In this document: positions 1 through 64,000 of the stretch, piece by piece
How the letters are laid out: each line of letters begins with the position of its first letter
Numbering within the stretch: position 1 is the stretch's first letter
Assembly (NCBI GenBank): GCA_002238825.1
Contig: MPNC01000002.1
Location: forward strand, 115,180-179,179
Origin: SAR202 cluster bacterium bin87
Lineage (GTDB): Bacteria > Chloroflexota > Dehalococcoidia > Lucifugimonadales > UBA3495
Direction of reading: 5' to 3'
DNA length: 64,000 nt
The notes under the pieces: generated by a model
What the model saw: only the letters and a program-made list of their open reading frames with translations
Databases searched by the model: none
Told to the model about the DNA's origin: nothing
Position numbers and translations under genes: made by a program

Positions 1-304
1 CAAATTATTCCCGTCACAGACTTGTTCCGTATGAACGGTCGTAGACCATTTCGGCCCGACGTGAGTAATCGAGTTGCCTTGGCGCAAATCACAGCGCGGC
101 ATTTTAGCGCATATATGTGTCAATAGTGTGACACTACGTCCGGATTATGTGCCAATTTCCGTGTCATTTCTCATTTATATGAGTGCGCGCAACAACGTTA
201 GGCGATACGAATAATAATGTGCTTGCTGCAGGGCGGGGATAAGCGATGACAAGGAATGAAGAAGTGAAGCTGCAGGTCGCGGCTTCGCATGAGCGGTGTA
301 GAGG

Positions 305-540
305 TTGAGCGACGCGAATCCGCGTATCAATGCGAGCGCGGATTTCAACCGGGTGCTGCAGGAGATGCTGGAGGACGCCCGCTCTGTTACGGGAGCCCAT
401 TGTGACGCGATGGGCTCTTCGGTGATTCGCCGGCGATGGAAAACTTCACGGCGTCCGGGCTGCCGTCGGAGGAGGTGGGCCAGTTGTAGAACCTGGCTGG
501 CAGAGTGAATTACTGGTTCGCGGCCCTTCATAACCGCAGT
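305..540 (+). pseudogene. GAF-domain sensor gene remnant (frameshift plus nonsense)
   Basis: Reading from 305, the frame gives RINASADFNRVLQEMLEDAR followed by SVTGA, the typical start of a GAF domain in bacterial sensor kinases and cyclases. Near 410 the similarity jumps frame and continues as GLFGDSPAMENFTASGLPSE and EEVGQL. It then meets a TAG at the place where this family usually has a Trp codon (QLW). No N-terminal signal, kinase or cyclase part is visible on either side, so this is an isolated broken fragment. The family assignment is from remembered sequence pattern, not a search. Functional ligand binding is not expected. Confidence 0.55.
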
Positions 541-705
541 GCCACCGTCCGACGCACCATTTCAACATCCTGTTGGAGGTCTTCTGGCCAGTTTCGTGGC
601 CGGGTTGCCCACGTTCAATCACCCGTCCCGCGCTTTTCGGTTCGCCGACGATTGGCCATCCAGCAACGGGTATCAAATCCCCCGAAACGGGTGCGCCCGC
701 TACCT

Positions 706-2124
706 CTAGGGAAAGGTGAAGCCCAATCGGTGAGATTGGGGCGAACTGCCTGTGGTTGCCGGATTGGATGCGTCCGACAAAACCGCGTCGGGGCCGGCGG
801 AATCGTCATCAGCCAGGACGTACACCACTTTGAGCAGTTTGCCGCCCACGCAGAACACCATGTACACGAACAGGAACATGGCGTGCCACACGTATCCGGA
901 GTCGAGACGCGCCATCACTTCCTCGCGGGTGTAGCCCAGAGCCTCGAAGTCGATCTCCCAAGATCCCAGCAGGTTGTGGTCCGGCAGTATCCGGGGAACA
1001 TCCGGCGAAACGTACATTATGAAGATGGTGAGCATCCCCGCGATGCTCAACACCAAGGCGGAGGCGAAGGTTGCGGGCAAAAGGAAACGGCGCTGGCCCG
1101 GCGTCGGGTTAACCGAAGGGTCCTGCAGCACCATAACGGCGCCCATTATCCCGCCCAACACCGCGAACACCACGGCCGACTGGATCCAGACCGAGATGTT
1201 GGAGAGCACCATCACGACCACATAGGACACCAGAATCGGCGGGAGCACCGCCCAGACTGTCCGCCCCACAACTCCGTCCCTGCCACGATTTCCCTGATTT
1301 GTCCACCGACCCAACAGGTGAAACATTACCCCACCCAGTCCGGCCGTGGCGAGGCACACCAGGAGGGTCAACATGTACGGCATGTGGGTTCCGTAGAAGT
1401 CGCGCATCGCGTAGAACCCGAAGTGGTCCATATCCAGGGGGGCGAACTGCAAAGTGGGAACCGCCAGGGCGAAAAACAGGGAGACCCAGAAGAAGTCGCG
1501 TAACCCCGCGGTCCGGTCGGGCCCGAGCAGCCCCTGTGCCAGGACCAATGCCGTCGTCACGCACACGTAGGCGATTGGCATCCAGTTGGCGTTCCAGCCG
1601 AGTGCGCCCAGGCCGTGTCCTGCTCCAACGATGAACACTGCCAGCGGAAGGATCCGGAGCAGCATCAGGCGGCCCAGCGAGCCCAGGATTGAGCGCTCGT
1701 CATCCGTTCCTGGATCCGGCGACACTTCACTTGCGTCCAGGCGGCTTCCGGCGTCGGCCGGCCCGTTGTCCGTCACCGCGCCCTTGACGACCATGCCAAC
1801 TTCGCTGCTTGCGGAAGCCATGTCCGGAGCCAGTCCCGCCAGCAGGATGAGGCCGGCGGTTTCCGTGTCCGACAGGTTCAGCGCCGCTCCGAAAGTCTTG
1901 ATTCGGTCAACGCTCGGTCGGACGGTCCCCGCTTCCCACCGCGAAACGGTGGCGTGGCTGAACCGCTCACCGTAGCCACCGTCGACGGATGCCATGCGCC
2001 GGAGTAACCCCTCCTGGGACAACCCCACCCTGCCGTTTTCGTCCGCGTAGGATTCGCGGTACGCACGCATGAGGAATCCGACCTGGGCGTGCCTGGCTCT
2101 TTGGAATTCGCGATCTGTAACCAC
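706..2124 (-). CDS. XRE-type helix-turn-helix protein with polytopic membrane domain
   Basis: The 472-residue protein has an N-terminal HTH region (about residues 12-85). It includes the stretch SHATVSRWEAGTVRPSVDRI, typical of Cro/C1-type recognition helices. A polar linker follows, then about eight or nine hydrophobic segments from residue ~145 to 450. It should be a membrane-tethered DNA-binding regulator, though no ligand domain is recognised. The start is a GTG without a clear ribosome-binding site. It was chosen because the paralogue at 30355 begins at the equivalent place, 17 residues before the shared MRAYRES. Both paralogues share motifs such as PLDMDH/PLSMDH and LPDHNL in the membrane part. 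The gene is divergent from the giant surface protein gene starting at 3074, so control of that gene is plausible but unproven. Confidence 0.88.
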   Translation of the reverse strand: MVTDREFQRARHAQVGFLMRAYRESYADENGRVGLSQEGLLRRMASVDGGYGERFSHATVSRWEAGTVRPSVDRIKTFGAALNLSDTETAGLILLAGLAPDMASASSEVGMVVKGAVTDNGPADAGSRLDASEVSPDPGTDDERSILGSLGRLMLLRILPLAVFIVGAGHGLGALGWNANWMPIAYVCVTTALVLAQGLLGPDRTAGLRDFFWVSLFFALAVPTLQFAPLDMDHFGFYAMRDFYGTHMPYMLTLLVCLATAGLGGVMFHLLGRWTNQGNRGRDGVVGRTVWAVLPPILVSYVVVMVLSNISVWIQSAVVFAVLGGIMGAVMVLQDPSVNPTPGQRRFLLPATFASALVLSIAGMLTIFIMYVSPDVPRILPDHNLLGSWEIDFEALGYTREEVMARLDSGYVWHAMFLFVYMVFCVGGKLLKVVYVLADDDSAGPDAVLSDASNPATTGSSPQSHRLGFTFP

Positions 2125-3073
2125 GATGTGCGAACAGCCTCAAATATCGTGCGTAAGGCAACCTGTTTCGACCCGGGGAACTATCTATCCGCGTAATGCG
2201 GTTGGTCAGCTTAATATTGCTCGCATGGTTAGGCATGCAGCGTCTTCGTGGTTCGTCATTATACTTGCAGTGAACGTGCGTTGTGAGTCCGGCGGGCGGC
2301 AGAGGCACAACCGCGTGCGCGTACGGAATCGACCCCGCCTGGATGGCATCGTCGCCGGTGTTTTCCCACACCAGCCAGGTGACGACTAGGGCCGCTGACA
2401 CGGACGCGGCGCAGACCTCCGTTGCGGTGGTGAGCCAGACAGTCCCGCTCGACTCGGCGGCAAACCGCGACCATCGCCCGGGACGACAACGTAACCCGAC
2501 CCCGCCACCACCGGTCATTGATTGTGCCGCTGCGGATATTCAGTCATCCCCTGTCGGGGCAATTCCGTTCCGATTTTTCTGACCTCCGATCTGTGGGCGG
2601 TGAGACCCACCCGGGCATGATCGCCGTCGGAACGGCTCACCGTGAGAACTGCGTCGTCTGCACACGCCTTGCATCACATGTGGCGAGACACCGCAAGTGT
2701 CATGCACAGCGAGATGGCCCTGCGGTCGGGCGACCCGCGGGCGCCAGGCCGGAACCGGTTGGCGGTCGCCCGTATTGGCGCACCAGAATGCACGCCATTT
2801 GCACAATCCTGGCAACCGCGATTCCGCGTCAAATGCGGTGATTGTCAGAGAAAACGGGTGCAAACCTCTGTTTGAAGTGTCCGCAAGTACCCCCGGCTCG
2901 CGGACACCGCAAGCACAAGTTCGTCCCTGAGTGGCCTGTCATAGCCTGGATGGCGACAGCGTGCCAGCATCTTGGCGCTGTTTCGGCAGGTAGAACCCGG
3001 GCCGCCCGATCATCCTCGGATCCCAAGGCGATGGGCGATCCTTGTGGGCCTCCATACAGCGGATGCAGGCGCC
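2125..3073. other. Intergenic region between divergent regulator and surface-protein genes
   Basis: About 950 bases hold no convincing gene. Short open frames on both strands lack ribosome-binding sites and domain similarity. The one structure seen is an inverted repeat with 8-bp arms (GTGTCCGC at 2877-2884 and GCGGACAC at 2900-2907). It could be an operator or a hairpin in the leader of the gene at 3074. No strong sigma70 promoter was recognised. Confidence 0.4.
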
Positions 3074-6000
3074 ATGTTCTGGACGAACAACTCAAAGAAA
3101 CTCGGACTCATCGCCCGGTTGCGTGCCAACCTGCGGGTCTCGCTTGCCGCTGCGGCCGTCACTCTGGCGGTGATTGGGATCCTGGCCTGGACGTCGTCCG
3201 GGGCGCAGGCCGCATCGACGCAGAAACTGATCGGCAACGTTGACCAGGCAGAAGACGGCGTCATCTATCTGAACCACGGGTCCCATGGATTCGGCCAAGA
3301 ATTCGCCACGGGCAGCGCCAGGGGCGGTTACCTACTGGACCACATCAAACCGCCCATCAAGAAGAGCCGCGACGGCCGCTGGGTCAAGATAACCGGCACC
3401 ATCCGCAGGGTGAACGAGGACGGCGGCCCTGGAGAAATCGTTCACACGGTGGAAGACGCCGACGCGTATTACAACCACAACGACTTCACCTTCGTCTCGC
3501 GGGAAACCCAGGTATTGATGCCCAACACACGCTATATGTTTGTAATCACCTGCGACAGCGGCTGCGAAGGCGACAACTTTCTGAAGTTCACCAAGACCAG
3601 CGCGGACGGCAAGGACGCTGACAGCAGAGACGATTGGTCGCTGGCGGAGCGGGCCGTGCATGACTGGTACGACTGGCTGCCAACGGACGATTACCCCTAT
3701 TCCCTGATGTTCGACCTGCAGGGAAGGCTGGCGAACGCCGCGTACATAGCTGACGACGGGGTCCAGATCATCTCCGAACCCATCGCCTCCTCAGATGGGT
3801 ACGGAGATGGCCCCACCGAAATCGTGATCACCACGACTCGGCCCGATCACCCGTCCCGGAATTACGCCGTCAGGGTCGCCCAGAATCTCGTCCCGGACAT
3901 CACCGAGATACGATTGACCAGCGATCCGGGCGCCGACGGGACCTACGCCACCGGCGATGTCATCAACGTCGCGGCAACCTTCAATGCCCCGGTGGCGGTA
4001 GACACCACCAACGGCGTCCCCTATGTGGGCATCTCGGTGGGAGACAATCTCCGGAACGCCTCCTATACCTCCATCGACGCCACCGGTAAGGTACTGACAT
4101 TCTCCTACACGGTTGTGGAGGACGACAGCGATCAGGACGGCATCTCCATCGCCGCCGATGCGTTGACGCTGGACGGCGGGTCCATCACGGCCCAAGTGGG
4201 CGGTGCAGATGCTGTCCTCGACCATTCCGCCCTGACCAGCCAGGCCGGCCACATCGTCAACAAGGTTCCGAAGATCGTGACCGGAGGTGTGATGATTACA
4301 TCGACGCCATTGGCTGCGAGCGACACCTACGGCAAGGGCGAGACCATCGCGTTCACCGTGACCTTCGATTCCAACGTGGTGGTGGACACCACGGACGGGA
4401 TACCCACCCTGTCCATGGACTTCTGGCATCGAGGCGGCAACCTCGAGATCAAGGAGCTTACCTTTGTCCGCGGTTCCGGCGGCAGGTCTCTGGAGTTTGA
4501 ATACGTGGTGCGGCCGGCGGACCGGGACAACTCCGGCCTCGTCGTCAAGCAGAATCAGCTGCGACTCACCGGGGGCAGCATCCAACACGCCACCACGGGG
4601 CGCGATGCCGTTCTCGACCACCCCCGCCCTGTCTATGGAGGGGACCACAAGGTGGATGGCCGGCTGACGCCGCCGCGCGCGCAACTGAGCAGCCTGTCGT
4701 TGACCAACGCCACGCTGTCGCCTGCTTTCGACCCAGCGACCGCCGAATACACTGCCATGGTGGCCCCGGGCGTCACCGAGACCACGGCCACTGCCACGGT
4801 GCAGGCGGGCTATACCGCCAGCATCGAGCCGGCCGACGCCGATTCCAGCGCCTCCGGACACCAGGTGGCCGTCAGCGACGGCGCGGCCATCACCATAACC
4901 GTCGCGGCGACCGGCAAACTTCCCATCGAGTACACCGTGACCATAATGGTCGGTACGATGGTGGACAGCGTCGCCGTCACCAGCGCCCCCGGCGCCGACG
5001 GCACCTACGCCACCGGAGACGTGATCAGCGTCGCGGTGACCTTCAATGCCCCGGTGACGGTGGACACGACGGACGGCACTCCCTACGTGGCCGTCTCGGT
5101 GGGAGACAATCTCCGGAACGCCGCCTACGCCTCCATCGACGCCACCGGCAAGGTGCTGACCTTCTCCTACACGGTTGTGGAGGACGACAGCGACCAGGAC
5201 GGCATATCCATCGCCGCCGATGCGTTGACACTGGACGGCGGGTCCATCACGGCCCAGGTGGGAGGCGCCGATGCCGGCCTGGACCACGACGCCCTGGCCA
5301 GCCAGGCGGGCCACATCGTCAACAAGGTGCCCAGTATCGTGGCCAACGGGGTGGCCGTGATCTCGTCCCCGCTGGCGACTGCCGACACCTACGGGGAAGG
5401 CGAAACCATCACGTTCACCGTGACCTTCGAATCCAAAGTGGTGGTGGACACCACGGACGGCATCCCGACCCTGGAGATGGACCTCTGGCATCCCGGCGCT
5501 ACTCTGGAGACCAAAGAACTGTCCTACGTTGGGGGTTCCGGGAGCAGCACGCTGGAGTTTCAATATGTGGTCCAGGCCGGCGACCGGGACAACACCGGCA
5601 TCGCGGTGGAGGGCAACCGCCTGAGACTCAACGGGGGGAGCATCAAACACGAGACCACGGGGCGGGACGCGAACCTCAACCACGCCAAACCCGAAAGGAT
5701 CGGGCACAAGGTGGACAGCAGGCTGGATCCTCCCAGGGCCGAACTCAACACACTGTCTTTGACCGACGTCACGCTGTCGCCGGCCTTCGACCCAGCGACC
5801 ACCGAATACACTGCCGTGGTGGCCCCGGGCGTCACCGAGACCACGGCCACTGCCACGGTGCAGGCGGGCTATACCGCCAGCATCGAGCCGCCCGACGCCG
5901 ATTCCGGCGCCTCCGGACACCAGGTGGCCGTCAGTGACGGCGCCGTTATCACCATCACCGCATCCGGGACGGCCAAGATCTCCACCGAGTACACGGTAAC

Positions 6001-9000
6001 CCTGGAGATGGGCATGGTCATGGTGCAGAGTGTCGCCGTTTCCAGCGACCCCGGCGATGACGGCACTTACGCCACCGGCGACGTGATCAGCGTCGCGTTG
6101 ACCGTCAACCAGCCGGTGACGGTGGACACGACGGACGGCACTCCCTACGTGGCCGTCTCGGTGGGCGACAACAGCCGGAACGCAACCTACGCCTCCATCG
6201 ACGCGACCGACAAGGTACTGACATTCTCCTACACGGTTGTGGAGGACGACAGCGACCAGGACGGCATCTCCATCGCGGCAAACGCCCTGTCGCTGGACGG
6301 CGGGTCCATCACGGGTCAGGCCAGCGGCGCGGATGCCGTCCTGGACCACGACGCCCTGACCAGCCAGGCGGGCCACATCGTCAACAAGGTGCCCAGTATC
6401 GTGGCCAACGGGGTGGCCGTGATCTCGTCCCCGCTGGCGGCCGCCGACACCTACGGGGAAGGCGAAACCATCGCGTTCACCGTCACCTTCGATTCCAGCG
6501 TGGTAGTGGACACGACCGACGGGATACCAACCCTGTCCATGGAGTTCTGGCATCCAGGCCGCAATCGGGAGATCAAGGAGCTGGGCTTTGTTCGCGGTTC
6601 CGGCAGCACGACCCTGGAGTTCGAGTACGTAGTCCAGCAGGGGGACCGGGACAACTCCGGCCTCGTCGTCAAGCAGAATCAGCTGCGACTCAACGGGGGC
6701 AGCATCCAACACGCCACCACGGGGCGCGATGCCGTTCTCGACCACCCCCGCCCTGTCTATGGAGGGGACCACAAGGTGGATGGTCGGCTGACGCCGCCGC
6801 GCGCGCAACTGAGCAGCCTGTCCCTGAGCGACGCCACGCTATCGCCTGCATTCGCTCCCGCGACCACCGAGTACACGGCAGAGGTCGGGCCGGCCGTCAC
6901 GCAGACCACCGTCACTGCCACAGTGCTGGTGGGGCACATCGGCAGCATCGAGCCAGCCGACTCCGATGGCAACACCGCCGGCCACCAGGTATCGCTGGCG
7001 ACGGAGTCGGCCACAATCGAAATCCAGGTGATGCGGGCCGGACGGCTCACCGTCACCTACACGGTCGCGGTGAGCAGGACGATGGAGCCTCCTTCCAAGC
7101 CCACGAACCTCACGGCAACGTCGGGGGATGAGACGGCCACGTTGGCGTGGGTGACGCCGCCGGCATTCCCGGCGGTATCCGGCCACGAGTACCGTTACAA
7201 GTCATCGTCTGATGCCGATTATCCCGAAGCCTGGACCGCGATTGCCGACAGCGCGGTCGGTGAGGACAACGAAGATGGTTTCACGGTCGAAAGCCTTGCC
7301 AACGGAGTGGCCCACTTCTTCCAGGTGAGGGCGGTCAATTCGGAGGGCGCCAGCGAACCGTCGGACGAGGCGGCCGTCCTGGTGGGCGAGGGTCTGGGCA
7401 TCTGCGACCGGACGCGAACAGTGCAGGTTGCCATCCTCGAGGAATTGGCAGAGATCCAAGCATTGACAGAGATCCAGGACTGCTCGGACGTTACGTCAGC
7501 GGACCTGTCCACCATACTCGATCTCTACGTGCAGACTGTGGAATCGGAACTGAAGGTGGACGACTTCACCGGCCTGACGGCCATGACCGCTTTGGACCTC
7601 ACGTCCCCGTACCGTCTCACCAGCTTGCCCAGCCGGATTCTTGCGGGACTGCCGGAACTCACTCGCTTGACAATAGAGGGCGTCGACGGCGAATTGCCGG
7701 AGGATATATTCGCGCCCGTGCCCACGCTGACCTCGCTTTACCTGGTTGCAAACCGGTTCACCGCACTGCCGGAGGACCTGTTCAGCGGCCTGTCATCGTT
7801 GTCACATCTTGAACTGGGCGCAAACGGACTGACCGATTTGCCCGAGAATGTGTTTGATGGTCTGACCAGCCTGACGAGCCTTTGGCTGGAGATCAACGAA
7901 CTCACCGAACTCCCGGGCGGGGTCTTTGACGGCCTCTCGGCTTTGACGCGCCTGCACCTGGACCGCAACCAACTGACCTCACTCCCGGTCGGTGTTATTG
8001 ACGATCTGACGGCCCTGGAAAGTCTGACCCTTCACCAGAACCAGCTTAACGAACTGCCCGATGGAATGTTCGCCAACCTGAGCAGTCCGCTGACCCAACT
8101 TAACCTGCGCAACAATGCAACGAACCCGATCCTGCTGCCGGTGGGCCTGGAATCCGTGGGCACTCTACAGTTCAGGGCCGTTGCTCCAAAGGGTGCGCCT
8201 TTCAATATGTGGCTGCCCCTGACTGTAACTGACGGCAGCATCTCCAGCGGCGCCACCGGCGTCACCATCCTTGCCGGGGAAGTGGCCAGCGCCATCGTGA
8301 CGGTGGAGCCCGCCAGCGAGGCAAGCAACCCCACGGTGGCCATCACCAAGGTGCCCGGGACGCCCAACGAGCATGACGGCTACCGGCTGTCGTTATCCTC
8401 ACCGACGCCGCTGCAACTCGAGGATCACCGTCCCCGCATCGAGAGCATTGCGCTCGGCAGCGACCCCGTCAGCGACGACACCTACGTGGCCGGCGACGCC
8501 ATCGAGGTCCTGGTCACTTTCGACAGGGCGGTGCAGGTGGATACCACCCTGGGCACGCCACACGTGGCTCTCACCATCGGGACCGCGACGCGCAACGCCG
8601 AGTATGTAAGCGCGGACGCCGCCGGCAAGGCGCTGACCTTCTCCTACACCGTGGTTCTCGACGACGACGACTCGAACGGCGTGTCCATCGCGGCCGACGC
8701 CCTTGCCCTGAACGGGGGTTCCATCACGAACCGCACGACCGGCGACGACGCCCTGCTGACGCACCAGGCGTTGGCCGACCAGAGCGGACACCTGGTTCAC
8801 AACAGCCAGGAGCGCGCCACGCTCACCGCCCTGTCAATGGCCGGCATCACGCTGACGCCCGCGTTCACGTCCGATGTTGTGGACTACACGGCCACGGTCG
8901 GGCGGGACACCACGGAAACAACCGTGAGCGTGGCGGCGGAAGCCGGCGCCACCGCCAGCATCCTGCCGGCCGATGCCGACACTGCCACCGACGGGCACCA

Positions 9001-10636
9001 GGTTTCCCTGTCCCGCGGGGCCAATGAGATCACGATAACGGTGCGCAAGAGGGGTTTGAGGACGCAGACCTACACGGTCACCATCGACCGCATTTGGGCT
9101 GAGGTCACCAGCGTCGCGTTCACCAGCGACGCCGGCGCCGACAACATATATGTTACCGACGACGTCATCGAGGTCTCAGTTACCTTCGGGGCGCCCGTTG
9201 TGGTGGATACAACCGACGGAACGCCGTACATCGAAGTGCTGATCGGAAACTTCTATAAGCAGGCAACTTATTCGGGGATTGACTCTTCCAACCGCATCCT
9301 CACTTTCACCTATACCGTGACCGCCGCGGACAATGATCAGGGAGGCATTGAGATTGACGCCAACTCCCTGACGCTGGACGGCGGGACCATCAAGCCGCAG
9401 GGCACGGATTTTGACGCTGACCTGGCCCACGATGCGGTGGACCAAGACCCCAAGCACCTGGTCAATGAGATCCCGCTGCTGATAGGGTTCGGCGCCGTAT
9501 CTCTGGTTTCCAACCCCCGGGCAACCCAATACACCTACGGTCGAAGCGAGGCCATCACCTTCAGGTTCGCCTACAGCACGAAAGTGACGGTGGACACCAC
9601 CGGCGGCATCCCCCACCTGCTGGTCTCGGTGGGCAATTCCGACAACACGCCAAGGAACCGGCAGTTCAACTACGCGCGGGGGTCGGGCACCCGAACATTG
9701 GAGTTCGAGTATCTGGTGCAAGCCGATGACCGGGACAGCAATGGCATTGAGCTGGGCGAAGGTCGGCTGCGACTGAATGGTGGCGCCATTAGGCACGCCT
9801 CCACCGGTCAGGCGGCCAGCCTCTCTTACCAGGTGCCAGGGTCCATCACAACTTTCGGCGCGCACAAGGTTGATGGGAGCCTCGAAAATCAAACGATCCG
9901 GGCGTGCGAAGCCGAGGTAATCGATCGCAAGGCGCGCCTGGACATCTGCTGGGACCTGGGGCGGGCTGTGCCCACCGATGCGGACGTGGTCATCGAAGCG
10001 TCCAGCCGGTACCTGTGGGAATGGACAGTCGATTTCGACCTGCCGGTCCAGGAACCTGCCCCCGTATGGAAGGCAATTGCGCGCGGGGACGACTACGTCG
10101 CGTGCGGCGAAATGGACACCTCCTGCATCAAGTTTTCGGACGCCGACATCTTCCGGGGCGCGCCTTTAACCTATGACCTGCGCATCCGCCGGGGTGATAC
10201 CGTGCTCGCCAGATCGCCACGGCTCAGGACCCAGGCTCCAAACTGGGATGACTCCTCGTTGAACGCGGAACTGTACAGCGTCCTCCTGCCGGACAAGCTG
10301 GAGTCATACCCCGACCAGGTGGCCACTGGCCCGTTCCGCACGGACCTGGAGCTAACCGACCCTGAGGTGTCGGGGGTGATGGTGGAGGCAGTGAAGGACC
10401 TGGAGCTCTCCGATTTCGAGGTGACCAACGGCGTCGCTACGGCCATCCAGGTATCCTCCGGCGGCGTGTACGTGATCACCGTCGAACCTACGACACTGGG
10501 CCAGTCGGTGACCATCAGCCTGCCCGCGAACCGGGTGACCGGTGTGGGCCAGGGCCTGACGGCCGACGGGGAGAACAACTACACCAGGGGCAATACCGCT
10601 TCCAACACCTTTACCGTGGAGACCAGGGAGCCCTGA
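3074..10636 (+). CDS. Giant secreted Ig-like/cadherin-like/LRR repeat protein
   Basis: About 2520 residues. The chosen ATG precedes a basic stretch and a hydrophobic signal ending near SSGAQA; the open frame extends 34 codons further upstream without signal-like character. Order: an N-terminal domain (about 45-240) with a CDSGC motif, shared with the genes at 32206 and 42450. Then ~110-residue Ig-like repeats containing TYATGDVI...VDTTDGTPY...LTFSYTVVEDDSDQDG, alternating with cadherin-like beta-sandwich domains near 536-629, 887-983, 1245-1336 and 1914-2006. An FN3 domain lies near 1336-1436 and leucine-rich repeats near 1496-1686. A bacterial Ig-like domain closes the protein. There is no LPXTG or C-terminal membrane anchor. 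It is probably secreted or surface-held and possibly adhesive (inference). Long antisense frames over it are composition artefacts. Confidence 0.9.
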   Translation: MFWTNNSKKLGLIARLRANLRVSLAAAAVTLAVIGILAWTSSGAQAASTQKLIGNVDQAEDGVIYLNHGSHGFGQEFATGSARGGYLLDHIKPPIKKSRDGRWVKITGTIRRVNEDGGPGEIVHTVEDADAYYNHNDFTFVSRETQVLMPNTRYMFVITCDSGCEGDNFLKFTKTSADGKDADSRDDWSLAERAVHDWYDWLPTDDYPYSLMFDLQGRLANAAYIADDGVQIISEPIASSDGYGDGPTEIVITTTRPDHPSRNYAVRVAQNLVPDITEIRLTSDPGADGTYATGDVINVAATFNAPVAVDTTNGVPYVGISVGDNLRNASYTSIDATGKVLTFSYTVVEDDSDQDGISIAADALTLDGGSITAQVGGADAVLDHSALTSQAGHIVNKVPKIVTGGVMITSTPLAASDTYGKGETIAFTVTFDSNVVVDTTDGIPTLSMDFWHRGGNLEIKELTFVRGSGGRSLEFEYVVRPADRDNSGLVVKQNQLRLTGGSIQHATTGRDAVLDHPRPVYGGDHKVDGRLTPPRAQLSSLSLTNATLSPAFDPATAEYTAMVAPGVTETTATATVQAGYTASIEPADADSSASGHQVAVSDGAAITITVAATGKLPIEYTVTIMVGTMVDSVAVTSAPGADGTYATGDVISVAVTFNAPVTVDTTDGTPYVAVSVGDNLRNAAYASIDATGKVLTFSYTVVEDDSDQDGISIAADALTLDGGSITAQVGGADAGLDHDALASQAGHIVNKVPSIVANGVAVISSPLATADTYGEGETITFTVTFESKVVVDTTDGIPTLEMDLWHPGATLETKELSYVGGSGSSTLEFQYVVQAGDRDNTGIAVEGNRLRLNGGSIKHETTGRDANLNHAKPERIGHKVDSRLDPPRAELNTLSLTDVTLSPAFDPATTEYTAVVAPGVTETTATATVQAGYTASIEPPDADSGASGHQVAVSDGAVITITASGTAKISTEYTVTLEMGMVMVQSVAVSSDPGDDGTYATGDVISVALTVNQPVTVDTTDGTPYVAVSVGDNSRNATYASIDATDKVLTFSYTVVEDDSDQDGISIAANALSLDGGSITGQASGADAVLDHDALTSQAGHIVNKVPSIVANGVAVISSPLAAADTYGEGETIAFTVTFDSSVVVDTTDGIPTLSMEFWHPGRNREIKELGFVRGSGSTTLEFEYVVQQGDRDNSGLVVKQNQLRLNGGSIQHATTGRDAVLDHPRPVYGGDHKVDGRLTPPRAQLSSLSLSDATLSPAFAPATTEYTAEVGPAVTQTTVTATVLVGHIGSIEPADSDGNTAGHQVSLATESATIEIQVMRAGRLTVTYTVAVSRTMEPPSKPTNLTATSGDETATLAWVTPPAFPAVSGHEYRYKSSSDADYPEAWTAIADSAVGEDNEDGFTVESLANGVAHFFQVRAVNSEGASEPSDEAAVLVGEGLGICDRTRTVQVAILEELAEIQALTEIQDCSDVTSADLSTILDLYVQTVESELKVDDFTGLTAMTALDLTSPYRLTSLPSRILAGLPELTRLTIEGVDGELPEDIFAPVPTLTSLYLVANRFTALPEDLFSGLSSLSHLELGANGLTDLPENVFDGLTSLTSLWLEINELTELPGGVFDGLSALTRLHLDRNQLTSLPVGVIDDLTALESLTLHQNQLNELPDGMFANLSSPLTQLNLRNNATNPILLPVGLESVGTLQFRAVAPKGAPFNMWLPLTVTDGSISSGATGVTILAGEVASAIVTVEPASEASNPTVAITKVPGTPNEHDGYRLSLSSPTPLQLEDHRPRIESIALGSDPVSDDTYVAGDAIEVLVTFDRAVQVDTTLGTPHVALTIGTATRNAEYVSADAAGKALTFSYTVVLDDDDSNGVSIAADALALNGGSITNRTTGDDALLTHQALADQSGHLVHNSQERATLTALSMAGITLTPAFTSDVVDYTATVGRDTTETTVSVAAEAGATASILPADADTATDGHQVSLSRGANEITITVRKRGLRTQTYTVTIDRIWAEVTSVAFTSDAGADNIYVTDDVIEVSVTFGAPVVVDTTDGTPYIEVLIGNFYKQATYSGIDSSNRILTFTYTVTAADNDQGGIEIDANSLTLDGGTIKPQGTDFDADLAHDAVDQDPKHLVNEIPLLIGFGAVSLVSNPRATQYTYGRSEAITFRFAYSTKVTVDTTGGIPHLLVSVGNSDNTPRNRQFNYARGSGTRTLEFEYLVQADDRDSNGIELGEGRLRLNGGAIRHASTGQAASLSYQVPGSITTFGAHKVDGSLENQTIRACEAEVIDRKARLDICWDLGRAVPTDADVVIEASSRYLWEWTVDFDLPVQEPAPVWKAIARGDDYVACGEMDTSCIKFSDADIFRGAPLTYDLRIRRGDTVLARSPRLRTQAPNWDDSSLNAELYSVLLPDKLESYPDQVATGPFRTDLELTDPEVSGVMVEAVKDLELSDFEVTNGVATAIQVSSGGVYVITVEPTTLGQSVTISLPANRVTGVGQGLTADGENNYTRGNTASNTFTVETREP
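4519..4698 (+). repeat. 180-bp near-identical repeat, copy 1 (copy 2 at 6643-6822)
   Basis: By eye the two 180-base segments differ at only two positions (an ACC/AAC codon change and one C/T). They encode the end of one Ig-like unit and the start of the next cadherin-like sandwich. Similar but less exact copies of the preceding unit lie near 3900-4260, 4970-5330 and 6030-6400. Such low divergence inside an otherwise diverged repeat protein indicates recent duplication or gene conversion. It may also be a risk point for assembly. Confidence 0.8.
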
Positions 10637-11448
10637 CGGGGTCAGGAAGGTGGTCAAACGGACGATTGGCGTCATTCTCTCCGGAACCTGCCTCCTGTTT
10701 TCCCGCATCGAACAGCCTGGCCCGCCCGATTCTGGCACAACTTCAATGAGGGGTTGTCCGCAGCTGTATCGGAGGTTGGTCAACATGCGGACAATGCCCT
10801 GTCAAGACGGTCCGTTTTCGCGTTCGGCATTCTCAATCCGCGTTTGCGCGCCCTAAAATATGCAGCGGCGGCATCGCCGACGTCGGGCTCGCAGATACGC
10901 AGGACCGCAGATATAAGCATCAAGCCCCCTAAATTAGGGGCGAGTTTGGAGATAAGCAAATGTTGCAAGGGAACACTCAATAACCAGTTGACGGCGGATA
11001 TTTCCGGATAGGCGGGGTCGTTTCCCGCAGCCGTACCGAGCGGAGCCGTGGTTGTTGGCCGCGAGCGTGTTGTACCGCTCCCGGCGACCATTCGTTCAAC
11101 CTGCGCACTTTGACGCCGGCGAGGCGTGAACCGGGCACGCATGGTTCGAGTCAACGCGGCATCTAGTATCCCAACGGAGCCTGACCGGCTACGCCTGCAG
11201 TTCCGACGTGCGTGCAACCCCTTTCCGTGATGGATCAACACGATCGCCCGGGACAAATACATCGCCCACGCTAACCGTGCGATCCCCGCACAAGGTGATT
11301 GCAGCGCTGCCAATATCAAAGGACATGGAGGGAATTAGTACACAACAACCTCGCATCGCATAAACATCAACCGTTTCCACGGAGACCATAACCAACCCAG
11401 CGGTTGCAGCGCTCATAACTGCTCCAGCCGGCCCTGAGGGAATTAACC
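10637..11448. other. Intergenic region with CCCCTAA/TTAGGGG palindrome and gene leader
   Basis: About 810 bases hold no supported gene. A palindrome CCCCTAA-A-TTAGGGG sits at 10926-10940 and may be a protein-binding site. The last ~70 bases before the GTG at 11449 resemble the leader of the paralogous gene that starts at 26974 on the other strand (shared ACCATAAC, AGCGGTT, GAGGGA and TAACCGTGAT elements). This suggests a conserved untranslated leader or promoter region. Confidence 0.4.
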
Positions 11449-14400
11449 GTGATCACCAGCACGATAAGCAAGATAACCTTTGCCAACAAAACACTGATTT
11501 TTTCAATCGCAATCCTTTTTGCCGCTCTTCTGCTCGTAATCGGCAGCCACGACACGGTCCGAGCCGGTTCGTTCGCACCCTTCAGGGGTTTCGACCTGCA
11601 CAGCGACCACAACACTCCCGAGGGTGTGTGGTCCGATGGTTCCACCATGTGGGTCCTGTCCGACAACGGGAGTTCGAGCAAGCTGATGGCCTACGGTCTG
11701 GCGACCGGTTCCCGCCTGTCCGCGAAGGACATCACGCTGGCCAGTTACAACGCCAAGCCCCAGGGCATCTGGTCCGACGGCACCATCATGTGGGTCGTAG
11801 ACTGGGACGACGAGAAACTCTACGCCTACAACCTGGATGCCGGCACGCGCATGTCGGACCACGACATCGATCTGGACCACCACAATACGGCTCCCCGGGG
11901 TATTTTGGGCGGCGCCTCCGTCATTTTTGTGGTCGATGTTTCCGATGATTACGTTTACGCCTACAACCGGGCCAACGGCGAACGCTGGCACTTCATGGAA
12001 TTCCACCTGCACAGTGGCAACGATGAGGCCTGGGGCATTTTGTGGCAGGACGGATCGTATTGGGTGAGTGACTTCGACGATCAGATGCTGTACCGCTACA
12101 CGGATCTGGGGTCCGGCCAGTGGGCATCGAGCCCGGCTTTGCGTCTGCCGTTGGAGAACGCCGACGCCAGGGGGATCTGGACGGATGGCGAGGCCATTTG
12201 GATCGTTGACGATAACGACTCTCACGTTTACGCCACGCTGCAAAAGGGTTTCAGGCATCCCGATGAAGACGTCAGCATCAGGGATGTGTCCACCGCCACC
12301 GGCATCTGGGCAGATGGCGAAACCCTGTGGGTCGCGGATTCCGGTGCGGGCACTTTCGGCCAACTCCAGGGGTACGATTTGAGCGACGGTTCCCGCGACC
12401 CGTACGAAATCATCGAGCTGACCGCGACCAACGATGCCCCCGTGGCCATGTGGTCGAACGAGGAGTTCATGTGGGTGGCCGACGATGACAATCGTACCCT
12501 GCACGCCTACGCGCTGGACGGCACGGCCGACTACAGCCCAACAGATACCAAGGTGTTGCCGACCGCGAATTCCGACCCCACCGGCATCTGGTCTGACGGC
12601 AACCTTATCTGGGTCGCCGACTCTGCGGACGACAAGCTGTACGCCTACGAGCTGGGTCAGATGGCACGCCGGTCCGGCCGGGACATCACCCTGGATCCCG
12701 GCAACCAGGATCCGGGCAACATCTGGTCCGATGGCAAAAACATCTGGGTTTTTGATTCGGCGGACCAGCACGCATACGTTTACGGCCTGCGCTCGGGAAA
12801 CCGGAAACCGGCTAAGGAATTCCGACCGGTTCCGGCCAACAGCGACTTCAGCGGCGGGCTGACCGGCCATGGGCTGCGCTTCTGGGTGGTGGACACCGCG
12901 GACGAAAAACTCTTCGCCTACGGCAAGCAGAACACGAAACCCGAATTTGTCGAATCGACGACGCGGTTCACGTTCCTTCACAGCCTGGCCGGCGGCAGTC
13001 TCGTCGGGCTCGCGCCCGAGGCGATCGACGTGGACGGAGATTCACTCACCTATTCCCTCAGCGGCGGTGGCGTACGGTTCCAGATCGATTCTGAGACCCG
13101 CGAGATTCGCACCAGAAACGACGCTACCTTCGATACCATCGGCGAGCGGATTTCGTTGACCCTCTCCGTCACCGACGGCAAGGGCGCACTGGACGACCAT
13201 GATAACAGCGTCGATGCATCGATCATTATCCCGGTGACGGTGGTTGCCAACTACGAACCCGAGTTCGCCACCGCCGACGGCGCGATCTTTGCCGTCGCCG
13301 AGGGTGCCGCGGACACCGTCGTCATCGCAGACCTGGACGTATCAAACCTGGACAGCGACCCACTGACTATCGCCATCAGGAATCAGAACAGGTACCCCTT
13401 CGAGTTGATCGATGGGCAGATCAGCCTCAAGCAGGGCGAGACGCTGGACTACGAAAGCGCTTCCAACTATGAACTGAGGATACGGGTGCGCGACGGCAGG
13501 GATGAATTGGGCGCTGCGGATGAAGCCTGGGACGATGAAATAACCGTCACGGTGTCGGTCACCAACGTGGACGAAGCCGGCGAGGTGTCGGTCAGTTCCA
13601 ACAATCCCCAGGTGGACACTGACGTCTGGGTTTCGCTGTCCGACCCCGACGGATCTGTCGCCAACCTCAGATGGCAATGGCAGAGGGCCGACTCCCCCGA
13701 TGCCACCACCTGGACAGATATCCCCGGGACCATCTCGGCTCGCTACATTCCGGTTTCCGACGACGCCGGAAAGTTCCTGCGCGCCCAGGCGTCCTACGAC
13801 GACGGCCAGGGTACCGGCAAAACGGCCCACGACACCGCCAGCAACGCGGTGCTGGCCGCCCCTCCCACCAATCAGCCGCCGGCTTTTGACGATGGAGCGT
13901 CGGCCAGTCGCTCGGTTGCGGAGAGCGCGGAAGGCGGCGACGCCATCGGCACAGCCATCGGCGCCACGGACCCGGACACCGGCGACACCCTGACCTACGG
14001 CCTGACCGGCAGGGACGCCAACCAGTTCACCATCGACGCAACGACCGGACAGATCTCGCTGGCCGCGTCCGCATCGCTGAACCATGAGACCAGTCCTTCG
14101 CACAGCGTCCGAGTTCGGGTGCGTGACAGCAAGGACCCGCACGGCACGGCCGACGCCGAGTGGGACGCCAGCATCGCGCTGACCATCACCGTGACCGATG
14201 TGGACGAGGCCGGTGTCCTCGGGTTCACAACCGAAAATCCGCAGGTTGACCAGGAACTGGGCGCCTTCCTCACCGACCCCGACGGCTCCATCAGCAATCT
14301 CATTTGGCAATGGCAGAGAGCCGATACCGCCGATGCCACCACCTGGACGGACATCAGCGGCGCAACCTCGGGAGACTACACTCCGGTGTCCGACGACGAG

Positions 14401-16365
14401 GGCAAGTTCCTGCGGGCGAATGCGGCCTATGATGACCGCAATGGCCAGGGCAAATCCGTAAACGAGGTGGTGACCAACGCCGTGCAGCCGAAGCCGGCCA
14501 ATCAGCCGCCGGCATTCGACGAGGGCGCCAGCACAACCCGCTCCATCAGCGAGGACTCCCTGACCGGAGACCCAGTTGGGGCGGCGGTGAGCGCGTCGGA
14601 CCCGGAGGGTGACGGTTTAACCTACTCCATGGGCAGCGGCACGGACTCTGATCACTTCGACGTCGACCCCGCAACCGGGCAGCTGAGCGTTGCGCCCGGA
14701 GCCTCTCTGGACTTCGAGGGCAAGCCGTCCCTGGAGGTTGCGGTGCAGGTGGCGGACGGGAAGGACGTCAGCCACAACCCCGACACCGCGGTTGATGCAA
14801 CCATCACGGTGACCGTCAATCTGGTCAACGCCGATGAACCGGGCAAAATCGCCCTGTCGTCAACCGATGCGGAGGAAGCGGTTGCCCTGACGGCATCCGT
14901 AACCGATCCGGACGGCGGTGTCGCCTCCATCACGTGGCAGTGGGCCAAGTCTGAGGACGGCGCCACCGGCTGGGCAGACATATCCGATGCGGCCACGGAT
15001 ACCTACACTCCGGCCGCCGTCGACGCCGGCGCGCATCTTCGAGCGACCGCGCAGTACACCGACGCAGAGGGAGCGGCCAAACGGGCATCCTCCTCCGCCA
15101 CCAACCCGGTGGTCGGCGTCGATAACGAGCCACCCCGGTTCCTGGAGGGCGAAGGCGCCGAACGCTCCATCGCCGAAAACGCGCTTGCCAGCGCCGCGGT
15201 CGGGGTGCCAATTGCCGCGTCCGACCCCGAGGGTGACTCGCCGACCTACTCGTTGGCCAGCGGCGGCGATTCTGACCAGTTCACTGTTTCAACAAGTTCC
15301 GGTCAACTTTCGGTGGCTACGGGCGCCGCCCTGGACTACGAGAGCAAGTCGGTCCTGGAAATAACGTTGCAGGTTTCCGACGAAAAGGATGCCGACGACA
15401 ACCAGGATGCGGCTGTCGATGACACCATCACCGTGACCATCAACCTCACCAACATTGACGAACCTGGAGAAGTGAACCTGTCGTCCGCGCGACCGGAGGT
15501 CGGTAAGTCTCTCATCGCATCACTCACCGACCCCGACGGCAGTCTGACCAACGCCACCTGGCTCTGGGAAAAGTCTGGAGACGGAGTCGGAGATTGGGAA
15601 AGCGTCAACGGCGGAGCAACCGATACCTACACCCCGGTTTTGGAGGACCAGGACATGTACCTGCGGGCGACCGTCCGCTACACGGACGGCCAGGGCACTG
15701 GCAAGAGCGCCGCAAAGACGTCCGGCAACCGGGTTCAAGCCCCGCAGCAGGTCTCAGTCAACCCGGCCCAGGCCGCCCTCAGTTTCTACGAGCAGTGCCG
15801 GAGCGATGCCCGTCGAGACCTCGCGGCGCGATGCGGGATGAACGAATTCGCCGCTTTCCGGGTCGAACTGGACGGCAGCTATACCATCGACTGGAGCGAT
15901 TGGGACCGCCAACATCCCAACGTGACGGGCTACACCATCGTCCTGGGCAATATGGTTTACCGGGCATACTTCCAGGACAACTCCCAACTGACGCACAGCG
16001 ACACTGAGAACGTTTACGAACACTGTGAGTTCGTGAACGGACGGTGGGATTGCCGGGGTCGCCTGAACAGCGTCTACGATGAAGATATGAGCGGCGAGCC
16101 GACTGAAAGTGGCGTTGTCGCTGCCGGGACCGACCAAACGCAGTGGACCTCTGCCCTCGACAAGCCGGGCCTGTGGGTGTCCGAGCACACGTTCCATCGA
16201 TGGTCCGGAGATGCTACCGACCCCGCCAACGAGCCGACTCCGGTTACATACGTGACCAAAAAGTTCGAGATGGACTTGTACCGCTTCATTGCGCACGGAG
16301 TTCCCGGAGGCTACGGCACCGTATTGATCGACGGAACCAACGGTTTCTTCGAGGTTAGGGAGTAG
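11449..16365 (+). CDS. Secreted ten-repeat propeller/cadherin/Ig-like protein (paralogue 1)
   Basis: 1638 residues starting at GTG. GAGGG lies eight bases upstream, and the same leader and start context occur at the paralogue starting at 26974. A signal/anchor segment (about 12-32) is followed by ten repeats of ~45 residues up to about residue 500. Their core is GIWSDG..MWVxDxxDxKLYAY, as expected for a beta-propeller. Next come alternating cadherin-like repeats and four Ig-like modules with WQW...TWTDI...YTPVSDDxGKFLRA. The C-terminal ~170 residues form a domain with four cysteines (EQC, ARC, EHC, WDC) and DGSYTIDWSDW, shared by the two paralogues. No sorting signal was found. It is probably an extracellular binding or structural protein; ligand and localisation are unknown. 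Confidence 0.9.
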   Translation: MITSTISKITFANKTLIFSIAILFAALLLVIGSHDTVRAGSFAPFRGFDLHSDHNTPEGVWSDGSTMWVLSDNGSSSKLMAYGLATGSRLSAKDITLASYNAKPQGIWSDGTIMWVVDWDDEKLYAYNLDAGTRMSDHDIDLDHHNTAPRGILGGASVIFVVDVSDDYVYAYNRANGERWHFMEFHLHSGNDEAWGILWQDGSYWVSDFDDQMLYRYTDLGSGQWASSPALRLPLENADARGIWTDGEAIWIVDDNDSHVYATLQKGFRHPDEDVSIRDVSTATGIWADGETLWVADSGAGTFGQLQGYDLSDGSRDPYEIIELTATNDAPVAMWSNEEFMWVADDDNRTLHAYALDGTADYSPTDTKVLPTANSDPTGIWSDGNLIWVADSADDKLYAYELGQMARRSGRDITLDPGNQDPGNIWSDGKNIWVFDSADQHAYVYGLRSGNRKPAKEFRPVPANSDFSGGLTGHGLRFWVVDTADEKLFAYGKQNTKPEFVESTTRFTFLHSLAGGSLVGLAPEAIDVDGDSLTYSLSGGGVRFQIDSETREIRTRNDATFDTIGERISLTLSVTDGKGALDDHDNSVDASIIIPVTVVANYEPEFATADGAIFAVAEGAADTVVIADLDVSNLDSDPLTIAIRNQNRYPFELIDGQISLKQGETLDYESASNYELRIRVRDGRDELGAADEAWDDEITVTVSVTNVDEAGEVSVSSNNPQVDTDVWVSLSDPDGSVANLRWQWQRADSPDATTWTDIPGTISARYIPVSDDAGKFLRAQASYDDGQGTGKTAHDTASNAVLAAPPTNQPPAFDDGASASRSVAESAEGGDAIGTAIGATDPDTGDTLTYGLTGRDANQFTIDATTGQISLAASASLNHETSPSHSVRVRVRDSKDPHGTADAEWDASIALTITVTDVDEAGVLGFTTENPQVDQELGAFLTDPDGSISNLIWQWQRADTADATTWTDISGATSGDYTPVSDDEGKFLRANAAYDDRNGQGKSVNEVVTNAVQPKPANQPPAFDEGASTTRSISEDSLTGDPVGAAVSASDPEGDGLTYSMGSGTDSDHFDVDPATGQLSVAPGASLDFEGKPSLEVAVQVADGKDVSHNPDTAVDATITVTVNLVNADEPGKIALSSTDAEEAVALTASVTDPDGGVASITWQWAKSEDGATGWADISDAATDTYTPAAVDAGAHLRATAQYTDAEGAAKRASSSATNPVVGVDNEPPRFLEGEGAERSIAENALASAAVGVPIAASDPEGDSPTYSLASGGDSDQFTVSTSSGQLSVATGAALDYESKSVLEITLQVSDEKDADDNQDAAVDDTITVTINLTNIDEPGEVNLSSARPEVGKSLIASLTDPDGSLTNATWLWEKSGDGVGDWESVNGGATDTYTPVLEDQDMYLRATVRYTDGQGTGKSAAKTSGNRVQAPQQVSVNPAQAALSFYEQCRSDARRDLAARCGMNEFAAFRVELDGSYTIDWSDWDRQHPNVTGYTIVLGNMVYRAYFQDNSQLTHSDTENVYEHCEFVNGRWDCRGRLNSVYDEDMSGEPTESGVVAAGTDQTQWTSALDKPGLWVSEHTFHRWSGDATDPANEPTPVTYVTKKFEMDLYRFIAHGVPGGYGTVLIDGTNGFFEVRE

Positions 16366-16423
16366 AAGACGAAACCGCCGCGCTCGATCCTCCGATCCTC
16401 CGGTGGTGAGGGCACTCTGTGAC

Positions 16424-16456
16424 CAGCCCCGCTGATCTCGTCCGTCACCGGGGCTG
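16424..16456 (+). terminator. Hairpin downstream of paralogue 1
   Basis: Perfect 8-bp arms CAGCCCCG and CGGGGCTG with a 17-base loop start 59 bases after the stop codon at 16365. There is no T-run, so this is a weak terminator-like structure or an mRNA 3' end stabiliser. Confidence 0.4.
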
Positions 16457-16869
16457 CCTCCCTTCAAATATCCGCTTCACGCACCTGGCACACTGACACA
16501 CAGTCCCGTTCCGCCGGGATCGACGCTCTGCCTACCTGCCCCTTTCAACTCTCATGCCTCGTCTGACCAACCTCACCCGTCCCTTGGGCGGATTCGTGCG
16601 TAGCAGGGTGTGTAACCAATGGGTTCAGGCGGATTGGCTGCATAGCCACCCGGTACGCCGGCGGCGGACAAATCCGGGAGTGTGTCGAGCGCGTAAGGGG
16701 CGGCGGCACACCGCAGGGCCGGGACTCAACAATGTCTGTGACCGGTTAGTTCCCGTACAAATGGGGCTGTGCCGTCTGGGCGAATGACTGCGTTCGGGCA
16801 TGGGTAAACTTGCGTTCTGTGGGCGAGAATAAATTTACCCTTGGCTTGGCCGAGGCTCCGATTCCGTGG

Positions 16870-17190
16870 CAGAGTAACCGTGTCATTGATCTCGTATGAT
16901 GTACCGCGTCCTGCTGGGACGGACTGAGGGCAGATTTCCGTCCTGGTGTCCGGCCTTGTGCTCTGGCTTTTTTCTGCCCGGCGACGATCCTCACTCTGGT
17001 GGTGTTGCGCTGCCATTCGGCGAACACCAGCGACATCTGGAGTTGGGCCTTCGCGGCCGCGCTGCCGTCGGATGTGTCGATGGGATCGCGCAGGCACTTG
17101 ATGTAGATGCCCAGGCATCTGTCGGTCAGAGACCGGATGCGGCGCAAGTTGCAGACCAGGCGGGGTCGGCACGCTACGCGTTGCGCATCT
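16870..17190 (-). pseudogene. Serine recombinase (resolvase) remnant
   Basis: On the minus strand a frame reads LRRIRSLTDRCLGIYIKCL, then RDPIDTSDG and MSLVFAEWQRNTTRVRIVAG followed by ARAQGRTPGRK. This matches the middle of small serine recombinases (the LTDPIDT...AEFER...R..GL..AR..GR.GGR pattern). The N-terminal catalytic Ser region and a proper C-terminal HTH are not found in frame, so it is a decayed fragment. It lies next to transposase debris on the opposite strand, marking an old mobile-element insertion site between two paralogous surface genes. Confidence 0.6.
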
Positions 17191-17199
17191 AGACCGTGG

Positions 17200-17434
17200 A
17201 GCGGGTTTTGGCCAGATCAAGCGGGGTCGGGACTTCCGGCAGTTCCTGTTGCGGGGTTTGGAGAGGGTCCAGGAGGAATGGTCCTTGATCTGCACCACCC
17301 ACAACCTGCTCAAACTGTTCTGCTACTGCCGTATGTCGGTCAGTCCGCCGTCGCCCATCTCCCAAACGGTGTGGACCCTGGTCAAAACATACTCCCAATC
17401 AGCAGCGAAACCTAATCGTCAGACGGACTGCTAG
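17200..17434 (+). pseudogene. IS1182-type DDE transposase C-terminal remnant
   Basis: A plus-strand frame reads FGQIKRGRDFRQFLLRGLER followed by EEWSLICTTHNLLKL, the characteristic end of IS1182-family transposases. The upstream codons for TVERV are one base out of frame, and nothing of the DDE core remains. It is a dead insertion-sequence fragment. The rest of 16457-17630 shows no gene. Confidence 0.65.
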
Positions 17435-17630
17435 CCGCAACTTGGCGTACCTTGATCACCTCCGCCATATCGCAAAACATCCCAATTCAACATCCTGCTA
17501 GAGATCTCGACCACCGCAACCATGGCGGCAAGGCCGGTTTCCCCCGCGACTATGCTCTGCTGGCGTTTCTGTGATTCACCGACACTTAAAACGTCATATC
17601 GCTGTTCGCAACTGTCGCTGAATACCGCGA

Positions 17631-17672
17631 CTGCGCAGGCGCCATTCGCATTTTACCCGAGCGCCTGCGCAG
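17631..17672 (-). terminator. Perfect hairpin at 3' end of paralogue 2
   Basis: Twelve-base perfect arms (CTGCGCAGGCGC at 17631-17642 and GCGCCTGCGCAG at 17661-17672) lie 16 bases past the stop of the minus-strand gene ending at 17689. There is no T-tract after the stem. Its position and stability suggest a transcript 3' end. Confidence 0.55.
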
Positions 17673-17688
17673 GTCGGCATTAGCCACG

Positions 17689-20600
17689 TTATCGCTGCGT
17701 CCCAGATACCGAGTTGAAGGAAGCCACGCCGGCAACCGTTACCGTGTGACTATCGTGCGCAGAGCCTCCCGATTTTGGCGTGAAGACGTAACGGTCCACT
17801 TCCACGTCTTTGAGGGCGTAAGTTACCGCTGTGGGTTCCGTCTCAGGATCTCCATTCCACCGGAAGAGCGTTTGCTCGCCCGATACAGATCCCAGCGTTT
17901 CCAGGGCGGAACTCCACTGGGTCCGCTTGAGGTTCGTCGACAACGTGCGCGTTTCCGTTGGCTCCCCGGAACCGTCCACATGATGGACGTGGACCACCGG
18001 ATCCTGACAATTCCAAAGCCCGTCGGATGACTCGCAACTTTCGTACTTGTTATCCAACCGGGAGATGCTGGCCCCGCCGTTGCGCCTGTGATAAGTCCGG
18101 TACACGAACTGCTCCAGGCTAACCGAATAAGCGTTAACGCCAGGATGCTCGGATGCCCAGTCGCTCCAGTCGATGGTGTAGCTGCCATTCAGTTCCACCC
18201 GGTAGTCGGCGAAATCACCGGCGCCGCAATGGGACACCAGGAACGCCGACAAGTCGCTGTTGCAACTGGCCAAAAGGGTTTCCGAGGAACCGCGCCGGTC
18301 GATCGCTATCACGTACTCTGTGGACGCATCGCCGTTGTCATCGGAGACGGTAATGTTGATCTCGTTCTCGCCTTCCGACAGGTCGACCTGGTGCCCCTGC
18401 TTAGTGTCGCTGCTGTCGACGGGTGAAATCGCAACCGTCACCCCTGACTCAGCTGAGGCGACCGTTTTCACCTTGATTTGGGAGGTCGAGTTGGGCACGC
18501 TGAGGGTGTATTCCAGCGTGGCGCCGTTCAACGAGAACGGGATCCTGTTGAATCTGAGCGACTTCAGGGTCGTGTCGACGCCGGCGAGCGTTTGCACTGT
18601 GTTGGAGGACACCTTCGAAGCTGATTTGCCCGAACCCTCGCCGTCGGTATAGGACGCCGTGGCCCGCAGGAACATTCCACCGTCGTCCGACACCGGCGTG
18701 TAGGTGCTGGAAGTGGCGCCCGTAATATCCGTCCATCCGCTTTCCTCGATGGCAGCGCGGGCCCATTGCCAAGTGATGCCAATCAGGCTTCCGTCCGGGT
18801 CGGTCAGGGTGGCCGTGAGCGCTTGGCCCTCCGATGGCTCCGTGGATGACAGGTCCACCAGTCCCTCCTCGTCCACGTTGAGCAGGTTGATCGTAACCGT
18901 GATGGAGTCGTCAACGGATCTATCGTAGTTGTGGTGGGCGTCCTTGAGGTCGGATACCCGCAACACCACCTCGAGGGATGGCCGGGTTTCGTAGTCCAGA
19001 ACGGCCCCGTCCACCACCAACAACCGTCCGTCGGTAGTGTCCAGCAGGAACTGGTTCGAGTCCGGCCCTGTGGCCAACGAGTAGGAGAGGAAGTTTCCTT
19101 CCGGGTCATTGGCCGCGACGGCGGCGCCCACCCAGGTTGCGGTGGTTGCATCCTCGCTCAGAGACCGGGTGGCGCTGTCTCCCTCATAGAATTCGGGCGG
19201 CGCGTTGGCGTCACGATCCAGCACCGGGCTGGCGGCGGTGTGTTCAGCCGTACGTCCAGCGCCCAGCACATCGTCGTAGGAGGCGACCGCCCGCAGGAAC
19301 TTGCCGACATCGGCGCCGACAGGGGTGTACCTCGCGGTCGTGGCGTCGGCGATCTCGGCCCAGTTGTTCGACGGGTTGCTGTCGGCACGCTCCCACTGCC
19401 ACATCAGGTTGGTCACCGATCCGTCAGGGTCGTCCAGACGCGCGGTCAGGGTATGGCCTTCCTTCGGAGACTCAGAATCCGTGGCGACGGTTCCCGGTTC
19501 CTCCGCGTTGGTTATCCTCACGGTCACGTTGATGAACGAGTCCCATGAGATTTCCGATTCCGCGTTGCCGCCGGTGTCCTTGCCGTCATGCACCCGCATT
19601 CGGAATTCGTAGGAGGCCTTGTCCTCGAAGTCCAATTCCACGTTCGCGCCCACGCTGATCTGACCGGTGGACGCGTCAACCTGGAAATAGCCCGCCTCCG
19701 CGCCGATGATACCGTAGGTCAGGGAGTCGCTCTCGGGATCGGTGGCGGTGATGGGGTCACCAACGTTGCTGCCTCCCGCCGCATCCTCGGCGACCGAACG
19801 GGACGCGGAGTAACCATCGTCGAAAGCTGGCGCCCGGTTGGTTGGCGGTTCAGCAAGGACGGGGTTGGCAGTGACGACGGTGGTGACCTGAAGGGTGTCG
19901 GAGTCGTGGTTATCCCAGTAGCTGGCCCGGAACCGCAGGTATTGCCCCACGTCGTCCGCCACTGGCGTGTACTCCAAAAGCTTGGTGTTGCGGTTTCTGT
20001 TGACGACGGCTTCCCAGGTCGTAGCGTTGGGATCGGCGCTCCGGCCCACCTGCCAGTTGATCTGCCGGCTGTTCCCGAAGTCAACGCCGTCCGGTTCCAT
20101 AAGCGTGCCGGTTACAGCCTCGCCGACCACGGGCAGTGAGCTGCTCAAGGTGATTTCGCCCGCCTCCGCAACGTTGTTGACCTGTATTGTCACGTCGATC
20201 TGGTCGTCCCACGAAGTGTCCGCGTTGTCGTCCGGGTCCAGGTTGTCCGACACGCGGATGGTCAGGTCGTAGGTCGTCTTCCTCTCGTAGTCCAGGCTTT
20301 TTCCGGGCTGGAGCTTGATCGCCCCATCGGTGATGGCGAACGGGTTGCGCGGGCTCAAGCTCAGGTCGTAGATCAGCGGGTCGGCGTCCAGGTCCTCAAC
20401 CCCGAGTTGGGCGATGACGTCGGCATTCGTGATGCCCTCGTTCACCGTGAACGTCGATCCGCTGGCGGTCGTGAACACGGGGTCAGCGTTGTGCAGCACC
20501 CGGACGTTGGCTATCAGCGTGTCGTCCACGCGGTTGTCGGTGTGATTGAGTCCCCGCTTGCCATCTTTGACGGTAATGGCGACGTGGAACTCGTCGCCTC

Positions 20601-22308
20601 CGCTGAACCTGGCGTGGTTGGCGGTATGCAGCGCGCCAGTGTGGGAGTCCACGGTGAAGTGATGCGAGTCCTGCCCGTCAACGGAGTAGGTCAGGGTGTC
20701 GCCGTCCAGGTCGGTGGCCTCGGGTGGCAGTCCAATCAGGCTGCCACCAGCGATTGAATGATGCACCTCGAAGTTGACGAAGGCGCTGCCGAACTCGGGT
20801 GGAGCGTTCACCTTGCGATACGCGAACAGCTTGTCCCGGTCGGTGTCCACCACCCAGATGATCCTCCGGTGGCCCGCCATGCCCCCGCTGTACTCGTCAT
20901 TCGGCGGCGCCGGCCTGAATTCGACCTCTTCATTGCGACTTCCCGTCGCGAGATCGTAGGCATAAGCGTGCTTGTCCTTGGTGTCCAGGACCCAGAGGTT
21001 GCCGCCGTCGGACCAGATTTCCGTCGGGTCCTCATTGCCGGGATCCAGATCGAAATCCCTGCCGGCGTCCCGCAGCCCGTTGAGGAAATTGTAGGCATAG
21101 ACTTTGAGGTCTTCGGAGTCGGCGATCCACATGGTGGCGCCGTCGGACCAGACGCCGATCGGGTCCTCGATGTCGGCAGTCAGGATTATTGGAAAATCCC
21201 GCGAGACGGGTTCTCCGGTGGCCAGGTCAAACACCTTCAGGGTTTGACTGGAAGAGCCGGTTACCCAGAGTTCCGTTCCATCCGACCAGATGGACACTGG
21301 GTCCAGCGAAGAATCATTGAGCGTGATGTCTTTGGAGGCGTCCCGCGACCCGTCGCCCGCGTTGTAAGCGCGCAGGGTCGGGTTGCCCGCGGAGCCCGCG
21401 TCCGCGACGTACATCGTGGTCCCGTCCGTCCAGATACCCCGGGGAGTATCCGCTTCGCTGATGTCGATATCGGACGCCGAGCGGCGGAACCCCTGGGCGT
21501 ACATGGCATAGACATGCTTGTCATCGGCATCCACGATCCACATGGTCTCGCCCGAGAGTTTGCCCGCGATCCCCCGCGCATCCTTGTTCCCCAGCGGCAG
21601 GCGCAGGTTCTGAGATGGTGCGGGATGGAGCGGCCCAGCAACAAATAACCCCCCTGCAGATGGTTGTACGTACGCGTAGGCCATGTCGTCGTTGGCATCG
21701 GCTACCCAGAGAGTGTAGTCGGTGGTCCACATGCCCCAGGGATGGTCATTGTTGTCGGCAAGGTCGAACTCCCGGTTCCGCTGGCGCGCACCGTCGCTTT
21801 GTCGATACGCGTAAACCTTCTTGTCGTCCTTGTCCACGACTATGATGTTCCCGTACATGATCGATATTCCCCGGGGCGCGTCGTTGGCGCCGGCCAGGTT
21901 GATGTCACGGTTGGGCAGGCGTTGTCCGTCGCTGAGATGGTACGCATAGAGCTTCGTGTCGTCCCAGTCAGCGACGAACATGATGGAATCGCGCGCCACG
22001 ATACCCTGCGGATCATCGTTGCCGCTGCCCAGCGCGATGTCTCGGTCCTCGAGGCGCGCGCCCGTGGCCAGGCTGTACGCATACAGCTTGTCGTCGTCTT
22101 CGGACACCACCCAGATGGTGGTGGTGTTGGACCAGGCGCCTTCAGGCTTGTCGTGACCCGCGGCGAGATCGAAACCTCGGTCCGGTTGGGGCACTGACCC
22201 GTAGGCCGTGCCGTGGCCGGCAAGCAGGAAGATGACGATGATCAGCGATGTGATTGTTATGGCGATGGTGATGCGATACGGTTTCGAGAATGGCTTTATG
22301 AACAGCAT
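17689..22308 (-). CDS. Secreted ten-repeat propeller/cadherin/Ig-like protein (paralogue 2)
   Basis: 1539 residues. The ATG is preceded by GGAG nine bases upstream, and a signal/anchor segment at about 12-32 follows a basic N-terminus. Ten ~45-residue propeller-type repeats run to about residue 500, with the same irregular units as the paralogues: repeat 3 lacks WSDG, repeat 5 begins LRLPLGNKDARGI, repeat 10 has GHRRIIWVVD. Cadherin-like repeats and Ig-like WQWxRA modules follow. Unlike its relatives it then has one cadherin-like beta-sandwich (SLRFNRIPFSLNGATLEYTL). The C-terminal four-Cys domain (ASC, SHC, ESC, WNC) includes DGSYTIDWSDW-like NGSYTIDWSDW. It lies 259 bases downstream of the paralogue ending at 22568 and converges with paralogue 1. 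Function unknown; an extracellular role is inferred. Confidence 0.9.
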   Translation of the reverse strand: MLFIKPFSKPYRITIAITITSLIIVIFLLAGHGTAYGSVPQPDRGFDLAAGHDKPEGAWSNTTTIWVVSEDDDKLYAYSLATGARLEDRDIALGSGNDDPQGIVARDSIMFVADWDDTKLYAYHLSDGQRLPNRDINLAGANDAPRGISIMYGNIIVVDKDDKKVYAYRQSDGARQRNREFDLADNNDHPWGMWTTDYTLWVADANDDMAYAYVQPSAGGLFVAGPLHPAPSQNLRLPLGNKDARGIAGKLSGETMWIVDADDKHVYAMYAQGFRRSASDIDISEADTPRGIWTDGTTMYVADAGSAGNPTLRAYNAGDGSRDASKDITLNDSSLDPVSIWSDGTELWVTGSSSQTLKVFDLATGEPVSRDFPIILTADIEDPIGVWSDGATMWIADSEDLKVYAYNFLNGLRDAGRDFDLDPGNEDPTEIWSDGGNLWVLDTKDKHAYAYDLATGSRNEEVEFRPAPPNDEYSGGMAGHRRIIWVVDTDRDKLFAYRKVNAPPEFGSAFVNFEVHHSIAGGSLIGLPPEATDLDGDTLTYSVDGQDSHHFTVDSHTGALHTANHARFSGGDEFHVAITVKDGKRGLNHTDNRVDDTLIANVRVLHNADPVFTTASGSTFTVNEGITNADVIAQLGVEDLDADPLIYDLSLSPRNPFAITDGAIKLQPGKSLDYERKTTYDLTIRVSDNLDPDDNADTSWDDQIDVTIQVNNVAEAGEITLSSSLPVVGEAVTGTLMEPDGVDFGNSRQINWQVGRSADPNATTWEAVVNRNRNTKLLEYTPVADDVGQYLRFRASYWDNHDSDTLQVTTVVTANPVLAEPPTNRAPAFDDGYSASRSVAEDAAGGSNVGDPITATDPESDSLTYGIIGAEAGYFQVDASTGQISVGANVELDFEDKASYEFRMRVHDGKDTGGNAESEISWDSFINVTVRITNAEEPGTVATDSESPKEGHTLTARLDDPDGSVTNLMWQWERADSNPSNNWAEIADATTARYTPVGADVGKFLRAVASYDDVLGAGRTAEHTAASPVLDRDANAPPEFYEGDSATRSLSEDATTATWVGAAVAANDPEGNFLSYSLATGPDSNQFLLDTTDGRLLVVDGAVLDYETRPSLEVVLRVSDLKDAHHNYDRSVDDSITVTINLLNVDEEGLVDLSSTEPSEGQALTATLTDPDGSLIGITWQWARAAIEESGWTDITGATSSTYTPVSDDGGMFLRATASYTDGEGSGKSASKVSSNTVQTLAGVDTTLKSLRFNRIPFSLNGATLEYTLSVPNSTSQIKVKTVASAESGVTVAISPVDSSDTKQGHQVDLSEGENEINITVSDDNGDASTEYVIAIDRRGSSETLLASCNSDLSAFLVSHCGAGDFADYRVELNGSYTIDWSDWASEHPGVNAYSVSLEQFVYRTYHRRNGGASISRLDNKYESCESSDGLWNCQDPVVHVHHVDGSGEPTETRTLSTNLKRTQWSSALETLGSVSGEQTLFRWNGDPETEPTAVTYALKDVEVDRYVFTPKSGGSAHDSHTVTVAGVASFNSVSGTQR

Positions 22309-22506
22309 TGCAGTTCACTCCGTGTATGTGCGGCTCTCGAATATGCCGGAGCCGGATGGGTAAATGTTTATGGGTTTTCGGTGAACGAACGCGGTTATGG
22401 AATTGGTCAGAATGCATTTATGAGTTACCCAGGGACCGCTTCGTTATGTGCGCGTCCCACGTAACTCGCGTCGGCTGACCCCCGATGCCAAATCGCCGGT
22501 TGCGAT

Positions 22507-22541
22507 GCAGGTCCCAAGATCGGTTTCGGCTTGGGACCTGC
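22507..22541 (-). terminator. Perfect hairpin at 3' end of paralogue 3
   Basis: Arms GCAGGTCCCAAG (22507-22518) and CTTGGGACCTGC (22530-22541) pair perfectly over 12 bases, starting 26 bases past the stop codon of the minus-strand gene ending at 22568. No T-tract follows. It separates the transcript from the next gene, which begins at 22308. Confidence 0.55.
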
Positions 22542-22567
22542 GGTATCCCACGGAAAGCCTCTTGTCG

Positions 22568-25500
22568 CTACTGGCGGTAGTCGAACCCGTTGCCTCCGTG
22601 CACCAACACTGCTCCCCTCTCGCCGGACACGCCCTGGGGTTGAAATTGGTAGAGATCCATTTCAAATTTTTCCACCCGGTAGGTCACCGGAGTCGGTTCG
22701 TTGTCGGGGTCGGTTGCGTCTCCGCTCCAGCGGTAGAAAGTCGGGTTCGACACCCAACGTCCCGGCGCTTCCAGCGCGGATGTCCACTCGGTCAGGTCCA
22801 CTCCCTCGGCCAACACGCGGGTAGTGGAAGGCGTGCCATCCATGTGCTCCCAGATGTTGCTGTCCAGGGTGCCCTGGCAGTTCCACCGGTCGTCGACGAA
22901 CTCACAACTCTGGTAGACATCGGCCAACTCGGCGGAGTTCTGCGAATCGCCGTCCAGGTAGTAGAACGCATAAACGAACTCGTTCAGACCGATGTCGTAG
23001 CCGGTGACGTCGGGGTGCGCAGCGTCCCATTCAGCCCAGTTGATGGTGTAACTGCCGTCCGCCGAAATACGGAAGGACGCGAACTCGTTCGTGCCGCAAT
23101 CGACCACCAGGCCGGCCGCCTTGTCCTGGAGACAGGCTTCGTAGAAGTTCGGCAGGGTCGATGGCTCGCTGTTTTGGGACCCGACTGGGTCCTCAGTGTT
23201 GGTCAAACCAACCGAGCCGTCGTTGCCGCTCGCAGGCACCGGCTGGGATGTGGTGGCGCCGGCGCTCTTGCCGGGACCCTCGCCGTCCGTGTAATTCGCC
23301 TCCGCGCGCAGGTACATGCCTTCGTCGTCGGCATTCGGCGTATAGCTGCTCGCGGATGCGCCGGCGATGTCCTCCCAGTTGGTGGCGCCGTCCTCCGACC
23401 TGGACCATTGCCACACCGCGGCTGACAGGCTCCCGTCCGGGTCCGTCAGCGATGCCGTGATCTCGGACCCGACCTCCGGTTGGGTCGCATCGAGCCTCAC
23501 GACGCCCGGTTCATCAACGTTGACCAGGTTGACAGTTACTGCAATGGTGTCGTCAATTACATCATCTGCGCTGTGGAAGGCATCCTTGTTGTCGGATACC
23601 TGCACCGTCAGAATGATGGAGGCATTGGCCTCATAGTCCAGCAGCTGCCCGGTGGTTACCATGATTTCGCCGGTGGCCGGTTCGATGGAGAACAGGTTGG
23701 AACCCGCTTGATCGGCGATGGAGTAGGTCAGGTCGTCCCCGTCGGGATCGGTGGCCGTTACCGCCGCGCCCACCGGCGCTCCGACGGACGCGCCTTCGCT
23801 CACAGAGCGGATCGCGGACGCGCCTTCGTCGAATTCCGGTGACCCGTTGAAGGCCTGCATCACCGCTGCGGTGGCTGCGCTGGCTGCCTGTTTGCCGGTC
23901 CCCGCACCGTCGTCGTAGGACACCTGAGCTCTCAGGTACTTGCCAACGTCGGTGGATACGGGAGTGTAATAATCCGAGTTCGCGCCGCTGATGGCGGTCC
24001 ATGAGGTGTTGCAAGAAACGCTGTCGGCCCGCTGCCACTGCCAGGAGAGGTTGGAGACGTCGCCATCCGGGTCGGCCAACGTGGCGGATATTTCGACATT
24101 TTCCTCCGGCGTGGTCATGGTCAAATCCACGATGCCTTCTTCATCCACGTTGGTCACGTTCACCGTGACGGCGATGTACGCGTCCCACGCCGTGTCCGCA
24201 TTGCCGTCCGCGTCCTTGCTGTCGCGAACCTGCACCGTGACGGAATATGAGCTCCTGGCCTCGTGGTCCAGAACCGTGTCGCTGCCCAGGGATATCTGGC
24301 CGGTGCTGGCGTCAATGCTGAACGAACCTGCGTCATCGCCAATCAGACCATAGGTCAGGGTGTCCCCGGTGTCGGAGTCTGATGCGGCGACCGCGGCCCC
24401 GATTGCTGCGCCGCCCGTCGCATCCTCAGCCACGTCTCGCGTCGCTGATGCTCCGTCGTCGAAGGTGGGCGCTGCGTTGGTTGCGACCGCGTTGGAAACC
24501 GCGTTTTCAGAGACCAAGCGGACGACCCGGTCGACGCTGCCGTCCTGGTGGTCCTTGTAGGTGGCGGTGAACCTCAGATAATGGTCGGCGTCGGCAGCGA
24601 CTGGCGTGTACCCGAGCAAATGGGTTGTGGTGATCGCGCTGGTTAGCTCGGTCCACGGCCCTGAACTGGCATTGGCGCTTTTCTCCACCACCCATGCGAC
24701 CTCGGTGACGCCGTACACGTAAATGCCGTCCGGGTCGCGAAGGCTCGCCACGATCTCCGTGCCCACATCGGGTTGGGCATGGTTCAGGGTGACATACCCG
24801 GGCTCATCGACGTTGTTCACCTTCACCGTGAAGTAGACCCAGTCATCAACCTCTTCGACGGGGGCGCCGTTGTCGTCCTTGCCGTCACTCACGAACACCA
24901 CGAGCGGATAGTTATGGAAATACTCGTAGTCGAGCCATCCAGCGGGTTTGATTTTGAGCTGGTCACCGTCCATTTTGAACGGCTTGTTGTGAAGGCTGTA
25001 ACCGTTGAACCTGACCCAGTAATCAAGCGGGTCACCATCCGGGTCCGAGGCTTCGATCCGGCCGATGACGGTTCCCCCCGGAACATTTTCGTCGATGGTG
25101 AATAGCGTCATGTTTGGTGTCGAGATCACGGGGTTCGAGTTTTCCAATACCTTGACGGTGATACCGATCACATCATCAGGACCGTAATCAACGCCGTCCA
25201 GGCGGCTCTTGCCGTCGGAAACCTGCACGATGAGCGAGTAGCTGTCGCCCTGCTGAAAGCCGGGCGACCCCGCTGCGGTGTATATCTTGCGCGTTTCCCG
25301 ATCCATCGTGAACTTGCCGACATCCGAGCCACCGATGCCATAGGTCAGGCTGTCGCCGTCAGCATCCGTGGCGGCGGGGACGGTGCCCACATAGCTTTCG
25401 CCGGCGATGGTGTGATGAACCTGCAGTTCGGTGGTCGAAGTCTGGAAGGCAGCGGGCGCATTGGGCCGGCCGTAGGCGTACAGCAGGTCGTCGTCAGCGT

Positions 25501-26974
25501 CGGTCATCCAAAAGCGCAGACCGTGGCCGGTGAATCCGGGGCCGAGGCGATCGTTATACGGCGAGGGCCGGAATTCTGCTGATTGCTTGCGGTGAATTTG
25601 AACATGGCTGTAGTCCGAGTCGCTGTATTTGAGCTCGTACGCGTAAACGTGCGCGTCCGCGGTATCCAGCACCCACATGGTCTCGCCGTCCGACCATATC
25701 CCGCCGGCGTCCGTGTTTTCCGGGTCCAGTTTGATATCCCACTGGAATCGCTGGTCGAGGTAGGTCATGGAGTAGGCGTACAGCCTGGATGTGCCAGGGC
25801 GGGTGATCCACATGACGTCGCCATCCGACCAAATTCCCTGGGGATTGTTGAGCTCGGACCAGGTTTCGAACTGTTTGGCGGAATGGGTGTCCCCGCTATC
25901 GTCGCCCAATTCGTAGGCGAAGATTTTGTTAACATCGCCGTCGGAGACCCAAACGTGGGTGCCGTCTGACCAGATGCCCCGCGGGTCATCATTTGCCGAG
26001 TTCAGGACGGTGTCTTTCCCACTCTGGCGAGCGCCATCGGACAGCCGGTATGCCAGAAGTTTCCGGTCGGGGCTCGCGCCGCCATCCACAACCCACATGG
26101 TCGACCCGTCGGTCCAGATGCCGCGTGGAGTATCCGCCGCGCTGACGTCTATTTCGTCATCGGTGTGTCGGAAGTGCCTGTAATAGATGCCATAGAGATA
26201 TTGGTCCTCGTTGTCCACAACCCACATGGTCTCGCCGTCGGACCATATGCCCCGGGCATCCAGATTGTCTTTTTGCAGCCGGACGTCGCGTTTTGAGTCG
26301 TGATCGCCCGAGTACATGTTGTATGCGTACAGCCTGTTGTCGTCGAGGTCGCTGACCCAGGCATACCCGCCGCCTATCCAGACACCCCAGGGGTGGTCGT
26401 TGGACCCGTGCAGGTTGAATTCGACGTCCCGTCGCCTTGAGCCGTCATATTGGCTGTACGCGTAAACGTAGGAATCATCCTTGTCTACAACCAAAATGGC
26501 GTTGAACTGGCCGGTAATTCCCCGGGGAGCGTCGTTGCTGCCGGCCAGGTCGATGTCCTTGTTCGCCAGACGGTTGCCGGTATCGAGGTCGTAGGCGTAG
26601 ATCTTGGTGTCATCCCAGTCCGACACCCAGATTGTGGCGGTGTCGGACCAGATGCCCCGGGGTTTGCCATTGGAGCTGTGCAGTTCAATGGACTTGTCTG
26701 CCAGGTGATCGCCGCTGGACAGGTCATAGGCGACCAGTTTGCCATTGGCATTGTCCACCACCCAGATGGTGGAGCCGTCGGACCAGACGCCTTCGGGCGT
26801 GCTGTCAGTGTCCAAAGGTGCAGAGATGTCGATCCCGATGCCAGGTATGTTGTGCGAAGCGTCGACCGTGTCGGACGGGATCATGCTGAGCAGCGCGATT
26901 GCGATGAGCGTTGCGAGTGTTATGGCAAGCTTGGTATGGGGCGGTTTGGTTTTATTCTTCAGGGTCATTATCAC
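22568..26974 (-). CDS. Secreted ten-repeat propeller/cadherin/Ig-like protein (paralogue 3)
   Basis: 1468 residues from a GTG at 26974. This start was chosen because GAGAGGG precedes it at good spacing and because the sequence around it (GGGATATAACCGTGAT) mirrors the start of paralogue 1. The frame stays open 14 codons upstream, and an ATG two codons later is also possible. After a signal segment ending near DTVDA there are ten ~45-residue WSDG/WVxD repeats, then cadherin-like and Ig-like WQW modules. A low-complexity linker near VPASGNDGSVG precedes the C-terminal domain with four cysteines (EAC, VDC, QSC, WNC) and DGSYTINWAEW. It is co-directional with paralogue 2. A TTGACA at 27060-27065 (minus strand) could be its -35 element, but no good -10 was seen. 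Confidence 0.9.
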   Translation of the reverse strand: MIMTLKNKTKPPHTKLAITLATLIAIALLSMIPSDTVDASHNIPGIGIDISAPLDTDSTPEGVWSDGSTIWVVDNANGKLVAYDLSSGDHLADKSIELHSSNGKPRGIWSDTATIWVSDWDDTKIYAYDLDTGNRLANKDIDLAGSNDAPRGITGQFNAILVVDKDDSYVYAYSQYDGSRRRDVEFNLHGSNDHPWGVWIGGGYAWVSDLDDNRLYAYNMYSGDHDSKRDVRLQKDNLDARGIWSDGETMWVVDNEDQYLYGIYYRHFRHTDDEIDVSAADTPRGIWTDGSTMWVVDGGASPDRKLLAYRLSDGARQSGKDTVLNSANDDPRGIWSDGTHVWVSDGDVNKIFAYELGDDSGDTHSAKQFETWSELNNPQGIWSDGDVMWITRPGTSRLYAYSMTYLDQRFQWDIKLDPENTDAGGIWSDGETMWVLDTADAHVYAYELKYSDSDYSHVQIHRKQSAEFRPSPYNDRLGPGFTGHGLRFWMTDADDDLLYAYGRPNAPAAFQTSTTELQVHHTIAGESYVGTVPAATDADGDSLTYGIGGSDVGKFTMDRETRKIYTAAGSPGFQQGDSYSLIVQVSDGKSRLDGVDYGPDDVIGITVKVLENSNPVISTPNMTLFTIDENVPGGTVIGRIEASDPDGDPLDYWVRFNGYSLHNKPFKMDGDQLKIKPAGWLDYEYFHNYPLVVFVSDGKDDNGAPVEEVDDWVYFTVKVNNVDEPGYVTLNHAQPDVGTEIVASLRDPDGIYVYGVTEVAWVVEKSANASSGPWTELTSAITTTHLLGYTPVAADADHYLRFTATYKDHQDGSVDRVVRLVSENAVSNAVATNAAPTFDDGASATRDVAEDATGGAAIGAAVAASDSDTGDTLTYGLIGDDAGSFSIDASTGQISLGSDTVLDHEARSSYSVTVQVRDSKDADGNADTAWDAYIAVTVNVTNVDEEGIVDLTMTTPEENVEISATLADPDGDVSNLSWQWQRADSVSCNTSWTAISGANSDYYTPVSTDVGKYLRAQVSYDDGAGTGKQAASAATAAVMQAFNGSPEFDEGASAIRSVSEGASVGAPVGAAVTATDPDGDDLTYSIADQAGSNLFSIEPATGEIMVTTGQLLDYEANASIILTVQVSDNKDAFHSADDVIDDTIAVTVNLVNVDEPGVVRLDATQPEVGSEITASLTDPDGSLSAAVWQWSRSEDGATNWEDIAGASASSYTPNADDEGMYLRAEANYTDGEGPGKSAGATTSQPVPASGNDGSVGLTNTEDPVGSQNSEPSTLPNFYEACLQDKAAGLVVDCGTNEFASFRISADGSYTINWAEWDAAHPDVTGYDIGLNEFVYAFYYLDGDSQNSAELADVYQSCEFVDDRWNCQGTLDSNIWEHMDGTPSTTRVLAEGVDLTEWTSALEAPGRWVSNPTFYRWSGDATDPDNEPTPVTYRVEKFEMDLYQFQPQGVSGERGAVLVHGGNGFDYRQ

Positions 26975-27875
26975 GGTTATATCCCTCTCGCAGCCTGGGC
27001 ATTTATGGCTGCCCAAACCGCTTTTTCAGTTATGGTTGCGATTGCTGTTATTCAGTTGTTGTCAACGATGGTTGTTCGATCGTGACCTCCTTGCCTTGTC
27101 CGGTACACCCGGCAAACCCGTGGGGTTGGGCAGTGTCCAAAGGGTGTCCCCTCGGCACGCCGTCGAACCGCATACGCCATCCCTGGCCGTCATCTGTAAA
27201 ACCGGACGTGTATTGGCGGAAACGGCGCACACCGCATGGCGCCACGTCGCCCATTGCGCCGGTACAGCACGCCGGAGGCTGGACAGGGAACTCTGGTGGA
27301 GAGCCGCCAGCACGGGGGTATACCCGCCTGGACGCCTGACGCCGTCAGCGTTGCCCCGAAATCAGGGGCGGCATGCGACGGGCAATACCGGAATGCCCGG
27401 GTCTATTGACTTATGATCACGCTTCTCATGGTGAAATCGATGGCCTCTCTATCATTTAGCCCCCCTATGTGGGAGGCGTTATCAAATGCGGGCGGGCGCC
27501 GCGTCGGCACGGATGCCACGAAAGCGTGATCCACCTGATTCCATCCTACGGGGCGTTACGGGAAAAGGGTGTGCGTTCGCACAAAACGGACGCCAACGTG
27601 CTCAGTGCATCCGCCGCGTGCACACGCGCTTCCAAGCCTGATGGACACCGGAATGCTTACCGAGTGCGTCGTCAGCGGGACCGGGTCGCAGCGGCGGCGA
27701 TAGCGCCGGCAACACCGACAATGGTTGAGCCTCAATCTTCTGGGGCTGGGAACGATCTCGGGGCGAGTTGACGGCTCGCCCGCGGCGCTTCTGGCAGATT
27801 ACCCGGTGTTCTCCGGATCAGGATCTTATCCTGAAACCGGGCGCGACCGGCGCTCGCGGCCGCCGGCAGCGTCAA
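26975..27875. other. Intergenic region upstream of paralogue 3
   Basis: Nothing here reads as a gene. Near 27456-27475 there is a GCCCCCC-TATG-GGGAGGC imperfect palindrome, loosely like the one at 10926. At 27818-27834 TCAGGAT-CTT-ATCCTGA forms a tight 7-bp hairpin 42 bases past the response-regulator stop and may be its transcript end. The ~85 bases before 26974 form the conserved leader shared with the gene at 11449. Confidence 0.35.
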
Positions 27876-28541
27876 TCACTCGCGGTCCACGTACCCATCC
27901 AGAAGTCCGTTCCGCACGGACCACAGCACAAGTCCCTGCATCGTCCCCACGTTGAGCTTTTGTTGAATGCCATAGATCGCGTTCCGGACGGTCACCGGCT
28001 TGATCCCCCTGGCTTCCGCGATTTGGGCGTAGGACATACCAGTAGCGAAAGCGGTCAGAATCTCGCGTTCCCTGGCGGTCAGTTCATCGGCAGATTCCGT
28101 TCCGGGCCGTCCACGGATCGATGCAAAGGTCCTCTGAACCAGGTCGACGGGCAGACGAAGCTCGCCACGCGCCACGCCCCGCACCGCCGCCAGGAATTGT
28201 TGCCGGTCCGTTCCTTTCTGAAGGTACCCGGTGGCGCCGGCGGCCACGGCATCCACCACGGCGTCCTCCTCGGTGGAGGCCGTCAGCATGATCACCCGGG
28301 TATTGGGCGCGGCTTCAATGATCTCCCGGCACGCCATCGCGCCATCCTTGTTCGGCATCATCACGTCCATAACCACCAGGTCCGGCGACACCTCGGCGGC
28401 AATCCTCACCGCTTCATTGCCGTCCGCCGCCTGACCCACCACCTCAAACTCGCCCGATTGTTCGAGCACCTGCTGAAGGCCGATCCGCATTATGGAATGG
28501 TCATCAACGATCATCACCGTGGTTCGCTGCTGCGATGGCAT
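27876..28541 (-). CDS. NarL/FixJ-type response regulator (LuxR-type HTH)
   Basis: 221 residues from an ATG with GAGGGGG upstream; the open frame extends further but overlaps the kinase gene. The receiver domain (about 7-125) has the acidic pair D13-D14, the phospho-acceptor D59 in VVMDVMMPNKDG, the conserved Thr in VIMLTAS, and Lys109 in YLQKG. The C-terminal LuxR-type helix-turn-helix (about 150-212) has LTAREREILTAFATGMSYAQ and IKPVTVRNAI. It starts 14 bases after the stop of the histidine kinase gene, so the two are surely co-transcribed and form a two-component system. Target genes are not shown by the sequence. The nearest are the surface-protein genes and the HTH/membrane regulator gene. 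Confidence 0.93.
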   Translation of the reverse strand: MPSQQRTTVMIVDDHSIMRIGLQQVLEQSGEFEVVGQAADGNEAVRIAAEVSPDLVVMDVMMPNKDGAMACREIIEAAPNTRVIMLTASTEEDAVVDAVAAGATGYLQKGTDRQQFLAAVRGVARGELRLPVDLVQRTFASIRGRPGTESADELTAREREILTAFATGMSYAQIAEARGIKPVTVRNAIYGIQQKLNVGTMQGLVLWSVRNGLLDGYVDRE

Positions 28542-28555
28542 TGCGGTCCCCCTCG

Positions 28556-29800
28556 CTACCGGTCCACTGGCGCCAGGCAAGTTATAGTCGCGCCGCCCAT
28601 CTCGCCCTTCTGCTCCACCGAGAGACGGCCGCCCGTCCGCTCGGCTGCCATGCACATGTTGGCGAAACCATGACCGCGCTCCGCGTAATTATCGGGAAGC
28701 CCGATCCCGTCGTCCGACACCCGCAGGCGAATGTCCTTTTCGCCAAACTCCAGACCGACCGACACCCGGCTCGCCCCGGCATGGCGGAACGCGTTGGTAA
28801 GCGCGTTGTGCGCAATTGAGAAAAGACTGCTCTTCGCCTCAACTGAAAGCGAAGGCTCCACCCCCGTCTCGGTCATATCGGCCACCACCGACGTAACGTT
28901 GGTGAAGCTGCTCACATGGGAACGAAGGGCCCGGCCCAATTCCCGTCCCTCGTAGATGCCGGCGATGTCGATTGGACGCCGCAGCTCCCACATCGTGGAC
29001 CGCGACAGCGCGGAGGTCGCCTCAAGCGTGGCGATCAGCTCGGGATTCCCGTGCCCGGCCAGTTCTTTCGCTGTGTCGATACCCATCCCGATGAGGAAAA
29101 CCGACTGGGCAGCCGTGTCATGGATCGCCTGCGACACCTCTACCCGTTCACGCTCCAGGGCGCGCTCGCGCTCCACCGACTGCTGCCACCGGATGCGTTC
29201 AAACCGGGAAGCTACGTTCACCGCGGCAACGACGGCATACATGACCGCCACTCGCGCCAGCAGCGTCTTTTCGTCCCGGTCCCCCAGGTCCAAGCCTGCC
29301 CCCGCCGTCAGCGATATGCCCAGATAGACCAGGGACACCATCGTCACCCAGAGCATGTTGAGCCGAAACGAAGTGAACATCGCCGCGAATGCGGCCATGG
29401 CAGGGTAGTAGAACAGGTGGAAGAAGTCGTGGCTGAAACCACCGCTGATCGCGGTGCCGGCCGAGACCAGCAGCACGTCGAGCCCATAGAGCGCCAGGAG
29501 CCAGTGCCAGGTGACTGGCCGGTTGGACCGCAGACGGTAGTGAAGGAACGCAGTGAAGCCGATCAGCGCCGCCATGATCACCCCATAGGCGGCAAATTTG
29601 ATCATTCCGTAATGTGGACGATACACCAGTTCGATCAAGCATATTACGGAGATAAGCCAGTGTGCCCTGACCGAGACGGTCGTGAAGTACTTCAACCCGT
29701 CCGGATCAAACTGGTTCACCGTGATCTTGACCACCCGCACGGCGTTGGCGGCCTTGGTGGCCAGCCTTGGTACCATGTTGCGTTCCGATACGAGAGACAT
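28556..29800 (-). CDS. NarL-family membrane sensor histidine kinase
   Basis: 414 residues. About five or six hydrophobic segments (44-200) form a membrane sensor containing GGFSHDFFHLFYYPAMAAFA. A coiled stretch (RWQQSVERERALERERVEVS) follows. The HisKA_3 dimerisation box has H227 in QAIHDTAAQSVFLIGMGID, and the HATPase_c domain has NALTNAFRHAGA, DDGIGLPDNYAERGHG and GGATITC. No cytoplasmic PAS or GAF is present. Start at 29800 is likely; an ATG at 29776 with GGAA upstream is an alternative. Its partner is the response regulator immediately downstream. A close paralogue, including the membrane sensor, begins near 62887 and runs off the window. The signal sensed is unknown. Confidence 0.92.
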   Translation of the reverse strand: MSLVSERNMVPRLATKAANAVRVVKITVNQFDPDGLKYFTTVSVRAHWLISVICLIELVYRPHYGMIKFAAYGVIMAALIGFTAFLHYRLRSNRPVTWHWLLALYGLDVLLVSAGTAISGGFSHDFFHLFYYPAMAAFAAMFTSFRLNMLWVTMVSLVYLGISLTAGAGLDLGDRDEKTLLARVAVMYAVVAAVNVASRFERIRWQQSVERERALERERVEVSQAIHDTAAQSVFLIGMGIDTAKELAGHGNPELIATLEATSALSRSTMWELRRPIDIAGIYEGRELGRALRSHVSSFTNVTSVVADMTETGVEPSLSVEAKSSLFSIAHNALTNAFRHAGASRVSVGLEFGEKDIRLRVSDDGIGLPDNYAERGHGFANMCMAAERTGGRLSVEQKGEMGGATITCLAPVDR

Positions 29801-30354
29801 CCGCTATGCCGAAATACTGCGTTTGAGTGCGCTTTGCGGTGGGAGCGGGCGGGCGTTCCGTGGGGACACCGCTCATCAATCTACACAGTGGCAGGTATGG
29901 CCGCAAGGTACGCTTGCCAGCGATGAACAGGGCAAAAGTATCTGGGCACAAATACCCGATTCGCAGGGTTGGTGTTTCGTCAGAGTGTTGAGCAACGTCC
30001 GCACAAGCTCTGCAAGCAATACGCGGGGCGACGGGATTGGGATTGATTGCACTCAGGTACACCTACCCTGGGATGTCGTGTTTTTCATCCCACAATCTCC
30101 AGGGGCAAACGCCCTTGCCAAATGGGGCGTTTGGCAATTGCCACAATCAAAGTGAATGGGCGATTCTGGACTGGGTAGTCCGTCCGGGCCTCAACCGTGC
30201 CACCGACCGCATGATTGTCTCCCTGGCGCGGTTTCTGGCCTGTTTATTTCGGTCTTACTCTCGACGAAACAACCTGGAGCATTGGCGAAACCGCATTGGA
30301 TCACTCAATCGTAGACAATGTGTTACCAATGAATTCCCTACGTGTGTACCTACG
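29801..30354. other. Divergent intergenic region with two hairpins
   Basis: This 554-base gap separates the kinase gene (minus) from the HTH/membrane gene (plus). TGGGATG at 30069-30075 pairs with CATCCCA at 30086-30092. Just after it, GGCAAACGCCC and GGGCGTTTGGC form an imperfect 11-bp inverted repeat. No gene is supported. Either structure could be an operator for the neighbouring regulators. Confidence 0.4.
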
Positions 30355-31770
30355 ATGGCCATTCGTGATTCGCAGAAACCCAGGGCCGCGCAAGCGGGTT
30401 TCCTCATGCGCGCCTACCGGGAGTCGTTCCAACGGAAGGACGGTCGTAGAGGGCTCACGCAGGATGACCTGCTCCGTCTCATGGCCGAGGTGGACGTGGA
30501 CGGCGAGTACGGTGAGCGGTACAGCCACGCGACCGTGTCCCGATGGGAAACCGGACAAACTTCTCCCAGCGTGGAACGGTTTCGCACTTTCGGGAAAGCC
30601 CTGGAACTGTCGGACGATGAAGTTGCCGGGTTGATATTGCTGTCCGGTCTGGCGCCGGACTACGCTGCCGCTGTTGGCCAGGCCAACGGGAAAGCTGACG
30701 CACCGAGCGTTCGACGCGCACCGGCCGACGAGGCGGAGGCAAGTTCTGCCGGTGCGGATAGGCAGCAGGGTGAAACAATTCTTCGACCTCTTGCATTTGG
30801 GAAGGACGTGGTCAGGTTCCTGCTATTGAGGTTCCTGCCGCTGGCAGTCGGCATCGCGGCCCTTGGACTCGTTATGGAATTTCTGGGCGGCGACCTCGCC
30901 TGGGTTCCGGTCACGTTCGTAGCTTTGGCAGTGTGCCTGGCGCTGGGACAAGGATTCCTGCTCGGGGATCCTGAAGCCGGGCTCCGGGAGTTCTTCTGGG
31001 TTACGTTGTTCGTCTTATTGACGACGCCACTCTTGCATTTCGCTCCGCTGAGCATGGACCACTACAATTTCTACAGTATCGTTGAGTGGGGCGGTACCTC
31101 CATCGCCTACATGCTGGCCCTCCTGCTCAACCTGGCGCTTTCGGCATCCGCCGGGTTGGCTTTCCACCTGCTCTGGAGATGGCAGAATACCGGCGCCCGG
31201 AGCAATCGCAGCGCCCACCTGAGAGCGGCATGGGCGGTATTGCCGCCGACAGGCGTCGTCTTTGTGACGGTGGTCGTGCTGTCCAACGCGTGGGTGTGGA
31301 TGCAATTGGCGGCGGTGATGCTGATAACGGCTGCAGTCTTCGTTGTATTGCTGGTGATCCGCGATCCGATGATCAATCCCAGCGAAAGCGACCGGCGCTT
31401 TGTCTTGTCCACGGTGTTCACCGTCGCCGTGGTTGGAACCGTGCTGGGCATGGCAACTGTCCTGGCGATTTACCTGGCGCCCAACGTCCCGATGGTATTG
31501 CCCGACCACAACCTGGTGTGGTCCTGGGATCTCAATTACGAGCAGTTGGGGTACACCAGGCAGGAGGCCCTGGATTTGCTGAAGTTGGGGTACCTGTGGC
31601 ATGCGACTTCCCTGTTCGCATACATGGCTTTCGTGGTTGGCGGCACGCTGATCGTTGCAGTTTTTCGGATGGGCAGCGGGAACGTACATCAAGCGGAAGA
31701 CGCGTCGGCCCTTGATGTGAACCCCGACGGGGCGGTTTCCGGCGAGCGGCGCAAAGCGCGCGCATCATAG
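30355..31770 (+). CDS. XRE-type helix-turn-helix protein with polytopic membrane domain (second copy)
   Basis: 471 residues from an ATG inside a longer open frame. It was chosen because MAIRDSQKPRAAQAGFLMRA aligns with the start of the paralogue at 2124. The N-terminal HTH (about 12-85) contains SHATVSRWETGQTSPSVERF. A variable polar linker (about 100-140) follows, then eight or nine hydrophobic segments. Several motifs match the paralogue: AGLREFFWV versus AGLRDFFWV, LPDHNLVWSWDLNYEQLGYT versus LPDHNLLGSWEIDFEALGYT, and GYLWHATSLFAYM versus GYVWHAMFLFVYM. It is followed after 435 bases by the giant surface gene at 32206, in the same direction. The other copy also neighbours such a gene. A role in sensing the envelope and regulating the neighbour is inferred. 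Confidence 0.9.
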   Translation: MAIRDSQKPRAAQAGFLMRAYRESFQRKDGRRGLTQDDLLRLMAEVDVDGEYGERYSHATVSRWETGQTSPSVERFRTFGKALELSDDEVAGLILLSGLAPDYAAAVGQANGKADAPSVRRAPADEAEASSAGADRQQGETILRPLAFGKDVVRFLLLRFLPLAVGIAALGLVMEFLGGDLAWVPVTFVALAVCLALGQGFLLGDPEAGLREFFWVTLFVLLTTPLLHFAPLSMDHYNFYSIVEWGGTSIAYMLALLLNLALSASAGLAFHLLWRWQNTGARSNRSAHLRAAWAVLPPTGVVFVTVVVLSNAWVWMQLAAVMLITAAVFVVLLVIRDPMINPSESDRRFVLSTVFTVAVVGTVLGMATVLAIYLAPNVPMVLPDHNLVWSWDLNYEQLGYTRQEALDLLKLGYLWHATSLFAYMAFVVGGTLIVAVFRMGSGNVHQAEDASALDVNPDGAVSGERRKARAS

Positions 31771-32205
31771 CGGCCGCGCGGTCACTGACATCTCGTCATC
31801 TGGCGCCTGTCGCCAGGTTCTGGTGAAATCGCCTCCATTTCCAGGCAGGTGAACCGCCGGCCCGTGGATGTGCAGAAAATCGTTTGTGCACATGGCAAGC
31901 GGGGTTTTCTCACCTGCCGCCGCTGACCCCTTGGACGCTCGCGGACGGCGGGTTCGGGCAAGCGGCATTTTGCCCACCCGGCTAGCGGCATTGCGTCCGT
32001 TATTTGCCCATTCACACGCTTTGCAGGCATGGGCGGCTAGCATTTTTGCACCCAATACTTTCGCGGCCCCATATGGCGGAGTTTGGTTGGGATCGAGAGG
32101 TGCCCCGCACCGAGCGTTTCGTAAAACGACGGTTCGATGGAGGCCGCATCCCTCGTTCACAGCCAGTTGCGTCGGTGGCACGCCGGGCCGTGAGCGGAGC
32201 CTTCC
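31771..32205. other. Intergenic region before the 3366-residue surface gene
   Basis: There is no supported gene. A small CTGGCG/CGCCAG stem lies near 31800, shortly after the regulator stop. A GGAG sequence lies six to eight bases before the ATG at 32206. No clear promoter was recognised. Confidence 0.3.
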
Positions 32206-35200
32206 ATGCCGTTGCCAGCCCACCTCGACCGGATCCCGCACGCGCGCGCCATCCCCGCCGGCGCCCTGCTGGCCGCTGCGCTGCTCACCTCGATAGCCAT
32301 CATGCTTACCGTCACGCTGGGCGCCGCCCCAAAAGTGGCCGCCCAGGAACCGGTGACTGACGAGATCCAGACCCTGGTTGCCAACGTGGACGCCGGGGAC
32401 GTCGATGACGACACGATCAACGTAAACCTCAACGGCACCGCCCAGGTCTTCCGAACCGGAACGCAACTCGGTATCAGGCTTCACTCCATCGACGTCAAGT
32501 TCGGAACCAGCGTCGACAAGAAATACATCGTGCTGAACGCCGGCCTCCACGCGGTGAACGACGACGGGAGCCGCGGCGCGAGGCTCACCGGATTTTCGTA
32601 CGGCGACAAAAAGAACAACCAAATGAACCGGTTCTGGGCACGCGACCAAGTCGAACTGGAACCTTCAACGGCGTACATGTTCGTAATCACGTGCACCGCC
32701 GGCTGCGCGAACAATAACTACTTGAACATCCGCAGGGTCAGCGGCAACGCAGAAGACGAGGGATCCGCCGAGGGCTGGTCCATCGACGACGGGAGAATAC
32801 TCCCCAGCGACAACTGGACCCCGAAACCCCGCATCCACTCGCTGAAAATGAGCGTCCAGGGCACGAGCGGCCATCCCCGGGTTGTCGAGGACGGTTTCGA
32901 GATCATTTCCAGTCCGGTCATCGGCGACGTGTACGGCAACCGGGAACTGATCCGGGTTGGCGTCACATTCACCGATCCCGTGACCGCCAACGACGATGCG
33001 GGCACTCCGACTCTGAAATTCTTGCTTGGCGACCCCGACAACCCGGCGCGCACGGAGCGCATGCGCTACGCCAGCGGCTCCGGCACCGACACCCTGGTCT
33101 TCGAATACCGGGTGCTGCCCGACGATCAGGACGCCAACGGGATCTACATCCACTCCGACAGCCTCCAGCTCAACGGCGGAACCATCAACCGCACCGGCTA
33201 TGACCTCTCCGCGCTGCTGAGGCACCCCATACCCACGGGCTACGGCCGCGCCAAGATCGACAGCAGCATCGTGAGGCCGGTGGCCAAGCTCACCGACCTG
33301 AATCTCACGGACCTGGACTTCACCGACGTCGTCCTGCAGCCAGACTTCTCGCCGGACCTGATCAATTACGCCGCCACTGTGTACGGCGATGTTGCGGCGA
33401 TCACCGTCACGGCGACCCCGGAAGTCGACACCGACGTGAAAATCACGCCGGCCGATTCCAACGAATTCCAGCCCGGCCACCAGGTGGCGCTGGAAGAGGG
33501 CGACAACGTCATAGAGATACTGGTCACCAAGCCGGGACACATCGACGTCCCCAACACCGTGGAGATACGCCGCGAGCCACTGGTGATCCCACGAATCACC
33601 GGGGTCAGGATGATCAGCCGTCCGCTGAATCAGAACACCAACATCTACGGAAACGACGAACCGGTCGAGTTCGAGTTCACCTTCGATCACCCGGTGGTGG
33701 TCGACCTCTCTCTCGACCGGCCCACCCTGGCCGTGGACATCTGGCTCAACGATTCCCGACAGAGCCCAAACGACTTCCCCTACGCGCGCGGATCCGGCAC
33801 CAACGCCCTGGTGTTCCAACGGCTCAACAACGAAGCCGGGCTGCTCGAAACGGTTATACGCTTCGGACTCTCTGCCAACAGCATCAGCGCGCCCGAAGGC
33901 TCCATCACGCACGCTACCGGCGGCGGGAACGCCAACCTCAATCACCGCGCCCTCAACCGGATCCCAAACCAGTACCTCGACGACCGCCGGAACTCTCGGC
34001 TGGCCGCCCTTGACCAGGTCCATCTGACGAACGTCACATCGGACCAGCGATTCAGATCCCGCAAAACGCTCTACAAGGCGACTCCGGACCTCGGGACCAC
34101 CGTCACTACGGTGACGGTCACGCCCAAAGACGGCGTGTCCTACACCATCATGCCCGAAGACGCCGACGACGTTGCCGACGGCCACCAGGTGACACTCAAT
34201 CACGGGACCAACGAAATCATCATCGTAGCGTCCAAGGAGGGGGCCGCCAAGATGACCTACACTATCGCCGTCGTCGTGCCCATCATACCCAGCATCGAAT
34301 CCGTCGAAGTTATCAGTCAACCCACGGACGGCGAAACATATGCCTTCGGCGACACCATCGAGATCGCCGTCACCTTCGATCTCCCGGTTCTGGTGGACAC
34401 AACCAACGGCACGCCCATCATCCGTGTCCAGTTCGGCTCGGACGAGCAGCAGGTCGACTACTCCGAGACCACCGACGACAGCCGCACCATCATCTTCTCG
34501 CACACGGTTGACCAATCGCTGAGCGACAACGACGGCATTTCAATCCCCGAAAACCCCCTGAACGCAAACGGCGGCATAATCAAATACCTGCGCTCCGACG
34601 CCACGGCCGCCCTCAGACACTCCGGGTTACCTGACCAGACGAACCACCGGGTCAACTCGACCCCGATGATCGCCGAAAACGGCGTGCAGATCACGTCCAG
34701 TCCCGCCGCGGACGACACCTACGGCCCGGCCGAAACCATCACTTTCACTGTCGAATTCGACACCACGGTCACGGTCAACACCAGCGAAGGTACGCCCTAC
34801 CTGCAGTTCACGATGGGCAACAACGCCAGGCGGGCCGGCTATACCCCAATCAGCCCCGACAACCGGATACTCACCTTTGCCTACACCGTCGCCGTTGGAG
34901 ACGAGGACGACGATGGCATTTCCATGACTGCCAACGCACTGATCCTCGACGGCGGCGCGATCACTGGCAAAGTCAGCGCCAACGACGCAGACCTCGAACA
35001 CCCGGCGCCGGGAACCGGCGGCCTGTTTTCCGGCCACAAGGTTGACGCGACCACGACCGCGCCGGTAATCGCCGGCGTGGCGCTGACCAGCGACGCCGGA
35101 ACCGACCGCACCTACGCCACGGGAGACACGATAACCGTTGCCGTGACCTACAACCAGGCAGTAGAGATCGACACCACCGACGGCACGCCGAGCCTGGCTG

Positions 35201-38200
35201 TCACCATCGGCGACGACGCCCGCGCCGCCACCTATGCGGGAATCAACTCGGCCAAGACCGTGCTCTCCTTCTCCTACACGGTGGTCTCGGAGGACAGCGA
35301 CCAGGACGGCGTTTCCATCGGCGCAAACTCGCTGGCTCTCAACGGCGGCTCAATCACCGCCGAAGACGACGGCGCCGACGCCTTGCTTGTCCACGCGGCC
35401 CTGCCCACCCAGGCCGGCCACCTGGTCAACAAGATACCGCTGATCGTCACGGACGGCGTGCAGATCACCTCCACTCCCGCCAGCGGCGACACCTACCAGC
35501 TTGGCGAAACGATCACGTTCACCGTGACCTTCGACTCCGACGTGGAAGTCGACACCACCGACGGAACCCCGTCATTGGCGGTCACCCTCGGCAACTCCAA
35601 CCGGCAGGCCGCCTACACCGCAACCGACGCCACGAAACGGATCCTGACCTTCTCCTACACCGTCGCATCCGACGATCTGGACGAGGACGGACTGTCCGTG
35701 CCCGCCAACGCCCTGGCGCTGAACGGCGGCACGATCAAACACACCACCACCGGCAAGGACGCCGACCTCAGCCACGGTCTGCCCGGCACCAGCGGCAGCT
35801 TCCCCAACCACCGGGCGGACGGATCGCCGGTCGCACCCGCCATCGCCGCCGACGGCGTGACCATCACCTCCACCGCCTTTGCTGACGGCGACACCTACGG
35901 CCGTGACGACATCATCGTCATCGGTGTCACCTTCACGACGCCGGTCGTGGTTGACACCACAGACGGAACGCCGACCCTGTCCGTCAGGATCGGTGACGCC
36001 GGCCTCCAATCACGCAACCGTAAAGCCGAATACCAGCGCGGTACCGGGTCTTCCACGCTCCAATTCGAATGGAGAGTTCGCTCCAACGACAGGGACAACA
36101 ACGGCGTCCAAATCCTCGCCGATTCTCTCGAACTGAACGGCGGGACCATCCAGCATGCGACCAATGGCACCGACGCCCTGCTGACGCACCCGCTGCCCGG
36201 CGGTAACGGCATCTTCGCCGACCACAAGGTGGACGGCCGATTGCTTCCCGCTCTCGCCAGTCTATCCGGCCTGTCATTCAGCGGCGCCACCCTTTCGCCA
36301 ACATTCGAACCGACAACCATCAGCTACACCGCCACGTTCCCGGCAGACGCCGCCAGCACCACCGGGACCGCCACCGCAGAGTCCGGCACCACCATCACCA
36401 TCGAGCCAGCGGACTCCGACAGCGAGACCGACGGACACCAGGTGGACCTGACCGAGGCGCCCGACGAAATCACCGTCACCGCTTCCAGGGCAGACTCCAC
36501 AGACCGGGTGTACCGCGTCAACATCGCGCTGACCAGCGCCATCATCACCGCCCCTGCCATCGCCGACGGCGGCGTGACCATAACCTCCATGCCGCTAGCC
36601 GCCGCCGACAAATACGGGCGCAACGAGATCATAGTCATCAGCGTCGCCTTCACGTCCCCGGTCGTGGTGAACACCGCAGACGGCACACCCACCATGACAT
36701 TCAAAGTGGGTAACGCCGGATTACGCGCGGCCAGCCGCAGGGCCGAATACCAGCGCGGCTCCGGATCTTCGACCCTGCAGTTCGAATGGCGAGTCGGTCA
36801 AAGCAGCAGGGACAACAACGGCATCCGCATCCGCGCCAACGCTCTGCAACTCCGCGGCGGGACCATCCGGGACGCAGCCACCGGCACAGACGCCCTGCTC
36901 ACCCATCCCGACCCTGTCGCCGAGATAACGTTCGGCAACCACAAGTTGGACGGCAGGCTGCTGGCCGATTTCACCAATCTGTCCGACCTTTCGCTCAGCG
37001 GCGGGACCCTGACGCCTAACTTCGACCCAACGGTCCTCCGCTACACGGCCACATTCCCGGCGGACGCTACCAGCACCACCGTCACCGCCACCGCGCCGTC
37101 CGACCACGCTGTGACCATCCAGCCGGCCGATTCGGACACCGAAGCGACCGGCCATCAGGTGGACCTCACCCAGGAGCCCGAGGAAGTTGTGGTCACGGTC
37201 ACGACAGCGACCGCCGCGACCTACACCTACCGCGTCAAGATCGTGGTGGCCAGCCCGGAAATCACCGCCCTCGACATCACCAGCGATCCCGGCGCAGATG
37301 GCACCTACGCCACGGACGACGTGATCACTGTGGCCGCGACCTACAACGTGCCCGTCACAGTGGATACCACCGACGGCACACCCAGCCTCGCGCTCACCAT
37401 CGGCAACAACGTCCGGGACGCCGGCTACACGGAAACCGACGCCCTCGGCCGGAAGATCACCTTCTCATACACCGTGGTCTCCGACGACAGCGACCAGGAC
37501 GGCATCTCCATCGCGGCCAATTCGCTCGCCCTGAACTCCGGAACGATCAGAAACGCCGGCGACACCATGGACGCATCCCTGGACCATACGGCCCTGGATA
37601 TCCAGAGCAACCACCTGGTCAACAAAATACCGCTGATCGTCACCGGCGGCGTGCAAATCACGTCCAGCCCCGCCAGCGGCGACACCTATGAACTCGGGGA
37701 AACGATCACGTTCACCGTGACCTTTGACTCCGACGTCGACGTCGACACGACTGACGGAACCCCGTACCTGGCGACCAATCTCGGCAACGCCAACCGGCAG
37801 GCGGCCTACACCGCCATTGACGTCACGAAACGGATCCTGACCTTCTCCTACACCGTGGCGTCCGACGACCTGGACGAGGACGGTCTGTCCGTGCCCGACA
37901 ACGCCCTGACGCTGGACGGCGGCACCATCAAGCACACGACCACCGGCAAGGACGCCGACCTCAGCCATGGGCTGCCCGGCATGAGCGGCAGCTTCCCCAG
38001 CCACCGAGCCGACGGAGTCCCCGACGCGCCCGCCATCACCAGTGTCACGCTGATCAGCGATTCCGGCGACGACGACACCTATGCCACCGGCGACACTATC
38101 ACCGCAACCGTAACCTACGATGAAGCCGTCGCGGTCGACACCACCGACGGAACGCCCGGCCTGACGCTCACCATCGGAGACAACACCCGCAACGCCGGCT

Positions 38201-41200
38201 ACACGTCGCTCGACTCCAGCCAGACGGTCCTGACTTTCTCGTACACAGTCGTTGCCGACGACAGCGATCAGGACGGCGTTTCCATCGCCGCCGACTCCCT
38301 GGCGCTGAACACCGGCACCATAAGGAACAAGGCCGACACCGTCGACGCGTCCCTGAGCCACGCGGCCCTGCCCTCGCAAACCGACCACCGGGTCAACAAA
38401 ATACCGCTGATCGTCACCGACGGCGTGCAGATCACCTCAAATCCCGCCACCGGCGACACCTATCTGGTCGGAGAAACGATCACGTTCACCGCCACCTTCG
38501 ACGCTCCCGTCACCGTGAGCACACTCGGAGGGTTCCCACTGCTGGCGTTCACCCTCGGCAACACCGCCAAGAGCGCCACCTACAGCTCGATTAGCTCCGA
38601 CAGCAAAACCCTCGGCTTCGCCTATACCGTGGTTGCCGGCGATCTCGATACCGACGGCGTATCCGTCGCTGCCAACGCCCTGTTACTCAACAGCGGCACG
38701 ATCAAGCACTCCACCACCGGCAAGGACGCGGATCTCAACCACGCCCTGCCCGGGACCGACGGGGTATTCACCGGCCACAAGGTCGACGCAATCCCGGACG
38801 CGCCCACGATCACCGGCCTCACGCTCACCAGCGACCCCGGGTCCGACAACACCTACGCCACCGGCGACACGATCACCGTGGCCGTGACCTACAGTGAAGC
38901 TGTCGCCGTGGACACCACCGACGGCACACCCAGCCTCGCGCTGACGATCGGCGACACTGCCCGCGGCGCCGGCTACACCGCAACCGACGCCACCGAAACC
39001 GTGCTCACCTTCTCCTACACCGTGGTCTCCGACGACAGCGACCAGGACGGCGTATCCATCGCCGCCAACTCCCTGGCGTTGAACACCGGCACGATCAGGA
39101 ACAAGGCCGACACGGTCGATGCATCCCTGACCCACGCGGCCCTGGAAACCCAGACCGACCACCTGGTCAACAAGATACCGCTGATAATTGCGAACGGCGT
39201 AGACATTACGTCCACTCCCGCCAGCGGCATCCTCTACGCGCCCGGCGAAGCCATCACATTCGGCGTCACCTTCGACTCCGACGTTACCGTCGACACCACG
39301 GACGGAACGCCAACCTTCGCGCTGACGGTCGGAACCGCCGTGAAGAACGCCGCCTACACCGGTACTGACTCCACCAACCGGATCCTGACCTTCTCCTACA
39401 CCATCGCATCAGGAGACCAGGATACCGACGGCGTGTCCGTCGCCGCCAACGCTGTGTCCCTAAACGCCGGCACGATCACGCACTCCACCACCGGCAAGGA
39501 CGCGGATCTCACTCACCCGCTGCCCGGCGCCAACGGAGTGTTCCCGCAGCACCAAGTCGGCCGGCAGGACATCACCGCCCTGGCCATCAGCAGTGACCCG
39601 GGAATTCATGCCACCTACGCCACCGGCGACACCATCACCGTGGCGGTGACGTTCGCCGAGCCGGTGACCGTCGACACGACCGGCGGCACGCCCTATCTGC
39701 CGCTCACCATTGGCAGCAGGACTCGCAACGCCGCGTACACCAGCACCGACTCATCCGGCTTGGTGCTCACCTTCTCGTACACCATCGTCGCGGAAGACCG
39801 GGACAACAACGGCCCGTCCATCGCGGCCAACTCCCTGACACTGGACGGCGGCACGATCCGGTACGCGGGAACCACGGTTGACGTCTCCCTGACCCATTCG
39901 GCGCTGCCCAACCAGACGAGCCACCGGATCAATCGGGCCCCGGCCATCGTCAGCAACGGCGTCGGCGTCACGTCGTCTCCCCTGGTCGGCGACACCTACG
40001 GCCTGAACGAGACCATCACCGTCAGCGTCACCTTCAACTCCGTGGTCATCGTGGACACCACCAACGGCACGCCCAGGGTCGATGTGCTGTTCGCGGCGTA
40101 CCACAATGACGACGACGACAGAGCCCGCTTCCGCTACGCCCGCGGCTCCGGTACAAAAACCCTGGAATTCGACTACACCGTCCAGTCGGGCGACCGGGAC
40201 AGCAACGGCATATTCATCAGCCTCAACCAGCTGTCCCTGGACGGCGGAACCATCACCCACATCACCACCGGACGGAACGCCAACCTCAGACACGACCCGG
40301 CCGGCGACAGCGGTACGCTCGCCGAGCACAAGGTCGACGGCAGCACGATCAACATCCGGCCGCCCATGATAAGCAGTATCGAGTTTGGCACCGATCCCAG
40401 CCGGCTCCAGACCTACATCACCGGCAGCACGATCAACGTCATCGTGACCTACGACGAGGAGGTGGACATCGACGAAACCAACGGGACGCCGACCATCGCG
40501 CTGACCATCGGCGACGCGGTGCGAAACGCCGCATACGTCGGCTCCGTTAGCGGAACCATCGACATGCACTTCAATTACACCGTCGTCGCCGAAGACAGCG
40601 ACCAGGACGGCGTATCCATCGCCGCCAACGCAATATCGCTGAACGGCGCAACCATCAGGAACAGTGACGACACCGTCGATGCGTCCCTGTCCCACGCGGC
40701 CCTCCTAGACAATCCGGACCACGTGGTCAACAAGATACCGCTGATCGCCACGGGCGGCGTGCAGATCGCATCCACGCCATCCTCCGACGATACCTATGGC
40801 CAGAACGAAATCATCACCTTCATCCTGGCTTTCGATTCCGACGTGACGGTCGATGCGACCGACGGCGCTCCGTACCTGGAATTCACCATCGGCGACAACC
40901 TCCGCACCGCCGCCTATGACGCCAGTAGTTCATCTGACCGCAGCCTGGTGTTCTCGTACACCGTGGTCCAGGGCGACAGCGACGACGATGGCGTATCCAT
41001 GGCAGCCAACGCCGTCAACCTGGATGGCGCGTCGATCACCCACTCCCAGATCGGCACGGACGCCGACCTCACGCACCCAGCGCCCGGCACATTCGCCGGA
41101 CACAAGGTGGACGGATCTACAATCGCCGCCACTCGGCCGGTGATCACCGGGCTCGCCATCAGCAGCGACCCGGGCGCGGACCGTACCTACGCCGCCGGGG

Positions 41201-42306
41201 ATGTGATCACCGCGACCGTGACGTTCGACCAACCGGTCACCGTGACCTTCGAAACCCCGAGTGGCGAGCTCTGGTTGCCACTCACCATCGGCCAGCGCGA
41301 GCGCGAAGCCCATTATTCAAGCACTGACGCATCCGGCCACGTCCTCACCTTCGCCTACACTGTGGTCGAACAGGACTCGGACCCGGACGGCGTTTCCATC
41401 CCCCGAAACTCGATCTCGGGCCAGAGCGTCAGGGTCGACCTGAGCGGCCAAACACTCCACGCCAACCTGTTCCATCTGGAACTGGACGACCAGCCAGACC
41501 ACCGGGTCAACGCCGTACCACGCATCATCAACCGGGGCGTCGGGATCGCATCCAGCCCCCGGAATGGCGACACCTACCGCATTGGCGAGACCATATCGTT
41601 CAGCGTCACGTTCGACGCCCCGGTCGTCGTCGACACGACGAACGGCAGGCCACACATGCGCCTGCGCGTCGACGAATCACCCGGCGCCGGCAACGCGCCC
41701 TACCTCCGCTACTCGGGCGGCTCGGGCAGCCCGACCCTGTACTTCTCATGGACCATTCCACAGAGAACCAGGGACCATAGTGGGATCTACATGGGCGCCA
41801 ACCAGCTCCACACGGGCCGCGGATCAATCCGCCACGCCTCGACAGGCAGAGACGCAATCCTGGAACACGAACGGCCTGGTCGCCAAGACGGCGACTTCCC
41901 GGACCATAAAATCCTGCCCAGACATTACCGCTACATCGACAGGTTGGCCCTCGCCAGTCACGCCGGCGACGACCGCAGCTACGCCACCGGGGACGTGATC
42001 ACCGCGATCGTGGGGTTCAACAACGACATAGACCTCAACACCGCAGGCGGAACCCCCACGTTCCGGCTGATCATCGGCGAGACGCTGCGTCTGGCCCAAT
42101 ACTCGGCCCAGGACTCCACGCGCAACACGCTCCACTTCCACTACACCGTCCTAGCCGACGATTACGACGACGACGGAGTGTACATGCGCTCGAACGGCCT
42201 GCAGCTGAACGGCTCGGTTATCACCGCCGCCGGCGAGACTGACGAGGCCTTCGTCAAACACCCCTGGGTCGAGGACCAGCGAGACCACCGGGTGAACGCC
42301 CCGTAA
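32206..42306 (+). CDS. Giant secreted protein of alternating Ig-like repeats (3366 residues)
   Basis: ATG at 32206 with GGAG upstream; the signal peptide ends near APKVAAQ. Residues ~50-220 form the N-terminal domain shared with the genes at 3074 and 42450 (YMFVITCTAGC). Degenerate Ig-like and cadherin-like units follow. From about 34290 two ~110-residue types alternate. Type A has TYATGDTITVAVTY...LTFSYTVVSDDSDQDGVSIA and ends HLVNKIP. Type B starts GVQITSTPASGDTY...ETITFTVTFDSDV and ends HxVDG or HRADG after KHTTTGKDADL. In the middle (about 35840-37250) two units carry inserted cadherin-like sandwiches. The protein ends exactly at a type A unit (DHRVNAP) with no anchor. It is probably an extracellular stalk or adhesin (inference). 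Confidence 0.9.
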   Translation: MPLPAHLDRIPHARAIPAGALLAAALLTSIAIMLTVTLGAAPKVAAQEPVTDEIQTLVANVDAGDVDDDTINVNLNGTAQVFRTGTQLGIRLHSIDVKFGTSVDKKYIVLNAGLHAVNDDGSRGARLTGFSYGDKKNNQMNRFWARDQVELEPSTAYMFVITCTAGCANNNYLNIRRVSGNAEDEGSAEGWSIDDGRILPSDNWTPKPRIHSLKMSVQGTSGHPRVVEDGFEIISSPVIGDVYGNRELIRVGVTFTDPVTANDDAGTPTLKFLLGDPDNPARTERMRYASGSGTDTLVFEYRVLPDDQDANGIYIHSDSLQLNGGTINRTGYDLSALLRHPIPTGYGRAKIDSSIVRPVAKLTDLNLTDLDFTDVVLQPDFSPDLINYAATVYGDVAAITVTATPEVDTDVKITPADSNEFQPGHQVALEEGDNVIEILVTKPGHIDVPNTVEIRREPLVIPRITGVRMISRPLNQNTNIYGNDEPVEFEFTFDHPVVVDLSLDRPTLAVDIWLNDSRQSPNDFPYARGSGTNALVFQRLNNEAGLLETVIRFGLSANSISAPEGSITHATGGGNANLNHRALNRIPNQYLDDRRNSRLAALDQVHLTNVTSDQRFRSRKTLYKATPDLGTTVTTVTVTPKDGVSYTIMPEDADDVADGHQVTLNHGTNEIIIVASKEGAAKMTYTIAVVVPIIPSIESVEVISQPTDGETYAFGDTIEIAVTFDLPVLVDTTNGTPIIRVQFGSDEQQVDYSETTDDSRTIIFSHTVDQSLSDNDGISIPENPLNANGGIIKYLRSDATAALRHSGLPDQTNHRVNSTPMIAENGVQITSSPAADDTYGPAETITFTVEFDTTVTVNTSEGTPYLQFTMGNNARRAGYTPISPDNRILTFAYTVAVGDEDDDGISMTANALILDGGAITGKVSANDADLEHPAPGTGGLFSGHKVDATTTAPVIAGVALTSDAGTDRTYATGDTITVAVTYNQAVEIDTTDGTPSLAVTIGDDARAATYAGINSAKTVLSFSYTVVSEDSDQDGVSIGANSLALNGGSITAEDDGADALLVHAALPTQAGHLVNKIPLIVTDGVQITSTPASGDTYQLGETITFTVTFDSDVEVDTTDGTPSLAVTLGNSNRQAAYTATDATKRILTFSYTVASDDLDEDGLSVPANALALNGGTIKHTTTGKDADLSHGLPGTSGSFPNHRADGSPVAPAIAADGVTITSTAFADGDTYGRDDIIVIGVTFTTPVVVDTTDGTPTLSVRIGDAGLQSRNRKAEYQRGTGSSTLQFEWRVRSNDRDNNGVQILADSLELNGGTIQHATNGTDALLTHPLPGGNGIFADHKVDGRLLPALASLSGLSFSGATLSPTFEPTTISYTATFPADAASTTGTATAESGTTITIEPADSDSETDGHQVDLTEAPDEITVTASRADSTDRVYRVNIALTSAIITAPAIADGGVTITSMPLAAADKYGRNEIIVISVAFTSPVVVNTADGTPTMTFKVGNAGLRAASRRAEYQRGSGSSTLQFEWRVGQSSRDNNGIRIRANALQLRGGTIRDAATGTDALLTHPDPVAEITFGNHKLDGRLLADFTNLSDLSLSGGTLTPNFDPTVLRYTATFPADATSTTVTATAPSDHAVTIQPADSDTEATGHQVDLTQEPEEVVVTVTTATAATYTYRVKIVVASPEITALDITSDPGADGTYATDDVITVAATYNVPVTVDTTDGTPSLALTIGNNVRDAGYTETDALGRKITFSYTVVSDDSDQDGISIAANSLALNSGTIRNAGDTMDASLDHTALDIQSNHLVNKIPLIVTGGVQITSSPASGDTYELGETITFTVTFDSDVDVDTTDGTPYLATNLGNANRQAAYTAIDVTKRILTFSYTVASDDLDEDGLSVPDNALTLDGGTIKHTTTGKDADLSHGLPGMSGSFPSHRADGVPDAPAITSVTLISDSGDDDTYATGDTITATVTYDEAVAVDTTDGTPGLTLTIGDNTRNAGYTSLDSSQTVLTFSYTVVADDSDQDGVSIAADSLALNTGTIRNKADTVDASLSHAALPSQTDHRVNKIPLIVTDGVQITSNPATGDTYLVGETITFTATFDAPVTVSTLGGFPLLAFTLGNTAKSATYSSISSDSKTLGFAYTVVAGDLDTDGVSVAANALLLNSGTIKHSTTGKDADLNHALPGTDGVFTGHKVDAIPDAPTITGLTLTSDPGSDNTYATGDTITVAVTYSEAVAVDTTDGTPSLALTIGDTARGAGYTATDATETVLTFSYTVVSDDSDQDGVSIAANSLALNTGTIRNKADTVDASLTHAALETQTDHLVNKIPLIIANGVDITSTPASGILYAPGEAITFGVTFDSDVTVDTTDGTPTFALTVGTAVKNAAYTGTDSTNRILTFSYTIASGDQDTDGVSVAANAVSLNAGTITHSTTGKDADLTHPLPGANGVFPQHQVGRQDITALAISSDPGIHATYATGDTITVAVTFAEPVTVDTTGGTPYLPLTIGSRTRNAAYTSTDSSGLVLTFSYTIVAEDRDNNGPSIAANSLTLDGGTIRYAGTTVDVSLTHSALPNQTSHRINRAPAIVSNGVGVTSSPLVGDTYGLNETITVSVTFNSVVIVDTTNGTPRVDVLFAAYHNDDDDRARFRYARGSGTKTLEFDYTVQSGDRDSNGIFISLNQLSLDGGTITHITTGRNANLRHDPAGDSGTLAEHKVDGSTINIRPPMISSIEFGTDPSRLQTYITGSTINVIVTYDEEVDIDETNGTPTIALTIGDAVRNAAYVGSVSGTIDMHFNYTVVAEDSDQDGVSIAANAISLNGATIRNSDDTVDASLSHAALLDNPDHVVNKIPLIATGGVQIASTPSSDDTYGQNEIITFILAFDSDVTVDATDGAPYLEFTIGDNLRTAAYDASSSSDRSLVFSYTVVQGDSDDDGVSMAANAVNLDGASITHSQIGTDADLTHPAPGTFAGHKVDGSTIAATRPVITGLAISSDPGADRTYAAGDVITATVTFDQPVTVTFETPSGELWLPLTIGQREREAHYSSTDASGHVLTFAYTVVEQDSDPDGVSIPRNSISGQSVRVDLSGQTLHANLFHLELDDQPDHRVNAVPRIINRGVGIASSPRNGDTYRIGETISFSVTFDAPVVVDTTNGRPHMRLRVDESPGAGNAPYLRYSGGSGSPTLYFSWTIPQRTRDHSGIYMGANQLHTGRGSIRHASTGRDAILEHERPGRQDGDFPDHKILPRHYRYIDRLALASHAGDDRSYATGDVITAIVGFNNDIDLNTAGGTPTFRLIIGETLRLAQYSAQDSTRNTLHFHYTVLADDYDDDGVYMRSNGLQLNGSVITAAGETDEAFVKHPWVEDQRDHRVNAP

Positions 42307-42449
42307 CTCGCCGCGACCACGCCGCAAACCGAACGCCCCGGAGGACCCTGCGCATAGCCCGTCCCCGTGGCGTCGATGCCGACGATTCAACACCACACCG
42401 CGAGCGGCCGACGCCATAGGCGCGGCGCCGGCCGCATAAGGAACCCTTA

Positions 42450-45400
42450 ATGTCATTAACAACCCAACGGGACCGAATCCCCCGCGCACATGCCGCCGGC
42501 GGCGCTCTGCTGGCGGCCGCGCTTCTCTCGATAATCGCCCTGGTTCTGATTGCCAGCCTCGTTTCCGCTCCGGCAACCGAGGCCCAGGCGAATACGCAGC
42601 TCGTCGGCAACTTTGCCACCGGCGACGACGGCTCGGTGCGACTCGACAAGTCTGAACACGCCGTAGGCCAGGAGTTCCAGACCGGTCCCGAACGCGGCAA
42701 CCGCCTCGACTCCGTCGCCGTGAAAATCCAGCGCAGCAACGACAAGAAATATATCCGCCTTCAGGCCACCATACGCACAAGGAACGGCAACAACCTGGGC
42801 GAAGTGCTCACCACGCTCACGCACAGCACCCAGTTCGCCAACCACGCCGACCACGTTTTCACCGATCCCAACAACATCGCGTTGGAAGCCTCCCAACGCT
42901 ACATCCTCGTCATCGAGTGCGTGCAGGGTTGCGGCAACGACAATTTCATCGAGATCTCTACTACCGAGGATCCGAGCCAGGACCCCGGCGGAATAACGGG
43001 CTGGACCATCGCCACCGGATACACCAGTAGATCAATCGACTGGATCAACAATCCCTTCAATTCCCACACCATACGTATGAACGTGGTCGGATCGACCAAC
43101 CATCCCTACATCATCGACGACGGACTCCGTATCGAATCCGTTCCGGCCAGGTCCAACACGTACAGCAACCTGGAAACCGTCCGGATCGACGTCGCTTTCA
43201 ACCGCCGAGTCAAGGTCGACACCACCAACGGCGTGCCGCGCGTGGTGTTCTCTTTGGGCGATCCCCAGAACCCGGCCCGCACCGAACAATTCGACTATGC
43301 CGGCGGTTCAGGCACCGGCGTCCTGTCCTTCGAGTACGCCGTTCAACAAAACGACCGCGACGCCAACGGGATCTACATCCACCGGAACGCGCTGCGACTC
43401 AACGGCGGCGCGATTCGACCCGCCGGCATCGACGTCGCAGCGATTTTGGACCATCCAACCGTCGGCACGGTGAGGACGGCCAGGATCGACGGGAGCGTAA
43501 CCCTGCCACTGCACCAACTCTCCGACCTGGAGATCGGCGATACGGCCCTGGCGCCCGCGTTCGCGCCCCAGACGACCCAATACGCCGCCACCGTGGCGTC
43601 CCACATAGACTCGACCTCAATAACGCCGACCACAACGGCCGACGGCTCATTCGTCATCGAGCCGGCGGACGCCCACACGGGCATACCAGGCCACCAGGTC
43701 AATCTGGACGACGGCGACAACCCCGTAACGATCACGACCTCCAGACCCGACCATCGGCCCCGGACCTACACGATCAACGTCCATCGCACGCCGCGCGACC
43801 GTCCGACCGTTTGGGACATAGAAATGCTCTCTGAACCGGCCAGAGGCAGCCGCAACACCTACGGCGTCGGCGACCAGATCTCGATGCGCGTGATCTTCGA
43901 CCACCCGGTCAGCGTGGACCTGTCCAAGGGACGACCGATCCTCAGCGTAGACACCCAACCGGACGTAAGCGCTCACGAGACCTTGGACTTCCAATATTCG
44001 CAGGGGTCCGGCAGCCGGAGCCTCTACTTCCAGTACATCGTGCCCGCGGACCTCCACTCGGGACCGAACACCCGGCTAAAGCTCTACCTGGGCGCTAACA
44101 AACTGACCGCCTCCGATAACTCGATCACCCACGCCACCAACGGCAGAGCCGCGCGGCTCAGGCACTTCGCAGTGGGCGTAATCCCGGATCATCAGATCGA
44201 TGGCCGCCAGCACAACTCCAGCCCCAGGCTGCAGTCCCTCTCCCTGACCGGCTTGACCCTGGATCCGGAATTCAACCCGTCGACACCGCTGTACATCGGG
44301 TCCACAGACCTCGGTACCACGACGACCACCGTGGCCGCGACGACCGCAGACAACGCGCGGCTGATAATCAGTCCCGTCGACGCCGATCCCGGCGCCGACG
44401 GCCACCAGGTCCAGCTCGAGCACGGTTACAACGAAATACGCATCACCGCAGTCAAGCCCGTCAGGTACCGGACCACCTACGTTGTTGAAGCGTTCGTGCC
44501 CGTGACGCCCCGCATCGACAGCGTCGAGATCACCAGCAATTCCGGTCCCCACCTCAGCTACGCCACCGGCGACGCCATCGAAGTGGCCGTCGCCTTCACC
44601 GAACGCGTCTCCGTCGACACCGCCGGCGGAGTCCCCTACCTGCCGTTGCAGATCGGCCGCGATATCCGCAACGCCACGTACTCCGCCATCGACTCCAACC
44701 GGCACATCCTCATCTTTTCGTACACCGTGACCGATCTGGACCGCGACCAGAACGGCCTGACCATCGCGGCCAACTCGCTGTCGCTGAACGGAGGCTCAAT
44801 CACATACCCAGGCACCGCGAACGCGGCTTACCTGGCACACGAAGGGTTGCCCACCCAGGCCAACCACGTCGTGAACAAGGTGCCCCAGATCGTCGACGAC
44901 GGCGTCCGGGTCACGTCCACGCCCCTGGTCGGCGACACCTACGGGCTGGCCGAGACCATCACCGTCAGCGTAACGTTCGACTCCGCAGTCAGGGTCGACA
45001 CCACCGACGGCGTCCCGGGAGTAGTCGTACTTTTCAACACGCATCACGAAGATGACGATGACGCCGACTTCTATTATGTCTACGGCTCCGGCTCCGACAC
45101 CCTGGAATTCAGTTACATCGTGGAATCCGGGGACCGGGACAGCAACGGCATATTCGTCGGCTTCAACCAGCTGTTCCTGTACGGCGGCGCCATCAAGCAC
45201 TTAACCACTGGGCAAAACGCCAACCTAAGATATGATCCGCCGGAAAACAATGGCCGGTTCACCGAGCACAAGGTCGACGGCAGTATCGTATCGATCATCC
45301 CACCCCGGATACTCAGCGTCGGCTTCCCCAACCTCCCCGACCAAGCCGGGACCTACGTAACGGGCGACGCCATCATCGTCAACGTGCTTTTCGACGAACC

Positions 45401-45692
45401 TGTTTTCGTAAGCCACTTCAACACCACACCGGTCGATGACCCAACCATCGACATCACCATCGGGACCACCACACGCGAGGCCGAATTCTTCGGCCACAGC
45501 CACAACCGGACCGTCCTCTACTTCGTCTACTATGTGACAGCGGAAGACCACGACGAGGACGGCATATCCATCGCCGCCAACTCTATCTCAATACACGGCG
45601 CGTCCGTGAGAAACGCCGCGGATACCGCCGACGCGTCGGTGGATCACCGCGCCGTGCCAGACCAGGCCGACCACCGGGTCAACGCCCCGTAA
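42450..45692 (+). CDS. Secreted Ig-like repeat protein (1080 residues), companion of the upstream giant
   Basis: ATG preceded by AAGGA at seven bases; the signal peptide ends near PATEAQA. Residues ~45-215 are the shared N-terminal domain with YILVIECVQGC. After that come units matching those of the 3366-residue protein in the same order: an Ig-like unit with ARTEQFDYAGGSGTG, a cadherin-like sandwich, a second such pair, and then type A, type B and type A units. It too ends on a type A unit with DHRVNAP. The gene lies 143 bases downstream of the giant gene and in the same direction, so they may be co-transcribed. The shared architecture suggests it arose as a shortened duplicate. No membrane or wall anchor is visible. 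Confidence 0.9.
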   Translation: MSLTTQRDRIPRAHAAGGALLAAALLSIIALVLIASLVSAPATEAQANTQLVGNFATGDDGSVRLDKSEHAVGQEFQTGPERGNRLDSVAVKIQRSNDKKYIRLQATIRTRNGNNLGEVLTTLTHSTQFANHADHVFTDPNNIALEASQRYILVIECVQGCGNDNFIEISTTEDPSQDPGGITGWTIATGYTSRSIDWINNPFNSHTIRMNVVGSTNHPYIIDDGLRIESVPARSNTYSNLETVRIDVAFNRRVKVDTTNGVPRVVFSLGDPQNPARTEQFDYAGGSGTGVLSFEYAVQQNDRDANGIYIHRNALRLNGGAIRPAGIDVAAILDHPTVGTVRTARIDGSVTLPLHQLSDLEIGDTALAPAFAPQTTQYAATVASHIDSTSITPTTTADGSFVIEPADAHTGIPGHQVNLDDGDNPVTITTSRPDHRPRTYTINVHRTPRDRPTVWDIEMLSEPARGSRNTYGVGDQISMRVIFDHPVSVDLSKGRPILSVDTQPDVSAHETLDFQYSQGSGSRSLYFQYIVPADLHSGPNTRLKLYLGANKLTASDNSITHATNGRAARLRHFAVGVIPDHQIDGRQHNSSPRLQSLSLTGLTLDPEFNPSTPLYIGSTDLGTTTTTVAATTADNARLIISPVDADPGADGHQVQLEHGYNEIRITAVKPVRYRTTYVVEAFVPVTPRIDSVEITSNSGPHLSYATGDAIEVAVAFTERVSVDTAGGVPYLPLQIGRDIRNATYSAIDSNRHILIFSYTVTDLDRDQNGLTIAANSLSLNGGSITYPGTANAAYLAHEGLPTQANHVVNKVPQIVDDGVRVTSTPLVGDTYGLAETITVSVTFDSAVRVDTTDGVPGVVVLFNTHHEDDDDADFYYVYGSGSDTLEFSYIVESGDRDSNGIFVGFNQLFLYGGAIKHLTTGQNANLRYDPPENNGRFTEHKVDGSIVSIIPPRILSVGFPNLPDQAGTYVTGDAIIVNVLFDEPVFVSHFNTTPVDDPTIDITIGTTTREAEFFGHSHNRTVLYFVYYVTAEDHDEDGISIAANSISIHGASVRNAADTADASVDHRAVPDQADHRVNAP

Positions 45693-45717
45693 CCGGGCCC
45701 GGCTCGCCGACGAGCAA

Positions 45718-45759
45718 ACGCCCCGGCGTGCGGGCCTCAGCCCGGCTTCGCCGGGGCGT
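45718..45759 (+). terminator. Hairpin terminator after the surface-protein pair
   Basis: Ten-base arms ACGCCCCGGC (45718-45727) and GCCGGGGCGT (45750-45759) pair perfectly 25 bases after the stop at 45692. The stem is followed by TATCC, so the T-tract is very weak. Confidence 0.6.
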
Positions 45760-45839
45760 TATCCGCATCCGGCCCACCCCCGGGGTCAGGGCTACGTCCT
45801 GTCAACAGGCGTAAAAGGCGTCATCCTCGTTGATGTGGT

Positions 45840-46250
45840 TCAGGCAGCGGCGTCCAGGACGCTGCTTGCCGGTAGGGTTTCGGCGTCGAGATCGTCGGTG
45901 AAGGTGAGGTAGCGGCGGCCCTCGGCCCATTCGTCGCGCTGCTCGGCCAGAACCGCGCCCACCAGACGCCGCGTTGCTGCCCTGTAGGGAAAGATGCCCA
46001 CCACTTTCCCTACAGGGACAGGCTCTACGCCGGCGCATTTCTTTGTTCAGTCGTTCCAGGGAATTGTTGGACCAGTGCTTGTGCCAGTGAGACACCGGGA
46101 AGGCGGTGAAGGCCAGGATGTCGGACAAAGCGTCTTCCAGCATCTGGGCAGCCTGGGGGGAAGTGGTTCCTGAGTTGTACCACCGCTCGGTCGGCCTGGG
46201 CGTGGACATCTCCCAATGATCGCCCTGCCTGCACTCCGCCGGACGTTCGT
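45840..46250 (-). pseudogene. IS256 (mutator) family transposase remnant
   Basis: The minus strand encodes LAFTAFPVSHWHKHWSNN and [12 protein letters not shown], the C-terminal signature of IS256-type transposases. The continuation is in another frame: VVGIFPYRA...[20 protein letters not shown]. The sequence before LAFTAF is also out of frame, so at least two frameshifts are present. A perfect 14-bp inverted repeat (45980-45993 with 46004-46017) sits exactly at the first break. The catalytic core is missing, so this is not a working element. The remaining bases up to 46486 contain no gene. Confidence 0.75.
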
Positions 46251-46486
46251 GCACTGCTATGCGACACCAGGCTTATCCTGTCGCAGTTGTGGCCAGCGCG
46301 ATCCTGTGCGAGACCTGCCACCGGGCCCACTCATCAGCCTCACTCCCGGCAAGTCCATCTGCCTGGGGCTCGCTTCGGAAAGTTCCGGCAATGGGCCTTC
46401 CTGGGCTTGCGGGGATCTCCATCGACCGCGTTGGGTTAGAATGAGGCGAATTAACCTTGAGACAGCCATAGCCGGGAGGTGATTCC

Positions 46487-49162
46487 ATGGTGCAAGGCCG
46501 AGCAGAAGCGCCAACGACACCGGGAGCTTTGTCAGGAATCCGGGTGTTGGACTTCACCTGGGTGCGGGCGGGTCCCTGGTGCACCCGATGGCTGGGGGCG
46601 CTGGGAGCCGAGGTTATCAAGGTTGAATGGCCCCAGATACCCAATACCCGGGGCGACAACATCGCGACGGGCGCGGGTACTCCTGAGGGCTTTCCCGCCA
46701 ATCTCAACACCAACGGCCATTTCAGCGACACCAACTCCAACAAGCTGAGCGTCACCCTGAACACTCGTACTGCCCAGGGCATTGACCTTACCCGGCGCCT
46801 GGTGGCCATGTCCGACATCGTCATCGAGAACTTCGCCTACGGTGTATTGGAGAGGTGGGGCCTGGGCTACGAGGACATGAAAAATCTCCGGCCCGACATC
46901 ATTTACCTCTCCATGTCCGGCTTCGGCCACACGGGTCGGGATCGAGACTATCAAACCATGGGAGCCATTGCGCAAGCTCTGTCCGGTATGACCTACACGT
47001 CGGGCCTGCCGGACAAGCCTCCCGCCGGTTGGGGCTGGTCTTACCTGGACGACACCGGTGGCTTATACGGGGCCATGTACGCTCTGAGCGCCATTTACCA
47101 TCGCAACATGACCGGCCAGGGACAGCATGTCGACAGTTCCCAGTGGATTCTCGGTGTCCCCCTCAATGGCCCCGCTTTTCTGGACATCCAGGCCAACGGT
47201 CGTTCCACCATGCGAGAGGGTTACCCGCCGGGCAACCGCGCTCACTGGCCGGGCACGCCCCTGGTGAACAACTACCGCGGGCGGACCGGGGCGCCGCACA
47301 ACGCTTACAGGACCAGTCCGGCGGAACACAACGACTGGTGCGCCATCACCTGCTTCTCCGACGATGAGTGGCGGAAGTTGGTGGAGGTAATGGGTTCTCC
47401 CGGTTGGGCCACCGGCGAGAAGTTCGCCACCCTCGAAGGTCGCCTGGAGCACCAGGAAGAGATGGATCAGGGGATCGAGGCGTGGACCACGACTCTGGGC
47501 AAGTACGAGATCATGGAGCGCTGCCAGGCGGCGGGAGTACCCGCCATGCCCGTCCAAAGCAGCCAGGACCGGGTGGAAAATGATCCCCAGCTCCGGCATC
47601 GAGAGATATACCGGGACATGAAGCATGCCGCGCTGGGGACGTGGCCCCTTCAGAACGCTCCCTTCAAGATGTCGGAGACGCCGGCAATCAACAGCCGGTC
47701 AGGCCCCCTGATCGGCGGGCACAACAAAGAGGTGTTTCAGGGGTTGTTGGGCATCAGTCACGAGGAGTTGGTGAGCGGCTTCGCCGACGGCGCCTTCTGG
47801 CCAACGGACCTCAGTATGGAAGATTATCCCTACTTCCAGGAGATGATGGAGGATGCCGCGCCCGTACAGTGGAGTGGGAATGCGCCGATCGCCAATCCCG
47901 CGCCGGCGCCGGCGCGGACGCCGGACCAGAATTCTGCGGGAGCCTTTGGGGGGCTGCGGGTGCTGGAGCTCGCCGATGAGAAGGGGCAGTGGTGTGGCAA
48001 GCAGATGGCTGACATGGGAGCAGACGTCATCAAGATAGAGCCGCCCGGTGGCGAGGCAGCCCGGGCCGTGGGCCCCTTCTACCAGGACGTACCGGATCGG
48101 GATAGGAGCCTTTACTTCTGGCATTACAACACCTCCAAGCGGGGGGTTACCCTGAACCTGGAGACGGAGGACGGGCGCCGGCTGTTCCGGCAAATGGTGG
48201 AGAAGGCGGATGTGATACTGGAGACCTTCAGGCCCGGTTATCTGGACTCCCTGGGACTGGGGTACGAGGATCTGGCAAAGAGCAACCCCGGGCTCATCAT
48301 GTGCTCACTGACCCCCTTCGGGCAGACCGGGCCGTGGCAGGACTTCCAGACCAGCGACCTGTTGCATCTGGCGGCGGGCGGACAGATGGCCAGGTGTGGC
48401 TATGACGACGACGTGGTTCCAGGTGCGCCGCCCATCGCTCCCGGAGGAGGGCAAGCCTGGCACATCGGAAGTCACTACGCCTACATCGCCATCACTGCGG
48501 CGCTGGTCAGCCGGTCGGTGACGGCCCGGGGGCAGTACATAGATGCCTCGGTGCATGATGCCTGCGCGCTCACGACCGAGGGCCATGTGAACCAGTATAT
48601 TTACAAAGGAGATGTGGTTCCTCGCAGAACCGGAGGTGGTAACGCCGCCACCGGGCCCAACGCCCAGGTCCTCTGCAAGGATGGAAAATACGTGAATGTC
48701 GGTCAGATTACCCCGGCGCGGGTGCTGACGCTTGCGCCGTGGATGGATGAGCACGGCCTCGCCGGCGACCTGCTGGACGAAAAGTATCGGGACCCGGCGG
48801 TCATCGCCGAAAGCCAGTCACATATCCGCGGAATTTTCGTACACTTTCTCGCCAACATCCCTCGGGACGAGGCCTACCACGGCTTACAGCAGCGTGGCTC
48901 CAACACGGGGGCGATCCGTTCCCCGGACGAGGTCATGCAGGACCCTCACCTGGAGGACCGGAAGTTCTGGACAGATGTAGAATACCCCGAACTTGGCGAG
49001 ACATTGCAACACCCGGGCCCAGGGGCCATCTTCAACGGCTCACCCTGGAGGATATCCCAGCGTGCGCCGCTCATCGGGGAGCACAACGAAGAGATTCTGT
49101 GCGGGGAGTTGGGACTATCCAAGACGGAGTTGGCCGCCCTGGTTGAGGGAGGTTCGGTGTAA
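46487..49162 (+). CDS. Tandem CaiB/BaiF (family III) CoA-transferase
   Basis: 891 residues; the ATG follows GGGAGGTGA at six bases. Two complete family III CoA-transferase domains are fused. One begins at LSGIRVLDFTWVRAGPWCTR (about 15) and the other at FGGLRVLELADEKGQWCGKQ (about 487). Both have AEVIKVE/ADVIKIE, the LGYEDL/LGYEDM and SGFG/TPFG motifs and the GQ..D segment. Family III enzymes move CoA between carboxylic acids through a catalytic Asp in a D-x-x-G segment. The first half keeps it (D188-D189-T-G-G). The second half has W-H659-I-G there, so only one half may be catalytic. The substrate cannot be read from sequence. Such fused forms occur among enzymes of carnitine, bile-acid and aromatic-acid metabolism. 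It has no evident operon partner. Confidence 0.93.
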   Translation: MVQGRAEAPTTPGALSGIRVLDFTWVRAGPWCTRWLGALGAEVIKVEWPQIPNTRGDNIATGAGTPEGFPANLNTNGHFSDTNSNKLSVTLNTRTAQGIDLTRRLVAMSDIVIENFAYGVLERWGLGYEDMKNLRPDIIYLSMSGFGHTGRDRDYQTMGAIAQALSGMTYTSGLPDKPPAGWGWSYLDDTGGLYGAMYALSAIYHRNMTGQGQHVDSSQWILGVPLNGPAFLDIQANGRSTMREGYPPGNRAHWPGTPLVNNYRGRTGAPHNAYRTSPAEHNDWCAITCFSDDEWRKLVEVMGSPGWATGEKFATLEGRLEHQEEMDQGIEAWTTTLGKYEIMERCQAAGVPAMPVQSSQDRVENDPQLRHREIYRDMKHAALGTWPLQNAPFKMSETPAINSRSGPLIGGHNKEVFQGLLGISHEELVSGFADGAFWPTDLSMEDYPYFQEMMEDAAPVQWSGNAPIANPAPAPARTPDQNSAGAFGGLRVLELADEKGQWCGKQMADMGADVIKIEPPGGEAARAVGPFYQDVPDRDRSLYFWHYNTSKRGVTLNLETEDGRRLFRQMVEKADVILETFRPGYLDSLGLGYEDLAKSNPGLIMCSLTPFGQTGPWQDFQTSDLLHLAAGGQMARCGYDDDVVPGAPPIAPGGGQAWHIGSHYAYIAITAALVSRSVTARGQYIDASVHDACALTTEGHVNQYIYKGDVVPRRTGGGNAATGPNAQVLCKDGKYVNVGQITPARVLTLAPWMDEHGLAGDLLDEKYRDPAVIAESQSHIRGIFVHFLANIPRDEAYHGLQQRGSNTGAIRSPDEVMQDPHLEDRKFWTDVEYPELGETLQHPGPGAIFNGSPWRISQRAPLIGEHNEEILCGELGLSKTELAALVEGGSV

Positions 49163-49233
49163 CCCCGGTTTTCCTGCCGCAGCCGGCCGGGACTTGGCAC
49201 AAAAACTAGGCGCATGAAAAGGCGGGGCAGGCT

Positions 49234-49266
49234 GGGTCGACCCGACATCTCACCGCAGGTCGACCC
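49234..49266. other. GGGTCGACC inverted repeat between CoA-transferase and DtxR-type gene
   Basis: GGGTCGACC (49234-49242) and GGTCGACCC (49258-49266) can pair over nine bases, and each arm contains the palindrome GGTCGACC. It lies 72 bases after the CoA-transferase stop and about 65 bases before the candidate -10 of the regulator gene. It could be a terminator stem or a twin operator. Confidence 0.4.
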
Positions 49267-49331
49267 ATGCTCATCGCTCCCGGTGTAGATTCACATCCTT
49301 TCATCGTCGCTCCCCGTCAATAGCATTGGGG

Positions 49332-49337
49332 TATAAT
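49332..49337 (+). promoter_or_regulatory. TATAAT -10 element for the DtxR-type regulator
   Basis: A perfect TATAAT lies 36 bases before the GTG start at 49373. No convincing -35 is found 17 bases upstream. Transcription would begin near 49344. Confidence 0.5.
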
Positions 49338-49372
49338 CCCGGCACAATATTTTGATTAGCCAGGATCAACCT

Positions 49373-50131
49373 GTGGCGCGTCCTCGAAAATCCACCACCA
49401 AGTCCACGTCTCGTGATCGACGGGCCAACGTTTCCGAGCGGCCGTCGCCGGTGACGGAGAACTATCTCCTGTCGCTGTACAAGATGTCTGAGGTCTCCGA
49501 AACTCCCACCCTGACCCAACTGGCGGAAGCGTTGCGACATCTGCCGCCCACCGAAGGCCTCGGCACCTCCGTTCCCTCGGTTGCTGGAATGTTGCGGCGG
49601 ATGCAGGAGCAGGGTTTGGTGGACGTCGGAACCGACAAGCGCATTCGTCTAACTGACCGGGGAGTATCCGAGGGAGAGAACATCGCGCAACGCCACCGGC
49701 TGGCGGAGTGGATGGTGGTCAGCCTCCTGGAAATGGATCTGCACGAGGCACATGTCGAGGCACACCAGCTTGAGCACGGTATGTCCGAGACCTTGGTGAC
49801 CCGGCTGAAAGAGCGTCTGGGCAATCCCACCCATTCGCCCTTCGGATGGCCCATACCCGGCAGCGGCGCGGCCGGGTCAACGCCGGGCGCTCTGACGCTG
49901 GACAACGCGGCGGCGGGCGCGCCGCACGTGGTTGACCGGGTGCCCGAGGAAAGCGCCGAACTGTTGCGGTTCCTGGCCGAGGCCCGTTTGGTGCCTTATC
50001 ACCGCGTCACGGTGCTGGAAGGCATGCCGTACCTGGGCGTGATGCAGGTGGAGACTGAGTTGGACCGGGTATCCATCGGCTACGACGTGGCACGGCAAAT
50101 CGTCGTTCGTCCCCACGAACCTGAGTGCTGA
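49373..50131 (+). CDS. DtxR/MntR-type metal-dependent transcriptional regulator
   Basis: 252 residues from a GTG with AGGA seven bases upstream; a TTG 21 bases earlier is less likely. A winged-helix DNA-binding domain (about 25-95) has VTENYLLSLYKMSE, SVPSVAGMLRRMQEQGLVDV and RIRLTDRG. The metal-binding dimerisation domain (about 100-145) has HRLAEWMVVSLLEMDL and the metal-site motif H131-Q-L-E134-H135. In DtxR the first residue of that motif is Cys and in MntR Glu; here it is His. A C-terminal FeoA/SH3-like part (about 180-245) is present. Such proteins repress iron or manganese uptake genes when metal is bound. The gene opens the iron locus and is 33 bases before the HTTM gene, so they are probably one transcript. 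Confidence 0.9.
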   Translation: MARPRKSTTKSTSRDRRANVSERPSPVTENYLLSLYKMSEVSETPTLTQLAEALRHLPPTEGLGTSVPSVAGMLRRMQEQGLVDVGTDKRIRLTDRGVSEGENIAQRHRLAEWMVVSLLEMDLHEAHVEAHQLEHGMSETLVTRLKERLGNPTHSPFGWPIPGSGAAGSTPGALTLDNAAAGAPHVVDRVPEESAELLRFLAEARLVPYHRVTVLEGMPYLGVMQVETELDRVSIGYDVARQIVVRPHEPEC

Positions 50132-50164
50132 CCCGATAACGTCCATTTCCGGTTCAGCCTGGCC

Positions 50165-51523
50165 ATGAAAGCCAATCCGACCGGCTGGCTCAAAGTCGTT
50201 AGAGAGACGGCGAGCACCCAGGTGGATGGCGGGTCAATAGTAGCGTTTCGGGTAATATTCGGGCTGATTGGCGTCCTGGTCGTGGCCCGCTTTTTGGCCC
50301 ACGGATGGATCGGCCCGCTATACGTGGAGCCCGACCATCACTTCACCTACCTGGGGTTCGGTTGGGTACGGCCCTGGCCCGGCTGGGGGATGTATGCCCA
50401 CTTCGCTGCTTTGGGTTTGCTCAGCCTGAGCATCGCAGCCGGCTATCGACCACGGCTTTTCGCCGCGCTGTTCTGCATCGGGTTCACCTACGTCGAGCTC
50501 ATCGACCGCACCACCTACCTGAACCACTACTACTTGATGAGCCTGGTCAGCCTGGTGCTGGCGATCCTGCCATCAAGTCGGGATGCGGCGCCGCTATGGA
50601 CCATCTGGGTGCTGCGCGCTCAGATCGGCATCGTGTACGTGTTTGCCGGCATGGCCAAGCTCAACGCCGACTGGCTGTTCCACGCGCTGCCCATGCGCAT
50701 CTGGCTGTACCAGCATGGCGATCTGCCGCTGCTCGGCCCAATGCTCCAGGAAACGTGGGTTGCATACGCTTTGAGTTGGGGCGGAACCATGTTCGACCTG
50801 GCGATCGTGCCCTTGCTGTTGTGGCGACGCGCCCGACCATTCGCCTACGCCATGCTGGTAACATTTCATCTGGCGACGTGGGCGCTGTTCCCCCAGCTTG
50901 GTGTGTTCCCCTGGTTGATGATCGGGTTGTCGTTGGTATTCTTTGACCCCGACTGGCCACGCCGGTTGCTCCGGTTTCTGCCACGACGGCGGGTCGCTCC
51001 GATCACCCAGGCCGACGCCGGGCGATGGCAAATTCGCGCCACGCTGGTGGCGTTGGCGCTGTTCGCCGCGGTGCAGTTGGCGCTGCCCCTGCGCCATTTC
51101 GCCTACCCGGGAAACGTTCGGTGGAACGAGGAGGGTTACCGGTTCGCGTGGCGGGTGATGCTTTCGGAAAAGGTCGGCTTCGTGCGGTACCGCGTTCGCG
51201 ATCTCGCCACCGATCAATCCTGGCTGGTTGATCCCGGAGATTACCTGACGCCGCTGCAGGTCGAACGGATGTCGTTCCAGCCGGACATGATCCAGCAGAC
51301 CGCGCGCATGATCGCCGCGGATTTCGCAGAACGCGGGTATGGCGACGTTGTCGTGAACGCCGATGCCTTCGTTGCCTTCAACGGCCGAACCAACGCGCGT
51401 CTGATAGACCCCGACGCGGACCTGGCATCGGTCAGTCCCGGCCTGGCTCCGAAAACTTGGGTGCTGCCCTACGAGCCCGACGTTGCTACGGCTGGAAACA
51501 ACCCGGACGCAGGCCAGCCCTAA
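50165..51523 (+). CDS. HTTM-domain (vitamin K-dependent carboxylase-like) membrane protein
   Basis: 452 residues with about eight membrane segments. The HTTM domain begins at VAFRVIFGLIGVLVVARFLA and includes LGFGWVRPWPGWGMYAHFAA, ELIDRTTYLNHYYLMSLVSL, FAGMAKLNADWLFHALP and LVTFHLATWALFPQLGVFPW. These match the membrane half of vitamin K-dependent gamma-carboxylases. The C-terminal ~140 residues (about 310-430) are non-membrane, with FAWRVMLSEKVGFVRYRVRD and WLVDPGDYLTPLQ, also typical of the family's periplasmic part. Carboxylase activity in bacteria is mostly untested. It follows the metal-dependent regulator by 33 bases, and its end overlaps the convergent imelysin gene by four bases. A role in modifying or assembling iron-uptake proteins is only inferred. 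Confidence 0.85.
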   Translation: MKANPTGWLKVVRETASTQVDGGSIVAFRVIFGLIGVLVVARFLAHGWIGPLYVEPDHHFTYLGFGWVRPWPGWGMYAHFAALGLLSLSIAAGYRPRLFAALFCIGFTYVELIDRTTYLNHYYLMSLVSLVLAILPSSRDAAPLWTIWVLRAQIGIVYVFAGMAKLNADWLFHALPMRIWLYQHGDLPLLGPMLQETWVAYALSWGGTMFDLAIVPLLLWRRARPFAYAMLVTFHLATWALFPQLGVFPWLMIGLSLVFFDPDWPRRLLRFLPRRRVAPITQADAGRWQIRATLVALALFAAVQLALPLRHFAYPGNVRWNEEGYRFAWRVMLSEKVGFVRYRVRDLATDQSWLVDPGDYLTPLQVERMSFQPDMIQQTARMIAADFAERGYGDVVVNADAFVAFNGRTNARLIDPDADLASVSPGLAPKTWVLPYEPDVATAGNNPDAGQP

Positions 51524-52629
51524 CCGCCGTCGCCATCGGTGTCGGCAAACCCCACGGTGACGCCCAACAGGCTGACTACCTCCGTGTTGAGGGCGCGCTG
51601 CAATTCCTGCATCCGCCGGTGGGCGAGTCGTGCCGGCTCGGGATCCGAAACAACGGTCGTGTGCAGTGGTTCCCGCAAGCCGTCGATCGCCGCTAGCGTC
51701 GCGGTGAAATGACCGCGCATGCGCTCGTCCGCATCTTCCGACACTCCTCGTACCAGCGCGCTGATGCCCAGGGCACCGTCCGTGCCGGCACCCAGGTACA
51801 CGTCCTGCATACCCAACACCTGGTTGCGCAGGTCGGAAACGGCGTTGTTCCCGCCTACGCCGGGTATCGCCGACGGATCGGCCTCGCCGCCATCGGAGCC
51901 CAACGCCTTGCCCAGCTTCATATCGGCGATGCTGCGGGTTATGAAAACCGACGTGCGCGCCGCCTCGTCGATGGCCTGCTGTTCCACGAGGGAAATGCTG
52001 GCGGTGCCTTTGAAGTAGCCGGCGTAGCCGCCGTTCGAGCCGTCGCCGGTCCAGTCAGCCAGGACGCCAGCCGTTTCTTCCGCCACCACGTCGCCCAGGG
52101 CGGTCAGGTACTGGCAGCGTATCCCGCCGGGCTCTCCAAACGATGCCAACACCGTGGCGTCTTCGCCAAAGATCACGTACTCGATGGCTCCCAAGCCCCG
52201 TTGTGTCGATCCGAAAAACTCCCATACATCGTTGGCAGAGACGGATTCCCGCTTGGCCAGCGTCGCCTCAATCCGCTCCGGGTCCACCGGAGACCAGTCC
52301 ACCAATGAACGCGAGCGGCGGTCCATCACGGGGCCGAACCACGTTGCCTGGGAACGCACCCAAGGGGCGCGAGCCTCTCGCCATGCGGTGCGGGCAGTTG
52401 CGAGCGTTTCGGCACCGGGATTCGCGCACAGGTTGACCAAGGCGACGTTCAGGCCGTCCATTTCCCGGGCGACCTCCTGGTATCGAGGAACGATCAGGTC
52501 ATCGGACAGACTGGTGAGGACCTGCTGGCGGGAAGGGGGCGCGGCCTGGGCGCAGGCGACCGTTGCCATCAGCACGATGAAGATGAACAGCGATAGGATA
52601 CAGCGGGTCGCGTGTACCCGGTTTGTCAT
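51520..52629 (-). CDS. Imelysin-family protein, second copy (EfeO/IrpA-like)
   Basis: 369 residues from an ATG at 52629, which lies inside a palindromic repeat. This start gives a proper signal peptide (hydrophobic ILSLFIFIVLMATVACAQA). A longer in-frame start at 52764 would overlap the upstream stop (TGATG) and translate the repeat. The mature part is an imelysin/M75 domain with paired helical bundles. Where the other copy has GxHxxE, this one has G145-L-G-A-I-E150, so the His is replaced by Gly. Imelysins are periplasmic or lipid-anchored iron-binding or iron-uptake proteins without proven peptidase activity. It is the third gene of the minus-strand operon beginning at 55446 and overlaps the end of the HTTM gene by four bases. 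Confidence 0.85.
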   Translation of the reverse strand: MTNRVHATRCILSLFIFIVLMATVACAQAAPPSRQQVLTSLSDDLIVPRYQEVAREMDGLNVALVNLCANPGAETLATARTAWREARAPWVRSQATWFGPVMDRRSRSLVDWSPVDPERIEATLAKRESVSANDVWEFFGSTQRGLGAIEYVIFGEDATVLASFGEPGGIRCQYLTALGDVVAEETAGVLADWTGDGSNGGYAGYFKGTASISLVEQQAIDEAARTSVFITRSIADMKLGKALGSDGGEADPSAIPGVGGNNAVSDLRNQVLGMQDVYLGAGTDGALGISALVRGVSEDADERMRGHFTATLAAIDGLREPLHTTVVSDPEPARLAHRRMQELQRALNTEVVSLLGVTVGFADTDGDGG

Positions 52630-52715
52630 CGCGAGGAGCGGAGCAACGCGGCGAGCTCGTTCCCGCTGTAGCGTTCCTTGCCCCAACGAGATTGCCGCGC
52701 TGCGCTCGCAATGAC
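52625..52715. repeat. GTCATTGCGAG-type palindromic intergenic repeat
   Basis: The element is bounded by GTCATCGCGAGGAGCGGAGC on the left and the inverted GCCGCGCTGCGCTCGCAATGAC on the right (shown here from both ends). These terminal inverted sequences are characteristic of a widespread bacterial repeat whose translation gives RHCERSAAI or similar. It sits between the DUF1111 gene stop (52764) and the imelysin coding region, and it supplies the latter's most likely ATG. Confidence 0.8.
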
Positions 52716-52763
52716 GGTTCCTGTGAAACTGGGTACGCGTGATGATATGGCGGACCGGTGGCA

Positions 52764-54221
52764 TCAGAGGGACTCCAGGAAGCGTATGACCGCCTCCCTT
52801 TCTTCGCGGGACATTTTCCGGAATTCCTCGCGTGCCGCCAAGCCCTCGCCGTCGTGCCACAGGATGGCCTCGGCAATGTCGCGGGCGCGTCCATCGTGCA
52901 ACAATCGCGTGTGATTGTTCACGTTTTCGATCAGCCCGATGCCCCATAGTGGCGGCGTGCGCCATTCCCGTCCGTCGGCGAGGAAGTCAGGTCTCCCGTC
53001 CGCCAGCCCTTCGCCCATATCGTGCAGCAGAAGGTCGGTGTAGGGAAATATCGTCTGCCCGGCCAGCGCTGGAACCGGATGCTCGCCGGTGGTGTGGCTG
53101 GGAGTATGGCACGCAGCGCATCCGGCCGCGAGGAACAGGCGTGCGCCTTCCCGGACCTGCGGGTCATCCACATCACGCATGGCGGGAACCCCAAGCGTCC
53201 GGTTATAGAACAGCACCTTGGCCAGACGCGCGGCGGGGATTTCAGGCACACCGCCGTTGAGGGCGTCCTGGCAATCGGTTTGCGACGGCGGGCAGTTTTC
53301 ACCCTCGAAAAGCGGCGACGTGATGCCGATGTCGCCGTGGAATGCGCCGGCTATCTGCTGCTCCAGGGTGGGCACGTTGGCTTTCCAGCCGAAACGCCCC
53401 ATCCGGGTGTCCCCGTCCCGGACACTCCACACCATGTTGGCGCGCCCGGATATGCCGTCCCCGTTTGCGTCGTCCGGGTCAGCGCGCGCGAGAATATCGG
53501 CCTCCGGGATTGCCTCGAGGAGGCCGCCGCCGAACACCGCTGGAGCGATCCGTGGCGAAAAAAGCAGATCGGGGTGGGTGGGACCGAAGGCCAGATCTGC
53601 AAAGGAGTACTCGGGCTGCAGCAGCGTATAGGGCGTGCCGTCTTCGTAAGTTCCGGGAACTTCGCGGTAGCTGATCAGGAACCGTCCCTCGGGCGGGACG
53701 GTGAGTATCGCCCTGTCCTGAAGCTGGCCGCCGTAAACGGGATCGGGCAACGGCCCTCCGGTGTCGGGATCAACACCGGGTATGCTGAACCGAAACAGCA
53801 AACCCCGTTCCGGGTCGTCGTTGTCGGCTGGCGGCTGCGCGCGTCCGTCCAGGGTGTGGCACGACGAACAGGACTGAGCGTTGAAGGTGGGGCCGAGGCC
53901 GTCCCGGGCTTCGGTGGAAGCGGGCGCGGTCACCCAGTTCTGGGTGAAAAAGCTGTCGCCGATCTCAAAGGTGAGCCGTTCCCGGCTATTCAGATTGGCG
54001 GCGGCCGGCGCGAAGGAGTTGCGGTTGGTGCTGATCACCGTCGTGTCGCCGCCGAGTTGCGTTTGCAGAATCGCAGCGACCTCCGCGTCGCTGGGGCCGG
54101 ACGTCGCGTCGCGCCACAGCAGCCAACCCAGCGCCGCCAGAGCGACCGCGCCCAACACAACCGAAAGGCCGTACCGCAGCAGGACCGACTTGCGGACATT
54201 CACGGTACGGCCGGAAAGCAT
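52764..54221 (-). CDS. Di-haem c-type oxidoreductase (DUF1111, thiol oxidoreductase-like)
   Basis: 485 residues from the ATG at 54221; a GTG at 54203 is possible. A single N-terminal membrane anchor (about 12-38) is followed by a periplasmic region. Two haem c sites are clear: C118-S-S-C-H122 in NAQSCSSCHTLDGR and C368-A-A-C-H372 in AAGCAACHTPSH. GISGRANMVW, GRFGWKAN and LLHDMGEGLADG are family motifs. These proteins are linked in bacterial genomes with imelysins and are thought to act in periplasmic iron redox chemistry; the reaction is not established. It begins 13 bases after the stop of the first imelysin and ends just before the repeat that precedes the second, giving an imelysin-DUF1111-imelysin operon. 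Confidence 0.92.
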   Translation of the reverse strand: MLSGRTVNVRKSVLLRYGLSVVLGAVALAALGWLLWRDATSGPSDAEVAAILQTQLGGDTTVISTNRNSFAPAAANLNSRERLTFEIGDSFFTQNWVTAPASTEARDGLGPTFNAQSCSSCHTLDGRAQPPADNDDPERGLLFRFSIPGVDPDTGGPLPDPVYGGQLQDRAILTVPPEGRFLISYREVPGTYEDGTPYTLLQPEYSFADLAFGPTHPDLLFSPRIAPAVFGGGLLEAIPEADILARADPDDANGDGISGRANMVWSVRDGDTRMGRFGWKANVPTLEQQIAGAFHGDIGITSPLFEGENCPPSQTDCQDALNGGVPEIPAARLAKVLFYNRTLGVPAMRDVDDPQVREGARLFLAAGCAACHTPSHTTGEHPVPALAGQTIFPYTDLLLHDMGEGLADGRPDFLADGREWRTPPLWGIGLIENVNNHTRLLHDGRARDIAEAILWHDGEGLAAREEFRKMSREEREAVIRFLESL

Positions 54222-54234
54222 TTGCGGTCGAACC

Positions 54235-55446
54235 CTAGACCGAGGTATTGATCTGGTATCCGAAGGCCGCAGCCCCCGCCACAATGGTTTCGGCCTGCTT
54301 GTTCAGGGCATCGATGGTGCCCTTCACCTGGGTGCGACCAAACGCGCTGTCCGAGGCAGTGTCGGTCAGATGCTGGTCAAAGGGATCCGGGATATTGTGG
54401 GCCATATTGACAGCCATCCGGGTCTCATTGGCCAGTTGTTGGGCTAAAGCCTCGTCCTCGGCTGCGAACAGGTCGATGATGCCGGGTCCGGAAACCACGC
54501 CGTAATCGCCGGTGAGCACCATGCGCACGCCGATCGCGTTGCCAACAATGTCCGCAACGGTATTGTCGGAGAAGCAGGAATGCTCGTCTTCCTGAGAACG
54601 CTCTTCGTAGGCGACGTTGATTCGTTCGCCAGCCAACTCGCCCTGGCTGAGGGCGCCGGCGCCGGTGATGATGTCGACGAGCGCGTCATCGGCAGGCATT
54701 GCCAGGAACTCGGCACGGTAGTTGCCGCCGCCGGGCGCCCAGGCGTCAACCATGTCCTGCATGTGTCCGATCAACGTGTCTGAGGCCACCGCGAGGTACT
54801 GGCCACGCCGGTCGGCGTTGTCGTTGGTGGTGTAGTCAGTGAACGGTCGGTCGCCGGGACCATCGTCGTTGAGGTCCTGTCCCCACAGGAGGAACTCGAT
54901 GGCGTGCCAGCCCGTGGACACATTCTCCTCGCCGCCTTCTTCATTCAGCGAGACGATGAGGTCGGCGTCAATGGTGGGGTACTCGTTGGGCATGTTGATG
55001 ATGCCGGCCGTGGCGTTGCCCTCAACGTAGTCAATGTACGACTCATCCATGGGCCAGGCGTTAGTCAGACCCTCTGGGCCGTCCTCCTCGTTGTCGATGG
55101 GGCCGCCGTAGAACCGGAACACCTCGGTGGGTCCGTAGTCGTCACGGGCGCGCAGCCACGCGCGCTTCGCCGCTTCGAGGCTGGCCGGGTTGGGGTCGGC
55201 CAGGAATGCACCAATGGTCGCGTCCATGACCCTGGCCGAAGCCAGGCTCTGGGAATAGAGGCCGTGCACGCCGTTGGCGTAGTGGGCGACAACCTCAACC
55301 TTGAGTGCATCCACGTCGACCTTTGGCTCCTCCATCATGGCCGCCGGAGGCGGCGCGGGCTCGCTGGTGCAGGCTATTGCCGCCAGCGCGAGACATAGCG
55401 CCAAACCCGGTATCACGATCAGAGTACGTTGCCATTTACGTTGCAT
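54235..55446 (-). CDS. Imelysin-family iron-regulated lipoprotein (IrpA-like)
   Basis: 403 residues; the ATG is preceded by GGGGGAAG. The signal has a lipobox ending at C26 (LALAAIAC), followed by a Pro/Ala-rich linker, so the protein should be lipid-anchored outside the membrane. The imelysin domain (about 48-400) contains the GxHxxE motif G179-W-H181-A-I-E184 in STGWHAIEFLLWGQDLNDD, typical of the IrpA type. Such proteins bind iron and are induced by iron limitation in studied species. It is the first gene of the minus-strand operon with DUF1111 and the second imelysin. A TTGACA promoter lies about 95-120 bases upstream. Confidence 0.92.
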   Translation of the reverse strand: MQRKWQRTLIVIPGLALCLALAAIACTSEPAPPPAAMMEEPKVDVDALKVEVVAHYANGVHGLYSQSLASARVMDATIGAFLADPNPASLEAAKRAWLRARDDYGPTEVFRFYGGPIDNEEDGPEGLTNAWPMDESYIDYVEGNATAGIINMPNEYPTIDADLIVSLNEEGGEENVSTGWHAIEFLLWGQDLNDDGPGDRPFTDYTTNDNADRRGQYLAVASDTLIGHMQDMVDAWAPGGGNYRAEFLAMPADDALVDIITGAGALSQGELAGERINVAYEERSQEDEHSCFSDNTVADIVGNAIGVRMVLTGDYGVVSGPGIIDLFAAEDEALAQQLANETRMAVNMAHNIPDPFDQHLTDTASDSAFGRTQVKGTIDALNKQAETIVAGAAAFGYQINTSV

Positions 55447-55537
55447 TTGGTTCTTCCCCCAGGTTGATCTAAATGTTCGTCGTTCTACCGAATACCGGCA
55501 CTACGCAATAACACGATCAGGCCAACGGCAGCCGATG

Positions 55538-55566
55538 TTATGTATATCATAATTATCAGTGTCAAG
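55538..55566 (-). promoter_or_regulatory. Sigma70-like promoter of the imelysin operon with AT-rich palindrome
   Basis: On the minus strand TTGACA (55566-55561) is followed after 17 bases by CATAAC (55543-55538). The spacer contains TGATAATTATGATA, which has the palindromic core ATAATTAT. It loosely resembles GATAAT-type Fur boxes, so it may be the operator of a metal-dependent repressor. The predicted start near 55531 leaves a leader of about 85 bases. Confidence 0.5.
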
Positions 55567-55619
55567 TGAGACGTGCATAAAATTACCTGGCTGCGCATGA
55601 CGCCGCTCATTGTCCGTAT

Positions 55620-55647
55620 TGACAGAGCTTTAGCCTATCGTATAACC
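55620..55647 (+). promoter_or_regulatory. Sigma70-like promoter, plus strand
   Basis: TTGACA (55620-55625), a 16-base spacer and TATAAC (55642-55647) make a near-consensus promoter divergent from the imelysin operon promoter. No convincing coding region begins right after it. It may feed the downstream plus-strand iron genes or a small transcript. Confidence 0.5.
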
Positions 55648-55909
55648 GAATCCGCAGAGCGCTAACGGCTCCTCACGCGGTCAGTATCCTGGTCGTACCC
55701 GGTGCGGCCTGGAGCGCTGCGGATCTACCCGGGCGGGTTGAGGAGAACCGCAATACCCACCAGTTCCATGCTTGCCCGGCCCGTCAGTGTGTCCAATCGC
55801 ATCGAAACGGTCTTCGTTCACAATCGGAATGTGAGTCAGTGCGGCATGATCGGCGCACGCTCCAGGACCAGGGTCAAAAGGGATGCCAAATACCGGAGCG
55901 TGTGTGGTA

Positions 55910-55938
55910 TTGACAAATGATTACGTCTGCACTAAATT
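55910..55938 (+). promoter_or_regulatory. Sigma70-like promoter of the small transcript unit
   Basis: A perfect TTGACA (55910-55915), a 17-base spacer and TAAATT (55933-55938) lie about 110 bases before an intrinsic terminator with no recognised protein family gene in between. Confidence 0.55.
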
Positions 55939-55972
55939 AGCGTAGCCACATACACACAAACAGTTAGTGGCA

Positions 55973-56026
55973 ATGGAAATTGAAAAACATCGGTGGGTTG
56001 CTATAGCGGCAGTGATCCTCCGGTAA
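55973..56026 (+). CDS. Possible 17-residue leader peptide or microprotein
   Basis: ATG to TAA reads MEIEKHRWVAIAAVILR. The half after the Trp is rich in Ala, Ile and Val and could be a short membrane segment. The stop lies 20 bases before the terminator stem, which is the spacing seen in attenuation leaders. However, no clear ribosome-binding site precedes it, and the codons do not single out one amino acid. Treat as speculative. Confidence 0.2.
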   Translation: MEIEKHRWVAIAAVILR

Positions 56027-56045
56027 TTCGCCCCTCCTTGGCAAA

Positions 56046-56086
56046 CGGCCTTGTCGGATCCCTCCTCCTGACAAGGCCGCGTTTTT
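56046..56086 (+). terminator. Intrinsic terminator upstream of the iron-gene remnants
   Basis: CGGCCTTGTC (56046-56055) and GACAAGGCCG (56070-56079) pair over ten bases and are followed by CGTTTTT. This is the only terminator in the window with a real T-tract in the expected position. Confidence 0.75.
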
Positions 56087-56176
56087 GAATTTCGTCTCAG
56101 AATCCCAAACGGAGGGCAAAGCCCAAAGGAAGCGACGAGCGCCATACGGCGGTTCACAGCAACGGAAAGCCGAGCC

Positions 56177-56990
56177 ATGGGAAGTCGTCCCCAAACCCAC
56201 GGCGACAATCACCTCGGTCAGTGGCTGCCCACCGGTGGCAAGGCCCCGCGCGTCTTGATTGGAATGGCCCTGACCGTTTGCGTTGGGTTACTGTGTGGCG
56301 GGTGGCGGACTGGGCCGAAGTGGCCGACGCATTCAAAACGCTGACCCAACGACCCGAATTGCTCTCAGCCCTTCTGGTCAGCTACACGGCGGCGTTTGTG
56401 CCGCGGGCAGTCGCCTGGGGGCAACTGATGACGAGCAAGGCTGGGGTATTCGACCTGTTCACCTACCCGCAGGCGGCTTTGTTGGCCAAACACCTCCTGC
56501 CTTTCAAATTCGGTGAGGTCGTCCGTCCGTTGCTGGCGTCCCGCCGGGGAGATTCTCTATCAGATGCGGCCGCCACCACGGCAGTGGCGCGGCTCCCGAA
56601 TTCCGCCTCCCTGATCGTCATTGCAGCAGCCGGTGGACTGCTCTTGTCGTTGCCGGCAGGACGGATATTGTGGCCGCAGAGCCTGGCGCTGCCCCGGCAA
56701 TGATATGCGCAGCGGCCGCACCGGTTCTGTTACGCGTCCATGCCCGGGACGGGTTGTTACCGCTCCTGGCACAGCGCCGGCCGAAACACGTGCGCGAGCA
56801 ATTGGCAACGATGTCCGCCGGCCGCATCGCCAAAGCTGCGTTGTGGATGCTACCGAGCTGTATCCTCGAAACCGCCGTACTGCAGGTAACGGCCCAGGCG
56901 CCGGGAACCGAACTCTCCTTGTCCACCGCCATCGCCGTGACCGCCTTCACGATCCTGTTCCAGGTCTTCCGCATGACGCCCGGTGGGTAC
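56177..56990 (+). pseudogene. Flippase-like (lysylphosphatidylglycerol synthase TM / UPF0104) gene, multiply frameshifted
   Basis: From the ATG at 56177 the frame gives a first hydrophobic segment (RVLIGMALTVCVGLL). Similarity then moves to a second frame with VADWAEVADAFK and AKHLLPFKFGEVVRPLLASR, where the L(L/P)P..(F/L)GE..R motif is typical of this membrane family. After about 56690 it moves to a third frame with LLPLLAQRRPKHVREQLATM and VFRMTPGG. The normal C-terminal membrane segments are absent because the reading runs straight into FEA1-like sequence near 56990. At least two frameshifts and a truncation make this non-functional, unless assembly errors are responsible. Confidence 0.55.
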
Positions 56991-57910
56991 TGCCATCCCC
57001 CGAAGAACCGGGAGATCTACGAGAAGATCTCCACGGACTACCAGGAGATCGCCAAGCTGACCAACGTCATCAGGGACGGCCAGCCCTTCCTCGCGGTGAA
57101 GATCTGGTTGCTTTGCGAAGCGGGTTCACACGTCCGGCTCTGCGGGCCGAGCCGGACGCTGCGGGCTTTCACGGCCGGCCCCACTGTTGGTACGTATTTT
57201 CCGGACTCGGCAAAGATCTTCGGGTCAGCCACCTTCCTCGATTATCCGATTGAGAACGTCATACTGGGGCGCCGGGAAGCCGAGAATTACACCGATGCAC
57301 AGAAGCGACAGGCGGTCAACAAGGGAATGCTCCGCATCCTCTACCACTGTTTGAAGTTCTACATGATCATCGGCCAGGACCGGATAAGTTCCCGTCTGAT
57401 CGACGAGGCCCGGGCCGTGTACGTGTGCGAGGTAGTGGACAGGGCATACCCCAACTCGCTGGCTGCTGTCGCCCAAGCGCGCGAGGGCAACTTCGGACGT
57501 CAGGGCACCGTTGACATACCGCTCCGCGAGGCCATGTACCAAGCCCGGCAGCCCGCCGACAATGGCAATGCTGCGGCTCTGAAAACGGCCACCAACGAGG
57601 TCTCTTCCGCTTCAACGCCATGTTCTACCTGGCCACCGTGAGATACATCGGGCGAGTGGCGGATGACTCAGCGGCCGGCGACCGCGACGCTCGGGGAACC
57701 CACCAGGTCGAAGCCCTGGCGTTCTACCAGTCCATCCAGCCCGAGGTCGCCAACGCCGACCCGGCCGCCGACGAGACCATCATGGCCTACGTCACGGCCG
57801 ACCCGGGTGACATCACCATCACGTCACGCGACGCGGCGCTGGCTGCCCTCAATCGGGTTTCGTCGGCGCTGCTGTTGACGCGGAGCGATCTGGTCACCAG
57901 CTACCGATGA
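56991..57910 (+). pseudogene. FEA1-like iron-associated lipoprotein, truncated and frameshifted
   Basis: The part REIYEKISTDYQEIAKLTNV, then FPDSAKIFGSATFLDYPIEN, AYPNSLAAVAQAREGNFGRQ and GTVDIPLREAM continues, after a one-base frameshift near 57604, as FNAMFYLATVRYIGRVADDS, EALAFYQSIQPEVANADPAA and AALAALNRVSSALLLTRSDL. I recognise the pattern of bacterial relatives of the algal low-iron-induced protein FEA1, from memory only. The signal peptide and N-terminus are missing, and the frame is fused to the flippase-like remnant. It ends 34 bases before the Fe(3+)-binding protein gene, consistent with a former iron operon. Confidence 0.5.
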
Positions 57911-57944
57911 TAGACTCGGCAGCCCAACACAGGAGACCCGAAGC

Positions 57945-59033
57945 ATGAAGAGTCTGTCACGCCTGGGCGCAAGGGCTTTCTGGTTGCGAGCCGGCTTGTT
58001 GCTGTTGGCGGTGGCGCTGGTTGCGTGCGGCGGGGGTGGTTCGACACTTCCGCCCGCCGCCGCCTCACCGCCACCGGCCCCAACCACGCCGGATCGGGAT
58101 CGCACCCTGACCGTGTATTCCGGTCGTTCGCAGACGTTGGTCCATCCGTTGCTGGTGACCTTCGGCGAGCAGACCGGGATCGACATCAGGGTCAAGTATG
58201 CCGGCAGTTCGTCCACGGCGGCGACGCTGCTGGAAGAGGGTGACAACACCCCGGCCGACGTGGTGTTCATGCAGGATCCCGGCTCCCTGGGCATCCTGGC
58301 CGACGCCGGGATGCTGTCCCAGATACCACAGGCGTCACTGGACAAGGTGGATCCACGGTTCCGCTCGCCGGCCGGTCTTTGGATCGGCACGTCGGGCCGG
58401 GCGCGCACCATAATCTACAATACCGATGCCATCAATCCCGTAACCGACCTGCCGCCGTCCATCCTGGACTTCACGAGACCAGAGTGGCGTGGGAGGGTCG
58501 GCTGGGCGCCACGCAACGGTTCTTTCCAGGCGTTCGTTACGGCTCTGCGGCTCACCCTCAGCGAGGACTCGGCCCGAGAATGGCTCATCGGCATGCGGGA
58601 CAACGACGCGGTGGACTACCCCAACAACGTGACCACCGTATCGGCAGCAGCGGCCGGCGAGGTGGATGTGGGTTTCGTGAACCACTACTACCTGGAACGG
58701 TTCCTCGAAGAGCACGGCGAAGTATTCGGCGCGCGCAACCATTACCTCGGCAACGGTGACCCGGGCGCCCTCGTACTCGTGGCCGGTGTGGGCATACTGG
58801 ACGCGTCCGAAAACAAGGACATCGCGGAGGAATTCGTCGACTTCCTGCTCGGGGAGCCGGCGCAGACCTACTTCGCCCAGGAGATCAAGGAATATCCGGT
58901 GTCCGCCGGCGTGGAGCCGGCGGGCGACTTGCCCGCCTTAGAGTCGCTCGATCCGCCCAACCTCGACCTGGGCAGCCTCAGCGACCTGGAAGGCACCCTC
59001 GACCTGCTGCGGGACACCGAAGTGCTGCCGTAA
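57945..59033 (+). CDS. Fe(3+) ABC transporter substrate-binding lipoprotein (FbpA/FutA-like)
   Basis: 362 residues; the ATG follows AGGAG at eight bases. The lipobox VALVAC puts Cys28 as the lipid anchor, followed by a Gly/Pro/Ala linker (29-50). The mature protein is a periplasmic-binding-protein fold: LTVYSGRSQTLVHPLLVTFG at the start, then IDIRVKYAGSSSTAATLLEE, PADVVFMQDPGSLGILADAG, GRARTIIYNTD, WRGRVGWAPRNGSFQAFVTA, VDVGFVNHYYLERF and EFVDFLLGEPAQTYFA. These are typical of ferric-iron-binding components, where paired Tyr residues (here in NHYY) usually hold Fe(3+). No permease or ATPase gene follows in the window, so its transporter must be encoded elsewhere. Confidence 0.93.
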   Translation: MKSLSRLGARAFWLRAGLLLLAVALVACGGGGSTLPPAAASPPPAPTTPDRDRTLTVYSGRSQTLVHPLLVTFGEQTGIDIRVKYAGSSSTAATLLEEGDNTPADVVFMQDPGSLGILADAGMLSQIPQASLDKVDPRFRSPAGLWIGTSGRARTIIYNTDAINPVTDLPPSILDFTRPEWRGRVGWAPRNGSFQAFVTALRLTLSEDSAREWLIGMRDNDAVDYPNNVTTVSAAAAGEVDVGFVNHYYLERFLEEHGEVFGARNHYLGNGDPGALVLVAGVGILDASENKDIAEEFVDFLLGEPAQTYFAQEIKEYPVSAGVEPAGDLPALESLDPPNLDLGSLSDLEGTLDLLRDTEVLP

Positions 59034-59094
59034 TGGCTCGCGACGCATCGCGCCACGCCCGTCAATTCATCAAGGAAGGGAGCTGCTGACCACG

Positions 59095-59335
59095 TAGAGC
59101 CTCCTGGCGGACGGCGATCTGGACCTGTACTCCATGAGGATATATCCGGAGTGTCCAGCAGCGTTGGCGCACGCCGGGCAGGGTCCAGGCGCAAACTGGC
59201 AATGAGGGTCACCGTCTTGCGCAAGAACTGGCAGCGGTGGAACAGGTCTAGCGTTGCAGCCGTAGTCTCCCACCAGCGCCAGAGGACGATGGGGCACCAG
59301 CGGCGCAGCAGCATGATCCATCGACCGTCCCCAGC
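59095..59335 (-). pseudogene. DDE transposase remnant (IS701/DDE_5-like)
   Basis: The minus strand reads LVGDYGCNA and then, one frame away, LDLFHRCQFLRKTVTLIASL followed by RLDPA. This is a characteristic piece of large DDE transposases of the IS701-like type (DNGYNALDLLHRCQ...LIARLRLDA). Neither end of the gene nor terminal repeats can be seen, so it is debris. The rest of 59034-59437 contains no gene. Confidence 0.55.
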
Positions 59336-59340
59336 CACCC

Positions 59341-59383
59341 CATCCTGCTTGACTGGCGCCTTCAGCCCCAGTCAAGCAGGATG
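59341..59383. repeat. Perfect 16-bp inverted repeat beside transposase debris
   Basis: CATCCTGCTTGACTGG (59341-59356) and CCAGTCAAGCAGGATG (59368-59383) are exact inverse copies with an 11-base loop. It lacks a T-tract, so termination is doubtful. It could mark the 3' side of either converging gene or be a template-switch scar. Confidence 0.8.
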
Positions 59384-59437
59384 CGATCCACGCGCAACGC
59401 GTAAAACTCCAACCATGCGACGCTGCGCGATCGTGAC

Positions 59438-62395
59438 CTAATCCGAGGTAAGGACCTGTGCCGGGAGCGAGGGTGTGCCCTCTCCGCCGTCGCCCAGGGC
59501 CCGAACCCGATAGATGTACTTGGTTCCCGAGCTCACGTTGTTGTCGGTCCAGGAAGTGCCGGTATCGGCGATGTCGTTGACCACGGTCTGGAAGCTGCTC
59601 TCGCTGTCCGGCGCCCGTCGCAGGATCCGGTACCCGGAGACTTCCCCGCCGGCGCTGGGAGCGCTCCAGTTCAGGGCCACCGAGTCACTGGCTCCCGACG
59701 CTGACAGACCGGTCACCCGGCCCGGCGCCGGCGGCTTGGGAGTGACGGCTTCAGCCGCGTGGGAAAGTTCACCCTCTCCGCCGTCGCCCAGGGCCCGAAC
59801 CCGATAGATGTACTTGGTTCCCGATCTCACGCTGTTGTCGGTCCAGGAAGTGCCGGTATCGCCGGTGTCGTTGACCACGGTCTGGAAGTTGCTCTCGCTG
59901 TCCGGCGCCCGTCGCAGGATCCGGTAACCGGAGACTTCCCCGCCGGCGCTGGGCGCACTCCAGCTCAGGGCCACCGAGTCGCTGGTCCCCGACGCCGACA
60001 GGCCGGTCACCCGGCCCGGCGCCGGCGCCTTGGGGGTGACGGCCTCGGCCGGGAGGGAAAGTTCACCGTCTCCGCCGTTGCCCAGGGCCCGAACCCGATA
60101 GATGTACTTGGTTCGCCACCCCACGTTGTTGTCGGTCCAGGAAGTGCCGGTGTCGCCGGTGTCGTTCACCACGGTCTGGAAGTTGGCCTCGCTGTCCGGC
60201 GCCCGCCTCAGGATCCGGTATCCGGATACATCGCCGCCGGCGCTGGGCGCACTCCAGCTCAAGGCCACCGAGTCGCTGGACCCCGACGCCGACAAGCGGG
60301 TCACTCGGCCCGGCGCCGGCGCCTTGGGGGTGATGACCTCGGCCGGGAGGGAAAGTTCACCCGCTCCGCCGTCGCCCAGGGCCCGAACCCGATAGAGGTA
60401 CTTGGTTCGCGACCCCACGTTGTTGTCGGTCCAGGATACACCGGTGTTGCCGGTGTTGCTGACTACGGTCTGGAAGCTGCTCTCGCTGTCCGCCGCACGC
60501 CGCAGGATCCGGTAGCCGGTGACATCCCCCCCGCCGCTGGGCGCACTCCAGCTCAAGGCCACCGAGTCACTGGACACCGACGCCGACAGCCCCGTCACCC
60601 GGCCCGGCGCTGCGTACTTGTCCCTGGTAATTGTGACGGCAACTCCCAGCGAAGACGAGCGGGTAACGCCCGATTCGTCAGCCTCATCCGTTGCGGTGAA
60701 CGTTACCGAGTAAGAGTTTTTGGTTTCATAGTCCGGCGGACTGTTGAACCTGAGCACACCGTCACTGAAGCTGAAGCTGTCCGCGTCGGTGCCCCCCAGG
60801 GTCAACGTGGCAGTTCCGCCTTCCGGGTCCGCTGCCGAGTAGGCGCCCACATCCGCAAAAGAGCCCTCAGGGTAGTCCACCGCGGCCTTGCCGGAAATTA
60901 CCGGAGCCTCGTCCACATCGGTCACTGTTACGGTTATTGGCAGTTCCGTCGTCAAGGCCCCGTCGGAGACTTGCACAATGACGCTGAATACACCGTCCTT
61001 ATCGGCGTCGGTGGGCTGTTCGTAGTCAGGCTCACGGCCATAGTGCAGCAGGTTCAGCGCCGCGTAGCACATCGTACCGGTATTAAAGATGTGCTCATAG
61101 GTGAACACCTCGCTGTCTGGACCAGCCAGGGAGAAGGTGATCGTATCTCTCTGAGGGTCTGAAGCGCCGAAGTCGAACAAGTAGTGCGCATAGCCTTCTT
61201 CCAGCATAATCGCTTCATTCTTCTGGATGAAGTGCGGGGGATCATTGCCATCAGTGACCGTAACGGTAACCAACCGGGTGTCGCTCTTGCCGTTCGTCGT
61301 CGCCCTCACCTTCACCAGATAGGTGTTGTTGTTGTCGGCATCGCTGGGAGCCTCGAAGTTGGGTAAGGCCTTGAAACTTAAAGCGCCGCCCGCGCTGATG
61401 TTGAACTGTGCTGCGTCAGTGCCCTCCACCGACCAGACGATACTGTCGTTCTCCGGGTCCGTCGCTGTGTATATCCCCACGATGCCCGTGCCATGCTCAG
61501 GCAAGTTGCGAGCAGGGGGGTGGCAGAGTCGGCCTTTCTGGCAGCATTTGGATCCCGGCGTGCCGCGCTCAGCAAAGCTGGGAGCGGTAGGGCCGCCGGT
61601 GATCGTGGGCGCCTCGTCCACGTCGTTCACCGTTATCGTGACGGCCCGGGTGTCGCTCTCGCCGTTCGCGGTCGCCTTCACCGTCACCAGATAGGTGTTG
61701 TCGCTGTCGACGTCGCTGGGAGCCTCGAAGTCGGGTGAAGTCTTGAATCTGAGACCGCCACCGGCGCTGATATTGAACTCTGCTGCGTCAGTGCCCTCCA
61801 CCGACCAGGCGATGCCGTCGTTCTCGGGGTCCGTCGCCGTGTACGTCGCCACAATACCAGTGTCGCGCTCATCGAAGCTGGCAGCGGTGGGGCCACCGGT
61901 GATCGTCGGCGCGCCCGTGGGCGGACTGTTCTGCAATTGCCAGCCCACCGTTTGGCCAGCGTCGTGGTCCGGCCTCGAGCGCGACAGCAACGCGTTTGTG
62001 CCAATGACGGAGCGGATCGCGCCGCCACTGAGTTCCAGCGAGTTCGCCAACACGGAGATGCCCTGAGTGGAGATATTCGGCTCCACCACCTGGTGGACGA
62101 AAGTCAGGTTAGGCGTGCCGATGCCGCTCCCGTAGTTCGCCCGCTCCTCGCCCCGGTTCGCCGAGTCCATGTCAATTTTCAGTCTCGGCGTGCCAATCAC
62201 GTCCACCGACTCGCTGGACGTCGGCGTTACCCGGATGTTCTCACCCAAGGCGTAGGTAGTGTCCGCCGGCCGAGCCGAGGAGCCCGCCACCCCGCTTTGA
62301 CTGGACGCCGCCGGGGGGCCGACCAGCAGTGTCACCATCAACGAGAACACGATTGCGAACGCGCCGGTCAGATGCAAAAAACGATTGAAACGCAT
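59438..62395 (-). CDS. Secreted cadherin/FN3 repeat protein (985 residues)
   Basis: The ATG follows AGAAGGGA. The signal peptide (hydrophobic AFAIVFSLMVTLLVGPPAA) is followed by a degenerate Ig-like unit (about 38-150). Four cadherin-like repeats follow, with APTITGGPTAASFDERDTGI, YTATDPENDGIAWSVEGTDA and FEAPSDVDSDNTYLVTVKA motifs. The C-terminal ~390 residues are four fibronectin type III domains of 98 residues, nearly identical to one another (GRVTGLSASGSSDSVALSWS, then SGYRILRRAPDSES, SWTDNNV, YIYRVRALGDGGEG). The second cadherin repeat carries a 24-residue insertion with three Cys. There is no C-terminal anchor. The family type differs from the other surface genes here. An extracellular binding role is inferred. 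Confidence 0.9.
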   Translation of the reverse strand: MRFNRFLHLTGAFAIVFSLMVTLLVGPPAASSQSGVAGSSARPADTTYALGENIRVTPTSSESVDVIGTPRLKIDMDSANRGEERANYGSGIGTPNLTFVHQVVEPNISTQGISVLANSLELSGGAIRSVIGTNALLSRSRPDHDAGQTVGWQLQNSPPTGAPTITGGPTAASFDERDTGIVATYTATDPENDGIAWSVEGTDAAEFNISAGGGLRFKTSPDFEAPSDVDSDNTYLVTVKATANGESDTRAVTITVNDVDEAPTITGGPTAPSFAERGTPGSKCCQKGRLCHPPARNLPEHGTGIVGIYTATDPENDSIVWSVEGTDAAQFNISAGGALSFKALPNFEAPSDADNNNTYLVKVRATTNGKSDTRLVTVTVTDGNDPPHFIQKNEAIMLEEGYAHYLFDFGASDPQRDTITFSLAGPDSEVFTYEHIFNTGTMCYAALNLLHYGREPDYEQPTDADKDGVFSVIVQVSDGALTTELPITVTVTDVDEAPVISGKAAVDYPEGSFADVGAYSAADPEGGTATLTLGGTDADSFSFSDGVLRFNSPPDYETKNSYSVTFTATDEADESGVTRSSSLGVAVTITRDKYAAPGRVTGLSASVSSDSVALSWSAPSGGGDVTGYRILRRAADSESSFQTVVSNTGNTGVSWTDNNVGSRTKYLYRVRALGDGGAGELSLPAEVITPKAPAPGRVTRLSASGSSDSVALSWSAPSAGGDVSGYRILRRAPDSEANFQTVVNDTGDTGTSWTDNNVGWRTKYIYRVRALGNGGDGELSLPAEAVTPKAPAPGRVTGLSASGTSDSVALSWSAPSAGGEVSGYRILRRAPDSESNFQTVVNDTGDTGTSWTDNSVRSGTKYIYRVRALGDGGEGELSHAAEAVTPKPPAPGRVTGLSASGASDSVALNWSAPSAGGEVSGYRILRRAPDSESSFQTVVNDIADTGTSWTDNNVSSGTKYIYRVRALGDGGEGTPSLPAQVLTSD
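59450..60625 (-). repeat. 294-bp tandem repeat, four copies, encoding FN3 domains
   Basis: The same landmark (CCGAAC of the Arg-Val-Arg-Ala codons, plus strand) recurs at 59501, 59795, 60089 and 60383, exactly 294 bases apart. Each unit encodes one 98-residue FN3 domain. Differences are few and scattered, indicating recent amplification or continuing gene conversion. Confidence 0.88.
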
Positions 62396-62886
62396 TTATC
62401 CCTTCTCTGCCAGCCATGGTTGAGGGCCCCGACGCTGGCGGTTTGAGAAGCTATTCAACCCGGCGGCGTCTGCCCGAACGCCGTAGCCTCGGCCCTTTTA
62501 GCTCTCGTCCACCAGCATCAGAGCATCAGCGAGCAATGCCCTTACTCAAATGCCGGAGTAGTGAATCGCTGGGCTGGTTACAAGACCAACGACTCTGGCA
62601 CGGCCAACTGACGGTGGCTAGGTTCGATGGTGTATTCGTTGATTTGACTTTGCGGCGTACTCGCTCCTCATTCTTTCGAATCACCTTGTACGTGACCCAT
62701 AGGTATAAAGTGCTGCCGGAACGTACAGCCAGTGTGTCTTTGCGAACCTAGCGTGAGTGGGCCACGCGCGTTACATTTGCTGCGATGGCGCTGGAAAATT
62801 GGTAATCTTCCCCCACGAGTTGGCGCCTGGCCCGGGCCGGCGCGCGAACCCCCAACCTTGATCATCGAATTTTGCGGCGTTCCAAA
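62396..62886. other. Intergenic region between divergent surface-protein and kinase genes
   Basis: No gene is supported. The region contains TTGTAC...TATAAA near 62687-62710 on the plus strand, but with only 14 bases between the two boxes. No terminator or palindrome of note was seen. Confidence 0.3.
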
Positions 62887-64000
62887 TTGAGCCATTACCA
62901 GCGATTGCAACGGTTCGTCTGGGTCGAGCCCGACGTGGTGCGCCCGGCGGTGCGGGTCACGGTCTGGGGACGCTGGTTCCTGCTGCTCATTGGCGTTGCT
63001 CACCTCGCGTACCCTCTTGAGTTTTCGTACCCCCATGACTTGGAGCACGCGGTTCTGCACGTTCCGGTAGCCGCGCTGAACGGCTTGGTCCACCACCGGT
63101 TGCTCACCAACCGGTCGGTGACTTGGGGCTGGGCGCTGGCGTCGAGCGTCATGGACTTCGCCTTCACCACGTCCCATATCCTGATCCACCAGGGCGGATT
63201 TGATAACTACACCTTCCTCTACTACTATCCCGCCCTGGGCGCTTTCGTGGTCATCTTTTCCTCGTTCTCCCTCGTACTGGCGTGGACCACGACCGTCGCG
63301 GTCGCCTATGCCCTGGTGTGCCTGTTCGTGGGGCCCGGTCTGGACATCGGCGCCGGCGACGTGAAGGAGTTGGCGGCCCGGCTGGCGACGATGTATCTCA
63401 TGACCGTGGCCATCAGCCTCATCGTCCGCTTTGAGCGCGCTAGGCGGCAGGCGGCGATGGAGGGGGAGCGGCGGATGCAGCAGGAACGCATCGATCTCTC
63501 GCAGTCCATCCACGACACCGTGGCCCAGACTGCCTACATGATCGGTTTGGGGATTGACGGCGCCATCAGGCTGGCCGGGGATTCTAACCCGAGGTTGGTC
63601 GAGCGCCTCGCCGCGACGCAAGAGCTGTCGAAGTCGGCAATGTGGGAGCTGAGGCGACCCATCGACGTGGGCCGTCTCTTCGAGGGGCAGCAACTCGGAC
63701 CGGTGTTGCGGTCCCACACCGCGACCTTCTCGGCCATCACCTCGGTTCCAACCGAGATGGTTCAGTCTGGGGTGGAGCCGCCGCTGGCTGCGGAGGCGCA
63801 GGCCGGTCTCCTCACCATCGCGCACAACGCTATGACCAACGCCTTTCTCCACGCGCAGGCGGGAAGGGTTGAAGTCAAGCTCGACTTCGGGACCGACGCC
63901 GTGCGCCTGTCCGTCTCCGACGACGGGGTGGGGCTGCCGAGCGACTACGCCGAGCGGGGTCGTGGTTTTGGCGGTATGGAGAGAGACGCCCGGCGGCTGG
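62887..64000 (+). CDS. NarL-family membrane histidine kinase (3' end cut by window)
   Basis: At least 371 residues, open to the end of the window. An in-frame stop at 62803 leaves no ATG before the membrane region, so the start must be a TTG (62887 or 62872); 62887 fits the paralogue's length best. The membrane sensor (about 25-180) contains GGFDNYTFLYYYPALGAFVV, matching the kinase at 29800. The HisKA_3 box has H209 in SQSIHDTVAQTAYMIGLGID, followed by KSAMWELRRPIDVGRLFEG. The ATPase domain has NAMTNAFLHAQAG and DDGVGLPSDYAERGRGFGGM; its last part lies outside the window. A response regulator probably follows, as for the paralogue. Confidence 0.9.
   Translation, partial: MSHYQRLQRFVWVEPDVVRPAVRVTVWGRWFLLLIGVAHLAYPLEFSYPHDLEHAVLHVPVAALNGLVHHRLLTNRSVTWGWALASSVMDFAFTTSHILIHQGGFDNYTFLYYYPALGAFVVIFSSFSLVLAWTTTVAVAYALVCLFVGPGLDIGAGDVKELAARLATMYLMTVAISLIVRFERARRQAAMEGERRMQQERIDLSQSIHDTVAQTAYMIGLGIDGAIRLAGDSNPRLVERLAATQELSKSAMWELRRPIDVGRLFEGQQLGPVLRSHTATFSAITSVPTEMVQSGVEPPLAAEAQAGLLTIAHNAMTNAFLHAQAGRVEVKLDFGTDAVRLSVSDDGVGLPSDYAERGRGFGGMERDARRL

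Follow-up and report, generated by a model that had tools for sequence, protein, structure and literature searches.

The well-studied transmembrane transcription regulators (TTRs) have one membrane helix and a winged helix of the OmpR type. Like the proteins reported here, TTRs (ToxR, TcpP, CadC and others) carry their DNA-binding domain and their membrane helices on a single chain, and the class with the most membrane regions accounts for 27% of the 50,302 TTRs surveyed by Demey et al. (PMC10269533). The polytopic class is thus not rare in the figures of that survey cited here, contrary to an initial impression that membrane-bound regulators of such a shape are uncommon. Polytopic membrane regulators with many paralogues per genome are also represented by DadR, CadR and HcdR of Eggerthella lenta, which are encoded near a specific target gene and are required for it; these 12-TM LuxR regulators are described as having a C-terminal LuxR HTH, 10-12 helices and metabolic enzymes as targets (PMC9734109). 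Finally, MltR carries a soluble PAS-like ligand domain, with a fatty acid present in the crystal (PMC3406030).

The window analysed in this study is a stretch of 64,000 nucleotides from the SAR202 cluster bacterium bin87 (contig MPNC01000002.1), and contains two genes for proteins, regulator 1 (HTM1) and regulator 2 (HTM2), which differ from all of these systems. As with the TTRs, their action on promoters is presumed to take place from the membrane, but in place of one helix and a winged helix they have eight predicted helices and an N-terminal XRE domain. They lack the C-terminal LuxR HTH and the 10-12 helices of the DadR type, and their likely targets are secreted or surface proteins. With the MltR/MmyB-like protein Caur_2278 (PDB 3pxp), from the same phylum and the closest solved match of their HTH, they share the N-terminal XRE domain; however, the C-terminal PAS-like ligand domain of MltR is replaced in them by the eight membrane helices. 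Choice-of-anchor R (NCBIfam NF041539), the head domain of the giant proteins encoded beside both regulators, is related to the system only as a partner family, no regulator being part of its definition. An earlier description of the regulator family was not found in the literature searched, in which subscription journals were thinly covered. Although transmembrane transcription regulators are known as a kind, the membrane module, its pairing with exported-protein genes and the candidate operator appear to be new.

Architecture of the regulators

Regulator 1 (706-2124, minus strand, 472 aa) is composed of an XRE HTH (approximately 1795-2124), a disordered linker and an eight-helix membrane domain (approximately 799-1698). 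Regulator 2 (30355-31770, plus strand) likewise has an XRE HTH and an eight-helix membrane domain (approximately 30787-31686); a 577-aa ORF starting at 30037 was discarded as over-extended. The first-pass annotation had described two paralogous proteins fusing an XRE domain to about eight membrane segments, and this description holds: the two are 50% identical in aligned columns (47% by genome search), both match Pfam HTH_31 at the N-terminus (E = 3e-5 and 8e-7), both show eight hydropathy peaks, and the AlphaFold models place eight membrane-length helices C-terminal to the HTH, with a pLDDT of 82 and a pTM of 0.84 for the membrane domain. It should be noted that regulator 1 taken by itself is slightly below the HTH_31 cut-off (24.7 versus 27). 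Nevertheless, the domain was matched in 24 of 26 family members scanned, and its closest solved fold is 3pxp (Z 10.1, 2.2 Å over 81 residues, 30% identity). As in TTRs, a recognised DNA-binding domain is thus combined with one or more (here eight) predicted transmembrane segments in a single polypeptide.

The charges of the loops fit an N-in, eight-pass topology, as the mean number of K+R is 2.2, 3.9 and 3.3 in the predicted inner loops and 0.0, 1.0 and 0.0 in the predicted outer loops, while the last outer loop has 2.2 against 6.2 acidic residues. Two of the loops predicted to lie outside are conserved, between helices 3 and 4 (MDxYGFY) and between helices 7 and 8 (PDHNLLxSWxIDFxxLGYTxEEA), and acidic and aromatic residues are conserved in and between the helices. 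Among the 26 members scanned, neither Pfam nor NCBIfam provided a transporter family or any other named family covering the membrane domain, nor was there a ligand-domain or LuxR match. Structure comparison gave no solved relative at E <= 0.001 (best Foldseek E 0.37). The best VIA-align match had Z 6.9 over 109 residues and was followed by GPCR-like bundles at Z around 6; such scores are inside the range given as common for the comparison tool, and a relation is not claimed. In the searches made here (Pfam, NCBIfam, Foldseek, VIA-align), the domain therefore has neither a family name nor a solved relative.

Gene neighbourhood

Regulator 1 is separated by a divergent intergenic region (2125-3073), with blocks conserved in the homologous locus L033, from the gene of giant exported protein 1 (3074-10636, plus strand; ATG start kept in L033), which has cadherin-like and LRR domains. 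Next come three giants, located between the two regulators, with propeller-type repeats (recognised by eye in the first) and cadherin domains: 11449-16365 (plus strand), 17689-22308 (minus strand) and 22568-27016 (minus strand, start possibly further in). They are followed on the minus strand by a LuxR-type response regulator (27876-28655, start possibly further in), next to a histidine kinase (HisKA_3, HATPase; 28556-29800) with five predicted membrane segments, an order that is kept in L043. The kinase is divergent from regulator 2, an arrangement common to L043 and L049. Downstream of regulator 2 are giant exported protein 2 (32206-42306, plus strand) and exported protein 3 (42450-45692, plus strand), probably co-transcribed with giant 2, which lies 143 bp upstream. 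Both giants 1 and 2 and exported protein 3 have the CxxGC head, which matches choice-of-anchor R above the cut-off of 30 bits in giant 2 (40.4 bits) and exported protein 3 (62.1 bits), and below it in giant 1 (25.4 bits).

The proposal that each regulator is placed beside a giant of the CxxGC family is correct for both copies in the window, but the genome holds five paralogues rather than two, and the other three have no such neighbour. An exported-protein gene adjoins four of the five; conversely, the genome encodes eight proteins with the CxxGC head, and five of these have no such regulator alongside. An association specific to this family was abandoned: the partner of the C9-type regulator is a CARDB/DUF11 giant, that of the C49 type is a YscW-domain lipoprotein, and others differ again.

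What a survey of homologues did show is a broader pairing. The upstream neighbour is divergent in all 31 scored regulator copies and is an exported protein in 22, exported proteins being called by a crude hydropathy rule. For comparison, when the other divergent pairs of these loci are counted, only 15 of 70 include an exported protein (p = 4e-6). A further control came from the XRE genes of this genome outside the family (of 25 HTH_3 matches, three were the regulators; of the rest, 20 were retrieved and 14 scored, five not having been called and one lying at an edge); seven of the 14 have a divergent neighbour, and only one has an exported one (p = 8e-5 against 22/31). The scored copies include 26 of the 29 loci from the homologue search, the remainder being L058 (intact, missed by the gene caller), L059 (split and cut by a contig end) and L061 (a fragment). 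The nine non-exported neighbours are five probable gamma-glutamyltransferase-like genes, three histidine kinases and that of L034; two of the three kinase-paired copies (regulator 2 and L043) have a giant gene downstream instead. Among later copies outside the scored set, L108 and L112 lack the divergent arrangement, and in L107 and L109 the divergent gene is a non-exported one. Homologues elsewhere therefore do keep company with surface or secreted proteins in this wider sense, although the CxxGC link is not general. That such a pair forms an envelope-sensing switch, as was first suggested, is something we infer.

At nine loci, the divergent partner is a small secreted four-cysteine protein, which recurs as the C-terminal domain in each of the window's three giants with propeller-type repeats and cadherin domains (E 1e-9 to 3e-13). 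This partner was found in 16 of 250 genomes of the order, 15 of which also have the regulator; it is present in 15 of 24 regulator genomes versus 1 of 226 others (p = 4e-17) and, by genus, in 7 of 12 with the regulator versus 0 of 85 without it.

Distribution of the family

Homologues were found only in Chloroflexota, and essentially in one order of Dehalococcoidia, where 24 of 250 genomes have the regulator. A phylum-wide search with the membrane domain matched the own genome alone (1 of 400), and a class-wide search matched 9 of 393 genomes, four of the nine weakly or over a very short length. In relatives without the HTH (L111, L113-L115), the membrane module is joined to a different, presumably cytoplasmic, tail; a winged helix in this tail was considered but is unsupported by Pfam, and a PDB sequence search returned only unrelated kinesin matches.

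Candidate operator

One regulator subtype, the C9 type, is present in three genomes of the family, and it is in precisely these that a dyad, AAGTCTGTGCA-N10-TGCACA, is concentrated. Allowing at most one mismatch, 19 copies of AAGTCTGTGCA occur in 779 kb, 15 of them in the 23 kb of sequence that makes up the upstream regions of the regulators, and sites lie mostly 50-300 bp upstream of regulator genes of several subtypes. Because the exact dyad is weak overall (17 sites versus 7 for the reversed control in 20 regulator-bearing genomes) and strong in bin87 alone (5 versus 0), a longer, 27-bp pattern was needed; at up to two mismatches this has 15 sites in 50 family genomes, against 4 for the reversed control, and the three genomes that encode the C9-type regulator account for 12 of the 15. 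G540, the closest to G538 (97.4%) among five IspH sequences compared, has neither this regulator nor a site. Between regulator 2 and giant 2, a related dyad, TGTGCA-N12-TGCACA (31869-31892; expected 0.04 per window), is kept in changed form in L043. The motif has no copies upstream of regulator 1, including the 2125-3073 region, nor upstream of the C49-type and C43-type regulators of this genome; all of these have conserved upstream blocks of their own instead. A single motif for all subtypes was not retained, palindrome-constrained EM being weak on 120-bp upstreams and clearer at 300 bp.

Four of the 12 sites adjoin copA or a small conserved operon rather than surface genes. An exact site precedes copA in G000 and G538 only, whereas 11 other copA orthologues, including that of the regulator-bearing G544, have at least six mismatches.

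Discussion

We favour, with a probability of about 0.6, the reading that these proteins are one-component regulators, tethered to the membrane, that act locally on genes for exported proteins, with the dyads as candidate sites. The XRE HTH would lie on the cytoplasmic side, connected by a flexible linker to the eight-helix domain, whose two conserved outer loops might receive a signal either at the membrane or from outside it. A regulator dimer would bind short dyads in the promoter region beside its own gene and thereby control, whether positively or negatively, that gene and the adjoining gene for an exported or surface protein; some paralogues may act also on distant genes bearing the same dyad.

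The pairing could alternatively be a neighbourhood kept by descent, in which an ordinary membrane regulator that governs another process (e.g. lipid state) is accompanied by hitch-hiking exported genes, giant surface genes being abundant in these genomes. Exported genes are indeed common in the loci (76 of 344 by the same crude rule), five regulator copies adjoin housekeeping genes, and paralogues in the same context share descent. We nevertheless consider this improbable, since the ten unrelated partner families include seven exported ones (p = 0.0016), the scored pairs are invariably divergent while half of the control XRE genes are not, and across the 250 genomes the four-cysteine partner occurs almost only where the regulator does. 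Transport or enzymatic activity of the membrane domain, with the HTH serving for autoregulation only as in trigger-type regulator-transporters, would explain why the eight-helix domain is compact and lacks a large outer sensor domain, as well as its conserved acidic and aromatic residues; yet neither a transporter family nor a solved fold was matched in the searches described above, and such a role in place of that of a receptor seems very unlikely.

The dyad, for its part, may belong to a different, cytoplasmic regulator that is also encoded in these three genomes, in which case the membrane proteins would use other, unrecognised sites. Its half-site centres are 16 bp apart, which is wide for an XRE dimer, the spacing given for the MltR dimer being about 10 bp (PMC3406030). 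Moreover, the targets include copA and the small operon, several paralogues lack the motif, and G544 has a regulator but no motif at its copA promoter. Against this stand the position of most sites shortly upstream of regulator genes of several subtypes, and the joint absence of regulator and sites from G540, so near to G538; on balance, we regard a separate regulator as rather unlikely, though deserving some weight.

As a tentative extension, which we hold to be possible rather than probable, an order-specific polytopic sensor module may have become the local controller of modular surface proteins, each paralogue reading conditions and setting, through a TGTGCA-type dyad, how much is made of one or a small number of secreted adhesin-like proteins encoded head-to-head with it. 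The module would also serve on a different cytoplasmic tail, and symbionts would choose their outer coat by parallel membrane switches.

With regulator gene and likely target side by side, these regulators are naturally suited to studying the open problem of how membrane-fixed transcription factors find their promoters. Sponge symbionts are enriched in giant adhesin-like proteins, whose regulation is, to our knowledge, likewise an open question. Such domains of sponge-symbiont proteins have been tied to host attachment, no regulator being named in the part of that work consulted (PMC8163846). For the control of the outer coat in sponge-associated Chloroflexota, regulators, likely targets and a candidate operator can now be named, which makes the question of surface-protein regulation directly testable.

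Results

Two predicted membrane-bound XRE proteins and their relatives

The first-pass annotation had described two paralogues fusing an XRE-type domain to membrane segments, and this description was borne out: regulator 1 (706-2124, minus strand) and regulator 2 (30355-31770, plus strand) each have an N-terminal XRE helix-turn-helix (HTH) and eight hydrophobic segments. A search of their own genome (4.96 Mb in 67 contigs, Dehalococcoidia-like Chloroflexota) revealed three additional paralogues with 40-42% identity to regulator 1, one each on contigs C9, C49 and C43, after which we name regulator types. A predicted N-in topology with eight passes agrees with the loop charges, and conserved residues concentrate in two loops, both predicted to lie outside.

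From a 26-sequence alignment, drawn from the window and related loci only, AlphaFold modelled the whole protein (pLDDT 75, pTM 0.59) as an HTH domain and a helical membrane part joined by a disordered linker (residues 112-144); the membrane part modelled alone scored higher (pLDDT 82, pTM 0.84). The HTH model resembles XRE domains, the top match being MltR of Chloroflexus (3pxp, Z 10.1, 2.2 Å over 81 residues, 30% identity). The membrane part gave no match at E ≤ 0.001 in a fold search of solved structures, and no Pfam or NCBIfam model covers it.

A pattern scan of 84,980 species-level genomes returned 29 loci, exclusively from Chloroflexota. Whole-genome searches, whose counts are lower bounds because a limited number of candidates was scored per genome, gave matches in at least 24 of 250 genomes of the order and at least nine of 393 of the class (four weak or short). 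When the membrane domain was the query, only its own genome matched among 400 drawn from the phylum. Judging from isolate names, several homologue genomes presumably originate from sponges. Four genomes contain HTH-less relatives (L111, L113, L114, L115), which have the membrane domain's second half only, fused to a tail that is conserved and about 120 residues long.

Neighbouring genes

The giant gene beside regulator 1 (3074-10636) starts at a conserved ATG at 3074, that beside regulator 2 (32206-42306) starts at 32206, and a third gene of the same head family (42450-45692) lies 143 bp beyond the latter. The association with surface-protein genes, proposed in the first-pass annotation from these two cases, extends to part of the homologues: all 31 scored copies have a divergent upstream neighbour, exported in 22 (by a simple rule that asks for a hydrophobic segment close to the N-terminus and few elsewhere) but non-exported in nine. 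As controls, such an exported neighbour was counted in 15 of the 70 remaining divergent pairs of these loci, exported genes by this rule make up 76 of 344 in the loci overall, and among 14 other XRE genes of the same genome seven are divergent and one is divergent with an exported neighbour. By homology the partners sort into ten groups: exported proteins make up seven of these, covering 22 loci, and non-exported ones three, covering nine (p = 0.0016 when tested against a base rate of 0.22). Copies beyond the 31 scored run against the pattern: L107 and L109 have a non-exported neighbour, and L108 and L112 are not divergent.

Partners are kept within regulator types. The C9 type retains a 347-373-aa exported protein and a giant in three genomes, the C49 type a lipoprotein in three, and C43-like types the same divergent gene, which we take to be gamma-glutamyltransferase-like, in five. 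The C49-type lipoprotein at L025:8013-9179 shows a strong YscW-domain match (PF09619, E 5e-31). A histidine kinase is divergent from regulator 2 and from the regulators of L043 and L049, with exported genes downstream in all three; in the window it is a five-TM kinase accompanied by a LuxR-type response regulator (27876-29800), and this pair, or the kinase, recurs beside the regulators of L043 and L049.

Nine loci from other genera pair the regulator with a secreted protein that is 267-320 residues long and has four conserved cysteines. The corresponding profile detects the C-terminal domains of three propeller/cadherin giants situated between regulators 1 and 2 (11449-16365, E 1.3e-9; 17689-22308, E 1.4e-11; 22568-27016, E 2.9e-13). 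It also detects the C-terminal domains of proteins encoded close to the regulators of L043, L109 and L107. The domain occurs in 16 of 250 genomes of the order, 15 of which have the regulator (Fisher p = 4e-17), and in seven of 12 genera with the regulator versus none of 85 without (p = 6e-8); shared ancestry inflates both p-values, the genus-level count being the fairer. It has no good Pfam match, the solo form giving only a sub-threshold one to DUF4148. An enrichment of sponge-associated MAGs in cadherin and fibronectin III proteins has been reported (PMC8163846). Elsewhere in the window, 46487-49162 encodes an 891-aa protein with apparently two CoA-transferase domains in one chain, presumably of the CaiB/BaiF type.

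A candidate operator

Expectation maximization on the upstream regions of 17 representative copies yielded the motif AAGTCTGTGCA. Allowing one mismatch at most, 779 kb contain 19 copies of it, 15 of these within 23 kb of regulator upstream DNA and all in one orientation, an enrichment that is partly circular because the motif was learned from those same upstream regions. Regulator 1 lacks the motif. Independent checks rested on the 27-bp dyad AAGTCTGTGCA-N10-TGCACA, which with at most two mismatches has 15 sites in 50 family genomes (reversed control, four). Twelve of them are in G000, G538 and G544, and a census of the genus found C9-type regulators in precisely these three genomes; G540, nearest to G538 by IspH (97.4%), has neither regulator nor site. 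These 12 lie in the C9-type regulator's own promoters (three), upstream of an 800-aa exported protein (two), upstream of choice-of-anchor R giants (two), near an exported ORF (one), upstream of copA and its divergent neighbour (two) and upstream of a small conserved operon (two). For copA, G000 and G538 have an exact site, and 11 other orthologues, including that of G544, have none; in two genomes (L131:9847-9873, L135:9833-9859) the dyad occupies the promoter from which a copper P-type ATPase gene and the gene of an unnamed protein (674-719 aa) diverge.

The window contains a single TGTGCA-N12-TGCACA dyad (0.04 expected); it lies at 31869-31892, in the gap that separates regulator 2 from its giant, and L043 has TGCGCA-N12-CGCACA at the corresponding place. 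The C43-type regulators (L027, L052, L053) have their own perfectly conserved upstream block, CGGGATACAATGCA, perhaps a different operator or promoter.

Discussion

Demey et al. (PMC10269533) define a transmembrane transcription regulator by a DNA-binding domain and at least one membrane region, and by their predicted architecture regulators 1 and 2 and their family are such proteins; in the same study polytopic examples are not rare, so that the architecture is less unusual than the first-pass annotation supposed. On the features tested, they belong neither to the MltR family nor to the 12-TM LuxR group. No earlier description of the family was found in the literature searched, where most subscription journals fall outside coverage.

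The simplest account is that a membrane-tethered one-component regulator would control its own gene and the adjacent exported gene. The analogy for such local control is with Eggerthella lenta, where deletions have shown that 12-TM LuxR proteins activate genes next to their own (PMC9734109). The half-sites of the candidate dyad are 16 bp apart centre to centre, wide for an XRE dimer compared with about 10 bp in MltR (PMC3406030), and two dimers, or some other binder, possibly occupy it. In this account a few paralogues of the regulator would have a wider target range, and the tight pairing with secreted proteins would permit feedback by the secreted partner itself.

Follow-up and report, generated by a model that had tools for sequence, protein, structure and literature searches.

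The genes and their surroundings

The window analysed here is a whole stretch of 64,000 nucleotides from contig MPNC01000002.1 of SAR202 cluster bacterium bin87, a sponge-associated member of the Chloroflexota. It encodes three ten-unit proteins, designated A (11449-16365, + strand), B (17689-22308, - strand), and C (22568-27016, - strand). A unit profile HMM recognised ten units of about 45 residues in the first approximately 500 residues of each, confirming the ten propeller-type units per protein given in the preliminary description. Two genes for a two-component system lie upstream of C. The features, with the predicted propellers, are as follows.

11449..11568, + strand: A, N-terminal hydrophobic signal, TLIFSIAILFAALLLVIGS...VRA/GS (hydropathy; cleavage site placed by eye)
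11569..12258, + strand: A, predicted propeller 1, units 1-5 with N-terminal closing strand RGFDL (unit HMM; AF2 model vs 3mbr)
12259..12924, + strand: A, predicted propeller 2, units 6-10 (AF2 of this half alone; 3mbr Z 22.9)
12946..15768, + strand: A, stalk of cadherin-like alternating with Ig-like domains (Pfam Cadherin E 2.8e-34 in four stretches, SCAB-Ig E 2.9e-9)
15784..16362, + strand: A, conserved C-terminal domain with four invariant Cys (alignment A5; genome searches)
17692..18261, - strand: B, conserved C-terminal domain (alignment A5)
18277..20796, - strand: B, cadherin-like/Ig-like stalk (Pfam Cadherin E 7e-25, Cadherin-like E 3.9e-12)
20815..21486, - strand: B, predicted propeller 2, units 6-10 (unit HMM; alignment with A)
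21487..22197, - strand: B, predicted propeller 1, units 1-5 (unit HMM; alignment with A)
22571..23155, - strand: C, conserved C-terminal domain (alignment A5)
23165..25450, - strand: C, cadherin-like/Ig-like stalk (Pfam Cadherin E 2.7e-34, SCAB-Ig E 1.1e-13)
25469..26167, - strand: C, predicted propeller 2, units 6-10 (unit HMM; alignment with A; dN/dS 0.58)
26168..26863, - strand: C, predicted propeller 1, units 1-5 (unit HMM; alignment with A)
27876..28655, - strand: LuxR-type response regulator, upstream of C (Pfam Response_reg E 5.3e-29, GerE)
28556..29800, - strand: histidine kinase with HisKA_3 and HATPase_c, upstream of the regulator (Pfam)

The region described earlier ended at 26974; the frame of C reaches 27016, where it has a TTG start. 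Position 26974 is an in-frame GTG, and the valine of this codon is kept in the orthologue. Hydropathy revealed a hydrophobic signal at the start of A, B, and C and no second strongly hydrophobic stretch. The Cadherin (PF00028) matches of all three proteins exceed the curated cut-off. Matches to the ZirU family fall on the cadherin/Ig stalk under the cut-off and were discarded, and PADLOC reported nothing on A. The C-terminal domain has no Pfam match, and a PDB sequence search with it gave nothing better than E 0.37. In its own genome this domain is present only in the A/B/C group; elsewhere in the genus there is one match each in genomes G004 and G010, the G010 copy having an internal stop. 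The gene order kinase-regulator-C-B is kept in the relative L076, with 86% identity for the regulator and 80% for the histidine kinase. The two-component system perhaps controls proteins of the A/B/C type.

Correspondence of the units and history of the proteins

According to the unit HMM, units start at residues 56, 103, 148, 193, 239, 282, 329, 376, 421, and 465 of A; at 54, 99, 144, 189, 241, 288, 336, 382, 427, and 471 of B; and at 73, 118, 163, 208, 253, 296, 344, 391, 436, and 489 of C. The irregular units had been described as falling at the same ordinal positions. This holds for RLxxxNxDARGI, which stands before unit 5 in all three proteins, and for the GHxxxxW of unit 10, which lies ahead of the first cadherin-like repeat. 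Unit 3 does lack WSDG (GILGGAS, GISIMYG, and GITGQFN in A, B, and C, respectively), but it is not alone in this, as A4, A7, B1, B2, B4, B5, C2, and C4 (protein letter and unit number) are among other units without the exact motif.

Over the ten-unit region B and C are 48% and 46% identical to A, respectively, with only short gaps in the three-way alignment. The best unit-to-unit matches among A, B, and C join the same ordinal in 45 of 60 cases, where 6 are expected by chance, and the mean same-position score lies 10.8 SD above 5000 permutations. A repeat-by-repeat phylogeny had been set beforehand as the test of whole-protein duplication. In a tree built from 80 units of eight Chloroflexota proteins, units group by ordinal position and not by protein: the labels change 14 times, against a minimum of 9 and a mean of 59.6 for shuffled labels.

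The host genome contains the three genes and one weak partial match elsewhere. In the related genome G001 each of A, B, and C has a one-to-one partner, and a fourth G001 paralogue groups with one from G013 (tree supports 99-100%). Clustering of the units by position together with these one-to-one orthologues supports duplication of the whole protein with its ten-unit domain; judged from the sequences, the triplication is real and predates the split from the related genome. A, B, and C are under purifying selection, with dN/dS of 0.26-0.31 for the orthologue pairs; propeller 2 of C has the highest value among the stretches measured (0.58 against its orthologue).

Unit n does not resemble unit n+5 more closely than it resembles units at other spacings, and nothing thus indicates that the ten units arose by copying one five-unit block. 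Two five-unit modules may have been joined, or the copies may have diverged past recognition. Ten-unit proteins of Verrucomicrobia revealed no positional correspondence with A/B/C at any circular shift, which speaks against their orthology and makes it likelier that fusion in Verrucomicrobia was independent of the A/B/C lineage.

Block size, ring closure, and predicted fold

Units of the A/B/C type were found in Chloroflexota, Gemmatimonadota, Verrucomicrobiota, Acidobacteriota, and Acidimicrobiia. Using tblastn, no match was found in plasmids with the A/B/C ten-unit domain or the five-unit block, nor in phages with the five-unit block, and no match was found in viral contigs. Blocks were counted on hand-picked proteins with complete blocks of one family, among them eight ten-unit proteins of the A/B/C family; truncated or frame-shifted proteins were excluded, as were weak partial-unit matches at class or phylum level (e.g., L031, L032, L034, L051-L071), which look like other propeller families. 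Automatic delimitation with the unit HMM gave 55 blocks of at least four units, namely 35 of five, 14 of ten, two of fifteen, two of four, one of sixteen, and one of seven. Block size is thus 5, 10, or 15 in 51 of the 55; with a chance of 0.2 for a multiple of five the binomial tail is 3e-31, a value to be taken as a guide only because the blocks are related. The ten units described earlier as fixed are so in the A/B/C protein lineage, but elsewhere the blocks have 5, 10, or 15 units.

Free-standing blocks of five are the commonest form among relatives, and spacers separate successive five-unit blocks in L080 and L081 (three blocks each) and in L082, L083, and L086 (two each). Fused tens or fifteens occur in Chloroflexota, Verrucomicrobia, and Acidobacteria. 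As for the exceptions, the run of seven units ends in a stretch of N, and the sixteen-unit array from Acidobacteria holds an exact 75-residue duplication and has fifteen units without it. Four recognisable units are present in two Gemmatimonadota blocks, L144 and L145; in L144 a degenerate fifth unit may stand ahead of the block.

Block ends differ from block interiors. In 43 of 55 blocks the last unit ends at HMM position 36 or earlier, which is true of 33 of the 321 inner units (Fisher p 6e-25). Ahead of unit 1, 20 of the 55 blocks have a lone strand of the end-of-repeat type. The strand missing from the last unit thus stands before unit 1, which is the usual velcro closure of a propeller. 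A joint of blocks is visible in G382 (YAYVLPDGDSDDGARDPDSDIDL), the equivalent in A being VYATLQKGFRHPDEDVSI. In the repeat profile, relatives show this pattern more clearly than A, B, and C do, since unit 10 of the A/B/C family often retains a residual end-of-repeat match (HMM end 41-44 in most).

These data bear on the open solenoid, which the preliminary description had offered as one alternative. Acidobacteria do have contiguous arrays of 15 and more units, as an array without closure or one free to expand might. Multiples of five are, however, far commoner than would be expected if the array expanded freely, the strand permuted at the block ends implies that the blocks close, and the units of A, B, and C are conserved by position, so that an open array is scarcely credible.

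Structure prediction, proposed beforehand as a check, was run on A using AF2 without templates. The ten-unit domain, modelled from six sequences, reached pLDDT 82.1 and pTM 0.70; the Verrucomicrobia ten-unit proteins were omitted from this first model, alignment A2 having placed them out of register. Units 6-10 modelled alone from thirteen sequences reached pLDDT 86.5 and pTM 0.84. Each unit is predicted to have three clear strands and a short outer strand. Ring closure was read from the secondary structure and the structural alignments of the models. Glutaminyl cyclases of the 3mbr type are five-bladed. In VIA-align, residues 6-234 of the model (units 1-5) align to 3mbr over 213 residues with Z 23.5 and rmsd 2.6, and the top five structural matches of the units 6-10 model are all glutaminyl cyclases (Z 21.2-22.9; 3mbr Z 22.9). 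Both halves are therefore propeller-like and five-bladed in the models, although with pTM 0.70 for the pair their mutual placing is uncertain.

A single ten-bladed ring, like that of the sortilin Vps10p domain, would fit the ten contiguous units without a spacer, and such rings do exist in nature. In the models, however, units 1-5 alone match a closed five-bladed propeller, which leaves no room for a ten-bladed ring, and units 6-10 alone fold as another. Moreover, relatives most commonly have blocks of five that stand free, and the sortilin-type Asp-box SxDxGxTW is absent from residues 1-530 of A, B, and C. The single ring is accordingly very improbable. With the unit almost always found in blocks of exactly five, and with both halves so modelled, the ten units very probably form two five-bladed propellers end to end on a cadherin/Ig-like stalk, which was the other alternative put forward at the outset. 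The basic module would be a self-closing five-unit block, the outer strand absent from unit 5 being supplied by the strand before unit 1. In the A/B/C lineage two such modules would have become joined, after which duplication of the entire protein would have given at least four paralogues.

Putative function and relationship to known propellers

A, B, and C would each be an exported, probably surface-associated binding protein, consisting of a signal peptide, two five-bladed propellers without a spacer, a cadherin-like/Ig-like rod, and a Cys-containing C-terminal domain. Because of this architecture and the habitat, the best functional guess is that they are adhesins of sponge symbionts, binding proteins either secreted or displayed at the surface. 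Several relatives appear to belong to sponge genomes, since their prefixes APA and RHO fit Aplysina aerophoba and Rhopaloeides odorabile in PMC8163846, a paper reporting an enrichment of cadherin-domain genes in sponge-associated genomes. In the sponge, the ligand of the propellers may be a host molecule, a matrix component, or a glycan; the chances of a host-binding role for these heads are about even.

Searches for known families gave distant relationships. No model in Pfam, NCBIfam, or PHROGs is dedicated to the ten-unit domain, and a PDB sequence search with a single protein found no match. SGL (PF08450) matches 10 of the 13 members of alignment A4 at E up to 1 (best E 2.3e-11), and Arylesterase matches A4 members with E 1e-10; SGL is absent among the Pfam matches of full A, B, and C at E up to 0.1. 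NHL (PF01436) matches only one of the 13 members, at E 0.19, too weakly for membership of that family. Against PDB, the A4 profile hit the NHL-derived design Pizza6 (E 9e-9) and NHLRC2 (E 9.5e-7). PHROG 22523, annotated as of unknown function, matches residues 63-213 of B (E 9.5e-8). PF22729 'NCH3' matches a single stretch the length of one unit, which was dismissed as a resemblance at repeat level. The profiles point to a distant relationship of the A/B/C propeller domain to SGL/NHL propellers.

It could be asked whether the propellers are enzymes, glutaminyl-cyclase-like or SMP-30/lactonase-like, rather than binding modules. The best structural matches and the SGL and Arylesterase hits favour an enzyme, but identity to glutaminyl cyclases is only 10-12%, the Pfam search at E up to 0.1 matched A, B, and C to no glutaminyl-cyclase family, and the conserved residues are W, D, G, and Y repeated in every blade and not gathered in one site. 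An enzymatic role is thus rather unlikely, and binding is the preferred reading.

The puzzling repeat count is reduced to a simple structural rule, quantisation by five, since it takes five blades to complete a ring. The family, which has no dedicated model, spans several phyla and is frequent in sponge-associated genomes; it offers a natural series of 5, 10, and 15 units with rare exceptions, in which it can be tested what sets the number of blades and how closed rings become joined. Should the heads bind molecules of the sponge, they would be candidates for recognition between symbiont and host. Taken as a whole, the picture would be of an uncatalogued propeller lineage spread over several phyla of aquatic bacteria, sponge-associated ones among them, growing only by five-blade modules (5, 10, 15), with tandem fusions independent across phyla and serving as the recognition head of a host-binding family in sponge symbionts; we propose this combination tentatively, at somewhat below even chances.

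Among known systems, the plant-type and bacterial glutaminyl cyclases (3mbr, 3nol, 2iwa, 2faw, and 3nok) are the best structural match of both halves (Z 21-23.5, about 215 residues), but A, B, and C differ from them in carrying two fused propellers on a cadherin/Ig stalk. SGL and NHL-repeat propellers resemble the A/B/C units in sequence profile. They are six-bladed, whereas units of the A/B/C type close with five, so the five-blade closure is a variant within this lineage. LRP5/6 and LRP2 (megalin) are extracellular receptors with propellers in tandem, and they match the ten-unit model as a whole; the alignments of LRP6 and megalin run over 1-458, their large rmsd being due to a different placing of the two propellers. 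Their propellers are six-bladed, of the YWTD type, with EGF modules between, and the YWTD motif is absent from A, B, and C. The cadherin-domain proteins of sponge symbionts share secreted cadherin-like repeats with A/B/C, while the available part of PMC8163846 gives no description of the tandem five-bladed propeller head or of the conserved C-terminal domain. A precedent for contiguous blades forming two complete propellers is the WRAP propeller of Nostoc, Npun_R6612 (2YMU), whose 14 blades fold as 7+7 (PMC6805158), and 15 contiguous blades have been predicted as 7+8 (PMC9218822). The blades of Npun_R6612 are of WD40 type and almost identical to one another, whereas the A/B/C units are diverged and fixed by position. 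The fold class is ordinary, and what the locus adds is a tidy rule of blade number for a propeller lineage not yet catalogued, rather than a new kind of system.

Large repeat-domain proteins and other genes of the window

Besides the paralogous secreted propeller proteins A, B and C, the window encodes large proteins with repeat domains:
2972-10636, plus strand: protein of 2554 residues with leucine-rich repeats and cadherin-like and fn3 domains, adjoining A
32206-42306, plus strand: protein of 3366 residues with cadherin-like domains
59438-62395, minus strand: protein of 985 residues with four fn3 stretches and one cadherin match

The 3366-residue protein lies across the histidine kinase-response regulator pair, on its far side, and its N-terminus is 90% identical in the related locus L076. 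Long open frames run antisense to A, B and C (for example 11503-12981, minus strand); as genes these were set aside and taken for a by-product of base composition. Other genes in the window include:
50165-51523, plus strand: bacterial gene with HTTM and vitamin K-dependent gamma-carboxylase-like lumenal domains (E 8e-66 and 3e-46)
51520-52965 and 54235-55446, both minus strand: two imelysin (Peptidase_M75) genes near each other

Units and C-terminal domains in other genomes

A distinct conserved protein of 337-366 residues, found genus-wide (L035-L046 and L004, the latter at G000:C32:551773-552009), has two weak units and was left out of the propeller-unit family counts. The C-terminal domain of A, B and C stands without the rest of the protein at G010:C1:1585993-1586523, where it is interrupted by an internal TAG, and at G004:C180:6299-6829; both copies are possibly remnants of lost genes.

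Acidobacteria arrays

Acidobacteria isolate CO36386bin_12 (G402, loci L128-L139) is the richest in five-unit-profile matches among the genomes seen, with 54, and encodes several proteins with 10-16 contiguous units. The array at L128 (1978-5241, minus strand) contains an exact tandem duplication of 75 residues, which is either recent or an assembly artefact.
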